NCBI RefSeq assembly: GCF_013391475.1
Contig: NZ_JACBAZ010000004.1
Span: 682,001 to 746,000, forward strand
DNA from: Oceaniferula marina
GTDB taxonomy: Bacteria > Verrucomicrobiota > Verrucomicrobiia > Verrucomicrobiales > Akkermansiaceae
Direction: 5' to 3'
Length of the DNA stretch: 64,000 nt
In this document: positions 1 to 64,000 of the stretch, piece after piece
How positions within the stretch are numbered: the first letter of the stretch is position 1
Layout: every line of letters begins with the position of its first letter
Made by a program: the position numbers and the translations under genes
The notes under the pieces: model-generated
The model's input: the letters and a program-made list of their open reading frames with translations, nothing else
Database searches by the model: none
What the model was told of the DNA's origin: nothing

Positions 1-1571
1 CCGATCGAGCCCGCAGTTCCCACATCGCCGACCTGGAGGATATCATCTTCCACAGTCAACGTCCCTGTGACTGAAATGTCACTGAGAACGGTCAACTGGC
101 CACCTCCCGTTTTAGAGAAGTTACCCGAGCCTGAGACATTCCAGTTCAGGTTACCTCCCCCATCTACATTCAGCGTTCCAGCATTCACGGTTGCTGCACC
201 GGTGTAGCCAACGTTATTGCGAACAGTCAAAGTGCCTGTCCCGTTCTTGATGAGATTTCCACTACCGGTCAAGGCACCCAAATACGAGCTGTCCGTATTA
301 TCGCTCCCCACGGTCAATGCGTTGGCTCCGATGGCCAAGGCCCCTGTGCCGGCCAAACTCCCGAGACTATGGTCAGCACCCAAGGTTGTGGTTCCGGTGA
401 TCGTTGCCCGTCCACTCACGGTGTTGGCACTGTTCAAGGTAATGGCTCCCAGTGTATTTAAATCTGTGGCAGTCAAACCCGAATCAATGGTCAATGTACT
501 GGCCCCGTCGGCCCGCAGCAGACCCGTCCCTCCCAGCGCGACCGTACCCCCTGTCAGAGTCACATCACCCTCTTGCACCCAAACCGCATCCACGCTCTCA
601 GACCCACCAAGGGTCACGGTGTATGCTCCGGTAGCATCACCCCCAGCAGCAAAGACAGCGGCATGCCCACCTGTCCAGTTCGACGTCGCAGCCTCGCCCG
701 TCTCACTGGCCGACCAATTAGCATCCGACCAATTGCCACTCGGAGTCGCTCCACCTGCACCGGCTGTCGCGCCATTGGTATCCCAATAACTCAACGTTCC
801 CGTGTAGGCATTTACTACTTGAACCCCCGCAATGGCAGCGCGCGCCGAGTTCCGATCGGCAGCCAACACCACGGACACCTGATCCTCCACTTTTAAATAA
901 TGATCACTTTCCAGCAAGGCATCCGCATTGGTCCAGTTCACTCCAGACCACGTATCCGCACTACCTGAGGCCAAAACCGTAGACCCTGCGCCATCTCCTT
1001 TGTAATAAGTTCCATTCACAGAAACCGCAGCATAATTGGCAGCCTGCGATGTCCCTCCACCTTGGTCCGTTGCCTGAATCATATAAATATCATTCAACAA
1101 ATACGGTGAATCCAACGTCACGGACCAACCTGCACCACCATCATCCAAATAACCAGTGGTCAAATCTCCATTCTCCGATGTTGCGGTCGCCCCCGTGGAA
1201 CCTGACAAATAACTGTTATTCGCGGTCCAGGTCACACTGGCTCCAGTCACCACCCCCGTACTATCGACCAAACTACCTAAGGTCCCCCCGCCGTTCACCG
1301 TAGTATTGTTCCAATAATCACCTTGAACAAGAACCGCTCCGGATGTCTTCCCGGCTTCATTAATGGGACCACCTCGGTCTGCTCCAAAGTTTACACTGAT
1401 GCTTTGAGCTGATGTCTGACTCGTCATCACGATTCCCGCCATACCCATCAGCATGCAAGATTTCATCAATCGAGTCACCATCGAGTGTCTCTCATTTGCC
1501 ATACCTGACTCTGTCACAAAGGCTGCATTACGGTCCTTCTTGATATCTATATTCTTTTTCATCGGATTCAT
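1..1571 (-). CDS. Exported beta-strand-repeat (autotransporter-like) protein, N-terminal part, truncated by window edge
   Basis: I translated this by hand from the reverse strand; the frame is open from an ATG at 1571 to base 1, so only the first about 523 residues are visible. A hydrophobic stretch ending in TSAQ near residues 38-56 looks like a signal peptide; internal ATGs at 1502 and 1481 are equally good starts and would give a shorter leader. The rest is rich in Gly, Thr, Ser, Asn and Val with no Cys. Near the end, motifs of the form LIKNGTGTLTV..N.GYTGA..VNAGTL match the autotransporter-associated beta-strand repeat known from verrucomicrobial surface proteins. The visible part has no enzyme motif. 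A surface or matrix role is inferred; a C-terminal PEP-CTERM or autotransporter barrel would lie outside the window. Confidence 0.75.
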   Translation of the reverse strand, partial: MNPMKKNIDIKKDRNAAFVTESGMANERHSMVTRLMKSCMLMGMAGIVMTSQTSAQSISVNFGADRGGPINEAGKTSGAVLVQGDYWNNTTVNGGGTLGSLVDSTGVVTGASVTWTANNSYLSGSTGATATSENGDLTTGYLDDGGAGWSVTLDSPYLLNDIYMIQATDQGGGTSQAANYAAVSVNGTYYKGDGAGSTVLASGSADTWSGVNWTNADALLESDHYLKVEDQVSVVLAADRNSARAAIAGVQVVNAYTGTLSYWDTNGATAGAGGATPSGNWSDANWSASETGEAATSNWTGGHAAVFAAGGDATGAYTVTLGGSESVDAVWVQEGDVTLTGGTVALGGTGLLRADGASTLTIDSGLTATDLNTLGAITLNSANTVSGRATITGTTTLGADHSLGSLAGTGALAIGANALTVGSDNTDSSYLGALTGSGNLIKNGTGTLTVRNNVGYTGAATVNAGTLNVDGGGNLNWNVSGSGNFSKTGGGQLTVLSDISVTGTLTVEDDILQVGDVGTAGSI

Positions 1572-1735
1572 GTTGTGGGGTGAACCATCGCATCAAGTTA
1601 TTTTTCCATATAGCCCCATGGAAAAACCACTACGATAGACTAGCCTAAGATATAGGAGAATAAGCCCACTCAAGTCAACCACAGATTTATCCCCCTATCG
1701 TCAATTTTGCCGAATACATAGTCCTCGATAGCAAA

Positions 1736-1768
1736 ACAGCCCGACACCAAAGGCGTCGGGCTGTGTGA
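1736..1768 (-). terminator. Rho-independent terminator of ilvC
   Basis: A perfect 10-bp stem (1736-1745 with 1755-1764, ACAGCCCGAC / GTCGGGCTGT) has a 9-base loop. Read on the minus strand it lies about 25 bases past the ilvC stop, and a short T run (TTTTG) follows the stem below base 1736. Confidence 0.8.
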
Positions 1769-1788
1769 TAAAAAATGAAAAAAATGGA

Positions 1789-3258
1789 TTAAAGGGCTTT
1801 CATGTTGCCCATGGCATCACGAAGGTATTCACCAATCTCTTCCACAGGATGGTTGCGAATCGTGAAATTCACATCCACCAAGGTGCGGTTGTCCACAGCG
1901 GTGGAGCAGCAGCCGAATCCTTCACCAATCACGTCCGTTCCGACGGTCTTCATGAAGTCTTCCAGCAGCGGCACGGCAGCGTGAGCGAAGAGGTAACATC
2001 CATACTCTGCGGTGTCGGAAATGATCCGGTTCATTTCATAAAGTTTCTTACGGGCGATCGTGTTGGCGATCAGCGGCACTTCGTGCAGCGACTCATAATA
2101 TGCGGACTCATCTTCAATCCCGGCTTCCACCATGGCTTCGAAGGCCAGCTCAACGCCGGCGCGCACCATGGCAATCATCAGAATGCCCTTGTCAAAGAAC
2201 TCCTGCTCGGAAATCTCACCGCTTGCTTCGGTCTTCTCGAATTCTGACTGACCGGTTGCCTCACGCCATCCCAGGAGGTTGGCATCGCCATTGGCCCAAT
2301 CAGCCATCATGGTACTTGAAAACTCACCGGAAATAATATCATCCATGTGTTTCTCAAACAACGGACGCATGATCACTTTCAGCTCCTCAGACAATTGGAA
2401 GGCCTTGATCTTGGCGGGGTTGGAAAGACGATCCATCATGTTGGTGATACCACCTTGCTTGAGAGCCTCCGTGATGATTTCCCAACCTTCCTGAAGCAGC
2501 TTCACAGCAAAACCGGGCTCAACACCCTCGGCTTTCATCTTGTCGAAACAAAGCAATGATCCAGCCTGCAGCATACCACAAAGGATCGTTTGCTCACCCA
2601 TGAGGTCAGACTTCACTTCGGCCACAAAAGAGGACTCAAGGACTCCTGCATGGTGTCCACCCTGGGCAACACAAAGTGCCTTGGCAATTTCCAGACCATT
2701 ACCGTTCGGGTCGTTTTCCCCGTGGCAGGCAATCAGCGTAGGAACGCCGAATCCTCGTTTGTATTCTTCACGAACCTCGGATCCCGGAGACTTGGGGGCC
2801 ACCATGATCACGGTCAGGTCCTTGCGGATTTCTGTTCCTTCTTCAACGATGTTAAATCCGTGCGCATAGGTGAAACATGCACCCTCTTTCATGTGAGGAA
2901 CCACACTCTCCACAACGGACGTGTGCTGTTTGTCTGGAGCGAGGTTCATCACAATGTCAGCCGTCGGCAACATTTCTTCATAAGTTCCCACCGCGAAATC
3001 GTTCTCCGTGGCGTTCAAATACGACTGGCGCTTTTCAGCGATTGCAGCATCACGCAAGGTGTATGCCACGTCCAATCCGCTGTCGCGCATGTTCAGTCCC
3101 TGGTTCAGTCCCTGGGCTCCACAGCCAACGATAACGATTTTCTTTCCTTTGGCTGCTTCCGTGCCATTGGCAAATTCTGCAGCATCCATGAAGCGGCAGG
3201 TTCCGAGTTCCTGTAGCTGACGACGCAGCGGCAGAGTGTTAAAATAATTCTTGCTCAT
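1789..3258 (-). CDS. ilvC: Ketol-acid reductoisomerase, class II (long form)
   Basis: Converts acetolactate or acetohydroxybutyrate to the dihydroxy acid in isoleucine and valine synthesis, using NADPH and Mg2+. The protein has 489 residues, the length of the class II enterobacterial or plant type (about 490) rather than class I (about 330). Near residues 41-54 the Rossmann motif [13 protein letters not shown] is visible, followed by [30 protein letters not shown] and the duplicated C-terminal helical domain ([17 protein letters not shown], later [10 protein letters not shown]) are also clear. The ATG at 3258 gives the canonical N-terminus [12 protein letters not shown]. It stands alone with its own terminator and is divergent from a LysR gene resembling ilvY, the arrangement known in E. 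coli where IlvY with its inducer activates ilvC. Confidence 0.95.
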
Positions 3259-3478
3259 AATAATGATGGTTTGAGTGTTCGGGGTTTGGATACCTCCCGC
3301 CTGTCGACGTCTGACTCGATGTCAGCAAAAGGTGCGCGCATTGAACCCTAGATTCAGCCTTGCGTAAATTGATTTATCAGCCACATTACATTTCATTTTT
3401 CGCAACAATAGACATCTCCACATTGCACCTTTCGCACAATTCTCCTCACCAGTTGATAAGCAAAACCTCCCCTGATCG
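3259..3478. promoter_or_regulatory. Divergent ilvC / ilvY-like control region
   Basis: The 220 bases between the divergent starts should hold both promoters. A LysR-type dyad ATTG..C....G..CAAT lies at 3422-3440, about 40 bases before the regulator start, and TTGCG (3361 onward) is mirrored by CGCAA near 3400. Both resemble LysR-family T-N11-A sites but are short. Which dyad is the true operator is inference. Confidence 0.45.
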
Positions 3479-4375
3479 ATGAACCTTCACGAACTACAAC
3501 ATTTTCTGGTTCTCGCCGAACAGCTCCATTTTGGGAAAGCCAGTCAACTCTGCAACCTCAGCGCCTCCGCACTGACTCGCAGCATCCAGCGTCTGGAAAA
3601 CTCTGTAGGACAAGAACTGTTCGAGCGAAACAACCGCAGTGTCACCCTGACTTCAGCAGGTATCACTTTCCAGCAGTATGCAAAAAAAACCATCCGTGAC
3701 TGGCAACGCCTGCAAGGGGAGCTGCAGCTGCCTGACACCGTCGGAGGCCTCGTTTCCATCTATGCATCGGTAACGGCCGTTTACAGTCTTCTGCCTGAAT
3801 TACTGGAGGCCTACCGCACTCAATACCCGGATGTGCACCTCGAACTTCGAACCGGATCTGCGGAACAATCCCTGCAGCAAGTCATCTCTGGAGACATTGA
3901 CTTGTCCGTAGCCGCGCTGCCGGATCACCCACTCAAAGATTTGGCGTTTATGCCGCTCACCAAAACCAAGCTCGTTTTTATCGGACCCAAAGATTTTGAC
4001 CAGGACTTCGATCCCGCGCGCACCCCCCTCGTCATTCCCCGCACCGGCTTGTCCAGAAATCGACTCGACCGATGGATGAAGCAACAAAACATCCGCCCCC
4101 GCATCAGCACCGAGGTCTCAGGCAACGAAGGACTGCTGGCCATGGTCCGGCTAGGCTGCGGCATCGGTATCGTCCCCGAGCTGGTGCTCGAACGGAGCCC
4201 GTTCCGATATGAAGTTAAAATCATCCGCCAAACGCCAAAACTCAAACCCTACGTCGTCGGACTCTGCACCACACCGGCCAACTTAAAGCGAAACAACATC
4301 CATGCCTTGTGGCACCTGGCGGAACAGCACCAGCTGCAAGAGCCCTCTCGTTCCCGTCGGACAGGAGCCAAGTAG
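3479..4375 (+). CDS. ilvY: LysR-family regulator, IlvY-like
   Basis: The protein has 298 residues, typical for LysR. Residues 1-60 form the winged helix-turn-helix (MNLHELQHFLVLAEQLHFGK, then SASALTRSIQRLE and LFERNN). The order of residues matches IlvY (FL.LAE..HFG, S.STL.R.IQRLE, LF.R.NR.VTLT.AG). Residues 90-290 are the substrate-binding domain. The divergent position beside ilvC supports a role as acetolactate-responsive activator of ilvC. The family assignment is firm; the IlvY function rests on context and N-terminal resemblance. Confidence 0.8.
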   Translation: MNLHELQHFLVLAEQLHFGKASQLCNLSASALTRSIQRLENSVGQELFERNNRSVTLTSAGITFQQYAKKTIRDWQRLQGELQLPDTVGGLVSIYASVTAVYSLLPELLEAYRTQYPDVHLELRTGSAEQSLQQVISGDIDLSVAALPDHPLKDLAFMPLTKTKLVFIGPKDFDQDFDPARTPLVIPRTGLSRNRLDRWMKQQNIRPRISTEVSGNEGLLAMVRLGCGIGIVPELVLERSPFRYEVKIIRQTPKLKPYVVGLCTTPANLKRNNIHALWHLAEQHQLQEPSRSRRTGAK

Positions 4376-4402
4376 AGGCCGGCAGCATGGGCGGACGCCT
4401 TC

Positions 4403-5692
4403 TCAAGTCGAAGTAATCGACAAGGTTCCAGTCACCCCGAAGGATGCCCGTTCCTCGCCACCACGAAACAAAACCAACGATCCCCGGATTCGGCCCGAAT
4501 AATTCGATAAACTCATGCTATCAACTCCCAAATGCAGGCGGTATTTCATCGTATGCACCTTCCCATTGTATATGCAGCTATAGGGTGTCTCAAATTCCAT
4601 CGCAGATCCCAGCCAGTGCCTGGACTGCACCTTCACATTGAAAGCACCCGCACCCACGGCATTGTATGCCGTCCCCCCGCTTTCAGAACTAAAACGGTAA
4701 ACCGTGCTGGTTCCAATCTGACCTGAAACCTCGGGGACAACGTTGGTGGCAATTTGCATATCCCTTCCCTTCAACTGATCGGGCCAATAGACTGAGTTTG
4801 CCGGAAATTTCACCTGCGAAACATGGAAAAACATGTTCGATGCATCTCCGATCAGGGAAGATACATCCCAGGCTGATTCAGCCTCCGAGGCACCACTTAA
4901 CAATCGGGAAGGTTCTTGCTGCCAATCATTCAGATCACCGCTGTAACTCAGGCGAGTCAGACTCCCCGGCGGCATCTCCATTTCCAAGCTCGCATCCCCC
5001 TTGGGATCGAGCAAACTGAAAGCTAATGGCGCCATCTGCGGCAGATCCTGACCGTGCTCATCAAAAGCCTGGGCTGAAGCTCCAACACGCCTGATCGAAA
5101 CTTCTTCGATGATCACATCGTCCACAGGTTTCCATTCGTCATCAACCGCTACCTGATTGATGTCATAACAGACTTTTCTCGACGCATAAGGGTCCGACGC
5201 CTGCGGGTCATTGTTCACTTGGGCAAACAAGGTATGCGCACTGTAGGTGACTGGCGCTGAGGAAGCCGTCATAAAAAAACGGGCCCTGTTGGTATTGGGG
5301 CCGATATTATCCATATAAACCAACCAGAAGCGATCCACCGCCCCCGGGATACCCATCTCATCACGGAAGGTGTAGCCTGGACCGTCATCCGTGGGTTCAT
5401 CGACCCGGGCTCCCGCCTGGCTGACCACACCTTGCAACACACGGTGAAATTTTAGACCGTTGTAGTATGGCTCCTTTTTCAACAGGCCGTTCGAAGGATC
5501 CAACCAGTAACTCGACCCCTCAGCCAATCGAATAAAATTGGCAACGGCACGCGGCGCTGTCTGGTAATACAGCTGCATCGTAAACGTCCCCTTCGTGGTT
5601 TTGACATCCGCATAGATCTGTGCGGATACCGAACCCGTCGCCATGGCCAGCCCCCCGACCAAGCATAGGCTGCGTTTCAACATGAACATCAT
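4403..5692 (-). CDS. Exported cyclophilin-like protein with degraded active site
   Basis: A signal peptide (MMFMLKRSLCLVGG...SVSAQ) is followed by a cyclophilin fold of about 175 residues and a C-terminal beta region. Compared with its upstream neighbour and with cyclophilin A, FHR is kept but the F-M pair of FMxQGGD has become V-V, GGD has become AGA, and GSQFF has become RARFF. Peptidyl-prolyl isomerase activity is therefore doubtful. The region around residues 230-265 (LSYSGDLNDW, later FFHVSQV) resembles a C-terminal module repeated in other exported proteins here. The ATG at 5692 starts 8 bases after the stop of the upstream cyclophilin; a TTG at 5704 would give a 4-base overlap. The two are surely one operon. 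It is convergent with the LysR gene, with 27 bases between. Confidence 0.8.
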   Translation of the reverse strand: MMFMLKRSLCLVGGLAMATGSVSAQIYADVKTTKGTFTMQLYYQTAPRAVANFIRLAEGSSYWLDPSNGLLKKEPYYNGLKFHRVLQGVVSQAGARVDEPTDDGPGYTFRDEMGIPGAVDRFWLVYMDNIGPNTNRARFFMTASSAPVTYSAHTLFAQVNNDPQASDPYASRKVCYDINQVAVDDEWKPVDDVIIEEVSIRRVGASAQAFDEHGQDLPQMAPLAFSLLDPKGDASLEMEMPPGSLTRLSYSGDLNDWQQEPSRLLSGASEAESAWDVSSLIGDASNMFFHVSQVKFPANSVYWPDQLKGRDMQIATNVVPEVSGQIGTSTVYRFSSESGGTAYNAVGAGAFNVKVQSRHWLGSAMEFETPYSCIYNGKVHTMKYRLHLGVDSMSLSNYSGRIRGSLVLFRGGEERASFGVTGTLSITST

Positions 5693-5700
5693 TTGATCAA

Positions 5701-7080
5701 TCAAGGTGTGTAGGTGAAGGGTAAACGTACAAACTTAACGTCTTCCGCAGTACCTACCCCCCCGGGTCCGGGGATTTGATAAACAATGGCCCCGTCACAC
5801 CATCCAGATGTCGGGGAATGGAAATTGATATACCATTGCAGCTGTCCATTATTTAAATTCCAAAAATTCAACGTCGTCCATTTTTCAGACCCTACAGGGA
5901 CATCAAAAACAACCGCCAGTCGGGCTATCGGCATCCACCGAGCCAAACTATAGGTTTTCCGTTCTATTCCGGACGCCTGATGTAATGGCTGTTCATAATA
6001 CAGCAGTGTTAACGCTCCGGAGCCTCCTCCGGAATGGGCCCACGTCCCTCCACCGCTCCCGTCGAATGTTACATCAACCGTTTCTGAGTCACCCATGGGC
6101 AATGAAAACACACTTCCTGCCGTGGTCATATCTTGAGGGGCTCGCAGGAGGGAACTATACTGGGTTTGCACCATTCTAGTGAAGTAGCGCTCACCCTGAA
6201 TACCTCGAAACACTTCACTCGTATCATCAGCGTGATCCGCACTGAATAAGTAAGGTATCGATGATTCCTGCTCATCAACGGTCTCCTTCAGAGACGTCCA
6301 AGTGGAAAAATCCTTGGACTCAGTCAGGTAATATTCGCCCAAAGCCTGACGATCAAAAGTCATCGTGTATTCCTGCGAAGCCAAATCGTATTTCACTTCA
6401 GGTTGAACCGCCGTCACCACGGGTAGAGCTAAGGCTGGGTCATGGATATTAAATCCAGCCAAGCCAGCACCTGATATCACAACGGATTCAATCACAATCG
6501 GAGCATTCGGAAGATCATTCACCCCTGTCGAAAAAACATTGCTGTTGGTAAAATCATCGATAATTGCACGGCCATCTGGGTATGTCGCATCATTGATGAC
6601 CTCACCAAACACCGAGTGCTTATCATCCAAGTGTGAAGTTTCCCCGAAAGTAATAAAAAACTGGGAACCATTCGAATGAGGACCCGAGTTCGCCATCGAT
6701 AACATATAACGCCCGTCATGCCTCAAATCAGGGTGAAACTCGTCCTGGAAAGCATATCCCGGACCACCCGAGCCCGTCCCCCGGGGATCTCCTCCCTGGA
6801 TCATAAAATTGTGGATCAAGCGGTGGAACGTCAGCCCGTCATAGTACTTTTTGCCGGTCACCACCTTACCGGTCGTGGTATCCAACCATGCCCTTTGACC
6901 GGTCGCCAAACCGATGAAATTTGCACAAGTCCTCGGAGCCTTGTCATAATGCAACTGGACTCGGAAGGTCCCCAGCGAGGAGCCACCGTGGGATACGGTG
7001 AAATCCGCATAGATCTGGGCATGTACATTGCTCGCCAAGGCGAGCACCATCCATGTAAGGGCACAAATAAGGGCTTTCAT
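5701..7080 (-). CDS. Exported cyclophilin-type peptidyl-prolyl cis-trans isomerase
   Basis: Catalyses proline cis-trans isomerisation, probably in the periplasm. The start at 7080 gives a clean signal peptide (MKALICALTWMVLALASNVHAQ); a longer frame to 7131 adds only a hydrophilic lead. The cyclophilin domain spans about residues 23-190: FHRLIHNFMIQGGD (R87, F92, M93, Q95), GPGYAFQDE, MANSGPHSNGSQFFIT and HLDDKHSVFG are all intact. Residues 210-459 are a beta-rich extension of unknown role containing YYLTESKDFSTW, a module seen elsewhere in the window. First gene of a two-gene operon with a degenerate paralogue; divergent from the HAD gene. Confidence 0.88.
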   Translation of the reverse strand: MKALICALTWMVLALASNVHAQIYADFTVSHGGSSLGTFRVQLHYDKAPRTCANFIGLATGQRAWLDTTTGKVVTGKKYYDGLTFHRLIHNFMIQGGDPRGTGSGGPGYAFQDEFHPDLRHDGRYMLSMANSGPHSNGSQFFITFGETSHLDDKHSVFGEVINDATYPDGRAIIDDFTNSNVFSTGVNDLPNAPIVIESVVISGAGLAGFNIHDPALALPVVTAVQPEVKYDLASQEYTMTFDRQALGEYYLTESKDFSTWTSLKETVDEQESSIPYLFSADHADDTSEVFRGIQGERYFTRMVQTQYSSLLRAPQDMTTAGSVFSLPMGDSETVDVTFDGSGGGTWAHSGGGSGALTLLYYEQPLHQASGIERKTYSLARWMPIARLAVVFDVPVGSEKWTTLNFWNLNNGQLQWYINFHSPTSGWCDGAIVYQIPGPGGVGTAEDVKFVRLPFTYTP

Positions 7081-7184
7081 GTCGCGAGACTGATGCACCA
7101 TCATATGCAGACTTGCAATCCGGAAATTCACAGATCAACCTCCCGCCCGTGCAGGAAGCCGTTCAACATCAAGCAATTCAAGAG

Positions 7185-7940
7185 ATGACAATGGAGACGC
7201 CGGACCGGGGCTACGCGCTCTTTGACCTCGATCAAACCCTGATCCCATGGGACACCCAGTTGCTGTTCTGCGATTTCATCCTGAAACGCATGCCGTGGAG
7301 ACGCTTTTACCTGCTCATCTTCCTCCCCTTCCTCTCCCTGCATAAAATCCTGGGCAGTGAAGGCATGAAGCGCGTTTTTCTCAATTACCTCTGGGGAATG
7401 ACACCAGCGGAACTGGATCAACTCGCCGAGGAATTTGTCGACCAACACTACCCCGACAGCTTCTACCCTGAAATGCTCGAAGTTCTGGAGCAGCAAAAAC
7501 AACAAGGCCGGATCACCGTACTCAGCTCTGCCAGCCCCGAGATCTGGGTCAAACCCATCGCCAAACGACTTGGTTTCGATTTCTACTTCGGCACCACTCT
7601 GGAAACAGCCCCCCGGGTCCGATTGTTCCCCGACATCATCGGAGGCAACAACAAGAGCGAAAATAAAATTGTCAAAATGCGCTCGATCCTTCCTGAAGGG
7701 TTCGCCCCCGAAGCCGGCACCCCCCTCCCCGACAGCCATGGGTTTTCCGACAGCCACGTCGATCTCCCGATGCTCAACATCTGCGAATCCGCCAGCATGG
7801 TTCATCCGACGGACAAACTGCGCGCCGCAGGCGAACCACGCGGATGGAAAACCTACACCCCGGAACGACCCACCACCGGCAAACGCGAATTTGCCTTTGC
7901 CTGTATCCGCCAGGCGCTTGGGATCTACCACCAACGGTAG
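7185..7940 (+). CDS. HAD-family hydrolase (HAD-IB, phosphoserine-phosphatase-like)
   Basis: Probable phosphatase of 251 residues. The start at 7185 (MTMETPDRGYALFDLDQTL) puts motif I at the usual distance from the N-terminus; the frame is open upstream to 7113 but that part overlaps the divergent cyclophilin leader. Motif I is DLDQT with D14 nucleophile and D16; motif II is SSAS at 114-117; a lysine in the NNKSENK stretch fits motif III; motif IV is GFSDSHVD near 186-193. A hydrophobic cap segment (FYLLIFLPFL) occurs at 41-50, as in the HAD-IB hydrolases related to SerB. The substrate is not predictable. The stop codon TAG is formed by the GTAG head of a REP element. Confidence 0.85.
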   Translation: MTMETPDRGYALFDLDQTLIPWDTQLLFCDFILKRMPWRRFYLLIFLPFLSLHKILGSEGMKRVFLNYLWGMTPAELDQLAEEFVDQHYPDSFYPEMLEVLEQQKQQGRITVLSSASPEIWVKPIAKRLGFDFYFGTTLETAPRVRLFPDIIGGNNKSENKIVKMRSILPEGFAPEAGTPLPDSHGFSDSHVDLPMLNICESASMVHPTDKLRAAGEPRGWKTYTPERPTTGKREFAFACIRQALGIYHQR

Positions 7941-7962
7941 GGAGGATTGGCCTCAATCCTCC
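7937..7962 (+). repeat. Solo REP element (GTAG head plus hairpin)
   Basis: GTAG is followed by GGAGGATTG, the loop GCCT and CAATCCTCC, a perfect 9-bp stem. It is identical in stem and loop to the REP at 10164-10189 beside the RAYT gene. Its head supplies the stop codon of the HAD gene. It may also act as a 3' hairpin for that transcript. Confidence 0.85.
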
Positions 7963-8222
7963 GGGATACCACACTCCGGCATTTTTTGTTACCCCGGATC
8001 ATCTTGCCGCGTGAACCGGGCCCCGGTTTTGCCCTCGCGCAACCGTGGGCAAGCACTCCCCCATCCCCTACAGCCTGTATTTTGAAATCAGGATCCTATG
8101 TGACAACTTTGTTACACCATTCCATTCCGTCACAGCGACCCGGATGTGTTGTATTCTGCGCCGTCAGGATTCGTGCCCCCCTACACGATGACTGGCACGT
8201 TCAACTACAACCAAATCAATTC

Positions 8223-9476
8223 ATGACTCAAACCAATAAACTTGCAACAGCCGCCACCGTGGCTGTTCTCGGTTCCGCCCTGCCGGCACTCGCTGGTTCC
8301 ACGACACCTGTTGAAGCCCCGGAAAGCAACCCATGCGGTGACTGGTGTGATACCCTCAAAGGCATCGGCACTGTCTATAAAAACGGCGACAACCCATACG
8401 TCCAGGAGCTGAAATTCTTCGGCCGCTACCAGTGGCAGTCAGCGCACATCGATGGCAACGACGTCAACGGAGATGATTTCAACTCCTCATTCGCCACCCA
8501 TCGCCGCTTCCGCCTCGGTGCCCAGATGAAGTTTGCCAACTACTTCAAGCTCAAGGCCAACGTCAACCTCGTAGCCGACGCCAAACACACCAGCGCCAAC
8601 AGCATCAACTGGGGATTCCCCGATGTGGCATCCGCTGTGTTCGATGAAGCCAAACTCACCTTCGACGCCGGCAAGGCATTCGGAACCGGAGGATTGGATC
8701 AACTTCATTTCACCTACGGCCGCCAAAAGCTCAAAATGTCCCAGGAAGCCCACACTTCCTCGAAAAAAATCAAAACGGTTGAGCGTTCCGCCCTCGCCAA
8801 TACCATCTACCGCTCCGCCCGTCCGGTCGGATTCACCGTCGACGCAGCCAAAGGATCCTGGAGTGGCGCCTTCGCCGTCTTCAGTGACCAGATCGCCGGC
8901 ACCGAGTGGGACTCCGTGATCGGAGAGTGGAGCGATGGCATCGGTTACTACGCCAACGTCACCAAAACCTTCAGTGACGACAGCGAACTCCTCATCGACT
9001 TCCTCTACCACGACGACAGCGGCGACGCCCTCGTTGACTGGTTCGGATACGACTGGGCGGCTTCGGTTGCCTATGCAGGAGATTGCGGTCGTTGGGGATA
9101 CATGGCCAACGCCATCGTGGGCGACCACGGCGACCTCGGTAACGAAGACCGCGAAGGTCTCTTTTACGGAGCCGTCCTCATGGGCACCTACTGGATTGCG
9201 CAGGACTCCCTGGAGTTGGTTGGTCAATATCAATGGCAGGGTTCCGAGGAGTCTGAAGGTGTGCGCACCAACAGCCGTTACTTCCGTGCCGACAACGGTG
9301 GCGATGTCAACAGCGGACGTGGCGACAGCCATCACTCGCTTTACGCCGGCCTCAACTGGTATCTCTGCGGCGACAACGCCAAAATCATGACCGGTGTCGA
9401 ATACCAAAACCTCGACACCCCGGATGGTGACGCCGACGGCACCACGCTCTGGCTCGCCTTCCGCACCTATTTCTAG
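8223..9476 (+). CDS. Outer-membrane porin-like beta-barrel
   Basis: The protein has 417 residues from the ATG at 8223, which begins a signal peptide (TAATVAVLGSALPALAG). An upstream in-frame stretch to 7947 is probably not translated. After a short Cys-containing segment (NPCGDWCDTLKG) the sequence alternates polar and hydrophobic residues, is rich in aromatic and acidic residues, and ends in WLAFRTYF, a C-terminal phenylalanine typical of outer-membrane barrels. It resembles phosphate-selective (OprP/OprO-type) porins of Verrucomicrobia in layout: FGRYQWQSAHIDGND, then HRRFRLGAQMKFANYFKLKA. Substrate choice cannot be told. A strong terminator follows, so it is likely monocistronic. Confidence 0.8.
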   Translation: MTQTNKLATAATVAVLGSALPALAGSTTPVEAPESNPCGDWCDTLKGIGTVYKNGDNPYVQELKFFGRYQWQSAHIDGNDVNGDDFNSSFATHRRFRLGAQMKFANYFKLKANVNLVADAKHTSANSINWGFPDVASAVFDEAKLTFDAGKAFGTGGLDQLHFTYGRQKLKMSQEAHTSSKKIKTVERSALANTIYRSARPVGFTVDAAKGSWSGAFAVFSDQIAGTEWDSVIGEWSDGIGYYANVTKTFSDDSELLIDFLYHDDSGDALVDWFGYDWAASVAYAGDCGRWGYMANAIVGDHGDLGNEDREGLFYGAVLMGTYWIAQDSLELVGQYQWQGSEESEGVRTNSRYFRADNGGDVNSGRGDSHHSLYAGLNWYLCGDNAKIMTGVEYQNLDTPDGDADGTTLWLAFRTYF

Positions 9477-9512
9477 GATTTGATTTCAAGCAATTTTTCA
9501 TAATCTGTCTGT

Positions 9513-9545
9513 GGGGTGCATCCGTTATGGGTGCGCCCCTTTTTT
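9513..9545 (+). terminator. Rho-independent terminator of the porin gene
   Basis: GGGGTGCATCC pairs with GGGTGCGCCCC through a GTTAT loop, with G:U pairs, and is followed by TTTTTT. It lies 36 bases after the porin stop. Confidence 0.85.
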
Positions 9546-9557
9546 GTCCCTTCTCAC

Positions 9558-9640
9558 GCTAGGGCGAATTGGCTTCAATCCTCCGGAGAGAAACCGAGAA
9601 CAAGGGCAAAGCACGGCTGATTGAGGCCAATCAGCCCTAC
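9558..9640. repeat. REP doublet, left of RAYT
   Basis: A degraded REP (CTAGGGCGAATTGGCTTCAA...) is followed by an inverted REP with the perfect 9-bp stem GGCTGATTG / CAATCAGCC, loop AGGC, and the head CTAC (GTAG on the minus strand) at 9637-9640. That head provides the TAG stop of the transposase gene. Confidence 0.85.
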
Positions 9641-10083
9641 CACGTCACCCGGAATGGCCAGTCTTCAGCTTTATCACACAAGCCTGCCCTAACCGGGTTA
9701 TCGAGTATATAAGATCGCTTTTGAATCAACGAATCTTGACTACGCAGCCGATGATCAAAATAACCATCCTGCCATTTGATATTCAAGGTCCTTGCGATCC
9801 ACCGTTTCCAGTCTTTAATCACCTCACTCATGCGTTTCGCGCCATCAAACAGAATGAGAGCATGAATGTGATCCGGCATGGCAAGAAACAGCCGACAACT
9901 CCAAAGATTTCTTTTGTTCCGAGAGACAAGGGTTGGCTGCAATTCATCCCAAACAGAAACAATGGCAAGCTGGTTGATCCCCCTTGGGCGGGTGCAGATG
10001 GTAATAAAATAACATTCAGGGAACACGCCACCCACCCAAAAAGGCGTTTCATGTCTGAGCGTTTTGCGAGTCGGCTTCATCAT
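9637..10083 (-). CDS. REP-associated tyrosine transposase (RAYT, Y1/HUH family)
   Basis: A single-strand DNA endonuclease of the IS200/IS605-related REP family with 148 residues, a usual length for this group. The HUH motif is DHIHALI (H72 and H74) after LAMP. The catalytic tyrosine is Y125 in RSYILDNPVRAGLC, and the N-proximal YFITICT segment is the conserved first strand. No TnpB or other partner is present. It is expected to bind and nick the GTAG-headed REP hairpins that flank it. The start is one of two adjacent ATGs (MMKPTRK). Active-site residues are all present, so it may be functional. Confidence 0.92.
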   Translation of the reverse strand: MMKPTRKTLRHETPFWVGGVFPECYFITICTRPRGINQLAIVSVWDELQPTLVSRNKRNLWSCRLFLAMPDHIHALILFDGAKRMSEVIKDWKRWIARTLNIKWQDGYFDHRLRSQDSLIQKRSYILDNPVRAGLCDKAEDWPFRVTW

Positions 10084-10163
10084 ACCAACACTAACAAAAA
10101 CAAATCAAGCCGTCCAGAGTTCTCTATCAACATCTAATTTTCGAACTGACACAGCGATAGATG

Positions 10164-10245
10164 GTAGGGAGGATTGGCCTCAATCCTCCGGGGAGAAACC
10201 GCAAACACGCGCAAGCCACGGCTGATTGAGGCCTATCAGCCCTAC
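10164..10245. repeat. REP doublet, right of RAYT
   Basis: GTAG plus GGAGGATTG / CAATCCTCC (10168-10189) faces an inverted REP GGCTGATTG / CTATCAGCC (10220-10241) with the CTAC head at 10242-10245. One stem mismatch is present in the right hairpin. The doublet lies just upstream of the transposase start, between it and the 3' end of mnmE. Confidence 0.85.
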
Positions 10246-10290
10246 CGACGCAAATCGGTCCTACCGGGGGCGTTTGGTCAAACCCAGCCG

Positions 10291-11634
10291 CTACTTCCCG
10301 ATACAAAAACTACCGAAAATCTCACCGAGTAGTTCCTCGGTATCGATCCGGCCGGCAATTTCACCCACGGCGTCCATCGCTTCGCGCAGGTCCATGGAAA
10401 TAAACTCAGCCCCTTCTCCGGCTGACAAGGTTTGCTCTGCGGCCAGCAGTGACTGCCGAGCCCGCTTCAAACACGCCTGATGACGGGCATTGATCGCCAC
10501 AGCATGACCACCCCATTCACCGGCACCCAGAGAAATTTCGTGAGCTATCGCCGCTACCAGGTCATCCAGGTTCTGCCCGGGCAAACATGAAACCGCAACA
10601 CCCTGCTCAGCCTGCCAAGCAGCATAAACGCCAAGATCCGACTTGTTGATCACCAATACATGATGGCGTCCGGCAATTTCTTCCTCACTCAGGCGTAGAG
10701 CAGGAGGCTGGCTTCCATCCACCACTTCAAGAATCAGGTCCGCCGTCTCCACTTGGGCACGGGTGCGGTCCACCCCCTGTTGCTCAATCACATCCTCGGT
10801 ATGTCTCACACCGGCGGTATCGATCAGGCGGACGGGAATGCCTTTGAGGTTCAGCACCTCTTCCACTGTATCCCGGGTCGTTCCTTCGATATCACTGACA
10901 ATGGCCCGCTCATATCCTAACAAACCATTCAGCAAACTCGATTTCCCAGCATTGGGAGCACCAAAGATCACGGTCCGTAAACCCTCACGGAGCACCCGCC
11001 CTTGCTCCGCGGTCTGTAACAATCGATCTACCCCCGCAGCGGCCTGAAGCAAACGCTTCGACAACTCCACACCGGTATCCGTATCAATATCTTCCTCGGG
11101 AAAATCAATGAAGGCCTCCACATGCGCAGCAATCCCGAGCAGCTCTGATCGCAAGGCCTCGGTCTGGTTTCCCAATCTACCCTGCAGTTGCTCATGCGCA
11201 GCACGCATCGCCAGATCCGTCTGGGCAGAGATCAGATCCATCACCGCCTCGGCCTGGGTCAGATCCATCTTGCCATTCATGAAGGCCCGCTGGCTGAACT
11301 CACCCGGCTGAGCGGCCTCGACGCCACACTCGAGCAATCGCTCAAGCACCCGACGCATCACTAGCACACCTCCGTGGCAGGCGATCTCAACCGAATCTTC
11401 ACCGGTGTAACTCCGGGGCCCTCGAAAGCTGGTCACCAGGGCCTCATCAATCACAGCACCATCGCCATCCACGATCCGCGTCAGGGTAGCGTAACGTTCG
11501 GCGAATTCTTCCACCTTGCGCCCCTCGGGCAAACAACGACTAACACAAGCCATCGCCTCCGGTCCACTCACCCGGATCAAACCTACCGCACCCATTCCCG
11601 GGGCGGAAGCAATCGCAGCAATCGTCGTGTCCAT
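10291..11634 (-). CDS. mnmE: tRNA uridine-34 modification GTPase MnmE
   Basis: With MnmG it makes 5-(carboxymethyl)aminomethyl-uridine at the wobble base of tRNAs. The protein has 447 residues from the ATG at 11634; a TTG six codons upstream is possible. The folate-binding N-domain starts MDTTIAAIASAPGMGAVGLI. The inserted G domain shows the P-loop GAPNAGKSS (225-233), TTRD (252-255), DTAG (272-275) and NKSD. The protein ends in CIGK, the essential C-terminal Cys motif. It follows hisC with 20 bases between, so the two may be cotranscribed. Confidence 0.96.
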   Translation of the reverse strand: MDTTIAAIASAPGMGAVGLIRVSGPEAMACVSRCLPEGRKVEEFAERYATLTRIVDGDGAVIDEALVTSFRGPRSYTGEDSVEIACHGGVLVMRRVLERLLECGVEAAQPGEFSQRAFMNGKMDLTQAEAVMDLISAQTDLAMRAAHEQLQGRLGNQTEALRSELLGIAAHVEAFIDFPEEDIDTDTGVELSKRLLQAAAGVDRLLQTAEQGRVLREGLRTVIFGAPNAGKSSLLNGLLGYERAIVSDIEGTTRDTVEEVLNLKGIPVRLIDTAGVRHTEDVIEQQGVDRTRAQVETADLILEVVDGSQPPALRLSEEEIAGRHHVLVINKSDLGVYAAWQAEQGVAVSCLPGQNLDDLVAAIAHEISLGAGEWGGHAVAINARHQACLKRARQSLLAAEQTLSAGEGAEFISMDLREAMDAVGEIAGRIDTEELLGEIFGSFCIGK

Positions 11635-11654
11635 CGGAATATCGAGAGTCAATC

Positions 11655-12773
11655 TCAGGATGCCAGCACCTCATCGAGAACCTCGATGCAGCGTTCGTTT
11701 TCCGTTTTGGTTCCCACCGAAATCCGGACCCAGCCTGGAAGTTTGTATCCACGCATCGCACGCACGATCACGCCCTTCTCAAGCATCGCCTGGAAGACAG
11801 CATCACCGTCCCCCACCTTGACCAAAACGAAATTCGCCACGCTAGGCACATACTCCAACCCTCGTGCTTCAAAAGCACTGGCGTAAAATGCCAGTCCCTC
11901 GTCGTTCATGGCCTTGGTGTTGGCGACGTGCTCCTTATCTTCCAAGGCGGCCAAGGCGGCAGTCTGGGCCATGGCATTGGCATTAAACGGCTGGCGGGCC
12001 TTCTGTAAAATAGCGGCCACACCCGGAGCAGCCAGCCCGTAACCGATACGCAGACCGGCCAGGCCATAGGCTTTTGAGAAGGTTCGCAGCACACAGACGT
12101 TTTTCCCTTCGCGGATGTATTTCAAGGTATCCGGCGCGTCCTGCCAGAACTCGTAATACGCCTCATCGAAGACCACGACAACGTGGTCCGGCACCTGCGC
12201 CATGAAGCGGTCCAGAGCATGCTCATCGACATAGGTTCCCGTCGGGTTGTTGGGGTTGGCTATAAACACAAGGCGTGTATCCTCAGTAATCGCCGCGGCC
12301 ATACCATCCAGGTCATGGATAAAATCGGGATCGCAGACCTCGACATACTTGGCACCAAACAAGGTGGCCATCAACTTGTAGACGACAAAAGCGTGTTCCG
12401 CGGCAATCAACTCCGCCTGCGGATTCAAAAAACAATGGCAAAGCAACTCGATGATTTCATTTGATCCATTGCCCAGCACCACATGCTCAAGACCGAGGTC
12501 GTATTTTTTTGCGAGGGCGGAACGCAGCTTGTATCCTCCACCGTCCGGGTAGATGTGCGCCTGGCTCAACTCCGCACGCATCGCCTCCTGCGCCATCGCG
12601 GATGGCCCGAGGGAGTTTTCATTCGATGCCAGTTTGACGATTGTTTCGGGATCCAGCCCAAGCTCACGGGCGGTCTCTTCGATCGGTTTCCCCGGCTCAT
12701 AGGCAACGAGGTCACAGACAAACTGGTTCGCACACCGCTGAACGGGCTGAAGGGATGATGGGTCGCTCGACAT
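11655..12773 (-). CDS. hisC: Histidinol-phosphate aminotransferase
   Basis: PLP enzyme of histidine synthesis, transferring an amino group from glutamate to imidazole acetol phosphate. At 372 residues it has the usual length. NENSLGPS, YPDGGGYKLR, LGNGSNEIIE, NPNNPTGT, DEAYYEF and the PLP lysine in TFSKAYGLAGLRIGYG are all in order, and R in WVRISVGT near the C-terminus is kept. HisC-type enzymes can also serve tyrosine and phenylalanine synthesis. No other his gene is nearby. Divergent from a sulfatase across 114 bases. Confidence 0.92.
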   Translation of the reverse strand: MSSDPSSLQPVQRCANQFVCDLVAYEPGKPIEETARELGLDPETIVKLASNENSLGPSAMAQEAMRAELSQAHIYPDGGGYKLRSALAKKYDLGLEHVVLGNGSNEIIELLCHCFLNPQAELIAAEHAFVVYKLMATLFGAKYVEVCDPDFIHDLDGMAAAITEDTRLVFIANPNNPTGTYVDEHALDRFMAQVPDHVVVVFDEAYYEFWQDAPDTLKYIREGKNVCVLRTFSKAYGLAGLRIGYGLAAPGVAAILQKARQPFNANAMAQTAALAALEDKEHVANTKAMNDEGLAFYASAFEARGLEYVPSVANFVLVKVGDGDAVFQAMLEKGVIVRAMRGYKLPGWVRISVGTKTENERCIEVLDEVLAS

Positions 12774-12887
12774 GCGCGGAAACTAGGCGAGATCCCTCCA
12801 ATGCGCAATCCAATATCACATCGATGCCTCTCGGTATCATTCCAATAAAATGGATAGACCCTTCCCACTTCCGCGTATTAAGTCGTC

Positions 12888-14381
12888 ATGAGATGCATCA
12901 ACCAGTCCACTAGGGGTAAACTTGTTCTGGCACTTGGCACTCTGTGTCTGGCTTCTATCCCCTGGCAGGTAAAAGCGACATTGGAGAAGAACCAGAAACA
13001 TCCCAATGTCTTGATGATTGCGGTTGACGACCTCAACGATTGGATTGGCTGCATGGGTGGCCATCCCCAAGCGATCACCCCGAACATCGACCGCTTGGCA
13101 CAGGATGGAATGCTCTTTTTGAATAACCACTGCCAAGCCCCGATCTGCGGTCCATCCCGCGCTTCCGTCATCACCGGACTCCACCCCACAACCACGGGTA
13201 TCTATTTACAGATCCATGATAAAAACATCAAAAAGGCCAACACCGCAGCCAACAAAAGCACTTTTCTCAGCGACTGGTTTGAGCAGCATGGCTACAAATC
13301 CATTGGTGCGGGGAAAATTCTGCATCAAGGAGGCAGGATTCTTTTTGATGAATACGGACCGGGTAGCAGCATGGGTCCGAAGCCCAAAAAGAAATTTAAA
13401 TTTGAGCCCAAAGACACCGGATTCCCTCCAGGAACCCAAACCGACTGGGGTGCCTATCCAGAAAGCGACCAATCCATGCCCGACGTTAAAACTGCAGCTT
13501 ATGCGGTAAAAAAACTCGGAGAAAAACACGACAAACCCTTTTTTATGGCCATTGGATTCTGCCGTCCTCACGTCCCGTGGTATGTCCCACAAAAATGGTT
13601 TGATATGTATCAAGCCGACAAAATTCAATTACCAGCTTACCATCCTGAGGACATGGATGATGTGCCGGATATGGGAAAACGAATTGCCGAGGTTCCCATG
13701 ATGCCCACAACCGAATGGGCCATTCAAAACAACGAATGGAACAATATCATTCACGCCTATCTGGCATGTACCACCTTTGCCGATGCCCAAATCGGTAAGG
13801 TTCTCAATGCCTTGTGCCAGAGCGAATATGCAGATAACACCATCGTCGTCCTCTGGTCAGATCACGGATACCACCTCGGAGAAAAAAACCGTTTTGCCAA
13901 ACAGGCGATCTGGGAGAGAGACACCCGGACCGTCTTATTGATCAAATCGCCAGACACCATCGCTGGAGGAAAATGTGAAGCCCCCACTCAACTCCTCGAC
14001 ATCTACCCCACCTTGCTGGACCTTTGCCAACTGCCAACCAACCCACAGGCAGAAGGACACAGCCTGAAACCCCTGCTGCAAAACCCAAAAGCCGATTGGA
14101 AACACCTCGCGGTCACCTCATACGGCGTGGGAAATTTTTCCATTCGTGATCGCACATACCGCTACATCCGATACGAAGATGGATCTGAAGAACTCTATAA
14201 CCTGAAAACCGACCCCAACGAATGGAATAATCTCGCTAAGCTGAATCAATATACCGCGGTCAAGGGTCGGTTCGATCAACACATCCCCAAGTCACAGGCC
14301 CCACTCTCGAAAGTCAGCTACTACAACATCAATGCCTACTGGCAATCCAAAGTCAAAGCCATCCAATCGAGGAAAGAATAA
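12888..14381 (+). CDS. Secreted sulfatase, iduronate-2-sulfatase-like
   Basis: Hydrolyses a sulfate ester of a glycan outside the cytoplasm. The 497 residues begin with a signal peptide ending around residue 30 (LASIPWQVKA). Metal ligands appear as VDDLND (D47, D48) and SDHGYHLGEK; the formylglycine site is C87-G-P-S-R91 followed by ASVITG. RPHVPW gives the active-site histidine. The C-terminal subdomain ends with the standard ELYNLKTDPNEWNNLA motif. This pattern is that of the iduronate-2-sulfatase-like branch of family S1. It sits alone among housekeeping genes, convergent with menG. The natural substrate is unknown. Confidence 0.9.
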   Translation: MRCINQSTRGKLVLALGTLCLASIPWQVKATLEKNQKHPNVLMIAVDDLNDWIGCMGGHPQAITPNIDRLAQDGMLFLNNHCQAPICGPSRASVITGLHPTTTGIYLQIHDKNIKKANTAANKSTFLSDWFEQHGYKSIGAGKILHQGGRILFDEYGPGSSMGPKPKKKFKFEPKDTGFPPGTQTDWGAYPESDQSMPDVKTAAYAVKKLGEKHDKPFFMAIGFCRPHVPWYVPQKWFDMYQADKIQLPAYHPEDMDDVPDMGKRIAEVPMMPTTEWAIQNNEWNNIIHAYLACTTFADAQIGKVLNALCQSEYADNTIVVLWSDHGYHLGEKNRFAKQAIWERDTRTVLLIKSPDTIAGGKCEAPTQLLDIYPTLLDLCQLPTNPQAEGHSLKPLLQNPKADWKHLAVTSYGVGNFSIRDRTYRYIRYEDGSEELYNLKTDPNEWNNLAKLNQYTAVKGRFDQHIPKSQAPLSKVSYYNINAYWQSKVKAIQSRKE

Positions 14382-14400
14382 TAGCCATCCATACAAACGG

Positions 14401-15087
14401 CTACACCTCAGCCGTGTAAATACTTGCAATCCCGAAGCTCAAGGGCTTGCAGCGGGCATTTTTGTAGCCGCAGGACTCAATCAGGTCCGTCATTTTACTA
14501 CCGCTGGGGAATTGTTCGATGGTCCCTGCCAGATATTCGTAAGCGTCCCCTTCTCCGGTCATCATGCCGGCAATTTTCGGTAGCACCTTGTTGAGGTAAA
14601 AGCGGTAGGGGCGCCTCAGGATTCCGGTCGGAAGCGAAAAATCAAGCACCAGCAGGTGACCGCCAGGGCGAATGACACGGCGCATTTCTTCCAAGGCATC
14701 CGGCCAGCTCGCCATATTGCGCAGACCGAAAGCGACCGTCAGCACATCGAATTCATCATCCTTAAACGGCATGTTCATGGCGTCGGCCACCACCGTCTTG
14801 GCTACGCCGCGCTCGGCAGCGTGCGCCAGCATTTCCTCACAGAAATCCGCGCCCGTCACCATTGCTCCCGGACAATCCCGCTGGAGTTCCAAGGCAAGAT
14901 CACCGGTTCCGGTCGCCAAATCGAGAATGGTTACTGGCTGCCAGCGCTCCACGATCCGGCCAACCTTACGCCGCCATAAGATGTCGGTTCCCAGACTCAA
15001 GACATGGTTGGTCACCACATAACGATCCGCGATACGACTAAATGCCTTTTTTACATATCCAGGGTCCTGCACCTTATTAAACTTCAA
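14401..15087 (-). CDS. menG: Demethylmenaquinone methyltransferase (MenG/UbiE type)
   Basis: SAM-dependent C-methylation in the last step of menaquinone synthesis. The protein has 228 residues. Motif I is LDLATGTGDLALEL, then GADFCEEML, AFGLRNMASWPDALEEM and RVIRPGGHLLVLDFS, all diagnostic of UbiE/MenG. It starts with TTG (MKFNKVQDPGYVKKAF); no better ATG exists. It is last in the same-strand series bioD, GNAT, menG with 21 bases after the GNAT stop. No ubiquinone genes are seen, so menaquinone is the likely product. Confidence 0.92.
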   Translation of the reverse strand: MKFNKVQDPGYVKKAFSRIADRYVVTNHVLSLGTDILWRRKVGRIVERWQPVTILDLATGTGDLALELQRDCPGAMVTGADFCEEMLAHAAERGVAKTVVADAMNMPFKDDEFDVLTVAFGLRNMASWPDALEEMRRVIRPGGHLLVLDFSLPTGILRRPYRFYLNKVLPKIAGMMTGEGDAYEYLAGTIEQFPSGSKMTDLIESCGYKNARCKPLSFGIASIYTAEV

Positions 15088-15108
15088 GTTGTAAATTCCT
15101 AATACCCA

Positions 15109-15582
15109 CTAGCCTGGTAAAATATCACGGTAGATTCCGGGGTCACTGCCCGGGATACCAACGGCACCAATGGCCTTGGCATAAAACTCCTCCGGGCCAA
15201 CCCCGCCAATCATTCCGTAGACGTAACCCAAGTCCTTGAGCGATTCCATCGATTTAAAAAGCAGCGCTTTGCCGATCCCGGTCCCACGAGCCGCTTCAGA
15301 CACACCGGTCGGGCCGTAAAACCCACGAGCGGTCGTCTCATAACAAGCAAAACCGAGAATCTCCTGATCCCGGGTCGCCAGGAAACAGGTCACCGGTTGG
15401 CGCGAAAAAGCGACCTTCACCTCGCTCTCCCACTTGGGGGAGAAATGCTCTGCCGCCCAAGCTGCAACCAGATGCCGTTCATACGCACGTGCCCGGCGCA
15501 GAATAACCCCCTGATTCTCAACCCGCCGGTACACATCCTGCGTATCCGGCAACTCATACAGCCTGACCAACATGTCAATCAT
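15109..15582 (-). CDS. GNAT-family N-acetyltransferase
   Basis: The protein has 157 residues. The acetyl-CoA pocket motif appears as EAARGTGIGKALL (R/Q-x-x-G-x-G form), preceded by FLATRDQEILGFACYE and followed by a short beta strand GYVYGMIGG. The substrate is not recognisable. It lies between bioD and menG in the same direction with short gaps, so it is probably in one transcript with them, although no functional link is evident. Confidence 0.8.
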   Translation of the reverse strand: MIDMLVRLYELPDTQDVYRRVENQGVILRRARAYERHLVAAWAAEHFSPKWESEVKVAFSRQPVTCFLATRDQEILGFACYETTARGFYGPTGVSEAARGTGIGKALLFKSMESLKDLGYVYGMIGGVGPEEFYAKAIGAVGIPGSDPGIYRDILPG

Positions 15583-15621
15583 GCGCCATTCCTACAGCAT
15601 GCCCAGAGCAATGTCCATTGA

Positions 15622-16278
15622 CTATTGTTCCAGCAATTCAAGAAACGGCCAGGCTTCAATTTCTTCCTGCCCCTGAATCACATCGGCCAAAACCGGAACC
15701 CCGGTCAGATCTTCCACCAAACTTTTGTTGGTCACCGTAGCGGTATCGAGTTCATCCACCAGGTTGTTCACCACCATGCCCACCGGTTCAATTCCGGCCG
15801 AGCGCATCGACTGCACCGTCAGCAAGGTGTGGTTCAAGGTCCCCAAGCGGTTTCCAACCACCAAAATCACGGGCAACCCGATATCCTTGGCGAGGTCCGC
15901 AATCATATATTCCTTGGTGATCGGAACCATCCAGCCACCAACACCCTCAACCAGCACCGCATCATGAGCCGCAGCAAGATCCGCAGCCCCTTGAATCAAA
16001 GGCGCAATTTCCAGATCTTTTTTCTCAAACATCGCCGCCACATAGGGGGCTGCCGGAGTCCGTGCCCAAAATGGGTTCACCTTGTAAAGATCCAAAGCAC
16101 CCCCGGCATCTCCACCCGAGGCCTCTTGCAAGGCATAGGCGTCTTCACGACCACCACAACAAATCGGCTTATAGCCAACCACATCCACGCGCTCTTGACG
16201 AAGCGCCTTGAGAATCAACGAGCTCACATACGTTTTGCCCGCATCCGTATCTGTTCCTGTAATAAAGAATCCCTTCAT
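15622..16278 (-). CDS. bioD: Dethiobiotin synthetase
   Basis: ATP-dependent ring closure of 7,8-diaminopelargonate with CO2, the step before biotin synthase. The protein has 218 residues. The P-loop is GTDTDAGKT (8-16), the family hallmark; KPICCGGREDAYAL and VEGVGGWMVPI are the other conserved motifs. bioF lies 2 kb away on the other strand, so the biotin genes here are scattered, not in one operon. Confidence 0.93.
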   Translation of the reverse strand: MKGFFITGTDTDAGKTYVSSLILKALRQERVDVVGYKPICCGGREDAYALQEASGGDAGGALDLYKVNPFWARTPAAPYVAAMFEKKDLEIAPLIQGAADLAAAHDAVLVEGVGGWMVPITKEYMIADLAKDIGLPVILVVGNRLGTLNHTLLTVQSMRSAGIEPVGMVVNNLVDELDTATVTNKSLVEDLTGVPVLADVIQGQEEIEAWPFLELLEQ

Positions 16279-16355
16279 AAATCTAAATCCACCTCTTCTG
16301 GCGTCCCTCTGACACGGCTCAAAAAGCAGCCGCCCTCAATCCATTTCGACAGTCA

Positions 16356-16502
16356 CTAGCGCGCACGCTCTTCGAACATCCTAAACTGCGAGCCCCGTGT
16401 ATTCTCGTTATAGAGCATGTACTTAATCAGCAGCCAGATTACCACGGCCACCATCAAGGTCGCCAGCTTCGCCGGCCAATTGTTCATCCATTTTTTCTTC
16501 AT
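16356..16502 (-). CDS. Small single-pass membrane protein overlapping cdaA, CdaR/YbbR N-terminus-like
   Basis: This 48-residue frame starts with ATG at 16502 inside the 3' end of cdaA (80-base overlap, another frame) and stops at 16356. A strong ribosome site, AAAGGAGAG, lies 7-8 bases before the ATG. The product is a basic, aromatic N-terminus (MKKKWMNNWPAKL), one membrane helix (ATLMVAVVIWLLIKYML) and a charged tail ending EERAR. N-W-x-x-K-L then a membrane helix is how CdaR (YbbR) proteins start, and cdaR follows cdaA in many bacteria, but no YbbR repeats exist here: bioD begins 78 bases later. It may be a reduced CdaR. Function is inferred only from position. Confidence 0.65.
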   Translation of the reverse strand: MKKKWMNNWPAKLATLMVAVVIWLLIKYMLYNENTRGSQFRMFEERAR

Positions 16503-17292
16503 GCTCTCTCTCCTTTGGTAAAAAGATATGTTCCAGTTTTGATCGGAACGCGTCCTCGCTTAAACCACGCGACAGCTTCCCATCCACACAAATCGACACC
16601 TGCCCGGTTTCCTCACTCACCACCACGGCCACACAATCAGCCTCCTCGGTCACACCGATGGCAGCCCGGTGGCGAAGCCCCGTACTGCGGTCGGACAACT
16701 CACGGGAACTTACAGGAAACACACAACCGGCACCTGCCACCCTGTTCTGGGCAATGATCATACCTCCGTCGTGCAAAGCCGTCTTCGGATGAAACACCGT
16801 CAACGCAAACTCCGGAGAAAAAACGGAATCCAACTCCACGCCCGTCTTCAGGTGCTCTTTCAAGGAGATCGATCGTTCAAACGCGAACAAAGCTCCAATC
16901 CGTTTTTTCGACAACTGGCTCACGGCCTCGGAAAAAGTATCGAGAAACTCATGGGTCTGGGATTGGGAAAAGGAAAACAACTTGGTGCTTCCCAGTTTGG
17001 CCAAGGCGTTACGCAACTCCGGTTGAAAAATAATCAGGGAGGCTGCCGCCATACCAAGGAACAGGTGCTTCATAATCCACCAGATGACTTTGAGATCCAA
17101 AATCAAGGAAACCGAGGACAAAACCATCAAGAGCAATGCCAAGCCGACCATGATCCTGGCCCCCCGGGTGTCCTTGAAGGCACGATAAATCTGGTAGAGA
17201 CAGATCCATATAATCAGGATCTCCCCCACCGCACGCCAGTAATCTTGAATAAAACTCACTTCCTGCCGTTCATTTAGCCATAAACCACGCAC
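16423..17292 (-). CDS. cdaA: Membrane diadenylate cyclase CdaA (DacA)
   Basis: Makes cyclic di-AMP from two ATP. The protein has 289 residues. Two to three membrane helices lie in about residues 22-90, then an amphipathic linker and the DisA_N domain. Catalytic motifs are HDGGMII (DGG at 175-177, where DGA is common) and GLRHRAA (205-210). The start is GTG at 17292; a GTG at 17259 would give the more usual length before the first helix. The C-terminus is extended by a charged tail encoded where the next small gene overlaps. Cyclic di-AMP affects osmotic balance and cell wall; a D,D-carboxypeptidase is divergent next door. Confidence 0.9.
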   Translation of the reverse strand: MRGLWLNERQEVSFIQDYWRAVGEILIIWICLYQIYRAFKDTRGARIMVGLALLLMVLSSVSLILDLKVIWWIMKHLFLGMAAASLIIFQPELRNALAKLGSTKLFSFSQSQTHEFLDTFSEAVSQLSKKRIGALFAFERSISLKEHLKTGVELDSVFSPEFALTVFHPKTALHDGGMIIAQNRVAGAGCVFPVSSRELSDRSTGLRHRAAIGVTEEADCVAVVVSEETGQVSICVDGKLSRGLSEDAFRSKLEHIFLPKEREHEEKMDEQLAGEAGDLDGGRGNLAAD

Positions 17293-17417
17293 ATGGGAAA
17301 TTCTTATTTTCGCTTTTCCTCAAGCAAGACAAGGGTTCTCCTTGACTTGCCCCTGTCATGGTGGACGCTTGGGAGCGTAATCACTCCCCTTCATTCCGCC
17401 TCAACGTCTCGAACACC

Positions 17418-18242
17418 ATGCGATTTTTTCTGCTCTCATTGGTCCTTGCCATCGTCCCCGCATCCGCGAACCCCACCATCGTCGGCACCATCCCTCGTAA
17501 AGCCCCACCCAGCATCAGCGCCAAACGCGCCATCGTTGTTGACTACATGAGCGGGCGGGTCCTCTACGAAAAAAATTCCCGCGAGCGCTGCCACGTCGCC
17601 AGCACCCAAAAACTACTCACCGCACTCTGCGTGTTCGACACCAACGTCAACCAGAGCTTCACCATCACCAAAAGCGACACCTGGGTCGAACCCACCAAGC
17701 TCGGCATCCTTCCCGGCGAAGTCTACACCCGCAGAAAACTCGTCGGAGCCCTGTTAGTCAAAAGCGGTAATGACGTCGCCCGCGCACTTGCTCGCAGCGT
17801 CGCCGGCAGTGAAAGTAAATTTTCCGATGTCATGAACCGGAAGGCCCGCAGCCTCGGCATGAAGGAATCCAACTTCCTCAACCCACACGGGCTGACAGCC
17901 ACGGGTCAATATTCCACCGCCAGAGATATGGCGATCTGCGCAAGGGAGGCCTTCAAAAACCCTGCCATCCGGGGGATCATCAAAACCAAAGGCTACAATT
18001 TCCGCTTCTCCAACGGGCGCACCAAGTATCTCAAAAATACCAACCGGGTGCTGAAAAGCGTCAACTACTGCAACGGGATGAAAACCGGAACCACCAGAGC
18101 CTCAGGCCGCTGTCTGATCTCAAGCGGCACCCTGAACGGTCGCACCGCCATCGTGGTCGTGCTCGGAGCCACATCCAGCACCATCTGGCGCGATTCCGAA
18201 CGCCTGCTGCGCTGGTCGCTGGAGCGTCCCGCCGCACGGTAA
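17418..18242 (+). CDS. D-alanyl-D-alanine carboxypeptidase, S11 family (PBP5/6-like)
   Basis: Trims the terminal D-Ala of peptidoglycan stem peptides in the periplasm. The ATG at 17418 gives 274 residues with a signal peptide (MRFFLLSLVLAIVPASAN). Active-site motifs are S62-T-Q-K65, S116-G-N118 and K222-T-G224, all in the spacing of the S11 family. It ends shortly after the transpeptidase fold, without the C-terminal domain and amphipathic anchor of PBP5, so it is probably soluble. bioF follows after 29 bases. Confidence 0.9.
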   Translation: MRFFLLSLVLAIVPASANPTIVGTIPRKAPPSISAKRAIVVDYMSGRVLYEKNSRERCHVASTQKLLTALCVFDTNVNQSFTITKSDTWVEPTKLGILPGEVYTRRKLVGALLVKSGNDVARALARSVAGSESKFSDVMNRKARSLGMKESNFLNPHGLTATGQYSTARDMAICAREAFKNPAIRGIIKTKGYNFRFSNGRTKYLKNTNRVLKSVNYCNGMKTGTTRASGRCLISSGTLNGRTAIVVVLGATSSTIWRDSERLLRWSLERPAAR

Positions 18243-18271
18243 CAATGGCCACTATCATGATTTAAAATCCC

Positions 18272-19396
18272 ATGCGTAAACCGGAAGATGAATTGGCCCA
18301 GCTGCAGCAGGCTTCCCTGCTGCGCAGCATCCCTGATGAGGAGGCCTCTCTGATCAATTTTGCTTCCAACGATTACCTCGGCCTCGCCCGCCATCCCGGA
18401 ATCGCGGAAGCCTGGACCGATGCCATCCAACGCTACGGCAACGGCTCCACTGCATCGCGACTCATCTGTGGAACCTCCCCGGCCCACCGTGAGCTTGAAT
18501 CCACCCTTGCCGAGGCCAAAGGCACCGAAGCCGCCATCTCCTTTGCCACCGGCTACAGCACCTCCGTTGGCATCCTCACGTCCCTCCTACAAAAAGGAGA
18601 CACCGTGATCCTCGACAAACTCTGCCATGCCAGCCTGATCGATGGCGCCAGAATGAGCGGAGCCACCATTCGCGTCTTTCCCCACAACCACCTCCCCAAA
18701 CTCCGAACCCTGCTCACCTCCACCGCAGATAAAGCCAGTTCGGACAGCCGGACACTTGTCGTCACCGAGTCCATCTTCAGCATGGATGGAGATGCAGCCC
18801 CGCTGAAAGAAATCAGCGACCTCTGCAAAGAATACCAAGCTCTGCTCATGGTCGATGAAGCACACGGACTCGGCATCCTCGGACCTACCGGCATGGGCCT
18901 CGCTGAAAAACTCGGCCTTCAGGGCGCAATCGATTTCCATATGGGCACTCTGGGGAAAGCTGCAGGTGTTGGCGGCGGCTACCTCGCAGCCAAACAGATC
19001 TGGGTTGACCTTTTCATCAACCGAGCCCGCTCATTTATCTATTCAACCGCTCCGCCACCGGCACAAGCCGCCGCATCAGCCGAAGCCATCCGCATCATTC
19101 GCAGTCAGGAAGGAGCACAACTCCGTCAACGACTGTGGCAAAATATATCCACGCTGCAAGACGCACTCCAACTTCCGAAACAACCAGGTTCTGCTATCAT
19201 TCCCTGGATGATTGGTGAATCCAAAGAAGCTCTGCAACTTTCTAAAATACTTCGAGATTTAGGCATGCGCGTTCCCGCCATTCGCTATCCGACCGTGCCA
19301 CGTAAGACTGCCCGCCTGCGCATCACGCTGAGTGCTGCACACAATCCATCCGAGATCTCGGAGCTCGCAAAAACCCTGATCGATCGAAGCCAGTAA
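18272..19396 (+). CDS. bioF: 8-amino-7-oxononanoate synthase
   Basis: PLP enzyme joining pimeloyl-CoA or -ACP with alanine, the first committed biotin step. The protein has 374 residues. NDYLGLARHP, GNGSTASRLICGT, DEAHGLGILGPTG and the lysine motif HMGTLGKAAGVGGGY are those of the alpha-oxoamine synthase family. KBL and ALAS belong to the same family, but the short length without an N-terminal extension and the nearby bioD favour BioF. Likely cotranscribed with the upstream carboxypeptidase gene. Confidence 0.9.
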   Translation: MRKPEDELAQLQQASLLRSIPDEEASLINFASNDYLGLARHPGIAEAWTDAIQRYGNGSTASRLICGTSPAHRELESTLAEAKGTEAAISFATGYSTSVGILTSLLQKGDTVILDKLCHASLIDGARMSGATIRVFPHNHLPKLRTLLTSTADKASSDSRTLVVTESIFSMDGDAAPLKEISDLCKEYQALLMVDEAHGLGILGPTGMGLAEKLGLQGAIDFHMGTLGKAAGVGGGYLAAKQIWVDLFINRARSFIYSTAPPPAQAAASAEAIRIIRSQEGAQLRQRLWQNISTLQDALQLPKQPGSAIIPWMIGESKEALQLSKILRDLGMRVPAIRYPTVPRKTARLRITLSAAHNPSEISELAKTLIDRSQ

Positions 19397-19411
19397 AAAT
19401 CAAACCCGGGA

Positions 19412-20311
19412 TTATTCCGTTGAACCCTTGATTCGATAAACCAGAACCTTGTTATCCAGAAAACTGGGAACGTATAGCAAGCCTTGCTCCCGGTTGATCC
19501 CGATATCCGCGGGTGTCGTCACATCCGCCAGCTTCGTTACCCGCTGACGGTCTGCACTTACATGACACACTTGGTTTCCTTTGAAATCGGACACCAGAAA
19601 CGATCCGTCGTCGAGTGTTTCAATACCATCCAAGTTGGTAAAATGCTCAGCCAGGCCAAAGGCCACTGGAGCCTTTTTGCCCGAGGGATCCAACTCGTAA
19701 AGGTCATGCAGGTCCCAGCTAACAGCAAACATCTTGTCCCCACGAAAGGTCAAACCATTCACCCCGGCAGGTGCCTGAATTTCCCGCTGTGTGCCATCAG
19801 GCGAAATACAAAACACCTTCCCCTGAGCGACATCAGACAACCAAACCGAACGACCGTCCGTCGCTAAATCATTGGCCTTTTCAAACCCCTGCGCCACGAC
19901 AGCCAGCCCCTCTCCTGTGATTGCATCACAGCGCAGCAAACGGGTGTTATCGGTAAAATACAAATCAGAGCCCAAGCGGCACATCCCCTTCGCCGAATGA
20001 ATCGGAAACTCCTCCGAACTGTCCAGCCAGCGCAAATCACGCTTTTGCAAATCAGCAGAGATCCGACTGATGTGTGAGCGGCCGTCATCATTCCAATATT
20101 CGCCCGGCTCACTTTCAATATTGGAGACATAAAGCACATCCCCATCGGCCAAGACACACTCCGGAACATCAAAACCATCGATCGTTTCCAGCAACACGAG
20201 CCCAACTTTCACGGAGGACGTTTCCCCGCCCTTTTCACAGCCCGTTATCATCAAGCCACCAAACGCCAACAAAACAGACGAAATCCCATATAAACGAATC
20301 CTTTGCATCAT
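19412..20311 (-). CDS. Lipoprotein with SMP-30/NHL-like beta-propeller
   Basis: The start at 20311 or 20308 gives about 299 residues with a lipoprotein leader: hydrophobic stretch, then MITGC with C25 as the lipid attachment site. The body consists of repeated units such as DVLYVSNIE, LYFTDNTRLLRCD, VWLSDVAQGKVFCI and FLVSDFKGNQVCHV, which look like blades of an SMP-30/gluconolactonase or NHL propeller. Metal ligands of true gluconolactonases were not confirmed. A binding or lactonase role at the membrane is possible. Convergent with bioF, only 15 bases apart. Confidence 0.75.
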   Translation of the reverse strand: MMQRIRLYGISSVLLAFGGLMITGCEKGGETSSVKVGLVLLETIDGFDVPECVLADGDVLYVSNIESEPGEYWNDDGRSHISRISADLQKRDLRWLDSSEEFPIHSAKGMCRLGSDLYFTDNTRLLRCDAITGEGLAVVAQGFEKANDLATDGRSVWLSDVAQGKVFCISPDGTQREIQAPAGVNGLTFRGDKMFAVSWDLHDLYELDPSGKKAPVAFGLAEHFTNLDGIETLDDGSFLVSDFKGNQVCHVSADRQRVTKLADVTTPADIGINREQGLLYVPSFLDNKVLVYRIKGSTE

Positions 20312-20399
20312 TGCCCTGTCATACGACACCCCCAACCCGATTCTTGCAGTGAAGCGTGGATGCCTATCGTGCAGCCAGCCGACGAACCAACATCGATAC

Positions 20400-21563
20400 T
20401 TAAACCTCCGTTTGTCGATTCAGGCCCTTGCGAAATGCCGCTGGAGTGGCGCCTTCGACATCACGAAAAGCCATGTAGAAAGAGCGAATATTTCCAAAAC
20501 CACAACGCTCGCTTACGACCTCCACAGGCGAAGTGATTGTTCTGAGCAGGTTTCTTGCCATCGCCACGCGCTGATACCGAATCTCTTCAGCTGGCTTTCT
20601 GACATGAGAACGTTGGAAAATAAGATACAACTTGCGCAAGCTAACCGAACACAAGTTCGCCAGCATGGGACAATCGAACTCCGGACGGGTAAAGTGAGTC
20701 CGTATCACCTTCATCGCACGATGAAACTCTGGATCTCTCAACTCCCCGGCCAGCAACGAAGTGCTCGCCCGTGCCCTCACACCGGATGGGGCCACCTTGT
20801 GATGCGCCGGTTTTCCAGCGACCCCCTGAAAAAGCGATTCCAGTAACTCCGCAGCGCGATAGCCAACCTGAAACAAATTGTTATCCACACTGCTCAAGGG
20901 GATTTGTAACGAGTCACAGATCAATGGGTCATTTCTGACACCGATCACGGCCAAGCGGTCAGGAACACCGATCCCCGCATCCAGACACGCCTCAATCACC
21001 TCGGTGGCAAATTCATCATTCTGGCAAAACACCGCCGTCCCCGCCGGCAACTGGGAAAGCTCCTCCATCAACCAATGATGCCTGCTCAGCCAGTCCCCGG
21101 AATCAGCAACCAACAAACAACATGGCATTCCCTGCTCCTTGAGGACCTTGACAAAATGATTCACCCTCACGCCAACAAGATCCCGACTCGGACAATAACA
21201 AGCAAACTGCCGAAACCCTTTGGCCTGAAAATGCTCAATCGCTTGCTCTACAATCGCACAGTGGTCGTCTGATACCGAGTGATATTCATCCACATCCTCA
21301 CCGGTATGGCCAACCAACACCAGATTCCCGCCAACCCAAGGGTATCGTTCTTTGATTTTTTTCCGATATTCCACCGCCGCTATCACTCCCATTCCATGCC
21401 AATGAGCAGGAAAAGGATCCCCCCCCAATGCCACGCCCGCCTCCAAATGCCAACCGTGGCCGGCAGCAAAACGAGCAATACCATGATGTAACTTCGGATG
21501 ATACCAGTTCAGAGCCAGTAATACGCCCCGCCTCACCCCCCGTTCCTGTATCTGATGCTCCAT
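20400..21563 (-). CDS. XylR-type regulator (LacI-like sensor plus AraC DNA-binding domain)
   Basis: The protein has about 387 residues from the ATG at 21563 (MEHQIQERGVRRGVLLAL); the frame is open to 21617. Residues up to about 270 form a periplasmic-binding-protein-like sensor (HGIARFAAGHGWHLEAG, GMGVIAAVEY, DRLAVIGVRNDPLICDS, PLSSVDNN). The last 110 are an AraC helix-turn-helix (LANLCSVSLRKLYLIFQRSH, CGFGNIRSFYMAFRD). Such fusions sense sugars directly and activate catabolic genes. It is divergent from a PEP-CTERM gene and heads the sulfatase region. The inducer is unknown. Confidence 0.9.
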   Translation of the reverse strand: MEHQIQERGVRRGVLLALNWYHPKLHHGIARFAAGHGWHLEAGVALGGDPFPAHWHGMGVIAAVEYRKKIKERYPWVGGNLVLVGHTGEDVDEYHSVSDDHCAIVEQAIEHFQAKGFRQFACYCPSRDLVGVRVNHFVKVLKEQGMPCCLLVADSGDWLSRHHWLMEELSQLPAGTAVFCQNDEFATEVIEACLDAGIGVPDRLAVIGVRNDPLICDSLQIPLSSVDNNLFQVGYRAAELLESLFQGVAGKPAHHKVAPSGVRARASTSLLAGELRDPEFHRAMKVIRTHFTRPEFDCPMLANLCSVSLRKLYLIFQRSHVRKPAEEIRYQRVAMARNLLRTITSPVEVVSERCGFGNIRSFYMAFRDVEGATPAAFRKGLNRQTEV

Positions 21564-21666
21564 GGCTGAACTCCCTAGCTTAGATTGCACGATTATTCCA
21601 TAAAAATGCACATTCATGTATTATCAGAGATTGAGATTCCTGACAGCTTTGATCGTCCACTGTGAT

Positions 21667-21679
21667 CTGTCACGGACAG
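21667..21679. promoter_or_regulatory. Candidate operator dyad between XylR-type gene and PEP-CTERM gene
   Basis: CTGTC-ACG-GACAG is a short perfect dyad 40 bases before the PEP-CTERM start in the divergent intergenic region. It is short enough to be chance. Confidence 0.3.
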
Positions 21680-21718
21680 GTACCGATGGACTCTTCAAAA
21701 GAAACCAAGTAAACCAAT

Positions 21719-22591
21719 ATGAAATACACCACCTTCACCGCAGCATGCTCTCTGCTATCACTCAGCTACGCGGGTGCCGCGACTTCCTTCACTGGCGGAG
21801 CCTTGAATAATGCCGGCAACTGGGACAACGGCCTCCCCACAGCTGGCAACGACGGCAACATCGCTGTAGCCGGAGACCTCGGCAACCTCGATGTCAATAC
21901 AGCAGGAGCTGTCAGCGTCAATCACACCTCCGCCACCCTAACAAAAACAGGAGTCAGTTACACCGATGCCACGTTTGAAAATTCAAACGCAGGTGGCACG
22001 TTGGCTTGGAACATGTCCGGAAATGCCAGCATTGACGGGAACCGGGTTCTCAGTTTTGATGATCATACCACAGCTACAATTTCCGGTGGCAGCATCGTCT
22101 CTTCAGGAGTGGGGGGATCACGCCTCCAGTCCCTGGCATCAAGCACTGTGGTTAACATCACAGGTGGCACCTTCACCAATCTCGGATTTTGGGCCGTCGA
22201 TGGCAGTCTCAGCCTCATCGGCGGGAATGCTGATCTAGGAACACAGAACGTCAGGGTGAGTGGCTCCGGCTCCATCACCATGGGTGGAAACTTCACTTTA
22301 ACCGGTGCGGCTACAACCGCAGCAAACAACCAGTATTTCTTCACAGGGTCAACCATCACGCTTCAAGCAGATTGGTCCGGAAGTATGAGTAATGCGAACT
22401 GGGACAAAGCGGCTTGGATCAGTGAGATCGAAAGCATCAACCTCGTCTACGATGGAACAACCATTAACGGGGCCAACTTCGACACCTATTTTTCGGAAAG
22501 CAACGGCACCATCACCGCGATTCCCGAACCAAGCGCCACAACCTTGCTCGGACTGAGCGGGTTCGCCTTGATCCTCCGTCGGCGAAAATAA
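21719..22591 (+). CDS. PEP-CTERM exported protein
   Basis: The protein has 290 residues with a signal peptide (FTAACSLLSLSYAGAA), a beta-rich Gly/Asn/Thr body with solenoid-like repeats (GNASIDGNRVLSFDDHTTATISGG) and a C-terminal sorting signal: PEPS, hydrophobic helix, then RRRK. The signal is recognised by an exosortase, which is not in this window. The body resembles beta-helix or adhesin-like surface proteins without an enzyme motif. Monocistronic, with a terminator behind and a XylR-type regulator divergent. Confidence 0.88.
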   Translation: MKYTTFTAACSLLSLSYAGAATSFTGGALNNAGNWDNGLPTAGNDGNIAVAGDLGNLDVNTAGAVSVNHTSATLTKTGVSYTDATFENSNAGGTLAWNMSGNASIDGNRVLSFDDHTTATISGGSIVSSGVGGSRLQSLASSTVVNITGGTFTNLGFWAVDGSLSLIGGNADLGTQNVRVSGSGSITMGGNFTLTGAATTAANNQYFFTGSTITLQADWSGSMSNANWDKAAWISEIESINLVYDGTTINGANFDTYFSESNGTITAIPEPSATTLLGLSGFALILRRRK

Positions 22592-22620
22592 GCTTCCCCC
22601 CTCAAGCTTTATTCCTTATC

Positions 22621-22656
22621 AGCCTTTCTGGAACGATTCATCCGGAAGGGCTTTTT
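22621..22656 (+). terminator. Rho-independent terminator after PEP-CTERM gene
   Basis: AGCCTTTCTGGA pairs with TCCGGAAGGGCT through an 8-base loop (two G:U pairs) and is followed by TTTTT, 30 bases after the stop. Confidence 0.8.
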
Positions 22657-22691
22657 CCGGTACCTCACTCAGGTCTCACTTCAACATCCTC

Positions 22692-24263
22692 ATGCCGCAA
22701 CTCCATCTCCTCGCCCTCACCCTACTGATCACTCTGGGTTTGACTGCAATCGCCCCAGCCTCACATCCCGCAGCCACCACAGAACGACCAAACGTCATTC
22801 TGATCCTCGCCGATGACCTCGGTGCTGGTATGCTCGGCCACAATGGCCAGAAGATTGTCACCACGCCACACATCGACCGACTCGCGGCCGAGGGGATCTC
22901 ACTCACCAATCACTATGGCAACACCTACTGCGCTCCCGCACGCTGGAGCCTGCTGACCGGGATGCACAACGGCCGCAAAGGCTCAGGTTCTCAAGCCGGT
23001 GGAGGAGCGCTGATCAAACTCGACCAACAAAATCTCAGCCCCGAAGCATGGGATACCGCCTTCAAAAAAATACAAACCAAGGCTCGTCCAATTCCCGACA
23101 ACGAAGTCTTCCTCGCTCAGATTGCGCAACAAGCCGGCTACCACACCGCCGAGTTCGGCAAGCTCGACATTGGCTTCCTCACTTGGAACACGCGCCTGCA
23201 ACGCCATGGCTGGGACCACCACTTCGGGTTCTACGATCATGTTCGTGCCCATGGTTTTTTTCCTCCTTACCTCTGGAAAAATGGTCAAAAAATCAAGCTC
23301 CCGGGGAATAAGGACATCCGCTGTGGCAAGATGAGTGAACGCGGAAACGACCCGGTAGGATCAGGTGGCACAACCTACTCCCAGGACGTATTCGATAGAG
23401 AGATCATCAACTACATTCGCCAACAACGGTCCGAACGATTCTTCCTCTATCATCCAAGCCAGCTTCCCCACGGTCCCGTTGCCGTCACCGAGCTTCACCC
23501 GGATTTTGCCACGCGCAAGGACCTCACGCTTTCTGAAAAAAAATACGCAACCATGGTCAAATCCCTCGACAACACGGTTGGCAAAATCATGGCCGAACTC
23601 AAGCGTCTCGATCTCGACAAAAAAACCATCGTCTTTTTTTCCTCAGACAATGGCCACGAAACCTACTACCAAAATGCCCAAAAACAACTACCGAAACATC
23701 TTTGGCGTTCAGGTAAACTCGCAGACGGCAGCAAGTCGAATGTCACCGATAAAAAATGGAGAGGCACCAATGGTGGGGACATATTTAATGGCAATGGAGG
23801 TCGCGCCGGACTCAAATGGAGCACCTGGCAAGGTGGTGTCCATTGCCCGATGATCGTCCGCTGGCCTGAGAAAATCCAGCCCGGCAGCCGAACCAGCCAT
23901 CTAAGTGCACACTACGATTTCATGCCAACTCTCGCTGACATCGTTGGCAGCCAACAACCAGAAAATAAAGATGGCATTTCCTACCTACCTAAGTTGTTAG
24001 GGAGAAATCAACCCAACACCCACGATTGGATTTTCATTCAAAACACCGGCCCGCGTAGCCTCAGTGCCCTCATCACCCGCAAGGGATACAAACTCATCCA
24101 ACTCAAAGACAAGAGCTACCAACTCTACCATATCCTCAAAGATCCGGGAGAACACCACAACATAGCCAAACAACATCCCGAACTGGTCAAACAACTCATC
24201 CCTGTGTTTGAAACACAGCAAAACTCCGGGCGCCCGGATCTGCAATCATACGCCCCCCGATAG
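22692..24263 (+). CDS. Secreted arylsulfatase-like sulfatase
   Basis: The protein has 523 residues with a signal peptide (LALTLLITLGLTAIAPASH). Metal ligands are ADDLGAG (D41, D42) and SSDNGHE; the formylglycine site is C80-A-P-A-R84 followed by WSLLTG. HGPVAVTE and KWSTWQGGVHCPMIVRW give the substrate-side lysine and histidine. The C-terminus has the LYHILKDPGEHHNIA motif. It is a family S1 sulfatase whose substrate cannot be read from sequence. It is convergent with the next sulfatase, 89 bases apart. Confidence 0.92.
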   Translation: MPQLHLLALTLLITLGLTAIAPASHPAATTERPNVILILADDLGAGMLGHNGQKIVTTPHIDRLAAEGISLTNHYGNTYCAPARWSLLTGMHNGRKGSGSQAGGGALIKLDQQNLSPEAWDTAFKKIQTKARPIPDNEVFLAQIAQQAGYHTAEFGKLDIGFLTWNTRLQRHGWDHHFGFYDHVRAHGFFPPYLWKNGQKIKLPGNKDIRCGKMSERGNDPVGSGGTTYSQDVFDREIINYIRQQRSERFFLYHPSQLPHGPVAVTELHPDFATRKDLTLSEKKYATMVKSLDNTVGKIMAELKRLDLDKKTIVFFSSDNGHETYYQNAQKQLPKHLWRSGKLADGSKSNVTDKKWRGTNGGDIFNGNGGRAGLKWSTWQGGVHCPMIVRWPEKIQPGSRTSHLSAHYDFMPTLADIVGSQQPENKDGISYLPKLLGRNQPNTHDWIFIQNTGPRSLSALITRKGYKLIQLKDKSYQLYHILKDPGEHHNIAKQHPELVKQLIPVFETQQNSGRPDLQSYAPR

Positions 24264-24352
24264 CTCACTCTCTTCGAGGCCTTTGATTGAGGGACAACGA
24301 TAGGCCCCCACAGCCTTATAAAGGCTTATAGAAGGCTTTGTCAGATTGCACA

Positions 24353-25816
24353 CTATTCAGGCGGGGCCACTCCTGTTCTGGATTTTTTAGCGAACTCGGC
24401 GTGTTGTTTGAGCACAGGGGAATTTTCAGGATGGTTGTGTACACTCACGGTTGCTCCAGGGTCGTTTTTCAAATCATACAACTCCACGGCATCGATTTTG
24501 TTGGTCTTTCGGTCAACCCACTCGGTGTAGCGCCAGTTTTGGGTGCGCACACTGGTTCCGCGGAGGCTCAACTTACGCCGGCCGTCCCGTTTATGGTACT
24601 GACTAAATGCAGCCTGTTTCCATTTGAGGCCAGGGTTATCGAATAATGGATGAAAGCTATGCCCCTGACAATGTTTGGGCACCGGTATACCTGCCAGCTC
24701 ACAGAGACTTGGATAAATATCGACAAACTCTGCCAGAGCATCGGTCTTCTGTCCCCTTGTCTTACCTGGCACCCGAATAATCATGGGAACCCGGGTGGCT
24801 ATTTCCTCATTGGTATGTTTGCACCAATCTCCAAAATCACCGAGATACCATCCGTGATCCCCCCAAAGAATAACAATGGTATTGTCCTTCAATCCCAATT
24901 TCTCAAGTGCATCGAGCACGTGACCAACATTGCGATCCGTGTAGCTAACAGAAGCATAATACCCATGAATAAGCTCACGCGTCTTATCATCATCCAGAGC
25001 GACGGCCTTGGCATCGATATCAGCGTATGATTTTAATTCGCCCCACGTCGAGTGGGCATACTTCGGGCTGTTCTTCGCATTTTCCCGGGATGGAACCGCA
25101 ATTGTTTTCCGATCATACAGATCCCAATACTTTCCGGGAGCTACAAATGGAAGGTGCGGTTTGGAAAATCCTACAGCAAGAAAAAATGGTTGATCCGGCT
25201 GCTTGGCGAAGCCCTCAAGACGCGCAACCGCTTCATCCGCCACCTTGCCGTCGCCGTATACATTATCAGGCACACGTCCCCCATTTTCTGTCGCGGGCCC
25301 TATCATACGCCCTTTTTGACGTGGATGTTCGATCATGGCATCCTTTGCAGCCTGTGTCTGATAGTGCCCTCCGCCTGGTCGCCACGGCTGTTCGCTCCAG
25401 CCCTTCGGAAAATCATCATTCTTGGCGTGGTAGACTTTGCCTAATGAAATTGTTGTATAGCCATGTTGCTTAAAATGCTGCGGCATGCTGAGCACATCCG
25501 GCTGCCGCTTACGCATCGGTGTGTAATAATCCCAGACTTTCGCCGTTTCGGGTCGACTCCCCGATAACAAACTGGCTCGAGACGCACCACACACTGCGAC
25601 CTGACAATAGGTTTGGTTAAACAAAAAACCCTCATCCGCCAACTTATCAATACTTGGTGAGTGGATGTGCGTTGCTCCATAACAACGTAGCTCCGGCCTG
25701 AGGTCATCGATGGCGAACATCAGGATATTCGGACTTTTTGAGCCTGCTTTGAGAGTGCTTATCGAGCTTAGCAAGGCGAGCGTAAGCAACTTGATGAAGA
25801 GAACGTTTTTTTTCAT
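24353..25816 (-). CDS. Secreted sulfatase, iduronate-2-sulfatase-like
   Basis: The protein has 487 residues with a signal peptide (LFIKLLTLALLSSISTLKAG). IDDLRPELRCYG carries the metal ligands, C76-G-A-S-R80 the formylglycine site (alanine replaces proline, which is tolerated), KPHLPF and GDHGWYLGDFG complete the centre. ELYDLKNDPGATVSVHNHPE marks the C-terminal subdomain. It belongs to the same branch as the 12888-14381 sulfatase. It lies downstream of the sigma/FecR/VCBS/sulfatase series in the same direction, but 209 bases after it, so it probably has its own promoter. Confidence 0.9.
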   Translation of the reverse strand: MKKNVLFIKLLTLALLSSISTLKAGSKSPNILMFAIDDLRPELRCYGATHIHSPSIDKLADEGFLFNQTYCQVAVCGASRASLLSGSRPETAKVWDYYTPMRKRQPDVLSMPQHFKQHGYTTISLGKVYHAKNDDFPKGWSEQPWRPGGGHYQTQAAKDAMIEHPRQKGRMIGPATENGGRVPDNVYGDGKVADEAVARLEGFAKQPDQPFFLAVGFSKPHLPFVAPGKYWDLYDRKTIAVPSRENAKNSPKYAHSTWGELKSYADIDAKAVALDDDKTRELIHGYYASVSYTDRNVGHVLDALEKLGLKDNTIVILWGDHGWYLGDFGDWCKHTNEEIATRVPMIIRVPGKTRGQKTDALAEFVDIYPSLCELAGIPVPKHCQGHSFHPLFDNPGLKWKQAAFSQYHKRDGRRKLSLRGTSVRTQNWRYTEWVDRKTNKIDAVELYDLKNDPGATVSVHNHPENSPVLKQHAEFAKKSRTGVAPPE

Positions 25817-25838
25817 GTTTGATACAATAGCTGCGATT

Positions 25839-25860
25839 AATACTCACCTGGAAGAGTATT
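25839..25860. promoter_or_regulatory. Inverted repeat upstream of the sulfatase gene
   Basis: AATACTC and GAGTATT are separated by 8 bases and lie 23 bases before the start at 25816 on the minus strand. Position fits an operator or a leader hairpin; no second copy was found. Confidence 0.35.
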
Positions 25861-26025
25861 TTATTCATCGGCTGACATCAGCGTTGCAGCATCATGCTCG
25901 AGTAATAGCCCATGTTTCATTCATCTCTGTTCACATCATCAGCCCGAACAAAGAGGCAAAACAGACCCACACGACTGCATGGTGATGAGCGGAGAAAACA
26001 ACGATCTTGTTGAACACCCGCGTTT

Positions 26026-28401
26026 TCAAGGGTGGTTCGGATAGACAGGGGACGCCGAGGAAGGCGCCGTCTCAGGAAGGTCTGGTTGATACTCACGATC
26101 CATGATCCTCTGCATCTCGGCAACAAGCTCAGGGTAACTTGATGCGACATTGCTGGTTTCGGATGGGTCGGCATCGAGGTCAAACAGCTCAATGGCATTC
26201 CCTCCTCGTTTTACGGCCTTCCATTTACCAGCACGAACGGCATGATCCAGAGAGCCGCGCTGGTGTGACCAAAACAGATATGCATGCTTTTTCTGTTTTT
26301 CCAGCGCCCCCTTCATGGTTGGCAAAATAGAAAATCCATCCACGTATCGGGGAGGTTCGACTCCAAGGATGTCGGTGACCGTTGGTAAAAAATCAGCGAA
26401 GTACGTAGGCAAATCACTGACGCGCCCTGCTGGGATGGTCCCAGGCCAAGACGCCAACATCGGCACTCGCAAGCCCCCTTCGTAGCTATCCTCCTTACCT
26501 CCACGTAAATGCCCGTTGGCATTAAAATAATCGGAAGGTGCCGACCCCCAGACACGCTTCAATTGCCCTCCATTGTCAGAAGTAAAAATAAGCAATGTGT
26601 TGTCGGTCAGATTGTGTTCTTCCAGTTTGGCTATCACGGCGCCCACCGAATTGTCAATCATACGGATCTCAGCTCCAAAGTTCCTCCGTGGTTGACTCTG
26701 CGACAGATGAACCGATGTGTTCGCCGTGTAGGTTTCAGGCCACAACGACGGATCGAACTCAGGGGAATTCAAAACCTCATCACTCGCTACGATCTCCGTG
26801 TGGGGCAAGGTGAAAGCCAGATAACAGAAAAATGCCTGCTCGTGATGCTGATCAATAAATTGCAGAGCCTGATCGGTAAAGGCATCGTGGGTGTGCTTCA
26901 CTCGGTCGGCTGCGTTCGAACTGGTATTCCCCCCGCTGAGCACCGTGTTACCCAGCGGAGACTTCACATTGTCCTCGATCAGGTAACTCGGAAAGTGCCG
27001 ATGCCCGTGCCCCTGATCCAACATACCGTAAAAACGATCAAACCCACGGTCGAGAGGGGTCTGCCCGCTTCCGAGCCCACCGATGCCCCACTTACCAAAC
27101 ATCCCGGTCATGTAACCCGCCTGCTTAAAAACCTCCGCCACGGTCTTCGTCCGATCCGTGATATCCACATGTGCCCCATTCGGTTTGTAAGGGATATGCC
27201 CACTATGAATACCAGTCATCAATGAAGACCGGGAAGGCCCACAAACCGTGCACCCGGCATAAGCATGATTGAAGCGAATTCCGGCACTTGCCAACGAATC
27301 GATATGGGGTGTTTGAAGACGCTGCTGACCATACACACTCAGATGATTGTAACCCAGATCATCAGCCATGATAAAGATCACGTTGGGCAAGTCCGGCTGA
27401 CTTGACGGGTCGTTTGGATTGCTTCCTCTGGCAGCTTCCGCGCCATCGCCAATCCGGTCACCATCGCTGTTGAACATCAAGGGGTCTGTTCCTGTGTCAA
27501 GCCCACTAACCCAAACTCCGGTGCGCGACTCGACCCCATCGAGCAAGCCATCTCGGTCGCTATCAGGATTCAAGGCATCGGTTCCGCGGTCCAATAATCC
27601 GACCCACACACCCGTACCACTTTCAACCTGATCGGTTAAGCCATCTCCGTCAGTATCCTTTTTGTTCGGGTTCGTCCCTCTCTGCTGTTCCCCGATGTTA
27701 TCCAATAAATCACCATCCGGATCTTCATCCGGCTTGGCATCCAAATTTCCAAAATGCTCCAGCTCCCATTGGTCAGCCAAGCCATCGGCATCGCTATCCA
27801 CAAGCGGACGTAGCCAGGCTCCACCTGACCCATCATCCGACAAACTCATGTTCACCCCTGATGCCGCAGGCTGTCCATCTACCGTAATCTGGGCCAGATG
27901 ATCATTTCTTACAGCAGCGAGAGACTTCCCAGTAAAGTGAATCTCCCATTGACTGCCTTGGCATGCGATGACCGACCCGGTCAAAGGCGAACCCGCTCCC
28001 CGCAAGGTAAGAGTCCCATGCCCAAGACTCAGCTCCATTTGATTCGCCCAATCAGTCGAGAGCTTTCCGTCGTTGGATAGACTCACACGCCCGCCGCTCA
28101 TGCCCCCGGAAGCCGTCATGGTGAGTTCCCCTCCCTTGATTTCCAGTGTGGATGCGAGCTTAAGTTGAGAACTGACATTGCTGGCAATTCCGGTAAAGAT
28201 TAATGGGTCATTAATCACCACATTGGGGGCCAGAGGGTTTCCGGCCACAGCTCCCCCTCCTTGAATCTCCCAATTCGCCTCCTGAAACAAACTGATATTA
28301 TCTCCCGCCCCCGTCCACTCCAACACGGCAGCCATCGCTTGCTGACCAAGCAAGCTCATTGAAAATATACAAAGCAGAGATTTACTAACTTTTTTAATCA
28401 T
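26026..28401 (-). CDS. Multidomain exported sulfatase (beta-domain, TSP3-like calcium repeats, sulfatase)
   Basis: The protein has 791 residues. Signal peptide 1-24; residues 25-200 form a beta-domain shared with the PEP-CTERM protein at 32124-32801; residues 202-332 carry acidic thrombospondin-3-like calcium repeats (DSDADGLADQWE, DTDGDGLTDQVESGTG, DSDRDGLLDGVESRTG, NSDGDRIGDGAE); residues 338-780 form the sulfatase. Active-site residues are intact: MADDLGYNH, C387-G-P-S-R391, GKWGIGG, LPHTE and SDNGGQ. It ends with ELFDLDADPSETSNVA. The stop of the VCBS gene lies one base before this start, so translation is probably coupled. The beta-domain and calcium repeats may hold the enzyme at the cell surface or on polysaccharide. 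Confidence 0.92.
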   Translation of the reverse strand: MIKKVSKSLLCIFSMSLLGQQAMAAVLEWTGAGDNISLFQEANWEIQGGGAVAGNPLAPNVVINDPLIFTGIASNVSSQLKLASTLEIKGGELTMTASGGMSGGRVSLSNDGKLSTDWANQMELSLGHGTLTLRGAGSPLTGSVIACQGSQWEIHFTGKSLAAVRNDHLAQITVDGQPAASGVNMSLSDDGSGGAWLRPLVDSDADGLADQWELEHFGNLDAKPDEDPDGDLLDNIGEQQRGTNPNKKDTDGDGLTDQVESGTGVWVGLLDRGTDALNPDSDRDGLLDGVESRTGVWVSGLDTGTDPLMFNSDGDRIGDGAEAARGSNPNDPSSQPDLPNVIFIMADDLGYNHLSVYGQQRLQTPHIDSLASAGIRFNHAYAGCTVCGPSRSSLMTGIHSGHIPYKPNGAHVDITDRTKTVAEVFKQAGYMTGMFGKWGIGGLGSGQTPLDRGFDRFYGMLDQGHGHRHFPSYLIEDNVKSPLGNTVLSGGNTSSNAADRVKHTHDAFTDQALQFIDQHHEQAFFCYLAFTLPHTEIVASDEVLNSPEFDPSLWPETYTANTSVHLSQSQPRRNFGAEIRMIDNSVGAVIAKLEEHNLTDNTLLIFTSDNGGQLKRVWGSAPSDYFNANGHLRGGKEDSYEGGLRVPMLASWPGTIPAGRVSDLPTYFADFLPTVTDILGVEPPRYVDGFSILPTMKGALEKQKKHAYLFWSHQRGSLDHAVRAGKWKAVKRGGNAIELFDLDADPSETSNVASSYPELVAEMQRIMDREYQPDLPETAPSSASPVYPNHP

Positions 28402-28402
28402 A

Positions 28403-29938
28403 TCAAGGATGGCTATAATCTAACTTAACTCGGTAAAAAACGGCACGTTGTTCTCCGCTGGGCTCAAGGTATTCCACACGCTCCCAAGTAGAATCAATCG
28501 ATTGAGCGGAAGAGACGGGTAACTCAACGGGCGTCCAGCCCTGCATGTCGACACTCTTCCATAAAGAGTAACCAAGACCATTCCGTGTAGCGTTCTTCCT
28601 GCGAACAAAAACAATACCGGTATCGGAAGTCATCTGATCATAAACACCGGAAGGAAGTCCCAAATGAGCAGCCCCCATGGCAGCATAGGGAAGAGCATGA
28701 TCACTCGACGGATGCAAGCCAAAGGCATAGGCACTCAAGTTTGTCACCCCATCACCATTGGCATCCCCGGACTCAGGGTGCTCACGGGAGTCCAAACCAT
28801 AATCATCCATCCAGAATGCATAGCTACCGGCAGCGAGCCCTTCATGATAGATAAAGGGTTTGCCATGCTGTGAGGCCACAACCAAATCAGTCATCTGGTC
28901 ATCATTCCAATCCGTCAACAAGGAATGCGTCGGACCATCCACCGAGAGCATGAGTTTGCGGTGCGGTTCCAATCGACCATCCCCAGTGGATTTCATCCAC
29001 TCAAACGAATCGCCGGCAAAGGAACGCAAGAGGGCATCGGCATAGCCGTCACCATCACAATCAACCAAGGCCTCGAGCTCGAATCCAACACATGAACCCG
29101 ACTGATGTACAGGCTCGGAAAATTGTCCTGCCTGATCACAGCTTAGCACGCTGATGTTGCCAGTCATGGAAGAAACTCCGAGCAGTTCGTCCCCACCGCC
29201 GTCAATATCACCCAGTAAAAAACGACTCCACCCTCGCCCGCACGTTTGGTTCAGCACCCATTGCCCTGCTCCCTGGTTTTTCCACACACTCACCCTACCG
29301 GGTTGCACATCCAATACCAACAGCTCTGGAAGTCCGTCTTGATCCAGATCCCTCACTTCTAACTGAACGGGAGCAGAGTCCAGCACACCGATCACCTGCT
29401 TCTCTCCAAAACCTCCCGATGCAAGACGAGGCATCCAAAACAACTCCCTGTCATGATCCGTCACACCCACCAAATCTTCGCGAAAATCACCATCCAGATC
29501 ATACGCAGACAAAGAAACCACCGCATCCAAGCCCGATTGAATGACACCGCGGGAGTCAAAGCCTCCCGCCCCATTATTATAAAACACTTGAAGGTTCCGC
29601 TCCCATCGGGATGCCACCACGATGTCGTGATCCCCATCCCCGTCAGCATCTGTCACACACAAGGAAGAGGCACCAGCAACATCATCCGCAATCATGGAGC
29701 AGGTTCCACCATTGAAAAGATCCACCCAGCCAAGCGTATCTCCGGAAGAACTCGTAAACACGGCATCGGGATTTGTATCCGCATTGATCAAGCCTCTACA
29801 AATGGCGGTCACAAGCATATCACCACCAAGTCCGTCCACTGCACGAGCTTCAAGGGGAACTTCACGGTCCAAACCAAAGGGCCCGGCAGTCAAGCCAAGG
29901 GTCGACACCATCAAGACACCAAACAATTGCAGATTCAT
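28403..29938 (-). CDS. Exported VCBS/FG-GAP repeat beta-propeller protein
   Basis: The protein has 511 residues with a signal peptide (LFGVLMVSTLGLTAG). Repeated calcium-loop units such as DADGDGDHDIVVASRWERN, DLDGDFREDLVGV, DLDQDGLPELLVLD, DCDGDGYADALL and DWNDDQMTDLVVAS define FG-GAP/VCBS blades over about residues 60-370. The C-terminus (LGYSLWKSVDMQGW ... AVFYRVKLDYS) is the beta module seen in other exported proteins here. No catalytic motif; carbohydrate or partner binding is possible. It lies 4 bases after the FecR-LamG gene and one base before the fused sulfatase. Confidence 0.85.
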   Translation of the reverse strand: MNLQLFGVLMVSTLGLTAGPFGLDREVPLEARAVDGLGGDMLVTAICRGLINADTNPDAVFTSSSGDTLGWVDLFNGGTCSMIADDVAGASSLCVTDADGDGDHDIVVASRWERNLQVFYNNGAGGFDSRGVIQSGLDAVVSLSAYDLDGDFREDLVGVTDHDRELFWMPRLASGGFGEKQVIGVLDSAPVQLEVRDLDQDGLPELLVLDVQPGRVSVWKNQGAGQWVLNQTCGRGWSRFLLGDIDGGGDELLGVSSMTGNISVLSCDQAGQFSEPVHQSGSCVGFELEALVDCDGDGYADALLRSFAGDSFEWMKSTGDGRLEPHRKLMLSVDGPTHSLLTDWNDDQMTDLVVASQHGKPFIYHEGLAAGSYAFWMDDYGLDSREHPESGDANGDGVTNLSAYAFGLHPSSDHALPYAAMGAAHLGLPSGVYDQMTSDTGIVFVRRKNATRNGLGYSLWKSVDMQGWTPVELPVSSAQSIDSTWERVEYLEPSGEQRAVFYRVKLDYSHP

Positions 29939-29942
29939 GGCA

Positions 29943-31463
29943 TTACTTCTCGGATCCTTCTTGGTACAGGCTCTGCACAGCAGCTGCAGGCAGCACTCCC
30001 TGATAGACTTTCAACTCATCGATCGTTCCTTGGAAATTATAACCAATCACACAAGAAGCTGACTTTTCATCGTCCAACTCCGTGAGCACGATATTCTCTT
30101 TGTAGGCACTGACAGCTTCGGGCACACCATCCACATAGAGTTTGATCGATTCAGGAGTTCCTTCTCCCGATCCATCATACACTGAAACCACATGGTGCCA
30201 TTCACCATCCCGTAAATCCGTTGAGCCAATCACATAGCCATAACCAAATTCAGTTCGTATGGCACCTCTCACTCCTCCTTCTTTTTCACGTTCCGGATTC
30301 AAGGTCATCCGCCATTTGGCCCCATCTTCAAAGTGTTCCCCCCAACCAATAATCGCTCCGACAGGTTGATGCTTGGGACTCTTAATCCAACAAGCAATCG
30401 TACGAGGGCGATCCCCGTCAATCCCTGACCAATTGGTTCTGAGCCCGCCATTATCTGCTGCAAACGCCACAGCGCGCCCTCTTCTTCCCGGAACCTGAAC
30501 AACGCTCGAACGGGTCGGAACCGATTCAATGGAACTCGCTATCACCTCGGTCCCCGAGGTCATCCTTGGATGATCCAAATCCACATCCATTGACCAATGC
30601 AAATAGGGAAGACCTTTCGGTAACGAGGTAAGAAACTCACCCTTGGACAAAGGGACATGACTGAAGTTTCCAGTAAAGTGAACCTCACGCGCCATACCCG
30701 CAGACAACTGCTCCGTGCGCCGGATCCCCTTGCGCGACAATCCTTTCAGCGTTGTCACTTCGACTCTTCCGTCGAGAACATGCACCTGATCATAACGGCT
30801 GTCCTGACCGTGGGAAACAACCCCAAACTCAGTCCCCAAATCAATCGCCCGAACTTGTGGCGTCTCCACCGTAAAGCCCGTGGCCTCAGGGGGAACTTTG
30901 AACCAGGCTTTCCCCCGGTGTAATGCAAGCTCGGAGGCATCGACCATGGTCAACTCCGCTGGAGCCTGAACAATCGACTTCACTCCGGAAGACAAGCTAA
31001 GTTCTATCGTCCCCTGTGAGAGCTTCAGCGAAGATCCTGGAACCAAGGCATTCGCACCAGAGTCCACATCTGCTCCTTCCGCATGACTGATCGTAAATTC
31101 CGAGTAGGGCGCAACATGGATGCTCGCCAAAACCTCCGGCTCGGGAGCCATCACCATACGCATCATCACAGCCACCGCGACCAGCACGGCTGCCGCCGCC
31201 AAGCAGGCCCGGAATACTCCGGCCTTGCGCTGCTTTTTAAGATAGAGGTCAATTGGCACGACGGCTTCACCAGCGGCCACACCACCATGCTCAGACTCCA
31301 CTTCTAACATATTGTGCAGTTCCAACAGCTTGAGGTAGCGCTTTCTTGCTTCTTCATTCTGGAGTAAAACGTCCTGCAACTGTTGATATTCTTCATCTGT
31401 GATCGTTTCATCACACAAGGCATAGATCAATCGGTCCAGCTCCTTTGTATTATAAGCACTCAT
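29943..31463 (-). CDS. FecR-LamG membrane protein, probable anti-sigma factor
   Basis: The protein has 506 residues. The N-terminal about 80 residues are cytoplasmic and helical (ELDRLIYALCDETITDEEYQ), a membrane helix spans about 84-105 (ACLAAAAVLVAVAVMM), a FecR-like domain about 115-255 (SQGTIELSLSSGVKSIVQAP, FTVETPQVRAIDLGTEFGV, VHVLDGRVEV) and a LamG/concanavalin-like domain about 285-500 (TIACWIKSP, GEWHHVVSVYDGS, IDELKVYQGVL). Its ATGA start overlaps the ECF sigma stop, which supports a sigma/anti-sigma pair. The periplasmic LamG domain could bind a glycan signal; that part is inference. Confidence 0.87.
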   Translation of the reverse strand: MSAYNTKELDRLIYALCDETITDEEYQQLQDVLLQNEEARKRYLKLLELHNMLEVESEHGGVAAGEAVVPIDLYLKKQRKAGVFRACLAAAAVLVAVAVMMRMVMAPEPEVLASIHVAPYSEFTISHAEGADVDSGANALVPGSSLKLSQGTIELSLSSGVKSIVQAPAELTMVDASELALHRGKAWFKVPPEATGFTVETPQVRAIDLGTEFGVVSHGQDSRYDQVHVLDGRVEVTTLKGLSRKGIRRTEQLSAGMAREVHFTGNFSHVPLSKGEFLTSLPKGLPYLHWSMDVDLDHPRMTSGTEVIASSIESVPTRSSVVQVPGRRGRAVAFAADNGGLRTNWSGIDGDRPRTIACWIKSPKHQPVGAIIGWGEHFEDGAKWRMTLNPEREKEGGVRGAIRTEFGYGYVIGSTDLRDGEWHHVVSVYDGSGEGTPESIKLYVDGVPEAVSAYKENIVLTELDDEKSASCVIGYNFQGTIDELKVYQGVLPAAAVQSLYQEGSEK

Positions 31464-32011
31464 ACCTGCACCTCCCCCTGTTTCATTTTCCCATCAATAC
31501 AATCGCGCAGAACTGTCCGTAAACGATTCAGAGTTACCCGCAGACTTCCTTCGGACCGGCCATCACGTCGCGCAAAGTCAACCAAGGTTTCCAGCTTTCC
31601 GTAACGAGAATCGATCAATGCCCTATCTCTGCTTTTCAACCCCCGCAAGCATTGCTCCAAAGCCCTATGTTGCTGGTCCAGCAACTCATCACTCCAGTCG
31701 TGGGGAGTCTGCTCAATCAGTTCAATCAATCGATCATCAAAGACCAGGCGATGGTCCCGTTTCATTTTTTTGCGATGCTCAAAAGAACGGTACCGGGCAA
31801 CCGTAAATGCCCAGGCTTTAAAATTGCTTCCCCTCTTAAAATCTCCACGTTTTTCCCACAACACCAGGTTGGTGTTTTGCAACACATCCCGGACATCCGA
31901 CGCATTGGGAATCAATGAACGAATATAACCACGCAACATCAGCTGATGATCTGTCAACAAGGCAACAAATTCAGCCAATTCCGGTGCGTCATGTTTGGAT
32001 CGCTTACTCAT
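31460..32011 (-). CDS. ECF sigma-70 factor (Rhodopirellula/Verrucomicrobium type)
   Basis: The protein has 183 residues. Region 2 shows DVLQNTNLVLWEKRGDF, FKAWAFTVARYRSFEHRKK; region 4 shows LKSRDRALIDSRYGKLETL then DGRSEGSLRVTLNRLRTVL. The sequence NTNLVLWEK is characteristic of the sigma group expanded in Verrucomicrobia and Planctomycetes. It directs RNA polymerase to a small regulon, probably including its own operon. It overlaps the FecR-LamG gene by 4 bases. Start ATG at 32011. Confidence 0.93.
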   Translation of the reverse strand: MSKRSKHDAPELAEFVALLTDHQLMLRGYIRSLIPNASDVRDVLQNTNLVLWEKRGDFKRGSNFKAWAFTVARYRSFEHRKKMKRDHRLVFDDRLIELIEQTPHDWSDELLDQQHRALEQCLRGLKSRDRALIDSRYGKLETLVDFARRDGRSEGSLRVTLNRLRTVLRDCIDGKMKQGEVQV

Positions 32012-32078
32012 ACTGAGCTATCTACCCGTGAACTATACCCCTCCGACGGTTCCAATCAACCCCCATCGCAGGGAACAT

Positions 32079-32112
32079 GGTATGCTGGGAAAAATATCTT
32101 CCCCAGCATACC
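32079..32112. repeat. Strong hairpin between PEP-CTERM gene and ECF sigma operon
   Basis: GGTATGCTGGG and CCCAGCATACC form a perfect 11-bp stem with a 12-base A/T-rich loop. On the minus strand it lies 12-45 bases after the PEP-CTERM stop but no T run follows, so it may be an mRNA stabilising or partial termination structure. Confidence 0.7.
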
Positions 32113-32123
32113 TGTGAATCGAC

Positions 32124-32801
32124 TTACTTCCTACGGCGAAGAATCATGGCCATGCCACCAAGCCCAAGCAGGGCCGCAGCTGAAGGTTCAGGAACAGCTG
32201 TAGCAGTCAAGATCGACCCACTTCCGCCGTCTGAGACCAGAGTCACATTCACTCCGATTTCAGCCGCCTGGCCACCGACAGTGATCTTTCCGAGGTGCTC
32301 CGATGTCGCGTCTCCGACCGATTCAGCCAGGAAATTAATCACTCCACCTGCAGCTAGATCAACCGAGGCTCCATTTGGCAAAGGATCATTTCCTCCACGC
32401 AGGGTCAAGGCACTGGTTCCGTCAATGTCCACAGTCAAATTGGCCCCGGCAAACTGGGTATTATATAATGACCCGTTGGTCAGAATAAGTGCTCCAGCAC
32501 CGTTGGTTCCATTGATACTTGCTGTCCCGATCGATGACGCATTCAAAGTCAAGGAGGTAGCAATGTCGCCCAGCACAAGAGCTCCGATATTGGTCAGCGA
32601 CGTCGAGGAAATAAAGTAATCGTCCACGGCCAAGGCTGTACCAGGGTCAATTGGGCCCGTTGCCGGGGTGCCCCCATCATCCGTCCAGTTAGCTTCTGCG
32701 AAAAACGAACTTCCGTCGCCTCCGCCCGTCCAAGTTGTGGCAGCGGAAAGCGGAAGCGCCAAGGCCGCCATCATCATGGTGATATGCGTTGTTTTTGTCA
32801 T
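32124..32801 (-). CDS. PEP-CTERM exported protein with beta-domain shared with a sulfatase
   Basis: The protein has 225 residues: signal peptide (MMMAALALPLSAA), a beta-domain of about 175 residues and a PEP-CTERM tail (VPEPSAAALLGLGGMAMILR plus basic end). WTGGGDGSSFFAEANW, LTLRGGNDPLPNG and HLGKITVGGQAAEIGVNVTL align with WTGAGDNISLFQEANW, LTLRGAGSPLTG and HLAQITVDGQPAASGVNMSL in the fused sulfatase at 26026-28401. The domain has no recognised enzyme motif and is probably a binding or scaffold unit. It precedes the ECF sigma operon in the same direction. Confidence 0.88.
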   Translation of the reverse strand: MTKTTHITMMMAALALPLSAATTWTGGGDGSSFFAEANWTDDGGTPATGPIDPGTALAVDDYFISSTSLTNIGALVLGDIATSLTLNASSIGTASINGTNGAGALILTNGSLYNTQFAGANLTVDIDGTSALTLRGGNDPLPNGASVDLAAGGVINFLAESVGDATSEHLGKITVGGQAAEIGVNVTLVSDGGSGSILTATAVPEPSAAALLGLGGMAMILRRRK

Positions 32802-32960
32802 ATAATTCTGTGTTTATGGTTGGTGGAGAGGACTCGTCATACTCACGCCATCAACGCGCTCGCTGGACAAAGCCATACTCCGATACCATACACAGGAACT
32901 TTACTCCCCGAATGTTAACACAAAATTTCACACTAAATCCTGATCAATTGAATCCTCCGC

Positions 32961-34436
32961 TCAGCGAGCCACGGAAACAAGAGGCGCTCCGGTCATTTGC
33001 AAACGTTTATACTTCACGCTCAATATCAAGGCGTTGGTCGCCGTCGCACTCAAGCGCGGGGCCGCACTGAAATCCTGTGCGTTGTTATCCCGGTTCGGTT
33101 GGTAGTAAAAGGTCCCGTCAGGACACTGGGCCAAGGCAAAGTGCCAACGGTTATAATCCATCAGCTTGCGGAACATCTCGGGATCAGGTAGAGCGCCCAG
33201 AGCGGTCCATGCCATTCCCAGCAAGGGAGAGCCGTGCGTGTCAGGGAACGTGACCGGATGATTCCCAATACACGACGCATTGAGTCTGGCGAAATCTGCA
33301 TATTCTTTTCCTCCAAGCGGACTCAGGTAATGTGCAATGGCAGAAGCCCCAGTCCGTCCCATATCGGCATATTTCGGGTTTTGTTTGCCACCATCTTTAT
33401 ACCAGACGTAACCGATACCATTGGTTCCCCGGTCAACAAAGGCATGAGCCGCCTTGTATTTCTCCTGATCCACCTTCAGGCCACAACGCATCATCAATGC
33501 CCAGGCCATTTTTGCCTGCATCGTAATCACATTGATCGCCCCGTAGCCGTTGCCACCCGGTCGATCAGCGGGGCGATGCCCCCAACCACCATTTTTCATC
33601 TGTGCCTTGTGCAGCCAACGGTTGATTTCATCCAACTCTTTGAGAACCCACTGCTCACGGGTCAGCAAATAGTATTCAGCCAACAACACACCATACAGGC
33701 TGTACTTCCAGCAATCCAAGCCCCGATAAGCAATGGTATCATCCGTCACCTGTGCACAATATCGCACAGCCTTTCCGACAGATTCCATGTGGGCCTTTTC
33801 GCCACTCCCTAGCAATGCCAAAGCCGCAAAGGCATTGATATGGGGCCGCCCATGCCAGGACCCGTCCTCCTTTTGTTTGGAGACCAAATAGGCATACATT
33901 TCACCCAACATTTTATCTGTCTTCGCACAGTTGTAAGGGTAGGTCTTGGACAAAGCCCCATAGCGCTGACCCAGCGAAAGCTCTACCTCCACACGCTTGC
34001 CATCGCGAACAACATCCAGCTTCAACACCCCCTTATGATTTCCCTGGGCATCTTCCAAGGCATTCCCCATCTCCATCATCGGGCCTTCATAACCGAAAAA
34101 ATCCACCCCGTAGCCAAACTTGTGAGGCTTGGAAAATACCTTCCCCCGGACACCGACAATACGATCCCCTGTCTTCAACTTTCCTGCGGCCGGAGTCCCG
34201 TCAAACACATAGGCAACTTCAAACTCCTTGGGCGCATCCAGAAGAATCTTCGCCCGGGCCCCGGTGATGCCGAGGTTGATGAACCAGCCACCGGCCTGGG
34301 CATCAGGCATCACCTTGGTTGTCTTGCTCCAGGTGTCACGTTTACGCAACGCCGTAGCAGGCAAAAGAGTCAACCCCAAACACAAGGCCGTGCAGCACCG
34401 TAGATTCCATCGCGCAAACTCTCCTCTCGTTTTCAT
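32961..34436 (-). CDS. Exported PDZ plus alpha/alpha-toroid protein (DUF6288-like)
   Basis: The start at 34436 gives 491 residues with a plausible leader (ALCLGLTLLPATALR); the frame is open to 34526. Residues about 45-150 look like a PDZ domain (WFINLGITGARAKI, GKLKTGDRIVGVRGKVF, LKLDVVRDGKRVEVEL). Residues 165-480 are helical repeats with DGSWHGRPHINAFAALALL, NGGWGHRPADRPGGNGYGAI and GSPLLGMAWTALGAL, as in six-hairpin toroids such as squalene-cyclase-like or lyase folds. It resembles the DUF6288 proteins common in Verrucomicrobia and Planctomycetes; their activity is unknown to me. Divergent from the second ECF sigma gene across 125 bases. Confidence 0.75.
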   Translation of the reverse strand: MKTRGEFARWNLRCCTALCLGLTLLPATALRKRDTWSKTTKVMPDAQAGGWFINLGITGARAKILLDAPKEFEVAYVFDGTPAAGKLKTGDRIVGVRGKVFSKPHKFGYGVDFFGYEGPMMEMGNALEDAQGNHKGVLKLDVVRDGKRVEVELSLGQRYGALSKTYPYNCAKTDKMLGEMYAYLVSKQKEDGSWHGRPHINAFAALALLGSGEKAHMESVGKAVRYCAQVTDDTIAYRGLDCWKYSLYGVLLAEYYLLTREQWVLKELDEINRWLHKAQMKNGGWGHRPADRPGGNGYGAINVITMQAKMAWALMMRCGLKVDQEKYKAAHAFVDRGTNGIGYVWYKDGGKQNPKYADMGRTGASAIAHYLSPLGGKEYADFARLNASCIGNHPVTFPDTHGSPLLGMAWTALGALPDPEMFRKLMDYNRWHFALAQCPDGTFYYQPNRDNNAQDFSAAPRLSATATNALILSVKYKRLQMTGAPLVSVAR

Positions 34437-34561
34437 ATCGTGCTCATCACTATGAAGCCCCCAACTCCAATGACCAGCCATTTCGCATTTCACTTTGATC
34501 AACTTTTTTATGGAAAAATCGATCATTCAGATCCTGTGTGCTATACATCGAAGCAAGCCGT

Positions 34562-35089
34562 ATGCCTTCTACCATCCATCCCGAACAACAGTTCATCCAA
34601 CTCATCACCGAGCACCAATCCGAACTGGCTGCCTATATCCGGTCCATCATGCCCACGGCTCCCGGAAAAAAGGACGTTCTCCAAGAAACCAATATCGTGC
34701 TTTGGGAAAAACGCAACGAACTCAGAGACCTCTCAGGCTTCACCCCCTGGGCATACCGCATCGCCTATTTCCAAACGCTCGCCCACCTCAAAAAGCGTAA
34801 GCGTCAAAAAACGGTTTATCTCGAACCCGATGTCCTCGACCAAATCGCTACCGAACATTCATTCATCGGCAGCCAGGAGGAAGGCATACGGGCAGCAGAC
34901 GCATTAAACCATTGTCTGACCAAACTCACCCCCGATGATTATCAACTCGTCACCTTCCATTACCAACAACATGGGGGACTCAAAGAATATGCCCAACAAA
35001 TCAAAAGCTCGCTGGGCCGGGTAAAACACGCCCTGATCCGCATCCGTGGCAACCTCAGAACCTGCATCGAACACCAACTCGATGCCTAA
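34562..35089 (+). CDS. ECF sigma-70 factor (Rhodopirellula/Verrucomicrobium type), second copy
   Basis: The protein has 175 residues from the ATG at 34562 (MPSTIHPEQQFIQLITEHQS). Region 2: KKDVLQETNIVLWEKRNEL, WAYRIAYFQTLAHLKKRKR. Region 4: CLTKLTPDDYQLVTFHYQQH, SLGRVKHALIRIRGNLRTCI. It is a paralogue of the sigma at 31460-32011, with the same LQxTNxVLWEK signature. It stands 8 bases before its FecR-LamG partner. Confidence 0.93.
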   Translation: MPSTIHPEQQFIQLITEHQSELAAYIRSIMPTAPGKKDVLQETNIVLWEKRNELRDLSGFTPWAYRIAYFQTLAHLKKRKRQKTVYLEPDVLDQIATEHSFIGSQEEGIRAADALNHCLTKLTPDDYQLVTFHYQQHGGLKEYAQQIKSSLGRVKHALIRIRGNLRTCIEHQLDA

Positions 35090-35097
35090 AGAACATC

Positions 35098-36777
35098 ATG
35101 GATCAACAAAACACCATCCCCCCGACTCACCGAGAGCTTATCCAAAGCTTGATTGACGGCACCCTCAGCCCGATTGAAAGCCAACGCATCAATCAACTCC
35201 TTCGCGATGACGTCGTGCTACGCGAATTTTATATCCGCCAAATCCGCACGGACGAACTGCTCGCAGCACACTTCGAACTTCCGAATAGCCAAGTGGTTCT
35301 CAAAAGGCCGGAACCTCAAATATCCAAGAAAAAACATCTCACGGTTGTCACCATGGCCGTTGCCTTGGGCATGGCTGCAGCCATCGCCTTGATGCTGGTA
35401 TTTCGAGCCCCCGAATCAACCACAGCACAGGACGACCACTCACTGTATTCTGAATTCATCCCAGCCCCCGACCGCACCCCCGTCGCTATGGTGTCCGGAA
35501 CCAACAACGTCAACTGGGCCGCATCTTCAGGTCAAGTGCGTCCCGGCCATTGGCTCTCGGCCGGAAAAATCGACCTCAAGGAGGGCATCCTCGAGCTAAG
35601 CTACGACACCGGCACCCAGGTGCTCATCAAAGCTCCAGCTGTCTATTACATCGAAGCGGAAAGTAAAGGCTACCTCGAAAAAGGATCCATCAAAGCCCAC
35701 AGCTCCCAGACTCTCGCGAACTTTGAAGTAGAAACCCCCAACAGCCAACTCATCGATCTGGGAACCACCTTCGGTGTCACCGTGCTCAGTGCCCTCAGGA
35801 CCGAAGTCCATGTGATCGAAGGACTCGTCAAAGCCAAATCCCTCATAGATCCGGACACGGAATGGAAAATGCTCCTCAAAGGTAAAGCCCTGCGCATCAA
35901 GAGCACAGAAGACTTTAATACGGACTATGATCGCTTTCCGGCCGACACCAGCCTTTATGATTGGGCTCCTCCCGAACGAGCCAAGCGCCCGCAAAGCATC
36001 CACTACCATCATTGGTCATTCGATCAACTCAACGGCTCCCAACTTCAAGACAGCGGACAACATCCAGACTCACCCTCATTTCCAGCCCACACTGTCGACA
36101 TCTCCGAATCTACCACCTCTCATCAGTGGCTGACCCAGGGACGTTTTGGCAAGGCCCTCCATCTTGACGGCAACCAACGTTTTCTTCGCACCGATTTTCC
36201 TGGCATCGAAGGTAACGCATCCCGAACCGTCGCCTTCTGGATTCGACTCGGCAAAAATCAACCGAGAGGTGACGCCACCCCTGGAATCGTCTCGTGGGGA
36301 AAAAACAAATCCCGTGGGGAAAAATGGCAAATCCGCACGGAGTCGCCACTTCTCAAAGACAACCAGCAAGTCATCCGCACAGAATGCGCATGGGGTCACA
36401 TGATGGGACAAACCAACTTACACGACGGCCAATGGCATCACGTAGCCAGCGTGTTTATGTCCGCTCCCAATGCCGATATCGCCACCCACGTCAAACACTA
36501 CGTCGACGGCAAACTCGAAACCCGTGGCAGTATCATCTCCCGCCGAGTTAATACAGCGGTCGCAAAAGACGAACACTCTAACTTCCCCCTCAGCATTGGA
36601 CTTTCAATGGATACCGGCTTTAGCCCCAGCTACAACAAACTTATAGAACGCCACAAAAAACAACAGTTAAACATCGAAACCCTGAATGGCGATGTCGATG
36701 AACTCTACATCTTTGACGCGGCCCTGACACCTTCCGAAATCCTCCAACTCATGCAAAAAAACCGTCCACCCGAATAA
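35098..36777 (+). CDS. FecR-LamG membrane protein, probable anti-sigma factor, second copy
   Basis: The protein has 559 residues: cytoplasmic N-terminus (RELIQSLIDGTLSPIESQRI), membrane helix 81-102 (TMAVALGMAAAIALMLVF), FecR-like domain about 155-250 (KEGILELSYDTGTQVLIKAP, FEVETPNSQLIDLGTTFGV, VHVIEGLVKA) and LamG about 305-550 (RTVAFWIRLGKNQ, DGQWHHVASVF, VDELYIFDAAL). The same design as the protein at 29943-31463, with the TxF/PxxLIDLGTxFGV FecR core conserved. It follows its ECF sigma gene and is closed by a terminator, so the PEP-CTERM and sulfatase genes beyond have separate promoters. Confidence 0.87.
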   Translation: MDQQNTIPPTHRELIQSLIDGTLSPIESQRINQLLRDDVVLREFYIRQIRTDELLAAHFELPNSQVVLKRPEPQISKKKHLTVVTMAVALGMAAAIALMLVFRAPESTTAQDDHSLYSEFIPAPDRTPVAMVSGTNNVNWAASSGQVRPGHWLSAGKIDLKEGILELSYDTGTQVLIKAPAVYYIEAESKGYLEKGSIKAHSSQTLANFEVETPNSQLIDLGTTFGVTVLSALRTEVHVIEGLVKAKSLIDPDTEWKMLLKGKALRIKSTEDFNTDYDRFPADTSLYDWAPPERAKRPQSIHYHHWSFDQLNGSQLQDSGQHPDSPSFPAHTVDISESTTSHQWLTQGRFGKALHLDGNQRFLRTDFPGIEGNASRTVAFWIRLGKNQPRGDATPGIVSWGKNKSRGEKWQIRTESPLLKDNQQVIRTECAWGHMMGQTNLHDGQWHHVASVFMSAPNADIATHVKHYVDGKLETRGSIISRRVNTAVAKDEHSNFPLSIGLSMDTGFSPSYNKLIERHKKQQLNIETLNGDVDELYIFDAALTPSEILQLMQKNRPPE

Positions 36778-36806
36778 TTCATTCAAAAAGCTATCAAGAA
36801 CTCCCA

Positions 36807-36837
36807 AACGCCTCGGCATATGCCCCGGCGTTTTTTA
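36807..36837 (+). terminator. Rho-independent terminator after FecR-LamG gene
   Basis: AACGCC pairs with GGCGTT around a partly paired CGG..CCC loop and is followed by TTTTTTAT. It lies 30 bases after the stop. Confidence 0.75.
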
Positions 36838-36955
36838 TTTGCCCCTAAAAAAAAACTTTTTTCGTTTTTTCCGACCGTTTGCCATCACGGGGATATGTAA
36901 CTGTGATATTTGACTCTAGATTTTGTCAAAACGCATCATCTCTACAAAACCAATC

Positions 36956-37684
36956 ATGAAATTCAAGACACCCATCATCACACTCACCAGTGTAGCGGCG
37001 CTCACAATCTCGTCACAGGCAGCCACCATCTTCTCTGAAGATTTCACCGGCGATTCCGCTACGAATCTTCAAGGAACAACCACAACTGAAGGAGGACTCA
37101 CTTGGAATGCCGATGCTCTTTTCAAAGCCAATGGCTCCTACAATGGAGCAGGCAATGCAGATAAATCCGGTTATATCAACCTCGGCGCGGGACCCACGAT
37201 CAACACCACCTACACTTTAACCACCAGCATGACCACCGTTGGCGACCTGCAATGGTTCTTTGGTTTGGCCGACAGCGCGGCAGACACCAGCTTGCGCGTT
37301 CAAGACGGCAATGTGGACAACGCCGTGCTACTGATGTACCGCGGTGTTGGGTCCAGCGATGGTGTGCGACTCGATTTTGTCGACAGCAAGTCTCAAAATG
37401 CCAGTGTCATCGCACAAAGCAACGGTCACCCGGCCAACACGCTCTCCATGGTGGTCACCAGCAACAACCTGACCGACGCCAGTATCGAAATGTTCAAAGA
37501 CGGAGCCTCTCTCGGCACAGTCAACCGCGACATCACTGGTTATCAGTATTTCGTTCTTGGTGCTGAAGCAGGGTCTGGCTCGGGCCAAATCAACTCGATC
37601 TCCCTGACCGCAGTGCCTGAGCCCAGCAGTACAGCCCTACTCGGACTCAGCGGACTCAGCCTGATCCTTCGCCGCAAAAAATAA
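36956..37684 (+). CDS. PEP-CTERM exported protein
   Basis: The ATG at 36956 gives 242 residues with a signal peptide (LTSVAALTISSQAA). The body (IFSEDFTGDSATNLQG ... VGDLQWFFGLADSAADTSL ... DASIEMFKDGASLG) is a jelly-roll-like beta-sandwich, similar in flavour to LamG or concanavalin-like folds. The C-terminus is VPEPSSTALLGLSGLSLILR with a basic end. Probably a surface or matrix protein cut by exosortase. Located between the second ECF pair and the LamG-pseudosulfatase gene. Confidence 0.87.
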   Translation: MKFKTPIITLTSVAALTISSQAATIFSEDFTGDSATNLQGTTTTEGGLTWNADALFKANGSYNGAGNADKSGYINLGAGPTINTTYTLTTSMTTVGDLQWFFGLADSAADTSLRVQDGNVDNAVLLMYRGVGSSDGVRLDFVDSKSQNASVIAQSNGHPANTLSMVVTSNNLTDASIEMFKDGASLGTVNRDITGYQYFVLGAEAGSGSGQINSISLTAVPEPSSTALLGLSGLSLILRRKK

Positions 37685-37705
37685 TAACATCCTTTTGCAT
37701 TTTTC

Positions 37706-37739
37706 AAACCGCCACAGTTCACGCTGCGGCGGTTTTTTT
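37706..37739 (+). terminator. Rho-independent terminator after PEP-CTERM gene
   Basis: AACCGCCACAG pairs with CTGCGGCGGTT through TTCACG (one mismatch), followed by TTTTTTT. Confidence 0.85.
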
Positions 37740-37826
37740 GTCTAAAAACATCCCAAGCACCTCCGATCATTTGCTCCTGACCGGCTATAATAGGGACACA
37801 CACCTCGATCACCTCATACCATCCCT

Positions 37827-40364
37827 ATGCTTCGCTCCATCCCTATCACATCGCTGTGGTTTCAAATGGTCAGCCTCTCCCTCGCGTTGACCGTCTCCGC
37901 CATTGCCCAACCGGTCGCATATTGGTCATTCGATGGTGACACAACAGCAGCGCGTCTAGCTGAATCACTCGGACAAACGGCTCTCGATGCCAGCGAAACC
38001 AACGGCAGCTCGTCATGGAACACCCGTAGCGGATTCGGCAACGTCCTCGCCAATGGCTCCGGCACCGCTTACCTGTCTGTTGCCCAGCACATCGCCATCA
38101 CCCCGGGAAGCGGCAACTTCTCCATTTCCCTCTGGGCATACAGGACATCCGATGCCAACAGCACCAAGGGACTACTGGATGCCCTCGATAGCGGTGCAAC
38201 CACCGGCTACCAGCTATTCTATCAAACGGATAACACCATCCGTATTCGTATCGACGACAACAATGGCAACCATGTTCTGGTCGACACCCAGTCGGCACAC
38301 TACCAACAAAACATCTGGCAAAATATCATCGTCACCGTCGACCGCAGCAAGCAAATAGCACGCATCTATGTCAACGGCAGCGAAGCCACCACCGCGGGCG
38401 GCGTTGCCATCAGCGCCCTCACCGGATCCATCAACCTCAATCAAAACCTATGGATCGGAACCCTCAATGGCACGGCAGCTGCCCGAGGTCGTCTCGACGA
38501 TATCGGACTATTTAACTACGCCTTGAGCACCAGCGAGATTGCTGCGATCAACGTCGGCAGCGGAGTCCCCTTGTCAGAGATAGATACCTCCCCGGTCGCA
38601 AGCGTCATTGCCACCCCTACCAGTGGCTCCATCCTACGCATTGGTGACACGGTAACGCTAAGTACAAATGAGGCTGCTGACGCCATTTACTACACATTGG
38701 ACGGTAGCGTTCCAGATAACAGCGCCAAGCTCTATACAGCCCCATTCACGGTACCAGCGAACGCCACGCTACAAGCCATTGCCTATAAAAATAACAGCCC
38801 GGGTGTGGTCACCTCGGCATTCTACACCTGTATACCAAACAGCCCACCCAATATCCTGATCATCATGGCAGACGACATCGGCTATGGCGATCTCTCATGT
38901 TACGGTGCACCAACAGTCCACACCCCGCACCTTGATGCCCTCGCGCGAAAAGGATCACGCTTCACTCAATTTACCACCACTGGACCAGGCGATCTCGCCA
39001 ACCAGTATGCACTGCTCACCGGCCGCCTGGCCCGACGTGGCAACCTGCCCGCCGACATCCCCCCTGGAAGTGCAAATAGTATCGATTACCGCGAGTGGAC
39101 TCTCGCCAAGGCCTTACGAAAAAAAGGATACCAAACCGCCATGATCGGAGAATGGAATCTTGGGGACAGCGCTGACGCAGGGCCAAATAACCAAGGCTTT
39201 CAATTATTCTACGGGCTACCCTACTCTGCATCCTTCATCCCTACGCCGCCACTCGTTGAAAACGAAACAACGCTCGAAGCCGCCCACCATTCCAACCTTC
39301 TCTTGGATCAGCTCAGTCAACGAGCCTCCTCATGGATCTCCGCCCAAGGAGAGGCGCCCTTTTTTCTCGTCTTCTCACCACCCTCCCTACCGGCAACAGG
39401 AGGCTCATTGCTCGGAAACCACGGAAATCGGATGGACGCCCTTGATCGCTCCATCGGTGACCTGCTTGACACCCTGGAACAAACGGGAAAAACCAACGAC
39501 ACACTGGTAGTCTTTCTCTCGGACGAAGGACCGGACCGCACCTATACCTCTCCATCCTACGGATCGGCTGGCATTTTTCGCGATGGAAAATCCACCACCT
39601 GGGAAGGAGGCGTGCGCACCCCGGCGATCAGTCGATGGCCCGGCATCATCCCAGCTGGAACAAGCAACCAGGCCGTGCTTTGGTTGCCCGACCTCTACAC
39701 CAGCATCACCGCCATTGCGGACGCCCATGTTCCGGACGACCGGCCCTACGATGGCACCGCACGCGCCGATGTCCTTCTATCAAGCCGCACCCGACCAGAT
39801 GCCGAGACCACTTTGTTCCTGCACCGCCACGACGGCACCGGTTACCAACTCCAAGCCATCCGCCAAGGTGCATGGAAATACCATGCCACATACCAAAACT
39901 CAGCAACAGACAACAACTTCTCGGAATCCGCGCCGCTGCTGTTCCAAATCGAGCAAAACCCGACCGAGCACATCAACCGTAGCAGCACCCACACCAGTAA
40001 ACTCGTCGAACTTCAATCGGCGGCCTCAACCCATCTTGCCACATTCGCATCTCCACTCCCCCAACTCCCGATCACTCAGCCGGGGTTTCTGAGCCCTCCC
40101 GCTCTATCTATCCTCACTTCCGAAAACAATAAAACCTCCTTCGCAGCCACCCTGCACCGGCCGGTCACATCCACCAACGACGAATATGCCATCCAGTATT
40201 CCCATGATCTGAGCGAGTGGTTCTCCCTGGCCATCGATCCATACATCCTAACAATCGATCCGCAAACGAACCATTCAGAGATCATTGAACTACGTATTCC
40301 CTCAGGCGATCCCAGCTTCTCCAACAACCGTGTCTTCTTCAGAATCATCAACACCCGACCATGA
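37827..40364 (+). CDS. LamG-sulfatase fold fusion with lost catalytic residues (pseudosulfatase)
   Basis: The protein has 845 residues: signal peptide 1-27, LamG domain about 30-240 (PVAYWSFDGDTTA, GRLDDIGLFNYALS), a chitobiase-like beta-sandwich about 258-335 (ADAIYYTLDGSVPDNSAKLY), sulfatase fold 340-735 and a C-terminal beta module (YAIQYSHDLSEWF, VFFRI). The fold and first aspartates (D349, D350) remain, but the formylglycine motif C-S-A-S-R of the neighbour is D-L-A-N-Q (389-393), GKWHLG is GEWNLG, the PH-L-P histidine is absent and SDNG is SDEG. Sulfate ester cleavage by the known mechanism is impossible. It may bind sulfated glycan. ATGA overlap couples it to the active sulfatase that follows. 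Confidence 0.9.
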   Translation: MLRSIPITSLWFQMVSLSLALTVSAIAQPVAYWSFDGDTTAARLAESLGQTALDASETNGSSSWNTRSGFGNVLANGSGTAYLSVAQHIAITPGSGNFSISLWAYRTSDANSTKGLLDALDSGATTGYQLFYQTDNTIRIRIDDNNGNHVLVDTQSAHYQQNIWQNIIVTVDRSKQIARIYVNGSEATTAGGVAISALTGSINLNQNLWIGTLNGTAAARGRLDDIGLFNYALSTSEIAAINVGSGVPLSEIDTSPVASVIATPTSGSILRIGDTVTLSTNEAADAIYYTLDGSVPDNSAKLYTAPFTVPANATLQAIAYKNNSPGVVTSAFYTCIPNSPPNILIIMADDIGYGDLSCYGAPTVHTPHLDALARKGSRFTQFTTTGPGDLANQYALLTGRLARRGNLPADIPPGSANSIDYREWTLAKALRKKGYQTAMIGEWNLGDSADAGPNNQGFQLFYGLPYSASFIPTPPLVENETTLEAAHHSNLLLDQLSQRASSWISAQGEAPFFLVFSPPSLPATGGSLLGNHGNRMDALDRSIGDLLDTLEQTGKTNDTLVVFLSDEGPDRTYTSPSYGSAGIFRDGKSTTWEGGVRTPAISRWPGIIPAGTSNQAVLWLPDLYTSITAIADAHVPDDRPYDGTARADVLLSSRTRPDAETTLFLHRHDGTGYQLQAIRQGAWKYHATYQNSATDNNFSESAPLLFQIEQNPTEHINRSSTHTSKLVELQSAASTHLATFASPLPQLPITQPGFLSPPALSILTSENNKTSFAATLHRPVTSTNDEYAIQYSHDLSEWFSLAIDPYILTIDPQTNHSEIIELRIPSGDPSFSNNRVFFRIINTRP

Positions 40365-41797
40365 AACACCTAATTTCCACAGCTTTCGCCCTGCTCGCGT
40401 GCTTCAACCTCCACGCCCGCCCTGCCACGGAAAAGCCAAACATCATCATCGTCTTTGTCGATGACTCCGGGTACGCCGACTACGCGCACACAGGCAACCC
40501 CACAATCCATACACCAAACATTACAAGCATGGTGCACGAAGGGTTGAACTTCCCACAGTTCTACTGTGCCTCTCCCGCCTGCTCGGCCTCCCGCTACGCT
40601 CTACTCACCGGCCGTAACCCGGCGCGCTCTGGATTCAGGTGGGTCCTCCCCCCCACAGAAAGCAAGTATCTGCACCCCAACGAAACAACCATCGCAGAAG
40701 GACTAAAAAACCAGGGGTATGCAACCGCCATGTTTGGCAAGTGGCATCTCGGAACACCAAACACTGGCAACGCCTATACCCCGAACGCTTTACCTCTGGC
40801 TCATGGCTTTGAGATCTTTGAAGGCACAACGGTCTCCCACGATTATGCCGACAGCCACCTCATCATGGGCCCCTCCAGTGATAACAATCCAACCACGGGC
40901 TACGCATCCATCACCACCAAGGTTCCGTCCAAACTGGAGATCATGCAAGGGCTCACCAAGCGCTACACCGACCGCGCCATCCAATTTATCAGCACCCATA
41001 AAGATGACCCGTTTTTCATCTACCTGGCCCCCAACATGCCCCATCTCCCCGTCCATTCTTCCGAAGAATTTCAAGGAACCTCTCTGCGAGGTCCTCTGGG
41101 CGATTGTATCGAGGAAATCGATAACTCCGTCGGACGTATCCGCCAAGCCCTTGCTGATGCCGGGGTCACAGAGAACACTCTGATCATTTACACTTCCGAT
41201 AACGGCCCGTGGATTCGCTTTGAAAACACCACAACCACCTACCCCAATGGCCAGGGGGAGGCTCGTCTCAACGTCGGCTCAGCACTACCATTCCGCGATG
41301 GTAAAGGTTCCACTTGGGAGGGTGGTGTTCGCGTTCCCGGCGTCTTTTGCTGGCCTGGAACCATCCCTGCCAGCAGTGTTGAAAAAACACCGGCCAGCAC
41401 CATGGATCTGCTACCCACCATTTTCTCTCTCGCCGGAGAGCCCGTCCCCGGTGACCGCATCCTCGATGGCCGTGATATCCGCCCCTTGCTTAACCCGGAA
41501 AACTTTACAGGAACGGTTCCCGACTTCAACTTTGTCTACACCGGAGCCTCGAGCAACGGCATCTACGCCGCCCGGAAAGGAGCATGGAAGATGCACATCC
41601 GCCTCTACTCCCAAACGGGAAACAACTACGGCTTTTCGGCTTCATCAAGCAACCCGCTGCTATTCAACCTCGAACAGGACCCAGGTGAACGATTTGATCT
41701 TTCAGCTCAACAATCAGAGCAGTTGCCCGCCTTGCAAACCATCATCAACGATTTTCAGTCGAGCCTGAATACAGAGGGAACCTTTTGGTCCCCCTGA
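40361..41797 (+). CDS. Secreted sulfatase translationally coupled to the pseudosulfatase
   Basis: The protein has 478 residues with a signal peptide (TAFALLACFNLHA). VDDSGYAD (D34, D35), formylglycine site C74-S-A-S-R78 with YALLTG, GKWHLGTP, NMPHLPVH, TSDNGPW and KGSTWEGGVRVPG are all present, so activity is expected. LLFNLEQDPGERFDL marks the C-terminal subdomain. It begins inside the stop of the LamG-pseudosulfatase gene (ATGA), which suggests equal amounts and perhaps a complex. Convergent with the esterase gene, 28 bases apart. Confidence 0.92.
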   Translation: MKHLISTAFALLACFNLHARPATEKPNIIIVFVDDSGYADYAHTGNPTIHTPNITSMVHEGLNFPQFYCASPACSASRYALLTGRNPARSGFRWVLPPTESKYLHPNETTIAEGLKNQGYATAMFGKWHLGTPNTGNAYTPNALPLAHGFEIFEGTTVSHDYADSHLIMGPSSDNNPTTGYASITTKVPSKLEIMQGLTKRYTDRAIQFISTHKDDPFFIYLAPNMPHLPVHSSEEFQGTSLRGPLGDCIEEIDNSVGRIRQALADAGVTENTLIIYTSDNGPWIRFENTTTTYPNGQGEARLNVGSALPFRDGKGSTWEGGVRVPGVFCWPGTIPASSVEKTPASTMDLLPTIFSLAGEPVPGDRILDGRDIRPLLNPENFTGTVPDFNFVYTGASSNGIYAARKGAWKMHIRLYSQTGNNYGFSASSSNPLLFNLEQDPGERFDLSAQQSEQLPALQTIINDFQSSLNTEGTFWSP

Positions 41798-41825
41798 TAG
41801 CCAAAGCCTACCCCACTCAGCCCCA

Positions 41826-43202
41826 TCATTTCGCCTGAAAACAGGGCACAGGCAAGCCCTCTTGATTCATCAGATTGGTGACAGGCGTGTTCGACCAGGC
41901 GTAACGGACTGACTTTGGATTTTTCACACCGTCGGACTCAAGCGTCACTTGATTGCTACCTGAAATGCGCGCCTTGGCCGGAACAAATTTGCCGTCGCTT
42001 CCAGCAACTTCAAACGCCATGGGTGCCTTACCATCTCGCGTTGCCAATCCACTGGCCACATCCTTGAAGGTCAGCACCACCTTCCCCCGTTTGACGACAT
42101 GGGAAACATAGGTCGGGCTGTAAGCCACCACATCCTTACCGTAGGTATCCTTCAAAGCAAGCAAGGCCAAGCGTTGCCCCACTTCCTTCTTTTTCTTCGG
42201 GTGAATATCCTTCGGGTTTCCAATATCGATGGTCACCGCCATCCCCGTATGCGGGATGCTGGCATTCGACTCCGACTGTGCCTGCCAAATCACAGGCAAC
42301 ACCTCCGGGGAATCCTTCGGGTAGCCGAATGGAGCCAACTGCACAAAGTAAAATGGCATTTCTTTCCCCCAGATTTCACGCCAACCTGCGACCAGCGCCC
42401 GCTTTTTGTGATGATACAGGGCTCCGTCCTTACGGTTCGATTCCCCCTGGTACCAGATTGCCCCTTTGATGCGCAATGGTGCCAAGCCGTGCACCATACC
42501 ATTATAGAGTTTGCTATAATCTCCCTTCTTTCCCTTCAACTCGGGGATGGCATCTCTGCCGCTTGGCGTCGTCCAAGGCTCAATTCTTGTCCCACCCCAC
42601 GAAGATGCGATTAAACCAATAGGAACATTTTTTAATTCTTGCTGAAGATGAACCCCAAAGAAATATCCAACGGAAGAAAATCCCTTCCGAGGCTTATCGC
42701 CCAGATTGGAAATCGTTTCTGGGCTGCAAACCTTCCAACCTGAAGCCTTTGCCACATCCGGAAGAGGCTTTCCTGATTTTACTTTATTCACATTCAGCAA
42801 TCGTATCTTCGGATGACTGGCAGCTTGAATCGCCTGTTTCGGGTTTTCACTCAGGCCAATGCCCCACTCCATGTTTGACTGACCGGAACACAACCAAACA
42901 TCTCCCATGAGAATATCCTTGAGCACAATCTCATTCTTCCCCTTCACCTTCATCGTCAACGCATCCCCCAAACCTCGCTTGGGTAGCGTCACTTTCCAGT
43001 TTCCTTCGGCATCCGCATTGGTTTGCTTCGAAGTTCCTGCCAAGGTCACGGATACCTTTTCCCCTGCATCAGCCCAGCCCCACACTGTGATGGGTTCACC
43101 ACGTTGCAAAACCATGTGATCCGTCAATACCTTCGGTAAGGTCACATCCGCAGCGCATGGCCATGCACCACCCAACATCATCATTAAGATCGTCTTTTTC
43201 AT
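41826..43202 (-). CDS. Secreted SGNH esterase, sialate O-acetylesterase-like
   Basis: Probably removes acetyl groups from glycans. The ATG at 43202 gives 458 residues with a leader (MKKTILMMMLGGAWPCAADV); the frame runs on to 43292 without a better start. The N-terminal beta-domain has LPKVLTDHMVLQRGEPITVW and GEKVSVTLAG. The catalytic serine is in WLCSGQSNMEWGIG (block I), followed by LIASSWGGTRIEPW and IWYQGESNRKD. The C-terminal part with DIHPKKKKEVGQRLA gives the D-x-H dyad. This order matches the SASA/sialate O-acetylesterase family. Divergent from the lyase gene across 410 bases. Confidence 0.88.
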   Translation of the reverse strand: MKKTILMMMLGGAWPCAADVTLPKVLTDHMVLQRGEPITVWGWADAGEKVSVTLAGTSKQTNADAEGNWKVTLPKRGLGDALTMKVKGKNEIVLKDILMGDVWLCSGQSNMEWGIGLSENPKQAIQAASHPKIRLLNVNKVKSGKPLPDVAKASGWKVCSPETISNLGDKPRKGFSSVGYFFGVHLQQELKNVPIGLIASSWGGTRIEPWTTPSGRDAIPELKGKKGDYSKLYNGMVHGLAPLRIKGAIWYQGESNRKDGALYHHKKRALVAGWREIWGKEMPFYFVQLAPFGYPKDSPEVLPVIWQAQSESNASIPHTGMAVTIDIGNPKDIHPKKKKEVGQRLALLALKDTYGKDVVAYSPTYVSHVVKRGKVVLTFKDVASGLATRDGKAPMAFEVAGSDGKFVPAKARISGSNQVTLESDGVKNPKSVRYAWSNTPVTNLMNQEGLPVPCFQAK

Positions 43203-43612
43203 CGCTATTTTGAATTTTCTGGAGGACCCAGCCACCAGCACAATCGATACGTGCTCGCGATCAAGCATATTACAGAGAATGTTACCACTCAACCCTCTAG
43301 GGAACGGATCATCGCAGGGCGAATTCAGTAGGAGCTAACAGCCTGCGGCGCTGGCGGGATTGTCAGGATTTTAAATTTTCGAAGATCAAGCTTTGTCCAA
43401 AACCTATCACTACCCTCTAAAAAAAATCCTATAAATCCCCTTCAATCATGTGAATCCTGTCAGCGCCGCAGGCATCACCGAGATGATCTCCCTAATGTAG
43501 GAGCCCTGCGGATCATCGCATCAAAGATGCTCCAGATTTGAATATTTCCATGGTCACTGATAAGAATGCGAATACCTCGCCGGTATATTGAGAATCCATC
43601 AACCTTCCAACC
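43203..43612. other. 410-base intergenic region between divergent esterase and lyase genes
   Basis: This region holds a nested palindromic element at 43305-43520 (separate entry). Outside it there is about 100 bases on the esterase side and 90 bases on the lyase side where promoters should lie. No further coding frame or RNA gene is supported. Confidence 0.6.
43305..43520. repeat. Nested palindromic repeat bounded by 12-bp direct repeats
   Basis: CGGATCATCGCA occurs at 43305-43316 and again at 43509-43520. GTAGGAGC follows the first copy at 43328 and precedes the second at 43498. Inside, GCCTGCGGCGCTG (43341-43353) is matched by CAGCGCCGCAGGC (43461-43473), and GGGATT-GTC-AGGATTT is matched by AAATCCT-ATA-AATCCC. 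No gene is present. It could be a MITE-like or REP-type element. Confidence 0.7.
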
Positions 43613-45397
43613 ATGCGCATTTCACTCTTCCGTATTCTTCTCTGCCTTGCATTCATCACGACAAGTTCATGGGCAGAGGTCCCAGACCACCCGCGCCTGC
43701 TCTTTTCCAAATCCGATGAAACGGCCGTCAAACAAGGTATTCATTCCGACCCCTTGGCCAAGCAAGTCTACACCGAGATCCTACGTCGCGCCGACCACAC
43801 CCTCAACGCGCCTACCTGCAGATACCACATCCCGGACGGCAAACGCCTGCTCGGTGAGAGCCGCCGTGCATTAAGCAACATCCTCCACTGCGCAATGGCC
43901 TGGCGACTCAGCGGTGAGAAAAAATACTTCAACCGCACCATCAAGGAGCTCGATGCCGCCTGTGCACTCAAAGACTGGAACCCCAAACACTTCCTCGATA
44001 CCGCCGAAATGTCGACCGCGGTCGCCATCGGTTACGACTGGCTCTACCACGAACTCAATGAAACCCAACGCAACACCTACGCATCGGCACTGCGAAACAA
44101 AGGGCTGGAACCCGCACGCAATGGATTCACAGGTAAACGTGCCTGGTGGTCGCATCCGCGAAACAACTGGGGGCAGGTGTGCGCCACCGGCCTCCTGATG
44201 GCAGAACGTGCACTGGAACGATCAGGCGACCACATTCATCCCGCCCGAAAAGCCGCCAGTCAATCGCTTGAACAGTGTGCGACATTCTATCAACCCGATG
44301 GAGCCTACCCCGAAGGGCCAGCCTACTGGCACTATGGATCAAACTACCACGTCATTGGACTCGCCCTTTTAGCCACGGAACATCGGCAACTTCGATCCCC
44401 AACACCCGCCACCTTTGCCCGCTCCCCGCTGTTCACCGAGCACCTAACCGGACCTACTGGCAAGGTCTTCAACTTTGCCGATGCCGGAGTGTCCACCAGC
44501 CGGGTCAGCCCCGCCCAATCATGGATGACTAACACCTTCGACCAGCCGGCCACCTGCAAATTCATCCGATCCAGGATCGCCCAAGACATCAGCGACCAAC
44601 GCAAGCATTCCACCAAAGGACCTGAACGGTTTTTTCCGCTGCACCTACTCTGGCTGCCCAACGAACATCCGGACAAGCAGGCAACTCTCGCCACGGACTC
44701 CCGCTGGAACGGCAGCCAACCCATCGCAACCTTCCGCAGTCAATGGCATGACCCCGATGCTTTGTTTGTCGCCATCAAAGGTGGCTACCCGGGAGCCAGT
44801 CACGGGCAAATGGATGTAGGGACCTTTATCCTCGAATCCCAAGGCGTGCGCTGGGTCGAAGACCTCGGCAGCGACAATTACAACATGCCCGGGTACTTCG
44901 GATCCAAACGGTGGAGTTATTTCAGGCTCACGAATAAGAGCCACAGCACACTGGTCATTAACCAACAATTACAAAACCCCAAATCCAAACCATGCCTCAT
45001 CACAGCATTTCAAAGCACTCCTGAAAAAGGAAGTGCCAGCATCGACCTTACGCAGGCATACACCCCTCAGGCAAAGCACATCGTCCGCAGCTGCACACTG
45101 GACCGTAGCCGTCAACAGGTCACGATTGAAGACGCCATTACGCAACCAACGGGTCCCGTTCGCTGGGCAATCGTCACCCGAGCAGAAGTCAATATCGAGA
45201 ACAACACCGCCATACTCAAACAATCCGGCAAAGAGCTCAAAATCATCCGTAACGACAAACATGGAGGTGTCTGGCAAGTGCTTGATGCCAAGCCTTCTCT
45301 CAAAATCGAAAACCAAAACCAAGGCGTCCGCATCCTCTGTTTTACCGCTCCGGCATCCCCCCAACTCACGCTCAGTGTCAGTTTCAGCCCACATTAA
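43613..45397 (+). CDS. Secreted heparinase II/III-like polysaccharide lyase
   Basis: The protein has 594 residues with a signal peptide (ILLCLAFITTSSWA). The N-terminal half is an alpha/alpha toroid (HPRLLFSKSDETAVK, TAEMSTAVAIGYDWLYHEL, NNWGQVCATGLLMAERALE, PEGPAYWHYGSNYHVIGLAL). The C-terminal half is the heparinase II/III beta-sandwich (FVAIKGGYPGASHGQMDVG, GVRWVEDLGSDNYNMPGYF, KRWSYFRLTNKSHSTLVIN). These proteins cleave uronate-containing polysaccharide by beta-elimination. The Tyr/His-rich YWHYGSNYH stretch fits the catalytic region. The exact family and substrate cannot be fixed; sulfatase neighbours suggest a sulfated uronan. Confidence 0.88.
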   Translation: MRISLFRILLCLAFITTSSWAEVPDHPRLLFSKSDETAVKQGIHSDPLAKQVYTEILRRADHTLNAPTCRYHIPDGKRLLGESRRALSNILHCAMAWRLSGEKKYFNRTIKELDAACALKDWNPKHFLDTAEMSTAVAIGYDWLYHELNETQRNTYASALRNKGLEPARNGFTGKRAWWSHPRNNWGQVCATGLLMAERALERSGDHIHPARKAASQSLEQCATFYQPDGAYPEGPAYWHYGSNYHVIGLALLATEHRQLRSPTPATFARSPLFTEHLTGPTGKVFNFADAGVSTSRVSPAQSWMTNTFDQPATCKFIRSRIAQDISDQRKHSTKGPERFFPLHLLWLPNEHPDKQATLATDSRWNGSQPIATFRSQWHDPDALFVAIKGGYPGASHGQMDVGTFILESQGVRWVEDLGSDNYNMPGYFGSKRWSYFRLTNKSHSTLVINQQLQNPKSKPCLITAFQSTPEKGSASIDLTQAYTPQAKHIVRSCTLDRSRQQVTIEDAITQPTGPVRWAIVTRAEVNIENNTAILKQSGKELKIIRNDKHGGVWQVLDAKPSLKIENQNQGVRILCFTAPASPQLTLSVSFSPH

Positions 45398-45488
45398 GAG
45401 CCTCAGAAAAAAGATTGTGCTCCATCTTCGCACATATGGATTGGCCTCTCACGAAGATGGCTTACACAAGCTCCCGGTCAAAGAGCTG

Positions 45489-48236
45489 CTACGGTTGACA
45501 CCAAACCACCCGCACTGCATCCATCCGCAAGCGAGCCTTTGAAATGACCTGCCGTAGTGCGTCCTGCTGATTTTGCATGGCGACAATCTCCTCCTGGCCG
45601 ACGTGATCGTTGATTTCTTTCAAAGCAATCAGGCGATCCAACTCTTCCCCTAACACTCGATCTGCCAGGCTGCGGGCTTGTTCCACCACCGACTCCATTT
45701 GCCCCTGCACCAGTCGGTGACAAGAATATAACATCATCGGTAAAATCTTCCGTCTGAATGCCTCCTGTGAAAGCAGCTGGTGCATATTCCCGCTTCGTAA
45801 CACGCCAGCCCGCAGAGGAGTATCCGCTGAGCGATCCGCTCCCGTATGGTCGACCTGCACCCGCAGAGGGGTCACCGGTAAAAATCGATCACTATGCAGT
45901 GAGGCGGGGGCCAAACATTCCACCACGGCATGAACCTCGAGTAAAATCCCCTTTGCAGGAGCACCCTCCCAAACGGCAAAAGCGGCATTCCCAGCCTCCG
46001 AGGTGAGCAAAAGGTCCATCGCTGTCCGGACCATGGGATGATCCCAACTCATAAACGAAGTGTCTTCTCTCGAAAGCGCTCTGTTCCGGTCGAAAGTCAC
46101 ATTCAGGCCCTCATCAGGAAGAGCCGGAAACGCGTCGGTGATCAGGTGCCCCGGAAGCAACAAATAAGAACGGTCAACCAGTTCCTCAATATGCAAACCA
46201 AAGTAATCCCACAAGCGAATGAGGAATGCCTCCGATGACTGGTCAGCATCCATCGTCTTGATCGACTCAATCATCGACTCCGCTTTCTCCGGTCGGCTCG
46301 AATTCATTTCCAGCAATCGGTCATATCCACGGTGCAAACGCTCCGCAACCCGCTGACGACATTGCCGGGAGACCTCAATAAAGGCATGCAGGGAAGGTTC
46401 ATGCATCCCCCGCTCAGGCGGTGGCCCTCCGAGTTCACGCATGATTTCCGTCGCCCCGTGCATACTTTGCTCAAAAGCATTCAGGCCTTCATGATACCAA
46501 CGTGCCAAGACCTCCCCATGGCTCCCTTCCAAATAGGGAACGTGGATATGAATGGTTTCCGTCTGACCGATCCGATCCAGACGTCCAATTCGTTGCTCCA
46601 GCAACTCGGGGTCATCCGGCAAATCAAACAAGACCAGATGATGAGCAAACTGAAAGTTGCGCCCTTCACTTCCTATCTCGGAACAAATCAAGATCCGGGC
46701 GCCATCATCCTCAGCAAAGTAAGCCGCCGACCGATCACGTTGCAGCAAACTCATCCCTTCATGAAAATGCGCACACGGGATATTGATCCGTTCTTGAAGA
46801 CAGCTGGAAATTTGCTCGGACAACTCACGTGTCCGGCAAATCAAAAGTATTTTTTTTCCTTCCTGTGATTGAATCAACGAAAGCAACCACTGAACCTTTA
46901 CTTCCACAGACCCATCACCCGCTTCTTCACCGGACGGAACGGACAATGGAATCAAATGCGCTCGACGCTCTGGAAAGCCGGACAGGGCACTTCTCGTGTT
47001 CCGCAGCATCACCCGACCGGTCCCAAAGGTATCCAAAAGTTCACGGATCAACACACCGCGTGCCGACTCATCTCCCGAGTCCAGCGCCAGACAATGGTCA
47101 TGCATACGCTCAGACCGGGAAACAAACAACTCCCGGTCCTCTTTGCTCAGTGGTTCACGCTCAAGCAACCGGCCAAGGGCATCTGCCAAGTGCTCATAAT
47201 GCTCCGCATCCGACTGAAAGGAGTCGAGATCCGTGTAACGATCCGGATCCAACAAGCGCAAGCGGGCAAAATGGCCTTCCGCCCCCAGCTGACGTGGAGT
47301 GGCGGTCAACAACATCAACCCCTCTGTCTTACGGGCCAACGACTCCACCAAAGCATACTGCGGGCTAGCCTTTTGCGGCGACCACTGCAAATGGTGGGCT
47401 TCATCCACAATCAGCAAATCCCAACCAGCCGAAATCACCTGATTCCGACGCCGCTCATTTCCTGATAAAAATCCAACATCGGAAAGCACCAACTGGCTAT
47501 CGAGAAAGGGATTCTCCTCCCCGCCCGCCTCAATGGCACGGCAACGCTCTTCATCAAACAAGCTGAACAAGAGGTTAAACCTTCTCAGCAATTCGACAAA
47601 CCACTGGTGCAGCAACGGTTCCGGGACAAGGATCAGGATCCTCTCCGCCCGCCCCGTCAGATGCAGACGTTGCATAATCAGGCAAGCTTCAATGGTTTTC
47701 CCCAAACCCACTTCGTCTGCAAGCAACACCCTGGGGCGTAATCTCGATGACACCTCCCCGGCAATCGACATCTGATGCGGAATCAAATCCACCCGGCCTC
47801 CAACAAATCCGCGCACCGGTGATTGCTGAATCGCACACTGACGCCGCAACGCCTCCACCCGTAAATCATACGTGACCAGATCATCCACCCGGCCGGAAAG
47901 CAGGCGGTCCTCGGGTCGACTAAAACTCATGTGATCGGATAGCCTGGCTTCTTCAACTTCCTGTCCGGCACAGAGGTAGACCAGCAAATGATCGATCTCA
48001 AGTACCTCGTCCACCCGCATCACTTCTCCCCCGTGTGTCTCCAGATTTTCTCCCGGCTTCAGCGCAACACGCCGAATCGGGGCCGATTCAATCGCATACT
48101 GGCGACGCTCTGCCGCCGCAGGAAACAGGACCTCCACCCGCTTGAATTCAACCTTCAACATAATGCCGAGCCCCAGCTCAGGCTCGGTTTCGCTTACCCA
48201 GCGTTGACCGGGTACAATTTTGGAATGGTCGGTCAT
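45489..48236 (-). CDS. rapA: SNF2-family helicase-like ATPase, RapA/HepA-like
   Basis: Probable RNA-polymerase-recycling translocase. The ATG at 48236 gives 915 residues and the usual N-terminus (VPGQRWVSETEPELGLG); the frame runs on to 48389 through low-quality sequence. Walker A LLADEVGLGKTIEA, DEAHHLQW box II, LLTATPRQLG motif III, then lobe 2 with LLICRTREL, ICSEIGSEGRNFQFAHHLV and QRIGRLDRIGQTETIHIH. The C-terminal about 300 residues match the RapA layout. E. coli RapA is 968 residues, so this one is slightly shorter. Convergent with the lyase gene. Confidence 0.9.
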   Translation of the reverse strand: MTDHSKIVPGQRWVSETEPELGLGIMLKVEFKRVEVLFPAAAERRQYAIESAPIRRVALKPGENLETHGGEVMRVDEVLEIDHLLVYLCAGQEVEEARLSDHMSFSRPEDRLLSGRVDDLVTYDLRVEALRRQCAIQQSPVRGFVGGRVDLIPHQMSIAGEVSSRLRPRVLLADEVGLGKTIEACLIMQRLHLTGRAERILILVPEPLLHQWFVELLRRFNLLFSLFDEERCRAIEAGGEENPFLDSQLVLSDVGFLSGNERRRNQVISAGWDLLIVDEAHHLQWSPQKASPQYALVESLARKTEGLMLLTATPRQLGAEGHFARLRLLDPDRYTDLDSFQSDAEHYEHLADALGRLLEREPLSKEDRELFVSRSERMHDHCLALDSGDESARGVLIRELLDTFGTGRVMLRNTRSALSGFPERRAHLIPLSVPSGEEAGDGSVEVKVQWLLSLIQSQEGKKILLICRTRELSEQISSCLQERINIPCAHFHEGMSLLQRDRSAAYFAEDDGARILICSEIGSEGRNFQFAHHLVLFDLPDDPELLEQRIGRLDRIGQTETIHIHVPYLEGSHGEVLARWYHEGLNAFEQSMHGATEIMRELGGPPPERGMHEPSLHAFIEVSRQCRQRVAERLHRGYDRLLEMNSSRPEKAESMIESIKTMDADQSSEAFLIRLWDYFGLHIEELVDRSYLLLPGHLITDAFPALPDEGLNVTFDRNRALSREDTSFMSWDHPMVRTAMDLLLTSEAGNAAFAVWEGAPAKGILLEVHAVVECLAPASLHSDRFLPVTPLRVQVDHTGADRSADTPLRAGVLRSGNMHQLLSQEAFRRKILPMMLYSCHRLVQGQMESVVEQARSLADRVLGEELDRLIALKEINDHVGQEEIVAMQNQQDALRQVISKARLRMDAVRVVWCQP

Positions 48237-48555
48237 GGCTCTCAGAGATGGAAGGGCGCGGAGACTACGCACCCATAGTAATCCCGCAAGCCCGAAGTGC
48301 ACAAGAAAATGCGCACCACAAATCACACACAAGGAACGAAAAAACCACGGAACACACAGAAGACACGGAAAAGACAAGATTAGAAGCAAGATGGATTCGA
48401 GCTTATAGCTTACTTCTCATTGTGTGTTTCGATTTGTAGAAGTGAAAAGGCCAACATTCTCATTTATTTTTTCCGTGTCTTCTGTGTGTTCCGTGGTTCA
48501 AATTTGATGTATTTGGTATTTGGCCTTTGATTCCCATCGTCTATAGCATGCCGCC
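48237..48555. other. Intergenic region between rapA and uup-like gene, with a long inverted repeat
   Basis: These 319 bases separate divergent genes. They hold the 30-bp inverted repeat listed separately and an A-rich stretch. No coding frame with an exported or known product was found. Confidence 0.6.
48343..48498. repeat. Perfect 30-bp inverted repeat with 96-base spacer
   Basis: AACCACGGAACACACAGAAG... at 48343-48372 is exactly complementary to 48469-48498 (ending ...GTGTGTTCCGTGGTT). Internally the arm consists of CACGGAA and ACACAGA units. Similar ACCACGGA/ACACAGA repeats are familiar from intergenic DNA of Planctomycetes, Verrucomicrobia and other environmental bacteria. Confidence 0.9.
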
Positions 48556-50451
48556 ATGCCCGCCGCAGCTGAATCCATCGCCAGTGCCAGTGAACTCGTC
48601 GTCCGCTACAGTTCTCATACCGTGCTCGACGGAGCCACGCTCGCCATCCACGACGGCGATCGCATCGGCATGGTCGGCCGCAACGGTTGCGGTAAATCCA
48701 CCTTCCTCAAGATTGCTGCAGGTGAATCCGTGGCAGACAGCGGCCAGTTCACCCGCAAACGAGGGCTGATCACCGGCTACCTCCCACAGGAATTCGAGCT
48801 CGATGACGACGCCAATGTGCACGACAACGTTCTGTCCGGGGCCCAGTTTGTCATCGACCTGATCAAGGAATATGAAAACACACCTGCTGACAGCCAGCGC
48901 AGTGCCGAACTACTCGATCTGATCAACCACCACGACGGTTGGGACCTCGAACACCGGACTCAAAGCTTGCTCAGCCACCTCCACGCACCTGAAGCCGGGC
49001 GCATCGTCGGCGAACTCTCCGGCGGAGAAAAGCGCCGGGTCGCACTCTGCCGGGCCCTGCTTGCCCGCCCGGATTTTCTCATTCTGGACGAACCAACCAA
49101 CCACCTCGATACCGAATCGATCGAGTGGCTCGAACAGTTTCTCGCGCGCTACCAGGGGGCCTGCCTGTTTGTCACCCACGACCGCTACTTTCTGGATCGC
49201 ATTGCCACCCGGATTGTCGAAATCCGCCGCGGCCAGTGCGACAGCTACCAAGGGAACTACACCGACTATCTCCTCAGCCGTGCGGAGCGCGACCTCGCGG
49301 AGGCCCGCAACGAGCACAAACGCCAACGTTTCCTCAGCCGCGAACTCGACTGGGTTCGCCGCCGGCCCAAGGCCAGAACCACCAAATCTCGGGACCGTAT
49401 GGATCGCTACTTCGAAGTGGCCAACCAAGACGCACCCGAACAAGAACTCGATGTGGATCTGATCATCCCAGTGCCACCAAAACTCGGCAACAAAATCATC
49501 GAGGCCAAAGACGTCAGCATGGCCTATGACGGCAAACCTGCACTCTTTACCGGTCTCAATCTCAAACTGGAAGAAGGACATCGACTCGGTATCGTCGGCC
49601 GCAATGGCATGGGCAAATCCACCCTGATCAATACATTGTTAGGCCGGCTACAACCCAGTAGTGGCACGGTTGAAATCGGCAACAAAACAGAAGTCAATTT
49701 CATCGATCAAAATCGTCTTTTACTCGATGGCAATAAGTCGGTCTTCGAAGAAGTCGGAGAAGGACAAGAAACCGTCCGCCTGGGTGACGAAACCCTCGGT
49801 CTACGTGCCTACTTGCGCCGGTTCCTTTTTACCGAAGAACGCATCAATACCAAAATCGATCTCCTCAGCGGTGGTGAACGCAGCCGTGTCATGCTCGCAA
49901 AAATTTTAAAGCAGGGCGGCAATGTAATCGTGTTAGACGAACCAACCAACGACCTCGATCTCAACACACTCCGACTACTGGAGGAAGCACTCGCCGGCTT
50001 CAAAGGCTGCGTGATCGCAGTGAGCCACGACCGCTATTTCCTCAACCGCGTCTGCACCGATATTCTCGCCTTCGAAGGCAATGGCGTCGTCCACCACCAG
50101 GTAGGCGGCTACGATTACTATCTCGAGAAAAAACAGGAGCGTGACAGCCGGCAGACGACCCAATCCAACACCTCAACAAAGAAACAAAAAGCCCCACGCA
50201 AGGAACGCCCGCGCAAACTCAAGTGGGCCGAAGAACGCGAACTTGAATCGATGGAAGAAACCATCATGGAAGCCGAAGAAAAAGTGGCCAAATTAGAAGC
50301 GGCTTTTGATGCGCCCGACTTCTATGAAAAACACGGCGACAATTGGCAGGAACTCGAACAGGAGCTCAAAGCAGCCAAAGCCCATGTCCCAGAACTCTAC
50401 CAACGGTGGGAGGAACTCGAGGCTATCCGCTTGGCAGCCGAAAAGACATAA
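48556..50451 (+). CDS. uup: ABC-F ATPase, Uup-like
   Basis: Soluble protein with two ABC ATPase domains and no membrane part; ABC-F proteins act on the ribosome. The protein has 631 residues. The first Walker A is GRNGCGKST (41-49), with LSGGEKRRVALCRALLA and LDEPTNHLD; the linker DWVRRRPKARTTKSRDRMDRY is typical of the Uup branch. The second Walker A is GRNGMGKST, with LSGGERSRVMLAKIL and LDEPTNDLD. Residues 525-631 form the charged C-terminal coiled coil of Uup (EERELESMEETIMEAEEKVA). It is followed by a REP-like doublet. Confidence 0.92.
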   Translation: MPAAAESIASASELVVRYSSHTVLDGATLAIHDGDRIGMVGRNGCGKSTFLKIAAGESVADSGQFTRKRGLITGYLPQEFELDDDANVHDNVLSGAQFVIDLIKEYENTPADSQRSAELLDLINHHDGWDLEHRTQSLLSHLHAPEAGRIVGELSGGEKRRVALCRALLARPDFLILDEPTNHLDTESIEWLEQFLARYQGACLFVTHDRYFLDRIATRIVEIRRGQCDSYQGNYTDYLLSRAERDLAEARNEHKRQRFLSRELDWVRRRPKARTTKSRDRMDRYFEVANQDAPEQELDVDLIIPVPPKLGNKIIEAKDVSMAYDGKPALFTGLNLKLEEGHRLGIVGRNGMGKSTLINTLLGRLQPSSGTVEIGNKTEVNFIDQNRLLLDGNKSVFEEVGEGQETVRLGDETLGLRAYLRRFLFTEERINTKIDLLSGGERSRVMLAKILKQGGNVIVLDEPTNDLDLNTLRLLEEALAGFKGCVIAVSHDRYFLNRVCTDILAFEGNGVVHHQVGGYDYYLEKKQERDSRQTTQSNTSTKKQKAPRKERPRKLKWAEERELESMEETIMEAEEKVAKLEAAFDAPDFYEKHGDNWQELEQELKAAKAHVPELYQRWEELEAIRLAAEKT

Positions 50452-50486
50452 CCTCATCCCCCACGAAACAACCTCGGTGGCTGGAA

Positions 50487-50584
50487 TGTAGGACAGGATT
50501 GTATCCTGTCGACAACCCAAGGCTTGAGCGAGGCTCGACTTGATAACTCCCAAGCCTGCCGACAGGTTGAAAACCTGTCCTACA
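50487..50584. repeat. REP-like doublet (second REP class)
   Basis: TGTAGGACAGG (50487-50497) is inverted at 50574-50584. Inside are two perfect hairpins: GACAGGAT-TGT-ATCCTGTC (50492-50510) and GACAGGTT-GAA-AACCTGTC (50561-50579). The GTAGG head and GGATTG core recall the RAYT-associated REPs at 7.9, 9.6 and 10.2 kb, but the stem sequence differs and no transposase is nearby. It may serve as terminator for the uup-like gene and the convergent gene. Confidence 0.85.
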
Positions 50585-50624
50585 ATGAGTTAGGCAAGCT
50601 TGGCGCTTCTTTTAATGAATCGCA

Positions 50625-53390
50625 CTAACGCCGGCGACCACCACCGCCACCGCGCGAGCCACCACTGCTACGACTGCGACTGGAACTGGTCCGGCTTCTG
50701 GCACTCCGTGAACTACTCGAACTCCTTGCCTTACTATGGCTGTAGCTGGGTCGACTCGAAGAAGCCCGACTCCGGGAGCGACTATCATGATGCAACTTAC
50801 TACCATTGCTCCGTGTGCTCTTGTATGTCGGTTTGGTCGATGGGCGCGTGCTCGGCTTGGTCGATGGACGGGTGCTCGGTTTGGTCGACGGGCGCGTGCT
50901 CGGTTTGGTCGACGGGCGTGTGCTCGGTTTGGTCGACGGGCGCGTGCTCGGCTTGGTCGACGGGCGTGTGCTCGGTTTGGTCGATGGACGGGTGCTCGGC
51001 TTGGTCGATGGACGCGTGCTTGGCTGATTGCCAGGACGTGTTGACGGGCGCGTGCTTGGATTATTCCCTGGGCGGGTACTTGGGCGGTCAGCGATCTTGG
51101 TGTCTTTCCACCCCGATTTATCGCGTTGCTGCCACTGTCCTCCTTTATCCTTTTTGTAAATCTTACCATCTTTGCCGACATAGACATCCGGGCGCGTACT
51201 AGGACGGGTGACCGGTTGTGTTGACGGTCTTCCCGGGGTCACTCCAGGGCGAGTGCCAGGCTTCGTCCCCGGGTTTGTTCCCGGGCGGGTGCCGGGCTTC
51301 GTTCCTGGGTTTGTTCCCGGGCGAGTGCCGGGACGAGCCACTGGGCCAGTGCCGGGCTTACCTCCGGGGCGAGTTCCCGGACGTAAATTGGGACGGGTAG
51401 ATGGACGGGTCACTGGACGCAAACTTTTGTCACGGGCTTTGTTATAACGGTCTCTAGCCATACGGTTGTCCAGTTTTGCCTTATCCCCCCATGAGCCATA
51501 TGGCATAGGACGGGCAATAGGGCGGTGACCCGGACGATTGCCATGACCTGGACGGTGCCCAGGCTTCCACGGGTTATATCCCGGACGGTGATGCCCCGGA
51601 CGGTGGTGTCCGTGATAATGGACGGGACGTCGGTATCCACCATGACGATGGTAATGCACAGGCCGCACGCAACCACCATAGGGACCATATCCCCAACGAC
51701 AAGGGCGATGGTATCCACCATGCCACCCCCAACGAGCACCACAGCCCCAGCCAATATAACTGGGTCGATACCAATGGTAGTGGTGGTGGCTGGAGTTATG
51801 CCCCAACCAATAGCCCGCCCCAAAGACCAGTAATCCCCTGAAGAGATACTGACCGGTGTATCCGGAGGTGTATCCGTATTGAACGGTTGTTGGTGTGCTA
51901 TTGTATACCTGCACATAGGTGACATTGTGCTGTGGGTTGTCCGCAGGTATCGTGTAGATGTTTTTATCAACCTCATCAGACAGTGCCCATGGGCCATTGG
52001 GAGAGCTCCCGACAAACCAGACACCTTGATAGCAGCAGTAATACTTTCCATTGGTCAGAAACACATCATTTTCTGTGTTGATGGCATACTGCACATCCGA
52101 GCTACCTTTGATTGGCTCAAACTGGGGCTCGCCGTCATAGCTCACGGTAAGTGTGGCATCATCTCGGTTCATTGTCGCGGTTTCTGGAATAGCAGCAAGA
52201 ACAGCGGCCTCTTCAGCTACCGGAGAACCCTGCACGGAAGCCAGGACGTACCCTTTTTCGTGGTCTTCGGGAATCTTCGCAAACTCATCAGGCAAGTCCA
52301 GAGTAGCTGCGACCCAGCCTCCCGTCAACGTCTTGGATTTGAACCAGCGCCCTTCCACGAGATAGTAGTAATAGGAGTCCGACGAGAGAAAAAACACATC
52401 GCTTTCCGTATTCGAAATAAACAGTAGCTTGGTGCCGCTGATCGGTGTCATATTCGGTTTCCCCTCGGTTTCGATCAATTCGCCCGGCTGCTTGGAGACA
52501 AAAACCTTGGGAACAGCTTCAAAGGGTTCTGCTTTGAGCGCGGCGCGCACATCTGACCAGTTCTCATCGTCAGGCAACTTGGAAAACGAAGCTGGCAAGG
52601 AATCCACCACACTCCACGGCCCTTTGAGAATGTCCTGAGTTTTGATCCAACCATCCTCAATAAGCAGATAATAAGTGGAACTTTCGACGTCCATCAGCAG
52701 GTCCCAGTTCGTGTTGAGGGCAAAAAGCACTTTGTTCGTTTTGGGGTCAATCGCCTTGAAGTCGGGTTCTCCCATAAACGTCACCATAATCGCAGGCTCC
52801 TCTGAGTAAAAGATGGGCGGAGGGTCCAGGTTCACCTTGATGTCCCGGTTCATCACTTCTGAGTGTTCAACACTTGCCACCATATCGTCCAAATTCACCT
52901 TCAGCGGCGTCTGCCCATCTCCTGACAACGCCAAGATCTTTTTTAACTCCGCTTCTTCGGCCGCATCCTTGGCGTCCACAAAAATCAATTTTCGTAATCT
53001 CCGGGGGCCGATATGCACCACATTCTCCTCCCGGTCGGCCACGGTGTCCGCTTCAAATTCAATCGAAATATATTTCGGCTCCTCCTCCGATCCTTTTTTC
53101 TGAATAGCCACCGCCATCCGGGCTTTCAACAGCTTAAAGTCCTTCCACTCATCAATCTGCGGCTGGTACTTGGTGATCTCGTGCGTCTTGGCATCAAACA
53201 CTTGCGGGTAAGTGGATTCTGTCAAATCGACTTCTGCCGCCGCTGCCGGGGTCGGAGTTTTTTCATCGGCTGCACGCAGCGGGGAGAAAAGCCAGACCAC
53301 CGTACTCGCAAGCGCGGCACAAAGTGCCCATGGGTAGGGGTTTCGATAGGGCAAGCGGTTTGCCAGGTTACTAATCGTCATCGTTTTCAT
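50625..53390 (-). CDS. Large exported protein, carbohydrate-binding family V/XII-like, with low-complexity basic tail
   Basis: The ATG at 53390 gives 921 residues with a signal peptide (WALCAALASTVVWLFSPLRA). Residues 45-230 have no recognised domain. Residues about 230-480 hold three repeats of the form YY...G.WF....GPW....LP..F..IP.D, followed by NVTYVQVYNSTPTTVQYGYT, the pattern of proteins often annotated carbohydrate-binding family V/XII. About 533-620 is rich in His, Gly, Tyr, Arg and Pro; 640-760 has GTKPGTRPGTNP repeats (two 36-bp copies at 51250-51321); 790-853 has eight STKPSTRP units; the end is Ser/Arg- and Gly/Arg-rich (SSSRSRSSGGSRGGGGGRRR). The tail is strongly basic and probably binds polyanions. 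Function unknown. Confidence 0.8.
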   Translation of the reverse strand: MKTMTISNLANRLPYRNPYPWALCAALASTVVWLFSPLRAADEKTPTPAAAAEVDLTESTYPQVFDAKTHEITKYQPQIDEWKDFKLLKARMAVAIQKKGSEEEPKYISIEFEADTVADREENVVHIGPRRLRKLIFVDAKDAAEEAELKKILALSGDGQTPLKVNLDDMVASVEHSEVMNRDIKVNLDPPPIFYSEEPAIMVTFMGEPDFKAIDPKTNKVLFALNTNWDLLMDVESSTYYLLIEDGWIKTQDILKGPWSVVDSLPASFSKLPDDENWSDVRAALKAEPFEAVPKVFVSKQPGELIETEGKPNMTPISGTKLLFISNTESDVFFLSSDSYYYYLVEGRWFKSKTLTGGWVAATLDLPDEFAKIPEDHEKGYVLASVQGSPVAEEAAVLAAIPETATMNRDDATLTVSYDGEPQFEPIKGSSDVQYAINTENDVFLTNGKYYCCYQGVWFVGSSPNGPWALSDEVDKNIYTIPADNPQHNVTYVQVYNSTPTTVQYGYTSGYTGQYLFRGLLVFGAGYWLGHNSSHHHYHWYRPSYIGWGCGARWGWHGGYHRPCRWGYGPYGGCVRPVHYHRHGGYRRPVHYHGHHRPGHHRPGYNPWKPGHRPGHGNRPGHRPIARPMPYGSWGDKAKLDNRMARDRYNKARDKSLRPVTRPSTRPNLRPGTRPGGKPGTGPVARPGTRPGTNPGTKPGTRPGTNPGTKPGTRPGVTPGRPSTQPVTRPSTRPDVYVGKDGKIYKKDKGGQWQQRDKSGWKDTKIADRPSTRPGNNPSTRPSTRPGNQPSTRPSTKPSTRPSTKPSTRPSTKPSTRPSTKPSTRPSTKPSTRPSTKPSTRPSTKPSTRPSTKPTYKSTRSNGSKLHHDSRSRSRASSSRPSYSHSKARSSSSSRSARSRTSSSRSRSSGGSRGGGGGRRR
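50830..51021 (-). repeat. Eight tandem 24-bp coding repeats
   Basis: Units of the form GGTTTGGTCGACGGGCGCGT plus GCTC repeat eight times without spacer, differing by 0-5 bases. They encode STKPSTRP in the protein above. Most differences are at third codon positions, so selection at the protein level is likely. Confidence 0.95.
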
Positions 53391-53837
53391 GGTAGTTGGA
53401 GTTATAGGTTGGGCGTTTTGTGAGTGTAATACAATGGGTAGTCGTGAATCAGTGGGCATCTTCCGGCTCTACCCGGCATCATCCCAGCTTGTCTCCATTC
53501 GACGCAAATCGATCGGCTTTTATTGAAGATGATATCGAATTTTATTTAATTTTGTTCCCGCCAATCAACCAAATGCCAATGAGCGAGACTAAAAATCTAG
53601 CAGACAGATAGGGCTTCGCAAGTCATTTTCAACACGGACAGTCATTTTCAACACGAGAGCCCCGAGACCCCAGAGCAACAAGGACCGGTGGAATGAACTT
53701 GCAGAGCTGGGTCAGAACTGGCAGCGTTTCCTTGGTTGGTTTATATTTTTTCACAGGCCGATCGAAGTGGGATCGACCGCCAACCCCTTCAATGCTTTGC
53801 CTCTCCTATGGGATGGCTGTGATTCATATTTAACACC
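53391..53837. other. 447-base intergenic region before the second XylR-type gene
   Basis: It contains the promoter side of two divergent genes and a 16-bp tandem direct repeat at 53621-53655. No convincing small gene or structured RNA was seen. Confidence 0.6.
53621..53655. promoter_or_regulatory. Tandem 16-bp direct repeat, candidate regulator site
   Basis: AGTCATTTTCAACACG occurs at 53621-53636 and 53640-53655 (19-base period, close to two helical turns), 180 bases before the XylR-type start. AraC-family proteins bind direct repeats of about this spacing. Could also be a short recent duplication. Confidence 0.5.
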
Positions 53838-55019
53838 ATGCAAGCGCTCCATACAATCGGATTACTCTGCCCTAGAGGATTTAAGTTTTATACCTATGAA
53901 GCCGTCGCGGGAATGGTGAACTATGGAGAGGAGCAATTGAATCTCCGGTTAAAAGACCTTCGTTTTCAAACACTCTCCGATCTGGAAACACTGATTCCCA
54001 AAAAATTAGAGAACCACGATTGCTCTGGTCTGATTCTCGGGTTAAATACAAACGAATATACTAAGATCAAAAACAGCCTGCCTACGGACATTCCACGATG
54101 CAATATCCACCCGGACATCTTGTCTCCCGACATCCCGACCGTCGCCATCGACCTCGAATCCCTTGCCCACAAAGCCGTTGATTATTTCAACCGTATAGGA
54201 TTCAAAAATATCGGTCTACTACGTTCAGCCAATACTGTATCACAAGATGAGGTTTATAGGCATTTACAATTGGCAGCAGCAGCGCATGGCATGGATTGCT
54301 TTCAACATGCATCCGAGCCACCGGAAAACATGCTTTCGGCTGAAGAACTCCCCACGAGCCATGCATTAAAACAATGGCTCTCTGAATTGCCCAAACCCAT
54401 TGCAATCCTGACTTCGGGTGGCTTTTCCGCCTTGATACTAAGCCGCGCGGCAGCCGAATTAAACATTTCCATCCCTGATGAATTATCCATCCTTTCGGAA
54501 TCCGATGACGAAGCTTGCCTATTTACTGAACGACCCGTTTCAAGTATCCGCAGTGCGGGACCACTCATCGGCTATAAGGCTCTTCAGCTGATTCATCAAG
54601 CCATCCTCCAAGGTGAAAAAATCCAAACTGGAAGGATCAACCTCCCAGCGCCTCCCATCATTGAGCGAAGCTCGACAGGCTTACCGCAGGGTATGAACCA
54701 ACAAACGAAAGACGTCATCCGGTATATCCGAAAAAACGCTCTCAATGGTATATCCGTATCCAGCATTTTATCAGCTTTTCCCAATTGTAGTCGCAGTAAA
54801 CTGTATCGAGAGTTTGATAAATATCTAGGTTACCCTCCTGCGGAAGAAATACTCAGGTTACAAATCAATAAAGCCAAAGAGCTCATCGCCTATTCATCCA
54901 TGAGTGTCAGTGAAATTGCTCAAATGTGTGGATTTTCCAACCAAAGCACCTTTAGCTCCACATTCTCCCGGGTCGAAGGGCAATCCCCCTCGCAATGGAG
55001 AAAAAGCCAGCAGCATTAA
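53838..55019 (+). CDS. XylR-type regulator (LacI-like sensor plus AraC DNA-binding domain), second copy
   Basis: The protein has 393 residues. Sensor domain about 1-270: AVAGMVNYGEEQLNLRLKDL, CSGLILGLNTNEY, HKAVDYFNRIGFKNIGLLRS, PIAILTSGGFSALILSRAA, ELSILSESDDEACLFTERPV, SSIRSAGPLIGYKA. AraC domain about 285-390: VSSILSAFPNCSRSKLYREF, MSVSEIAQMCGFSNQSTFSS. It is adjacent to two PEP-CTERM cassettes with a shared upstream dyad and to beta-helix proteins, so those genes are its likely targets. Confidence 0.88.
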   Translation: MQALHTIGLLCPRGFKFYTYEAVAGMVNYGEEQLNLRLKDLRFQTLSDLETLIPKKLENHDCSGLILGLNTNEYTKIKNSLPTDIPRCNIHPDILSPDIPTVAIDLESLAHKAVDYFNRIGFKNIGLLRSANTVSQDEVYRHLQLAAAAHGMDCFQHASEPPENMLSAEELPTSHALKQWLSELPKPIAILTSGGFSALILSRAAAELNISIPDELSILSESDDEACLFTERPVSSIRSAGPLIGYKALQLIHQAILQGEKIQTGRINLPAPPIIERSSTGLPQGMNQQTKDVIRYIRKNALNGISVSSILSAFPNCSRSKLYREFDKYLGYPPAEEILRLQINKAKELIAYSSMSVSEIAQMCGFSNQSTFSSTFSRVEGQSPSQWRKSQQH

Positions 55020-55084
55020 GCTCTACTTCGGCAAACCTCAATCATTAATAATTAATTCTAGGGCAAGCACTTATGAACCCAAAT

Positions 55085-55126
55085 GGGACAAATTGACATG
55101 TTTTTTATACGTGTCGACATAGACAC
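55085..55126 (+). promoter_or_regulatory. Shared upstream element of PEP-CTERM cassette 1
   Basis: GGGACAAAT (55085-55093), 16 bases, then ACGTGTCGACATAGACAC with a GTGTC..GACAC dyad. The same pieces in the same spacing occur at 56102-56145. It lies about 140 bases before the gene at 55268. Confidence 0.65.
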
Positions 55127-55167
55127 CACACAAGAAAGTTGATTATCCTGAATCAAATCCAGTTAAA

Positions 55168-55186
55168 ACGTCTATTGGGTAGACGT
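55168..55186. promoter_or_regulatory. Dyad ACGTCT-N7-AGACGT upstream of cassette 1
   Basis: Perfect 6-bp arms with a 7-base spacer, 81 bases before the start at 55268. The arms match the ACGTCT..AGAC half-sites of the shared element upstream of cassette 2, so it may be a second site for the same regulator. Confidence 0.55.
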
Positions 55187-55267
55187 CTGGGAGCTTGAGA
55201 GCGCATGGAGAGCTCAATCACCGACCACATCCGTCCTTCTTACTGGGAAAATGCGAAACCAAAAAAT

Positions 55268-55990
55268 ATGAAAAAAACAATCATTAGCAGATCTAGAGCT
55301 CTGGTCATTTTAGCCAGTGCCGTCATCATTCCCCAAACTCAGGCAGCTTTGATCATCACCAACAGCGACATGGAGATCAACACCCTGACAGGTTCCGGTG
55401 ATTTTAAAACGACAGCTCCGACCGATTGGATACAAGCAACCGGCGTAAGTGGCACAGTAGGTGTCATTGGCGATACCCGAACTTCGGTCACGGATGATAC
55501 CACTGCCCCAGAGCACTTTGCTTGGCTACACCTCCAAGGCATCAACAATGAGGCGGGTCAGTCCATCGGTGATATCACATCTAACCTTGGACAGACCATC
55601 CGGATCACTTACGATCTAACGCGCCGAACCAATGAAGGAACGAACTGGAACCACCGCGTCCGTCTATATGCAGGAGACGGCACTGGATATACTGCCGCCA
55701 GCGACACCGCCGACCCGAATGCCGATTTGTCAGACGCTTTTCTGGCTGAGGTGACTGGGGCAAACTCTGGTGCGCCAGCCAATACCTTTGAATCTAAAAC
55801 TGTGGACGTAACGCTTCCATCTACCTACACTGGCTCGCTCGATCAACTCTACCTATCTTTTAAAAACCGTGCCGGGACCACCGCACAACTACATTTCGAC
55901 GATGTGACAGTAACCGTCATTCCTGAGCCCTCATCATCCGCCTTACTTGGCCTCGGTGGACTTGCCCTGATCCTGCGTCGACGCAAGTAA
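55268..55990 (+). CDS. PEP-CTERM exported protein, cassette 1
   Basis: The ATG at 55268 gives 240 residues (MKKTIISRSRALVILASAVI leader). The mature start LIITNSDMEINTLTGSGDF and the internal FAWLHLQGINNEAGQSIGDI, TYDLTRRTNEGTNWNHRVRL and LSFKNRAGTTAQLHFDDVTV look like a carbohydrate-binding jelly roll (galactose-binding-like). The tail is IPEPSSSALLGLGGLALILR and basic residues. Paralogue of the next gene, sharing promoter element, layout and terminator type. Confidence 0.87.
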   Translation: MKKTIISRSRALVILASAVIIPQTQAALIITNSDMEINTLTGSGDFKTTAPTDWIQATGVSGTVGVIGDTRTSVTDDTTAPEHFAWLHLQGINNEAGQSIGDITSNLGQTIRITYDLTRRTNEGTNWNHRVRLYAGDGTGYTAASDTADPNADLSDAFLAEVTGANSGAPANTFESKTVDVTLPSTYTGSLDQLYLSFKNRAGTTAQLHFDDVTVTVIPEPSSSALLGLGGLALILRRRK

Positions 55991-56035
55991 CTCATTGACC
56001 AAATATGCCCTTTAAGAAGATTGTATTCATTTCAA

Positions 56036-56075
56036 AAACCCATCTCCTTGTAACTCAAGGAGATGGGTTTTTTTA
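56036..56075 (+). terminator. Terminator of cassette 1
   Basis: CCCATCTCCTTG (56039-56050) pairs perfectly with CAAGGAGATGGG (56056-56067) through TAACT, followed by TTTTTTT. The stem is nearly the same as that of the terminator after cassette 2. Confidence 0.92.
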
Positions 56076-56101
56076 TCGGCAGCCATCCAGACCATCAAGT
56101 T

Positions 56102-56145
56102 GGGACAAATGGTAATAATTTATAAACGTCTCAATATAGACAATC
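56102..56145 (+). promoter_or_regulatory. Shared upstream element of PEP-CTERM cassette 2
   Basis: GGGACAAAT (56102-56110), 16 bases, then ACGTCTCAATATAGACA. The 25-base offset from GGGACAAAT to CGT is the same as in the copy at 55085. It lies about 55 bases before the gene at 56197. Confidence 0.65.
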
Positions 56146-56196
56146 ACATCATTTAACTCATAGCATTGAGTTCGCAAAAAAAACAAATCTTTGCTT

Positions 56197-56811
56197 ATGA
56201 AAAACATACTCAAACACACTCTCGTCATCGCGGCGACCGCGACCGTAGCCCAAGGAGCGACCATGTTAACCAACGGCGACTTTAGTTTGCCAGATGTTGG
56301 AGACAGCGATGGCAATAATATCAGCAAACCAACAGGCTGGAGTGGCTCTGGTAATTATAGAGCCTATAAAAATACCGATGGCATCGGTGGCGATGCAACT
56401 AATCAATATGTAAGAGCTCGAGACACAGGCGATAGAAACCTCTGGCAAAGAGGAAGCATTGACGCTGGAACCACAAGCTTGCTCTTAGAAGGATGGTTTG
56501 GCTCCGATGATACAGACAACGCCACGGTAACGCTAACCCTTTATTCAGATGCTGGTTACACAACGGAGTATGACTCTGTGACAGCTACAACCAAAGCGAC
56601 TGGGTGGAATCAAATTGGCGGAGCCAGTGGACTCAGTATTGATGTGGACACCGCAGTCGCATGGCAGGTTCGACTTGATTACGATAATGTAAGCTCAAGC
56701 TACGCGGCCTCGAGATTTGACGATCTTACATTGACGGCCGTTCCCGAACCATCATCTGCAGCACTGATCGGACTTGGGGGCGTTGCTCTCATCCTGCGCC
56801 GTCGCAAGTAA
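56197..56811 (+). CDS. PEP-CTERM exported protein, cassette 2
   Basis: The ATG at 56197 gives 204 residues; a TTG two codons earlier is possible. Leader MKNILKHTLVIAATATVAQG, then TMLTNGDFSLPDVGDSDGNN, WSGSGNYRAYKN and a body with VTLTLYSDAGYTTEYDSVTA and WQVRLDYDNVSSSYAASRFD, as in small carbohydrate-binding jelly rolls. The tail is VPEPSSAALIGLGGVALILR plus RRK. Likely regulated with cassette 1. Confidence 0.87.
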   Translation: MKNILKHTLVIAATATVAQGATMLTNGDFSLPDVGDSDGNNISKPTGWSGSGNYRAYKNTDGIGGDATNQYVRARDTGDRNLWQRGSIDAGTTSLLLEGWFGSDDTDNATVTLTLYSDAGYTTEYDSVTATTKATGWNQIGGASGLSIDVDTAVAWQVRLDYDNVSSSYAASRFDDLTLTAVPEPSSAALIGLGGVALILRRRK

Positions 56812-56865
56812 CACACTGACAAGTGTATCTTATTAAGGAGATCGTCTTTCTCCCCGTTTTCTCAA

Positions 56866-56904
56866 AAAACCATCTCCTTGCAGCTCAAGGAGGTGGTTTT
56901 TTTA
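56866..56904 (+). terminator. Terminator of cassette 2
   Basis: AACCATCTCCTTG pairs with CAAGGAGGTGGTT through CAGCT, followed by TTTTTTT. Nearly identical to the terminator at 56036-56075. Confidence 0.9.
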
Positions 56905-56959
56905 TCGACTGCAAACACATCATTTCTTCGATCTCGACCCACTCATTCTCCACAGAACC

Positions 56960-59900
56960 ATGCTCTTATCCGCTTCAGCCAAAAAACTCGAGTTTATCAC
57001 ATTTCTGTTTGCCACCCTGGGAGTCGCACTACCGTCTGCGTTAGCATCAGAAAGTGGTGAATCAACTGCCGATAACCAAGCCGTTTTTCATGTGGATCCC
57101 ACTGCCGGCAATGATACCAATGATGGTTTAACCTTCGAGACAGCCTTCCGTACACTGGAAAATGCCCGGCAGGTGGTGGACTCCGTCAATGACAACATGG
57201 CCGGCGATATTGTCGTCGAACTTCACGGCGGAACCTTTCGTCCCCAGAACACACTTGCCTTGGATTCAGGAGATTCTGGATCCAATGGGTTTCGCGTCAT
57301 CTACCGGGCTGCGGCAGGAGAAACACCAGTAGTCAGCGGAGGGCTTGACCTGTCCGGAGGCTGGGTTTTGACCAAGCCCACGTCTGGAATCTACCGGAAA
57401 AGTGGCGTCAGCAGCAACTTCCGCCAACTTTATATCAATGGACAAGCTGGCGTCCGCGCCCGCATGCCAAACAAGACCAATGACAGAACGCTAGGCAGCT
57501 ACTACAAGGTAAAAAGCGCCTCGAGTTCCAATCAACAAATCAAGATCGAGGCATCCAAAATCAGCTCATGGTCGGGTCTTACCTCAGTAGAGATGGTCAT
57601 GATGCCTCATTGGTATCACTACCGCAGTCGGATCTCATCATTCACCGTTTCGGATGGCAATGCCTATGTGACATTCCAGGATCCGGAGCAGGGTTTCCTC
57701 TTCGCCAAAGGGGATAGCTTCTGGCCGAATGCTCCTTATTATTTCGAAAACTCCATCGATTTTCTCGATGCTGCAGGAGAATGGTTCCATGACACCACCA
57801 CGGGTGATCTCTACTACATCCCCCGCCCCGGGGAAAACCTGGCTACCGCTACAGTCGAGGCCGGGGTATTGGAAACCCTCGTCAGCTTCAGCGGAACATC
57901 CGCGTCCGACATCATCAGCAATATCTCCTTCCAAAATGTCACCTTCGCCCATTCCGGCTGGATCTCTCCCAGCGAGCAAGGGGCGTCAATGACTCAGGCC
58001 ACCCGCGAGGTCAGTGGAGCGATTAAAACAGGAGCAGTAACCGCACGGTATGCGGAGGCGCTGGAACTCGACGGATGCACTTTTAAGAATATCGGCTCGA
58101 ATGCCATCTCCATGGACAAAGGCGTAAGCGACTCGATCATTCACAATTGCATGATCCACCGGATCGCGGGAAATGGCATCGTGGTCCACGACGACGGAGT
58201 CAAAAACCTTGCCCCAGGCGATGCCTGCGCGAACATCAAGATACTCAATAACCGCATTTCTCGTGTCGGGCAGGAATACAGTAATGGCATCGGGATTGTG
58301 TCCTATTTCGTCAACAGGCTGCTTGTCGCTGATAATGAAATCTGCCACAGCCCATACATGGCGACCCAGACCGGAGGTCAGTCGGGAGGGTTTGTGGATG
58401 TTGGAATGAAAGACAACATTTTCCGTAACAATTACGTCCATCACGTGATGCAACTCCACGATGATGGCGGTGCGTTCTACACGCTCAGCCGCCAACAGGG
58501 AACCCATGTGGTCGACAACTTCAGCTCCTCCCTGCAAGCCAGCAAGCTCACAGGAAACTGGCCGGTGGCGGGACTCTACGCCGACAACAATAGCGAGTTC
58601 ATCACCTTCGAGCACAACGCCACAGTCGATAGCACACAAGCCATCTTCTATCCTTCGCGCTCCCGTCACTGCAACTTCATTTCCAACATCACTTCCGCGG
58701 ACCCCTCCATCGTCAATTATGCAGGTAACAAGGCGGACTATTTCTTACCTCTGAAAGCCGAAGCAGAGTTGATGACCCTGGATTCCATGACGGTCACCAA
58801 CGGCTCAGCATACTCGAACGACAAGGGGGCGATCTGTGAGTCTGGCACCGGCACGGCTGAGACCGTTTTTACTGGCGTTGACGGATCCTACAATCTTCAT
58901 GTGGCGTATCTGGCGGAACCCACCACCTCTGCCAGTTTCCGCCTTCTAGCAGACGGAGTTGAAGTCGGAGCTTGGGCATCAGCCACCACGCCGGCAGATA
59001 CAGGACTACAAATCCGCCATTTTATCACGCGCGGAGTCCCACTGAAGCAAGGTGAGGTGTTGAGAATCGAGTGCACCGCCGGAGCTGGCTCTGCAGCTCG
59101 CATCGACTATCTGGAAGTTTACAGACACCAACTCCAAAAGGCTCCGGAGGCTCCGACCCAACTAACGGCCACCGTTCACGGCTACGGAAATTCGAAACTT
59201 GCCTGGGAACCCTCAACCGGCGCCCATTCATACACCATCAAACGTGCAAGCTCCGCAGACGGCCCTTATAACGTCATCGCCACAGGAGTCACCTCTCCTT
59301 TTTTCTTGGATTCAGACACCTTTTCCAATCAAACCCTCTATTTCAAAGTGGCTGCCGTAAATGCCTCCGGAGAGGGAAGCAGCGATGAGTATGTGACCCT
59401 TTTCCTACCACCCACACCACCCAGAAAAACCCTTGACGCCACTTCCGATGCCTATATTCAACGCGGGACCCCCGACACCAATTACGGCGATGCCGGCACC
59501 CTTGTTGTAAAGAATGCCCCCACCACCAGCATTCACCGCAAGGGGTATTTGAAATTCGACCTGTCCGGAGCCTCCCTCAACACGACGCCTTTGGCTGAAC
59601 TTCAATTTGCCGTGAGCTCCTGGACCGCTGGATCAACGTGGCTGGTCTACGGACTCAACGACGGTGATGCGGAAGAATCCTGGGACGAAGCCACCATCAC
59701 TTGGAACAACGCCCCCGCAAATACCACAAGCTCTGCCACGGCACTCGATTCTGCCCGCGTCACCTCACTCGGCAGCCTTGCCGTCACCGAAGCCCAGGTC
59801 AGTGGAGAAATACTCAGCTTTTCCTCAGAGGCTCTGGATACCTTCCTGTTGGCTGATGCCGACGGTCAAGTCAGCTTCATCCTCACTCGCAGCACCAGCG

Positions 59901-60211
59901 GTGACAGCATCAACACCAGCATCGCGTCGCGTGAGCACCCGTCACTCTCTGCTCCACGGCTGAAATTCAGCACCCCAACCAACAATCTTAAAATCGAGGA
60001 CATTGGCTTTAATGGTCCGACGCTCGATATCACCATCACCGGGCTCGATCCTTTGGAACAATACATCGTCACACGCTCGCCGGACCTGACCTCTTTCGAC
60101 ACCGTAATCGGTCATCCGTTCACCTCGGCAAGCGGAATCATCCATCTTTCAGATCCTTCACCGCCACTGGCAGATCAATCTTTTTATCGGGTAGAAAAAT
60201 TCACTCCGTAA
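56960..60211 (+). CDS. Large secreted right-handed beta-helix protein, GH141-like, with FN3 and DNRLRE-type domains
   Basis: The protein has 1083 residues. Leader (FITFLFATLGVALPSALAS), then VDPTAGNDTNDGLTFETAFR and DSGSNGFRVIYRAAAGETPV followed by VSGG, the N-terminal pattern of GH141-type parallel beta-helix glycosidases. Helix repeats run to about 600 (LDGCTFKNIGSNAISMDKGV, NRISRVGQEYSNGIGIVSYF). Then a galactose-binding-like domain about 615-720, fibronectin III about 728-815 (APTQLTATVHGYGNSKLAWE), a DNRLRE/CBM96-like domain about 822-990 (DATSDAYIQRGTPDTNYGDA) and a tail with YIVTRSPDLTSFD and FYRVEKFTP. A fucosidase or related activity is suggested only by family. Convergent with its homologue at 60287. 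Confidence 0.82.
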   Translation: MLLSASAKKLEFITFLFATLGVALPSALASESGESTADNQAVFHVDPTAGNDTNDGLTFETAFRTLENARQVVDSVNDNMAGDIVVELHGGTFRPQNTLALDSGDSGSNGFRVIYRAAAGETPVVSGGLDLSGGWVLTKPTSGIYRKSGVSSNFRQLYINGQAGVRARMPNKTNDRTLGSYYKVKSASSSNQQIKIEASKISSWSGLTSVEMVMMPHWYHYRSRISSFTVSDGNAYVTFQDPEQGFLFAKGDSFWPNAPYYFENSIDFLDAAGEWFHDTTTGDLYYIPRPGENLATATVEAGVLETLVSFSGTSASDIISNISFQNVTFAHSGWISPSEQGASMTQATREVSGAIKTGAVTARYAEALELDGCTFKNIGSNAISMDKGVSDSIIHNCMIHRIAGNGIVVHDDGVKNLAPGDACANIKILNNRISRVGQEYSNGIGIVSYFVNRLLVADNEICHSPYMATQTGGQSGGFVDVGMKDNIFRNNYVHHVMQLHDDGGAFYTLSRQQGTHVVDNFSSSLQASKLTGNWPVAGLYADNNSEFITFEHNATVDSTQAIFYPSRSRHCNFISNITSADPSIVNYAGNKADYFLPLKAEAELMTLDSMTVTNGSAYSNDKGAICESGTGTAETVFTGVDGSYNLHVAYLAEPTTSASFRLLADGVEVGAWASATTPADTGLQIRHFITRGVPLKQGEVLRIECTAGAGSAARIDYLEVYRHQLQKAPEAPTQLTATVHGYGNSKLAWEPSTGAHSYTIKRASSADGPYNVIATGVTSPFFLDSDTFSNQTLYFKVAAVNASGEGSSDEYVTLFLPPTPPRKTLDATSDAYIQRGTPDTNYGDAGTLVVKNAPTTSIHRKGYLKFDLSGASLNTTPLAELQFAVSSWTAGSTWLVYGLNDGDAEESWDEATITWNNAPANTTSSATALDSARVTSLGSLAVTEAQVSGEILSFSSEALDTFLLADADGQVSFILTRSTSGDSINTSIASREHPSLSAPRLKFSTPTNNLKIEDIGFNGPTLDITITGLDPLEQYIVTRSPDLTSFDTVIGHPFTSASGIIHLSDPSPPLADQSFYRVEKFTP

Positions 60212-60286
60212 GCCTTTGGTTCAGCCACTCATTTCTCCCACTTCCGACTAAGGGATAACGTGGGTGTATTGATTGATGCAATTCTT

Positions 60287-62605
60287 CTACTGTGCCAAAT
60301 ATCCATAAACGTTGAACTCAGCCAGATTAAAGCTCCCGGCGTCGTTGAGAGCCCTGACTCGTAAAAAGCGGAAGCCCTGCTTGGGTTTAAGATACCATTC
60401 GAAAAGGTTAGAGGGGTGTCGCTGCGTACCATGATACCAAGTCACATCGTTACGAGCGACCAGAACAGTAGGCTTCTTGAAATCACGATCATTGGAACCT
60501 TCGATCACGAAGTTCTTGCGCGTGTGATCTTGAAACATGTTCTGACGAGGAAGGATCTCTAACCGCTGAATCACAAATTTTTTTCCTAAATCGACAGCCA
60601 ACCAGCCTGCTCCGTCACCGCCTGATTTCGTGTGCCAAAAAGTATCCCAATCCCGATCGAAAGCCGTCTCCGCGCCGTGCTTCGAGCTCAAAGAAGAAGA
60701 TGCCCATGCTGGCTTGTTTTCAGTAAGACTCTCGTGACCGTAGATTGAGTTGAGAAGGTGTCGGTAAGCCGGCTGAAGACCAGCATTTTCCATGACAGCA
60801 ACTGCTTCATCAGGCCACTGGCCATCCTTCACCTGAACGTAGTTGATGAGTTTGGCCCTACCTGCAGTTTTTTTGCCGACCAAATTAGACTTTTCAGCCC
60901 AAGTATTTTCGTAAACCACACCTTTTGAACCTCCATGCCAGTTCCAGCAAACCGGTTTCGGGTGGATGCTATCACGGCTCACGTTGTTGAGCCAATGAAT
61001 GGTGTGGGACCAGTTGTCACTATAAAACTCCCAGCCGTGCCCTTTAGTGCTATGAAAGCGCGAGTAGTTCCCTTCAACCACGCTACCTGGATAGCGGCCG
61101 TGGAGATAGAGATGCCCCCCATCATCCATTCCATAGCGACCAGCAACCTGAGCCCTTGAAACTTTGTTGAACTTGAATTCAATCTTGCCCATGTCATCCC
61201 GAACATGCCCACTGTCGCCGATGCGTGCGTGGATGGCAGTATAAGAGGTGTCTGACACATCATTGTGATGAAACTTGCAATCGTATGCAATGAACACGTT
61301 AAGGCCAGTGCCCTGATCATAATCGCGGCCCGTGCTGCGAACAATGTTATTTCTAACCATCGTATTGCGGCAGATGTTTTCCGCCGGGCACTCCTTCTTG
61401 TTGTGGTACCAGCGCCCGATGCTGACGCCCGCGGCGGTAAGATCGTAAAAGACGTTACCCTCAATCAGAGTGTCGTCGCAGTCTTCGTAAAGCTGAACGC
61501 CTACCGAAGCCTGATGCACAACGCGACAGTCGCGGATGGTAACTCGGTCGGTGTGGTCGAGGATGATCTGGCCGGGGATCTCGCTCTTGTATTTATCGAA
61601 GATTTCGGCCTGGGTGCGCCCAAGCATCATCGTTTCGGGGGCCATCCAATTGCCATAACGAAAGGTGAGCCCTTTGAAACTCAAATCAGAAGCCTTGGAT
61701 TTTGCATCACCCTTCACCTTTAGAAGAAACTCTGTGGCCGGTGCCCATGTCTCGACCTTGGACATATCTTGAGCTGGCGTGGTCGGGTAGTAATAGATCT
61801 TCTTCGTCTTACGATTGACATACCACTCGCCAGGCTCATCGAGTTCTTCCATCGCATTGAGCACTCGGAATTCCATCGTCGGAGTGGCCCGAGCATTGTC
61901 CCAGGAAGCCCAGTATTGAAAATCCGGTTGCTCCATCTTGACAATCATCTCGTCGTCGTTTTCGGCGGGTAAGATGGAGTCAACATGCATGTAACCAACC
62001 TTGAAAACCTTGGCATAGAATAGCTGCAAGTCTTCGATGTTTTTATAATCACGTTTAGGAAGCCAAACACCATCGTAGCGCTCGGGGGTGGACGGGTCAT
62101 CCCAGAATTTTTTATGGGTATTCTTCACATAGGTGTGAGACCGCGCTTGTAGTGAGCGAATGCCATCCACGTAGAGTTGGCGAAAGTAGCCTGCGCGTTT
62201 CAAGGCCGCCGTTGCATCAGCTTCGTAGTAAGCTTGTCCATCCACTTTCTTCCACCCAGTGATGCGCACACCGCCACACAGCACCGGGCTTTCGTCACGG
62301 TATTTTTGGTAGATCACTCGGTGGGTGTTTGAACCGGAGTCCTTGCCATCAAATTCGAGCGTTTTGGCAACCTCGTATCGTCCTCCTCGCAGGTGCACAA
62401 CCAAGTCGCTGTCCAGATTCTTATTGAGTGAATGCTTACGGATGTAGTCACGGGCAGCCTCGATCGACTGAAACGCTTGCTCCACACTATTTCCCTTATT
62501 AGTATCATCCCCCCTTACTGGATCCACGTACAAATCTGCGCCATGGCAGTGTAGGAAGCTCAACAGCAGGACGAGCGTAATTTTTGATGATGCCTTATCG
62601 ATCAT
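60287..62605 (-). CDS. Secreted right-handed beta-helix protein, GH141-like, with discoidin domain
   Basis: The ATG at 62605 gives 772 residues with a leader (ITLVLLLSFLHCHG). LYVDPVRGDDTNKGNSVEQA, LRGGRYEVAKTLEFDGKDSG and RDESPVLCGGVRITGWKKVD match the neighbour and GH141-type N-termini. Beta-helix repeats reach about 600 (RVTIRDCRVVHQASVGVQLY, CDDTLIEGNVFYDLTAAGVS). The C-terminal F5/8 type C domain is clear (ETAFDRDWDTFWHTKSGG, GWLAVDLGKKFVIQRLEILP, FEWYLKPKQGFRFLRVRALN). It probably attacks or binds the same glycan as the convergent protein. Catalytic residues not assigned. Confidence 0.83.
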   Translation of the reverse strand: MIDKASSKITLVLLLSFLHCHGADLYVDPVRGDDTNKGNSVEQAFQSIEAARDYIRKHSLNKNLDSDLVVHLRGGRYEVAKTLEFDGKDSGSNTHRVIYQKYRDESPVLCGGVRITGWKKVDGQAYYEADATAALKRAGYFRQLYVDGIRSLQARSHTYVKNTHKKFWDDPSTPERYDGVWLPKRDYKNIEDLQLFYAKVFKVGYMHVDSILPAENDDEMIVKMEQPDFQYWASWDNARATPTMEFRVLNAMEELDEPGEWYVNRKTKKIYYYPTTPAQDMSKVETWAPATEFLLKVKGDAKSKASDLSFKGLTFRYGNWMAPETMMLGRTQAEIFDKYKSEIPGQIILDHTDRVTIRDCRVVHQASVGVQLYEDCDDTLIEGNVFYDLTAAGVSIGRWYHNKKECPAENICRNTMVRNNIVRSTGRDYDQGTGLNVFIAYDCKFHHNDVSDTSYTAIHARIGDSGHVRDDMGKIEFKFNKVSRAQVAGRYGMDDGGHLYLHGRYPGSVVEGNYSRFHSTKGHGWEFYSDNWSHTIHWLNNVSRDSIHPKPVCWNWHGGSKGVVYENTWAEKSNLVGKKTAGRAKLINYVQVKDGQWPDEAVAVMENAGLQPAYRHLLNSIYGHESLTENKPAWASSSLSSKHGAETAFDRDWDTFWHTKSGGDGAGWLAVDLGKKFVIQRLEILPRQNMFQDHTRKNFVIEGSNDRDFKKPTVLVARNDVTWYHGTQRHPSNLFEWYLKPKQGFRFLRVRALNDAGSFNLAEFNVYGYLAQ

Positions 62606-62795
62606 ATAATTGATGTCTTTAATTACTAACAAAATCTAGAGCACAAGGATTAACCCAACCGCCAAAGTTGGTGCCCGTCTCAGACGCAGAAACCATAATT
62701 GAACAAAGCCGAATAGAAAAGCCATGAAACACGCTCAAGCATCTCAAAGAGTTTTCTATATGTCTCACTTCAACTCGATTCAAGCGATTAAATAG

Positions 62796-64000
62796 TTAGC
62801 CTCCCAACCCGACAACAAAGTAAAGAAAGCCGATGATCGCGAGCAGAGCCAACACATTAATGCCAAATCCGATAGCATCCACCTTGTTCCACTTACTGAA
62901 TGTCCAATGAGAGTTCGGACCAAACAGCTTATGGTCGTCCACTAAGGAAGGATCACTTTCATGCTGAGCTACTAATTGGGCATCCTCATCTCCATCAGCA
63001 AGAACAGGGGTGAGGATACGAGCGGCTGTTTGATCTGCGGCTTCCTCCTCTTCCTTACTGCGGCGCGTCATGAGACTCACAATAATCAGTAAAACGAAAG
63101 GCAGAAATGTGCGCAATAAGACCCGGATCGTTTCGTTCAGAGCATACGGGTTAGCACTTAAATCAAATCCCATTTTATCGATGACGACGAGTAGAACATT
63201 CAAGCGACCTTTTCCTTGAGCAACTTCCGTTCCCTCGTCCAAGGTTTCCACCTCGATACCATCTGTCCAAAACACGCTCTTACGAGGCATTAAATAGCTC
63301 TTGCTCCATGGTTCATTGAGCTTGATAACATCCGGTGGCGCCGATGACCGATCTTCAGGAGCCAGCTTTTCATACGCGGCAATGGCAGCAGACTGACGAT
63401 CGACATCTTCCTGGGTTGCCCGCGGGTAAACCTGCTCAATCGATCGTGATTCTGTTTGTTTTAAGAGATACGCATTCGTCTTGAGACCTGGCACGAGGGG
63501 CGACAGGAGTGGCAGCGTAAAAAAGAAGATCGTACTCAGCGTCATCTGGGCCCACACCGCCTTCGATGTCGTTTTTTTCCATAAAATCCCCATCCATAGA
63601 GACGCCGCAAATACCGTTCCAAACTCCCACCAAAGCTTCAGAAGCCCCAAAACGCTATCACTCGCCAAGGTCAAAACCGCAGCCCCCAACACAACCAGCC
63701 CCCCAACACAACGGCCAAAGGCAACGTAATGCTTCTCAGATTTATTCGGAAATAAAGGCCGGTATAGATTATGGGTGATCAATCCCGATGCCGTAATCAT
63801 CATCATGTCGGCTGTTGACATGAGGGCCGCCATAAGTGCTGCAATCATCAGACCAATCAAGCCCATATTCAAGGGCCCCAATAACTCACGAGAAGCGTAG
63901 CCCCACAGCAAATCTGGGTCGGTCATTTTATCGGCGAAAAGCAGAACCGCAAACATGGCAGTCACGCCCCAAAGCACGGTCACTAAACGCTTGAGGTAAA
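62796..64000 (-). CDS. Sodium:solute symporter (SSS family), C-terminal part, truncated by window edge
   Basis: The frame is open through base 64000, so the true start lies outside. The visible about 401 residues hold the last membrane helices: NMGLIGLMIAALMAALMSTA, then DMMMITASGLITHNLYRPLF (the SSF signature region), GGLVVLGAAVLTLAS and further helices to FLYFVVGLGG. A long hydrophilic loop with ARILTPVLADGDEDAQL follows helix 10 or so. Sodium-driven uptake of a sugar or sugar acid is typical for such genes beside glycan-degrading enzymes. It shares direction with the beta-helix gene downstream. Confidence 0.88.
   Translation of the reverse strand, partial: YLKRLVTVLWGVTAMFAVLLFADKMTDPDLLWGYASRELLGPLNMGLIGLMIAALMAALMSTADMMMITASGLITHNLYRPLFPNKSEKHYVAFGRCVGGLVVLGAAVLTLASDSVLGLLKLWWEFGTVFAASLWMGILWKKTTSKAVWAQMTLSTIFFFTLPLLSPLVPGLKTNAYLLKQTESRSIEQVYPRATQEDVDRQSAAIAAYEKLAPEDRSSAPPDVIKLNEPWSKSYLMPRKSVFWTDGIEVETLDEGTEVAQGKGRLNVLLVVIDKMGFDLSANPYALNETIRVLLRTFLPFVLLIIVSLMTRRSKEEEEAADQTAARILTPVLADGDEDAQLVAQHESDPSLVDDHKLFGPNSHWTFSKWNKVDAIGFGINVLALLAIIGFLYFVVGLGG

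Follow-up and report, generated by a model that had tools for sequence, protein, structure and literature searches.

A gene of Oceaniferula marina at 37827..40364 of the window (the whole 64,000-nucleotide stretch analysed here) encodes an 845-aa protein belonging to a family of seven pseudosulfatases, all of which have lost residues required for sulfatase catalysis and all of which are encoded next to an intact sulfatase. Two of the seven genes are located in the genome of the window (the window copy and a paralogue, C1) and five in other genomes (G012, G009, G093, G156 and G145), distributed over three families of a single order. Since related species still encode the inactive protein beside its active neighbour, the inactive one probably has a function, for instance holding or positioning the active sulfatase. 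Our preferred reading, which we hold tentatively, is that these proteins are long-standing pseudoenzymes acting as non-catalytic modular subunits that dock or place the sulfatase encoded by the next gene.

The window copy, like the other genes of its cassette described below, is encoded on the forward strand. It comprises a probable signal peptide (N-terminus judged by eye), a LamG domain (residues 79-239, 38061..38543; Pfam Laminin_G_3, E 7.7e-19), an Fn3_assoc/CHB_HEX_C_1 domain (residues 273-329, 38643..38813; Pfam), a sulfatase-fold domain (residues 341-630, 38847..39716; alignment and Pfam Sulfatase, E 9.3e-40) and a C-terminal part. A first-pass annotation of this DNA had described a sulfatase fold with added LamG and chitobiase-like domains, and Pfam matched all three; its frames for the pseudosulfatase and for the partner (40361..41797, 478 aa), overlapping by ATGA, were also correct. 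No match to a PEP-CTERM signal was found at the pseudosulfatase's own C-terminus with Pfam and TIGR profiles. The nearest solved chains to the sulfatase-fold domain by profile were steryl-sulfatase and arylsulfatase A, and an AlphaFold model based on seven sequences was of unusable quality (mean pLDDT 44.4, pTM 0.28). In this domain, D389 occupies the position of the formylglycine (FGly) Cys and Q393 that of the Arg, with GEWNLG, PPSLP (lacking the His) and SDEG at the remaining catalytic motifs. The same annotation had called these substitutions accurately, together with the intact C74-S-A-S-R of the partner; its statement that every catalytic motif was lost holds for the Cys, the Arg, the Lys of GKWH and the His of PH, but the Asp of SDEG, the Lys of DGKST and the metal pair D349/D350 remain in the window copy, while not being kept in all relatives.

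Alignment of the seven members revealed that the loss is family-wide and its replacement fixed. The nucleophile position reads D/D/D/E/D/A/D, with Cys or Ser in none, and the Arg position, four residues further on, is Gln in all seven. The catalytic Lys is replaced throughout (E/E/A/V/A/E/Q), the catalytic His column reads N/H/H/N/H/L/L and that of the PH-motif His S/S/S/S/P/A/H. The metal Asp pair (DD) is kept in five members, whereas G145 has lost it and G156 has an altered form; the Asp of SDN is kept in four and its Asn in none. From these residues the proteins are predicted to be inactive as enzymes. Pfam Sulfatase (PF00884) matches every one of them. As a control, both nucleophile and Arg were kept in 180/180 rows of ordinary sulfatases from the fetched loci, counting duplicates and fetched for similarity, hence no random sample. 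Of 327 profile hits, this control set aside 133 that had fewer than 250 aligned residues or lacked a residue in the Cys column, leaving 194 rows in which some genes were repeated, the seven pseudosulfatase genes accounting for 14. Two apparent further Cys-less sulfatases, L063 and L102, proved to be column misalignments; their letters give an intact C-x-P-x-R, so both were counted as ordinary.

The seven sequences formed one clade in a quick tree (SH-aLRT 100), and scored about 650-860 bits with a family profile, whereas ordinary sulfatases did not exceed 337. Immediately below the clade, the samples of the order and the phylum gave G176 and G401, both of which retain intact motifs. In a search of genome contigs, from whose coverage near records may be missing, the best 80 of 91 matching stretches reached at most 41% identity. 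None of the six other members keeps C-x-P/A-S-R, the finding that would have pointed to a recent inactivating mutation, which is thus ruled out; sequencing error or frame damage is likewise ruled out by the open frame and by the same altered motif in paralogue C1.

Fn3_assoc/CHB_HEX_C_1 domains are present in all seven members, and LamG was found by Pfam in four and not in the other three. These modules, and the heparinase II/III-like protein and acetylesterase encoded beside the window cassette, would fit a glycan receptor, in which the old substrate cleft, the LamG domain or both bind and present the intact sulfated glycan with no docking of the partner. We consider this unlikely, as the charges of the catalytic site are gone, the Lys, His and PH-His columns drift freely, and three members have no detected LamG.

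The partner sulfatase (40361..41797; Pfam Sulfatase, E 1e-59) carries intact motifs throughout (C74-S-A-S-R, GKWHLG, MPHLP, SDNG and DGKGSTWEGG), and its Pfam matches are confined to the sulfatase group. Its AlphaFold model was fair (67.7) and matched GALNS and arylsulfatase A; the genome holds FGE-family domains. A search for the same pair in relatives, proposed in the first-pass annotation, found every pseudosulfatase directly upstream, on the same strand, of an intact sulfatase of one subfamily (P0002). The ATGA link is particular to the window copy, the other six pairs being tandem with gaps of 9, 35, 2, 23, 148 and 50 nt measured from the likely ATG. A recent tandem duplication of the partner was ruled out, since 27 partner-type sulfatases, paired or not, formed one group with support 100 in the quick tree and the pseudosulfatases fell outside it; this tree warns of long branches meeting and does not fix their exact sister. 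The pseudosulfatase and partner trees are compatible: G156 and G145 group together in both, the own-genome paralogue, G009 and G093 fall in one group in both (with five unpaired sulfatases added in the partner tree), and the pairing of the window copy with G012, which has support in the partner tree, is not contradicted in the other. The two distance matrices correlated at 0.86, a value reached by 10 of 5040 permutations. Simple vertical inheritance of two adjacent genes would produce such compatibility as well.

Some sulfatases form dimers, and an obligate heterodimer, with the inactive subunit activating the live sulfatase or being required for its folding, would account for the invariant tandem order, the ATGA coupling of the window copy and the compatible trees. 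It is nevertheless improbable. Members of the partner subfamily stand with no pseudosulfatase in 13 sampled genomes and, in one case, apart from one in the window genome, which argues against an obligatory activator and makes the dead protein an accessory; moreover, no column was found that separates the 7 paired from 11 unpaired partner-type sulfatases, so no interface signature was seen.

In five of the seven members the pair forms the end of an ECF-sigma/FecR/PEP-CTERM cassette. In the window, this cassette starts with an ECF-type sigma factor nearest to Sig-70_gvs1 (34538..35089, start codon uncertain; Pfam Sigma70_r2, E 1e-8; TIGR02989, E 3.8e-36 and 124.4 bits, slightly below the cut-off of 124.55), followed by a FecR-like protein of anti-sigma/sensor type with a C-terminal LamG (35098..36777; Pfam FecR, E 7.2e-5 and 23.6 bits, slightly below the cut-off of 24; Laminin_G_3, E 1.2e-10) and a PEP-CTERM protein (36923..37684; Pfam PEP-CTERM, E 5.5e-5; TIGR02595), whose true start is probably an ATG about 11 codons inside. 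In 5/5 cassettes of the host's family a homologue of the sigma factor occupies the same place and a homologue of the FecR protein is present; such homologues accompany 0/14 partner-type sulfatases lacking a pseudosulfatase. The FecR protein carries LamG in three of the five (window, G012 and G093). Upstream of the pseudosulfatase, six of the seven cassettes have a gene with the PEP-CTERM pattern; it passes a curated cut-off in the window, in G012, in G009 and in the own-genome paralogue, whereas in G093 and G156 it falls short of one or is not listed. Beside the G145 pair, the approximately 3.2 kb to the contig end showed no sigma/FecR genes and no separate PEP-CTERM gene. The window genome gave one exosortase match.

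Modules on the pseudosulfatases are related to the PEP-CTERM proteins of such cassettes. The N-terminus of the G093 pseudosulfatase matches the PEP-CTERM protein encoded next to it (38% over 242 aa, 90 bits), the LamG protein being a separate gene in that genome; that of the own-genome paralogue matches the PEP-CTERM protein of G009 (69 bits), and that of G145 the one of G012 (57 bits). Bit scores are given instead of E-values because the database held 13 sequences.

The constant sigma/FecR linkage in the host's family, along with the LamG on three of the five FecR proteins, could also point to a sensor, the pseudosulfatase binding a glycan breakdown product and signalling to the FecR protein and sigma factor. 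We regard this as quite improbable, given that sigma/FecR were not seen beside the G145 pair and that another sulfatase in the window adjoins a sigma/FecR pair with no pseudosulfatase (26026..32017).

The rewritten nucleophile segment TQFTTTGPGDLANQYALLTGR (residues 380-400, 38964..39026) is conserved among the seven members, with a fixed TTxGxG...QYA common to the family and an L-T-G-R turn after the nucleophile position, giving the signature T-T-x-G-x-G-[DEA]-x3-Q-Y-A-x-L-T-G-R. Unlike this segment, the other catalytic positions drift. Residues 385-400 are the best-conserved 16-residue window (rank 1 of 479). The ranking depends on window width: at width 12 the window starting at residue 385 ranks 25th of 483, the top ones (393-404 and 378-389) overlapping residues 385-400, and at width 20 the best is 381-400. 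Active sulfatases also conserve this segment, so its constancy may partly reflect structural demands. Its conservation could suggest a new chemistry, in which a pocket with the acidic residue and the Gln catalyses a different reaction; this is very unlikely, because neither the acidic residue (Glu in one member, Ala in another) nor the metal pair (lost in G145, altered in G156) is kept by the whole family, and an enzyme relying on the metal only or on an Asp nucleophile was given low weight on the same grounds.

Between the window and G012 pseudosulfatases, codon positions 1, 2 and 3 differ by 37, 23 and 63%, a pattern as would be seen under purifying selection; as dS is saturated, dN/dS is not claimed. 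A decaying paralogue devoid of function is hardly credible, its lower identity to the window copy (40-58%, compared to 51-69% for the partners) being outweighed by seven open frames over three families, a second cassette in the window genome, the fixed Gln and TTxGxG...QYA segment and the third-position bias. The earlier proposal that a non-enzymatic role has been selected for has good support, the loss being family-wide, the pair conserved and the trees compatible; substrate presentation and an activity-modulating heterodimer, which it gave as examples, are candidate roles at most.

For the docking and placement subunit that we favour, the following scheme may be proposed. The ECF sigma/FecR pair would turn the cassette on, and both the pseudosulfatase, probably, and its partner would be exported. 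The sulfatase fold of the former would then dock onto the live sulfatase, while an exchangeable module at its N-terminus (LamG or an ectodomain of PEP-CTERM type), together with the Fn3/CHB domain, would bind the glycan or a surface-sorted PEP-CTERM protein, holding the catalytic chain at the site of the sulfated substrate. It is conceivable, if rather doubtful, that the whole constitutes a two-chain sulfatase, its fold rebuilt as a docking and placement subunit that provides exchangeable modules in trans to a bare catalytic sulfatase under one ECF-sigma switch. If true, this would define an S1 sulfatase-fold pseudoenzyme family with a defined active partner.

Pseudoenzyme subunits exist in which a dead paralogue of an active fold is encoded next to the active one; the present putative case differs in its sulfatase fold and its bacterial sigma/FecR cassette. 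Compared with FGly-dependent S1 sulfatases (PF00884; arylsulfatase A, GALNS), the pseudosulfatases share the full-length Sulfatase domain and the L-T-G-R turn, but have neither the Cys/Ser nor the Arg, have a broken Lys/His set and carry the extra Fn3/CHB and, in four members, LamG modules. The loss of the motif Arg is shared with the putatively inactive S1 sulfatases of the SulfAtlas paper, where 11 S1 sequences are reported without it, one (Aspergillus niger) having Gln, and nine from Lentisphaerae and Planctomycetes having Ile or Leu and being called possibly inactive (PMC5066984). In that paper the 4058 aligned sequences are described as having Cys or Ser at the nucleophile position, and its section 7, unlike what we find here, describes no pairing with an active sulfatase (PMC5066984). 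No paper on such a paired pseudosulfatase family was found in the open-licence literature.

The host genome has very many sulfatase genes (at least 200 matching stretches in an own-genome search, several per gene), and such genes are usually called enzymes from the fold alone. A conserved dead-sulfatase family tied to a live one would mean that some of them are structural or targeting parts, would give a simple sequence rule for recognising dead sulfatases, and the pair would suit testing of pseudoenzyme roles in sulfated-glycan breakdown. A second ECF sigma/FecR-LamG/PEP-CTERM sulfatase locus is present in the window (26026..32801), with regulators of the same types and a non-catalytic protein encoded immediately ahead of the sulfatase; in this case the protein contains FG-GAP repeats and is followed by an intact sulfatase.

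Both reading frames of the window pair, the pseudosulfatase (37827-40364, forward strand, 845 residues) and its partner, a bare intact sulfatase (40361-41797, forward strand, 478 residues), were confirmed, together with the ATGA overlap that joins them and the changes reported in the first-pass annotation at the nucleophile position (D389) and the Arg position (Q393). The GKWH lysine and the PH histidine are also gone, but the earlier claim that every motif had been lost proved slightly too strong, because this copy retains both Asp residues of the metal pair (DD), the SDEG aspartate and the DGKST lysine. Pfam matches placed a LamG domain at residues 79-239 of the pseudosulfatase, Fn3_assoc/CHB_HEX_C_1 at 273-329 and the sulfatase domain at 341-630, followed by a C-terminal part of ~100 residues without a match; by eye, the N-terminus looks like a signal peptide. 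A similar-looking C-terminal stretch closing F-[FY]-R-[IV], also judged by eye, ends both the pseudosulfatase (window 40065-40361) and an FG-GAP protein (28403-28560), and may be a C-terminal module shared by exported proteins here. By its fold the pseudosulfatase belongs to the S1 sulfatases, but it has neither the nucleophile nor the Arg of their catalytic criteria. According to the SulfAtlas survey, the nucleophile of its 4058 aligned sequences is Cys or Ser; 11 sequences lack the Arg, and nine of these are termed possibly inactive (PMC5066984). Neither a family of this kind nor a pseudosulfatase was found among titles and abstract openings of the open-licence literature, which leaves absence unproven.

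Seven pseudosulfatase genes were aligned (alignment A3): the window copy, a paralogue in the same genome, those of genomes G012, G009 and G093 from the same family, and those of G156 and G145 from two other families of the order. Listed as window, G012, own paralogue, G009, G093, G156 and G145, the nucleophile position reads D/D/D/E/D/A/D, the GKWH Lys E/E/A/V/A/E/Q, the His N/H/H/N/H/L/L, the PH histidine S/S/S/S/P/A/H, the SD aspartate D/A/D/D/D/N/T, the SDN asparagine E/G/G/G/G/G/S and the late Lys K/G/K/K/K/A/A; the Arg position is Q throughout, and the metal pair is DD in five, DE in G156 and PG in G145. As a control we used sulfatase-like frames in loci fetched for their similarity, hence not a random sample, and kept only rows with 250 or more aligned residues and no gap at the Cys column (194 rows kept, 133 of 327 dropped). 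Fourteen rows were the seven pseudosulfatase genes, 176 had C+R, two S+R and two R+M. The last two, candidates for further motif-less sulfatases, were rejected as misaligned, their letters showing an intact CxPxR; the nucleophile/Arg motif is therefore kept in 180/180 ordinary rows, duplicates included.

No 16-residue window of the seven members is better conserved than the rewritten nucleophile segment, TGPGDLANQYALLTGR (rank 1 of 479), and the leading windows at widths 12 and 20 overlap it. Around it, all seven sequences of A3 share T, T, G, G, Q, Y, A, L, T, G and R; outside it, the remaining catalytic positions vary. Its constancy may be partly structural, since active sulfatases conserve the same stretch. 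Codon positions 1/2/3 of the window and G012 copies differ by 37/23/63%, as under purifying selection on the pseudosulfatase; at synonymous sites the divergence is saturated.

The seven pseudosulfatases form one clade (SH-aLRT 100 in a quick tree), and the catalytic loss is old and common to it. The own-genome search returned the paralogue (52% identity, different contig), again with an intact sulfatase following it. The family sample (145 genomes) contributed three further genomes with a copy at 54-61% identity, below which identity drops to 34-39% among the matches listed, and the order sample (386 genomes) added G156 (45%) and G145 (41%); its weakest match, G176, has intact motifs. The sole other match in the phylum sample (387 genomes), G401, also has intact motifs. 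Members score 652-859 bits against the A3 profile, and non-members at best 307 bits in the class sample (384 genomes), no more than 295 when two families (3 and 74 genomes) were searched separately, and at most 337 among the fetched loci. The pseudosulfatase is rare, with 4/145 genomes in the family sample and 6/386 in the order sample, counts that are not additive because the family, order, class and phylum samples overlap.

When the same pair was sought in relatives, as had been proposed, an intact sulfatase of one subfamily lay directly downstream on the same strand in all seven cases; the genes overlap by 4 nt in the window (gap -4) and are separated by between 2 and 148 nt in the other six. 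Across 12 aligned partners (7 paired, 5 unpaired; the G156 partner is cut by the contig end) there is no variation at the catalytic Cys, Arg, Lys, His, His, Asp, Asn or Lys. In both trees G156 groups with G145, and the own paralogue with G009 and G093 (support 86 and 96), the latter group taking in five unpaired sulfatases in the partner tree; window and G012 pair at 100 in the partner tree and are left open by the pseudosulfatase tree. The two trees do not conflict, which falls short of proof that they are equal. Between the distance matrices the correlation is 0.86, a value attained in 10/5040 permutations, which would be obtainable from inheritance as neighbours alone.

The partner subfamily also occurs alone. 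Sulfatases at E 1e-100 or better are present in 37 of the 145 family-sample genomes, versus 4 with the pseudosulfatase, which was not found in the fetched DNA at 14 unpaired partner-type loci (13 other genomes and one locus in the own genome). Eleven of these 14 sulfatases join the seven partners in a single group, where five adjoin that of G093, and starred branches of the partner tree require two or more switches between the paired and unpaired states. As the pseudosulfatases form one clade, we prefer repeated loss of the pseudosulfatase as the probable origin of the unpaired partners; repeated pairing or transfer may instead have produced the pattern. No partner column told paired from unpaired (7 versus 11 sequences).

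All five family pairs close a cassette of ECF sigma factor, FecR-like, PEP-CTERM, pseudosulfatase and sulfatase genes, with a separate LamG protein before the PEP-CTERM gene in G093. In G156 a gene with the PEP-CTERM pattern lies upstream, beyond which the contig ends; in G145 the 3.2 kb up to the contig end showed no sigma/FecR genes and no separate PEP-CTERM gene. Around the unpaired loci sigma/FecR genes were found at 0/14 (two with less than 2.5 kb upstream) and a PEP-CTERM pattern at one, L175, ~4 kb distant. The sigma-factor type (Rhodopirellula/Verrucomicrobium family) and the PEP-CTERM proteins suggest that the own genome is from the Verrucomicrobiota or a close relation of that phylum. 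Searches of this genome gave one exosortase match and eight matches to the FGE family (PF03781), two probably of one gene; not all PF03781 proteins are FGE.

LamG was detected by Pfam in 4/7 pseudosulfatases. The extra N-terminal domain of the own paralogue resembles the G009 PEP-CTERM protein (30% over 204 aa, 69 bits), the G145 N-terminus the G012 PEP-CTERM protein (25% over 233 aa, 57 bits), and the G093 N-terminus its own PEP-CTERM neighbour (38% over 242 aa, 90 bits). In the G093 locus (L140:10261-11454 and L140:7001-9439) LamG is a separate gene and the pseudosulfatase bears a PEP-CTERM-type ectodomain, so that modules appear to have been swapped within one operon. Modules that are joined in one genome but encoded apart in another are a classical sign of joint action; the shared modules may point to proteins acting together, or may be common in these bacteria.

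We favour the pseudosulfatase as a putative non-catalytic modular subunit of the neighbouring sulfatase, which would dock onto the bare enzyme, docking being our inference, and position it at the surface or substrate. From such a subunit would follow its place beside one sulfatase subfamily in 7/7 cases, the accessory modules on a dead chain, the modules in common with surface-sorted neighbours and a partner that manages without it elsewhere. Alternatively, it may be a glycan receptor, the first-ranked rival, or, next, an allosteric subunit; a role as sensor ranks third.

Five PEP-CTERM genes were recognised by C-terminal pattern within the 64 kb window (21713-22588, 32127-32813, 36920-37681, 55199-55987 and 56170-56808). 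A second PEP-CTERM/ECF-sigma/FecR-LamG locus occupies 26026-32801 on the reverse strand. Its last genes encode the FG-GAP repeat protein (28403-29938, reverse) and, one base further on, an intact sulfatase that is extended at its N-terminus (26026-28401, reverse); as in the cassette, a non-catalytic protein immediately precedes a sulfatase. Just past the cassette, 41826-45397 encodes a SASA-type carbohydrate acetylesterase (reverse) and a heparinase II/III-like protein (forward); the locus may be directed at a glycan that is sulfated, acetylated and uronate-bearing.
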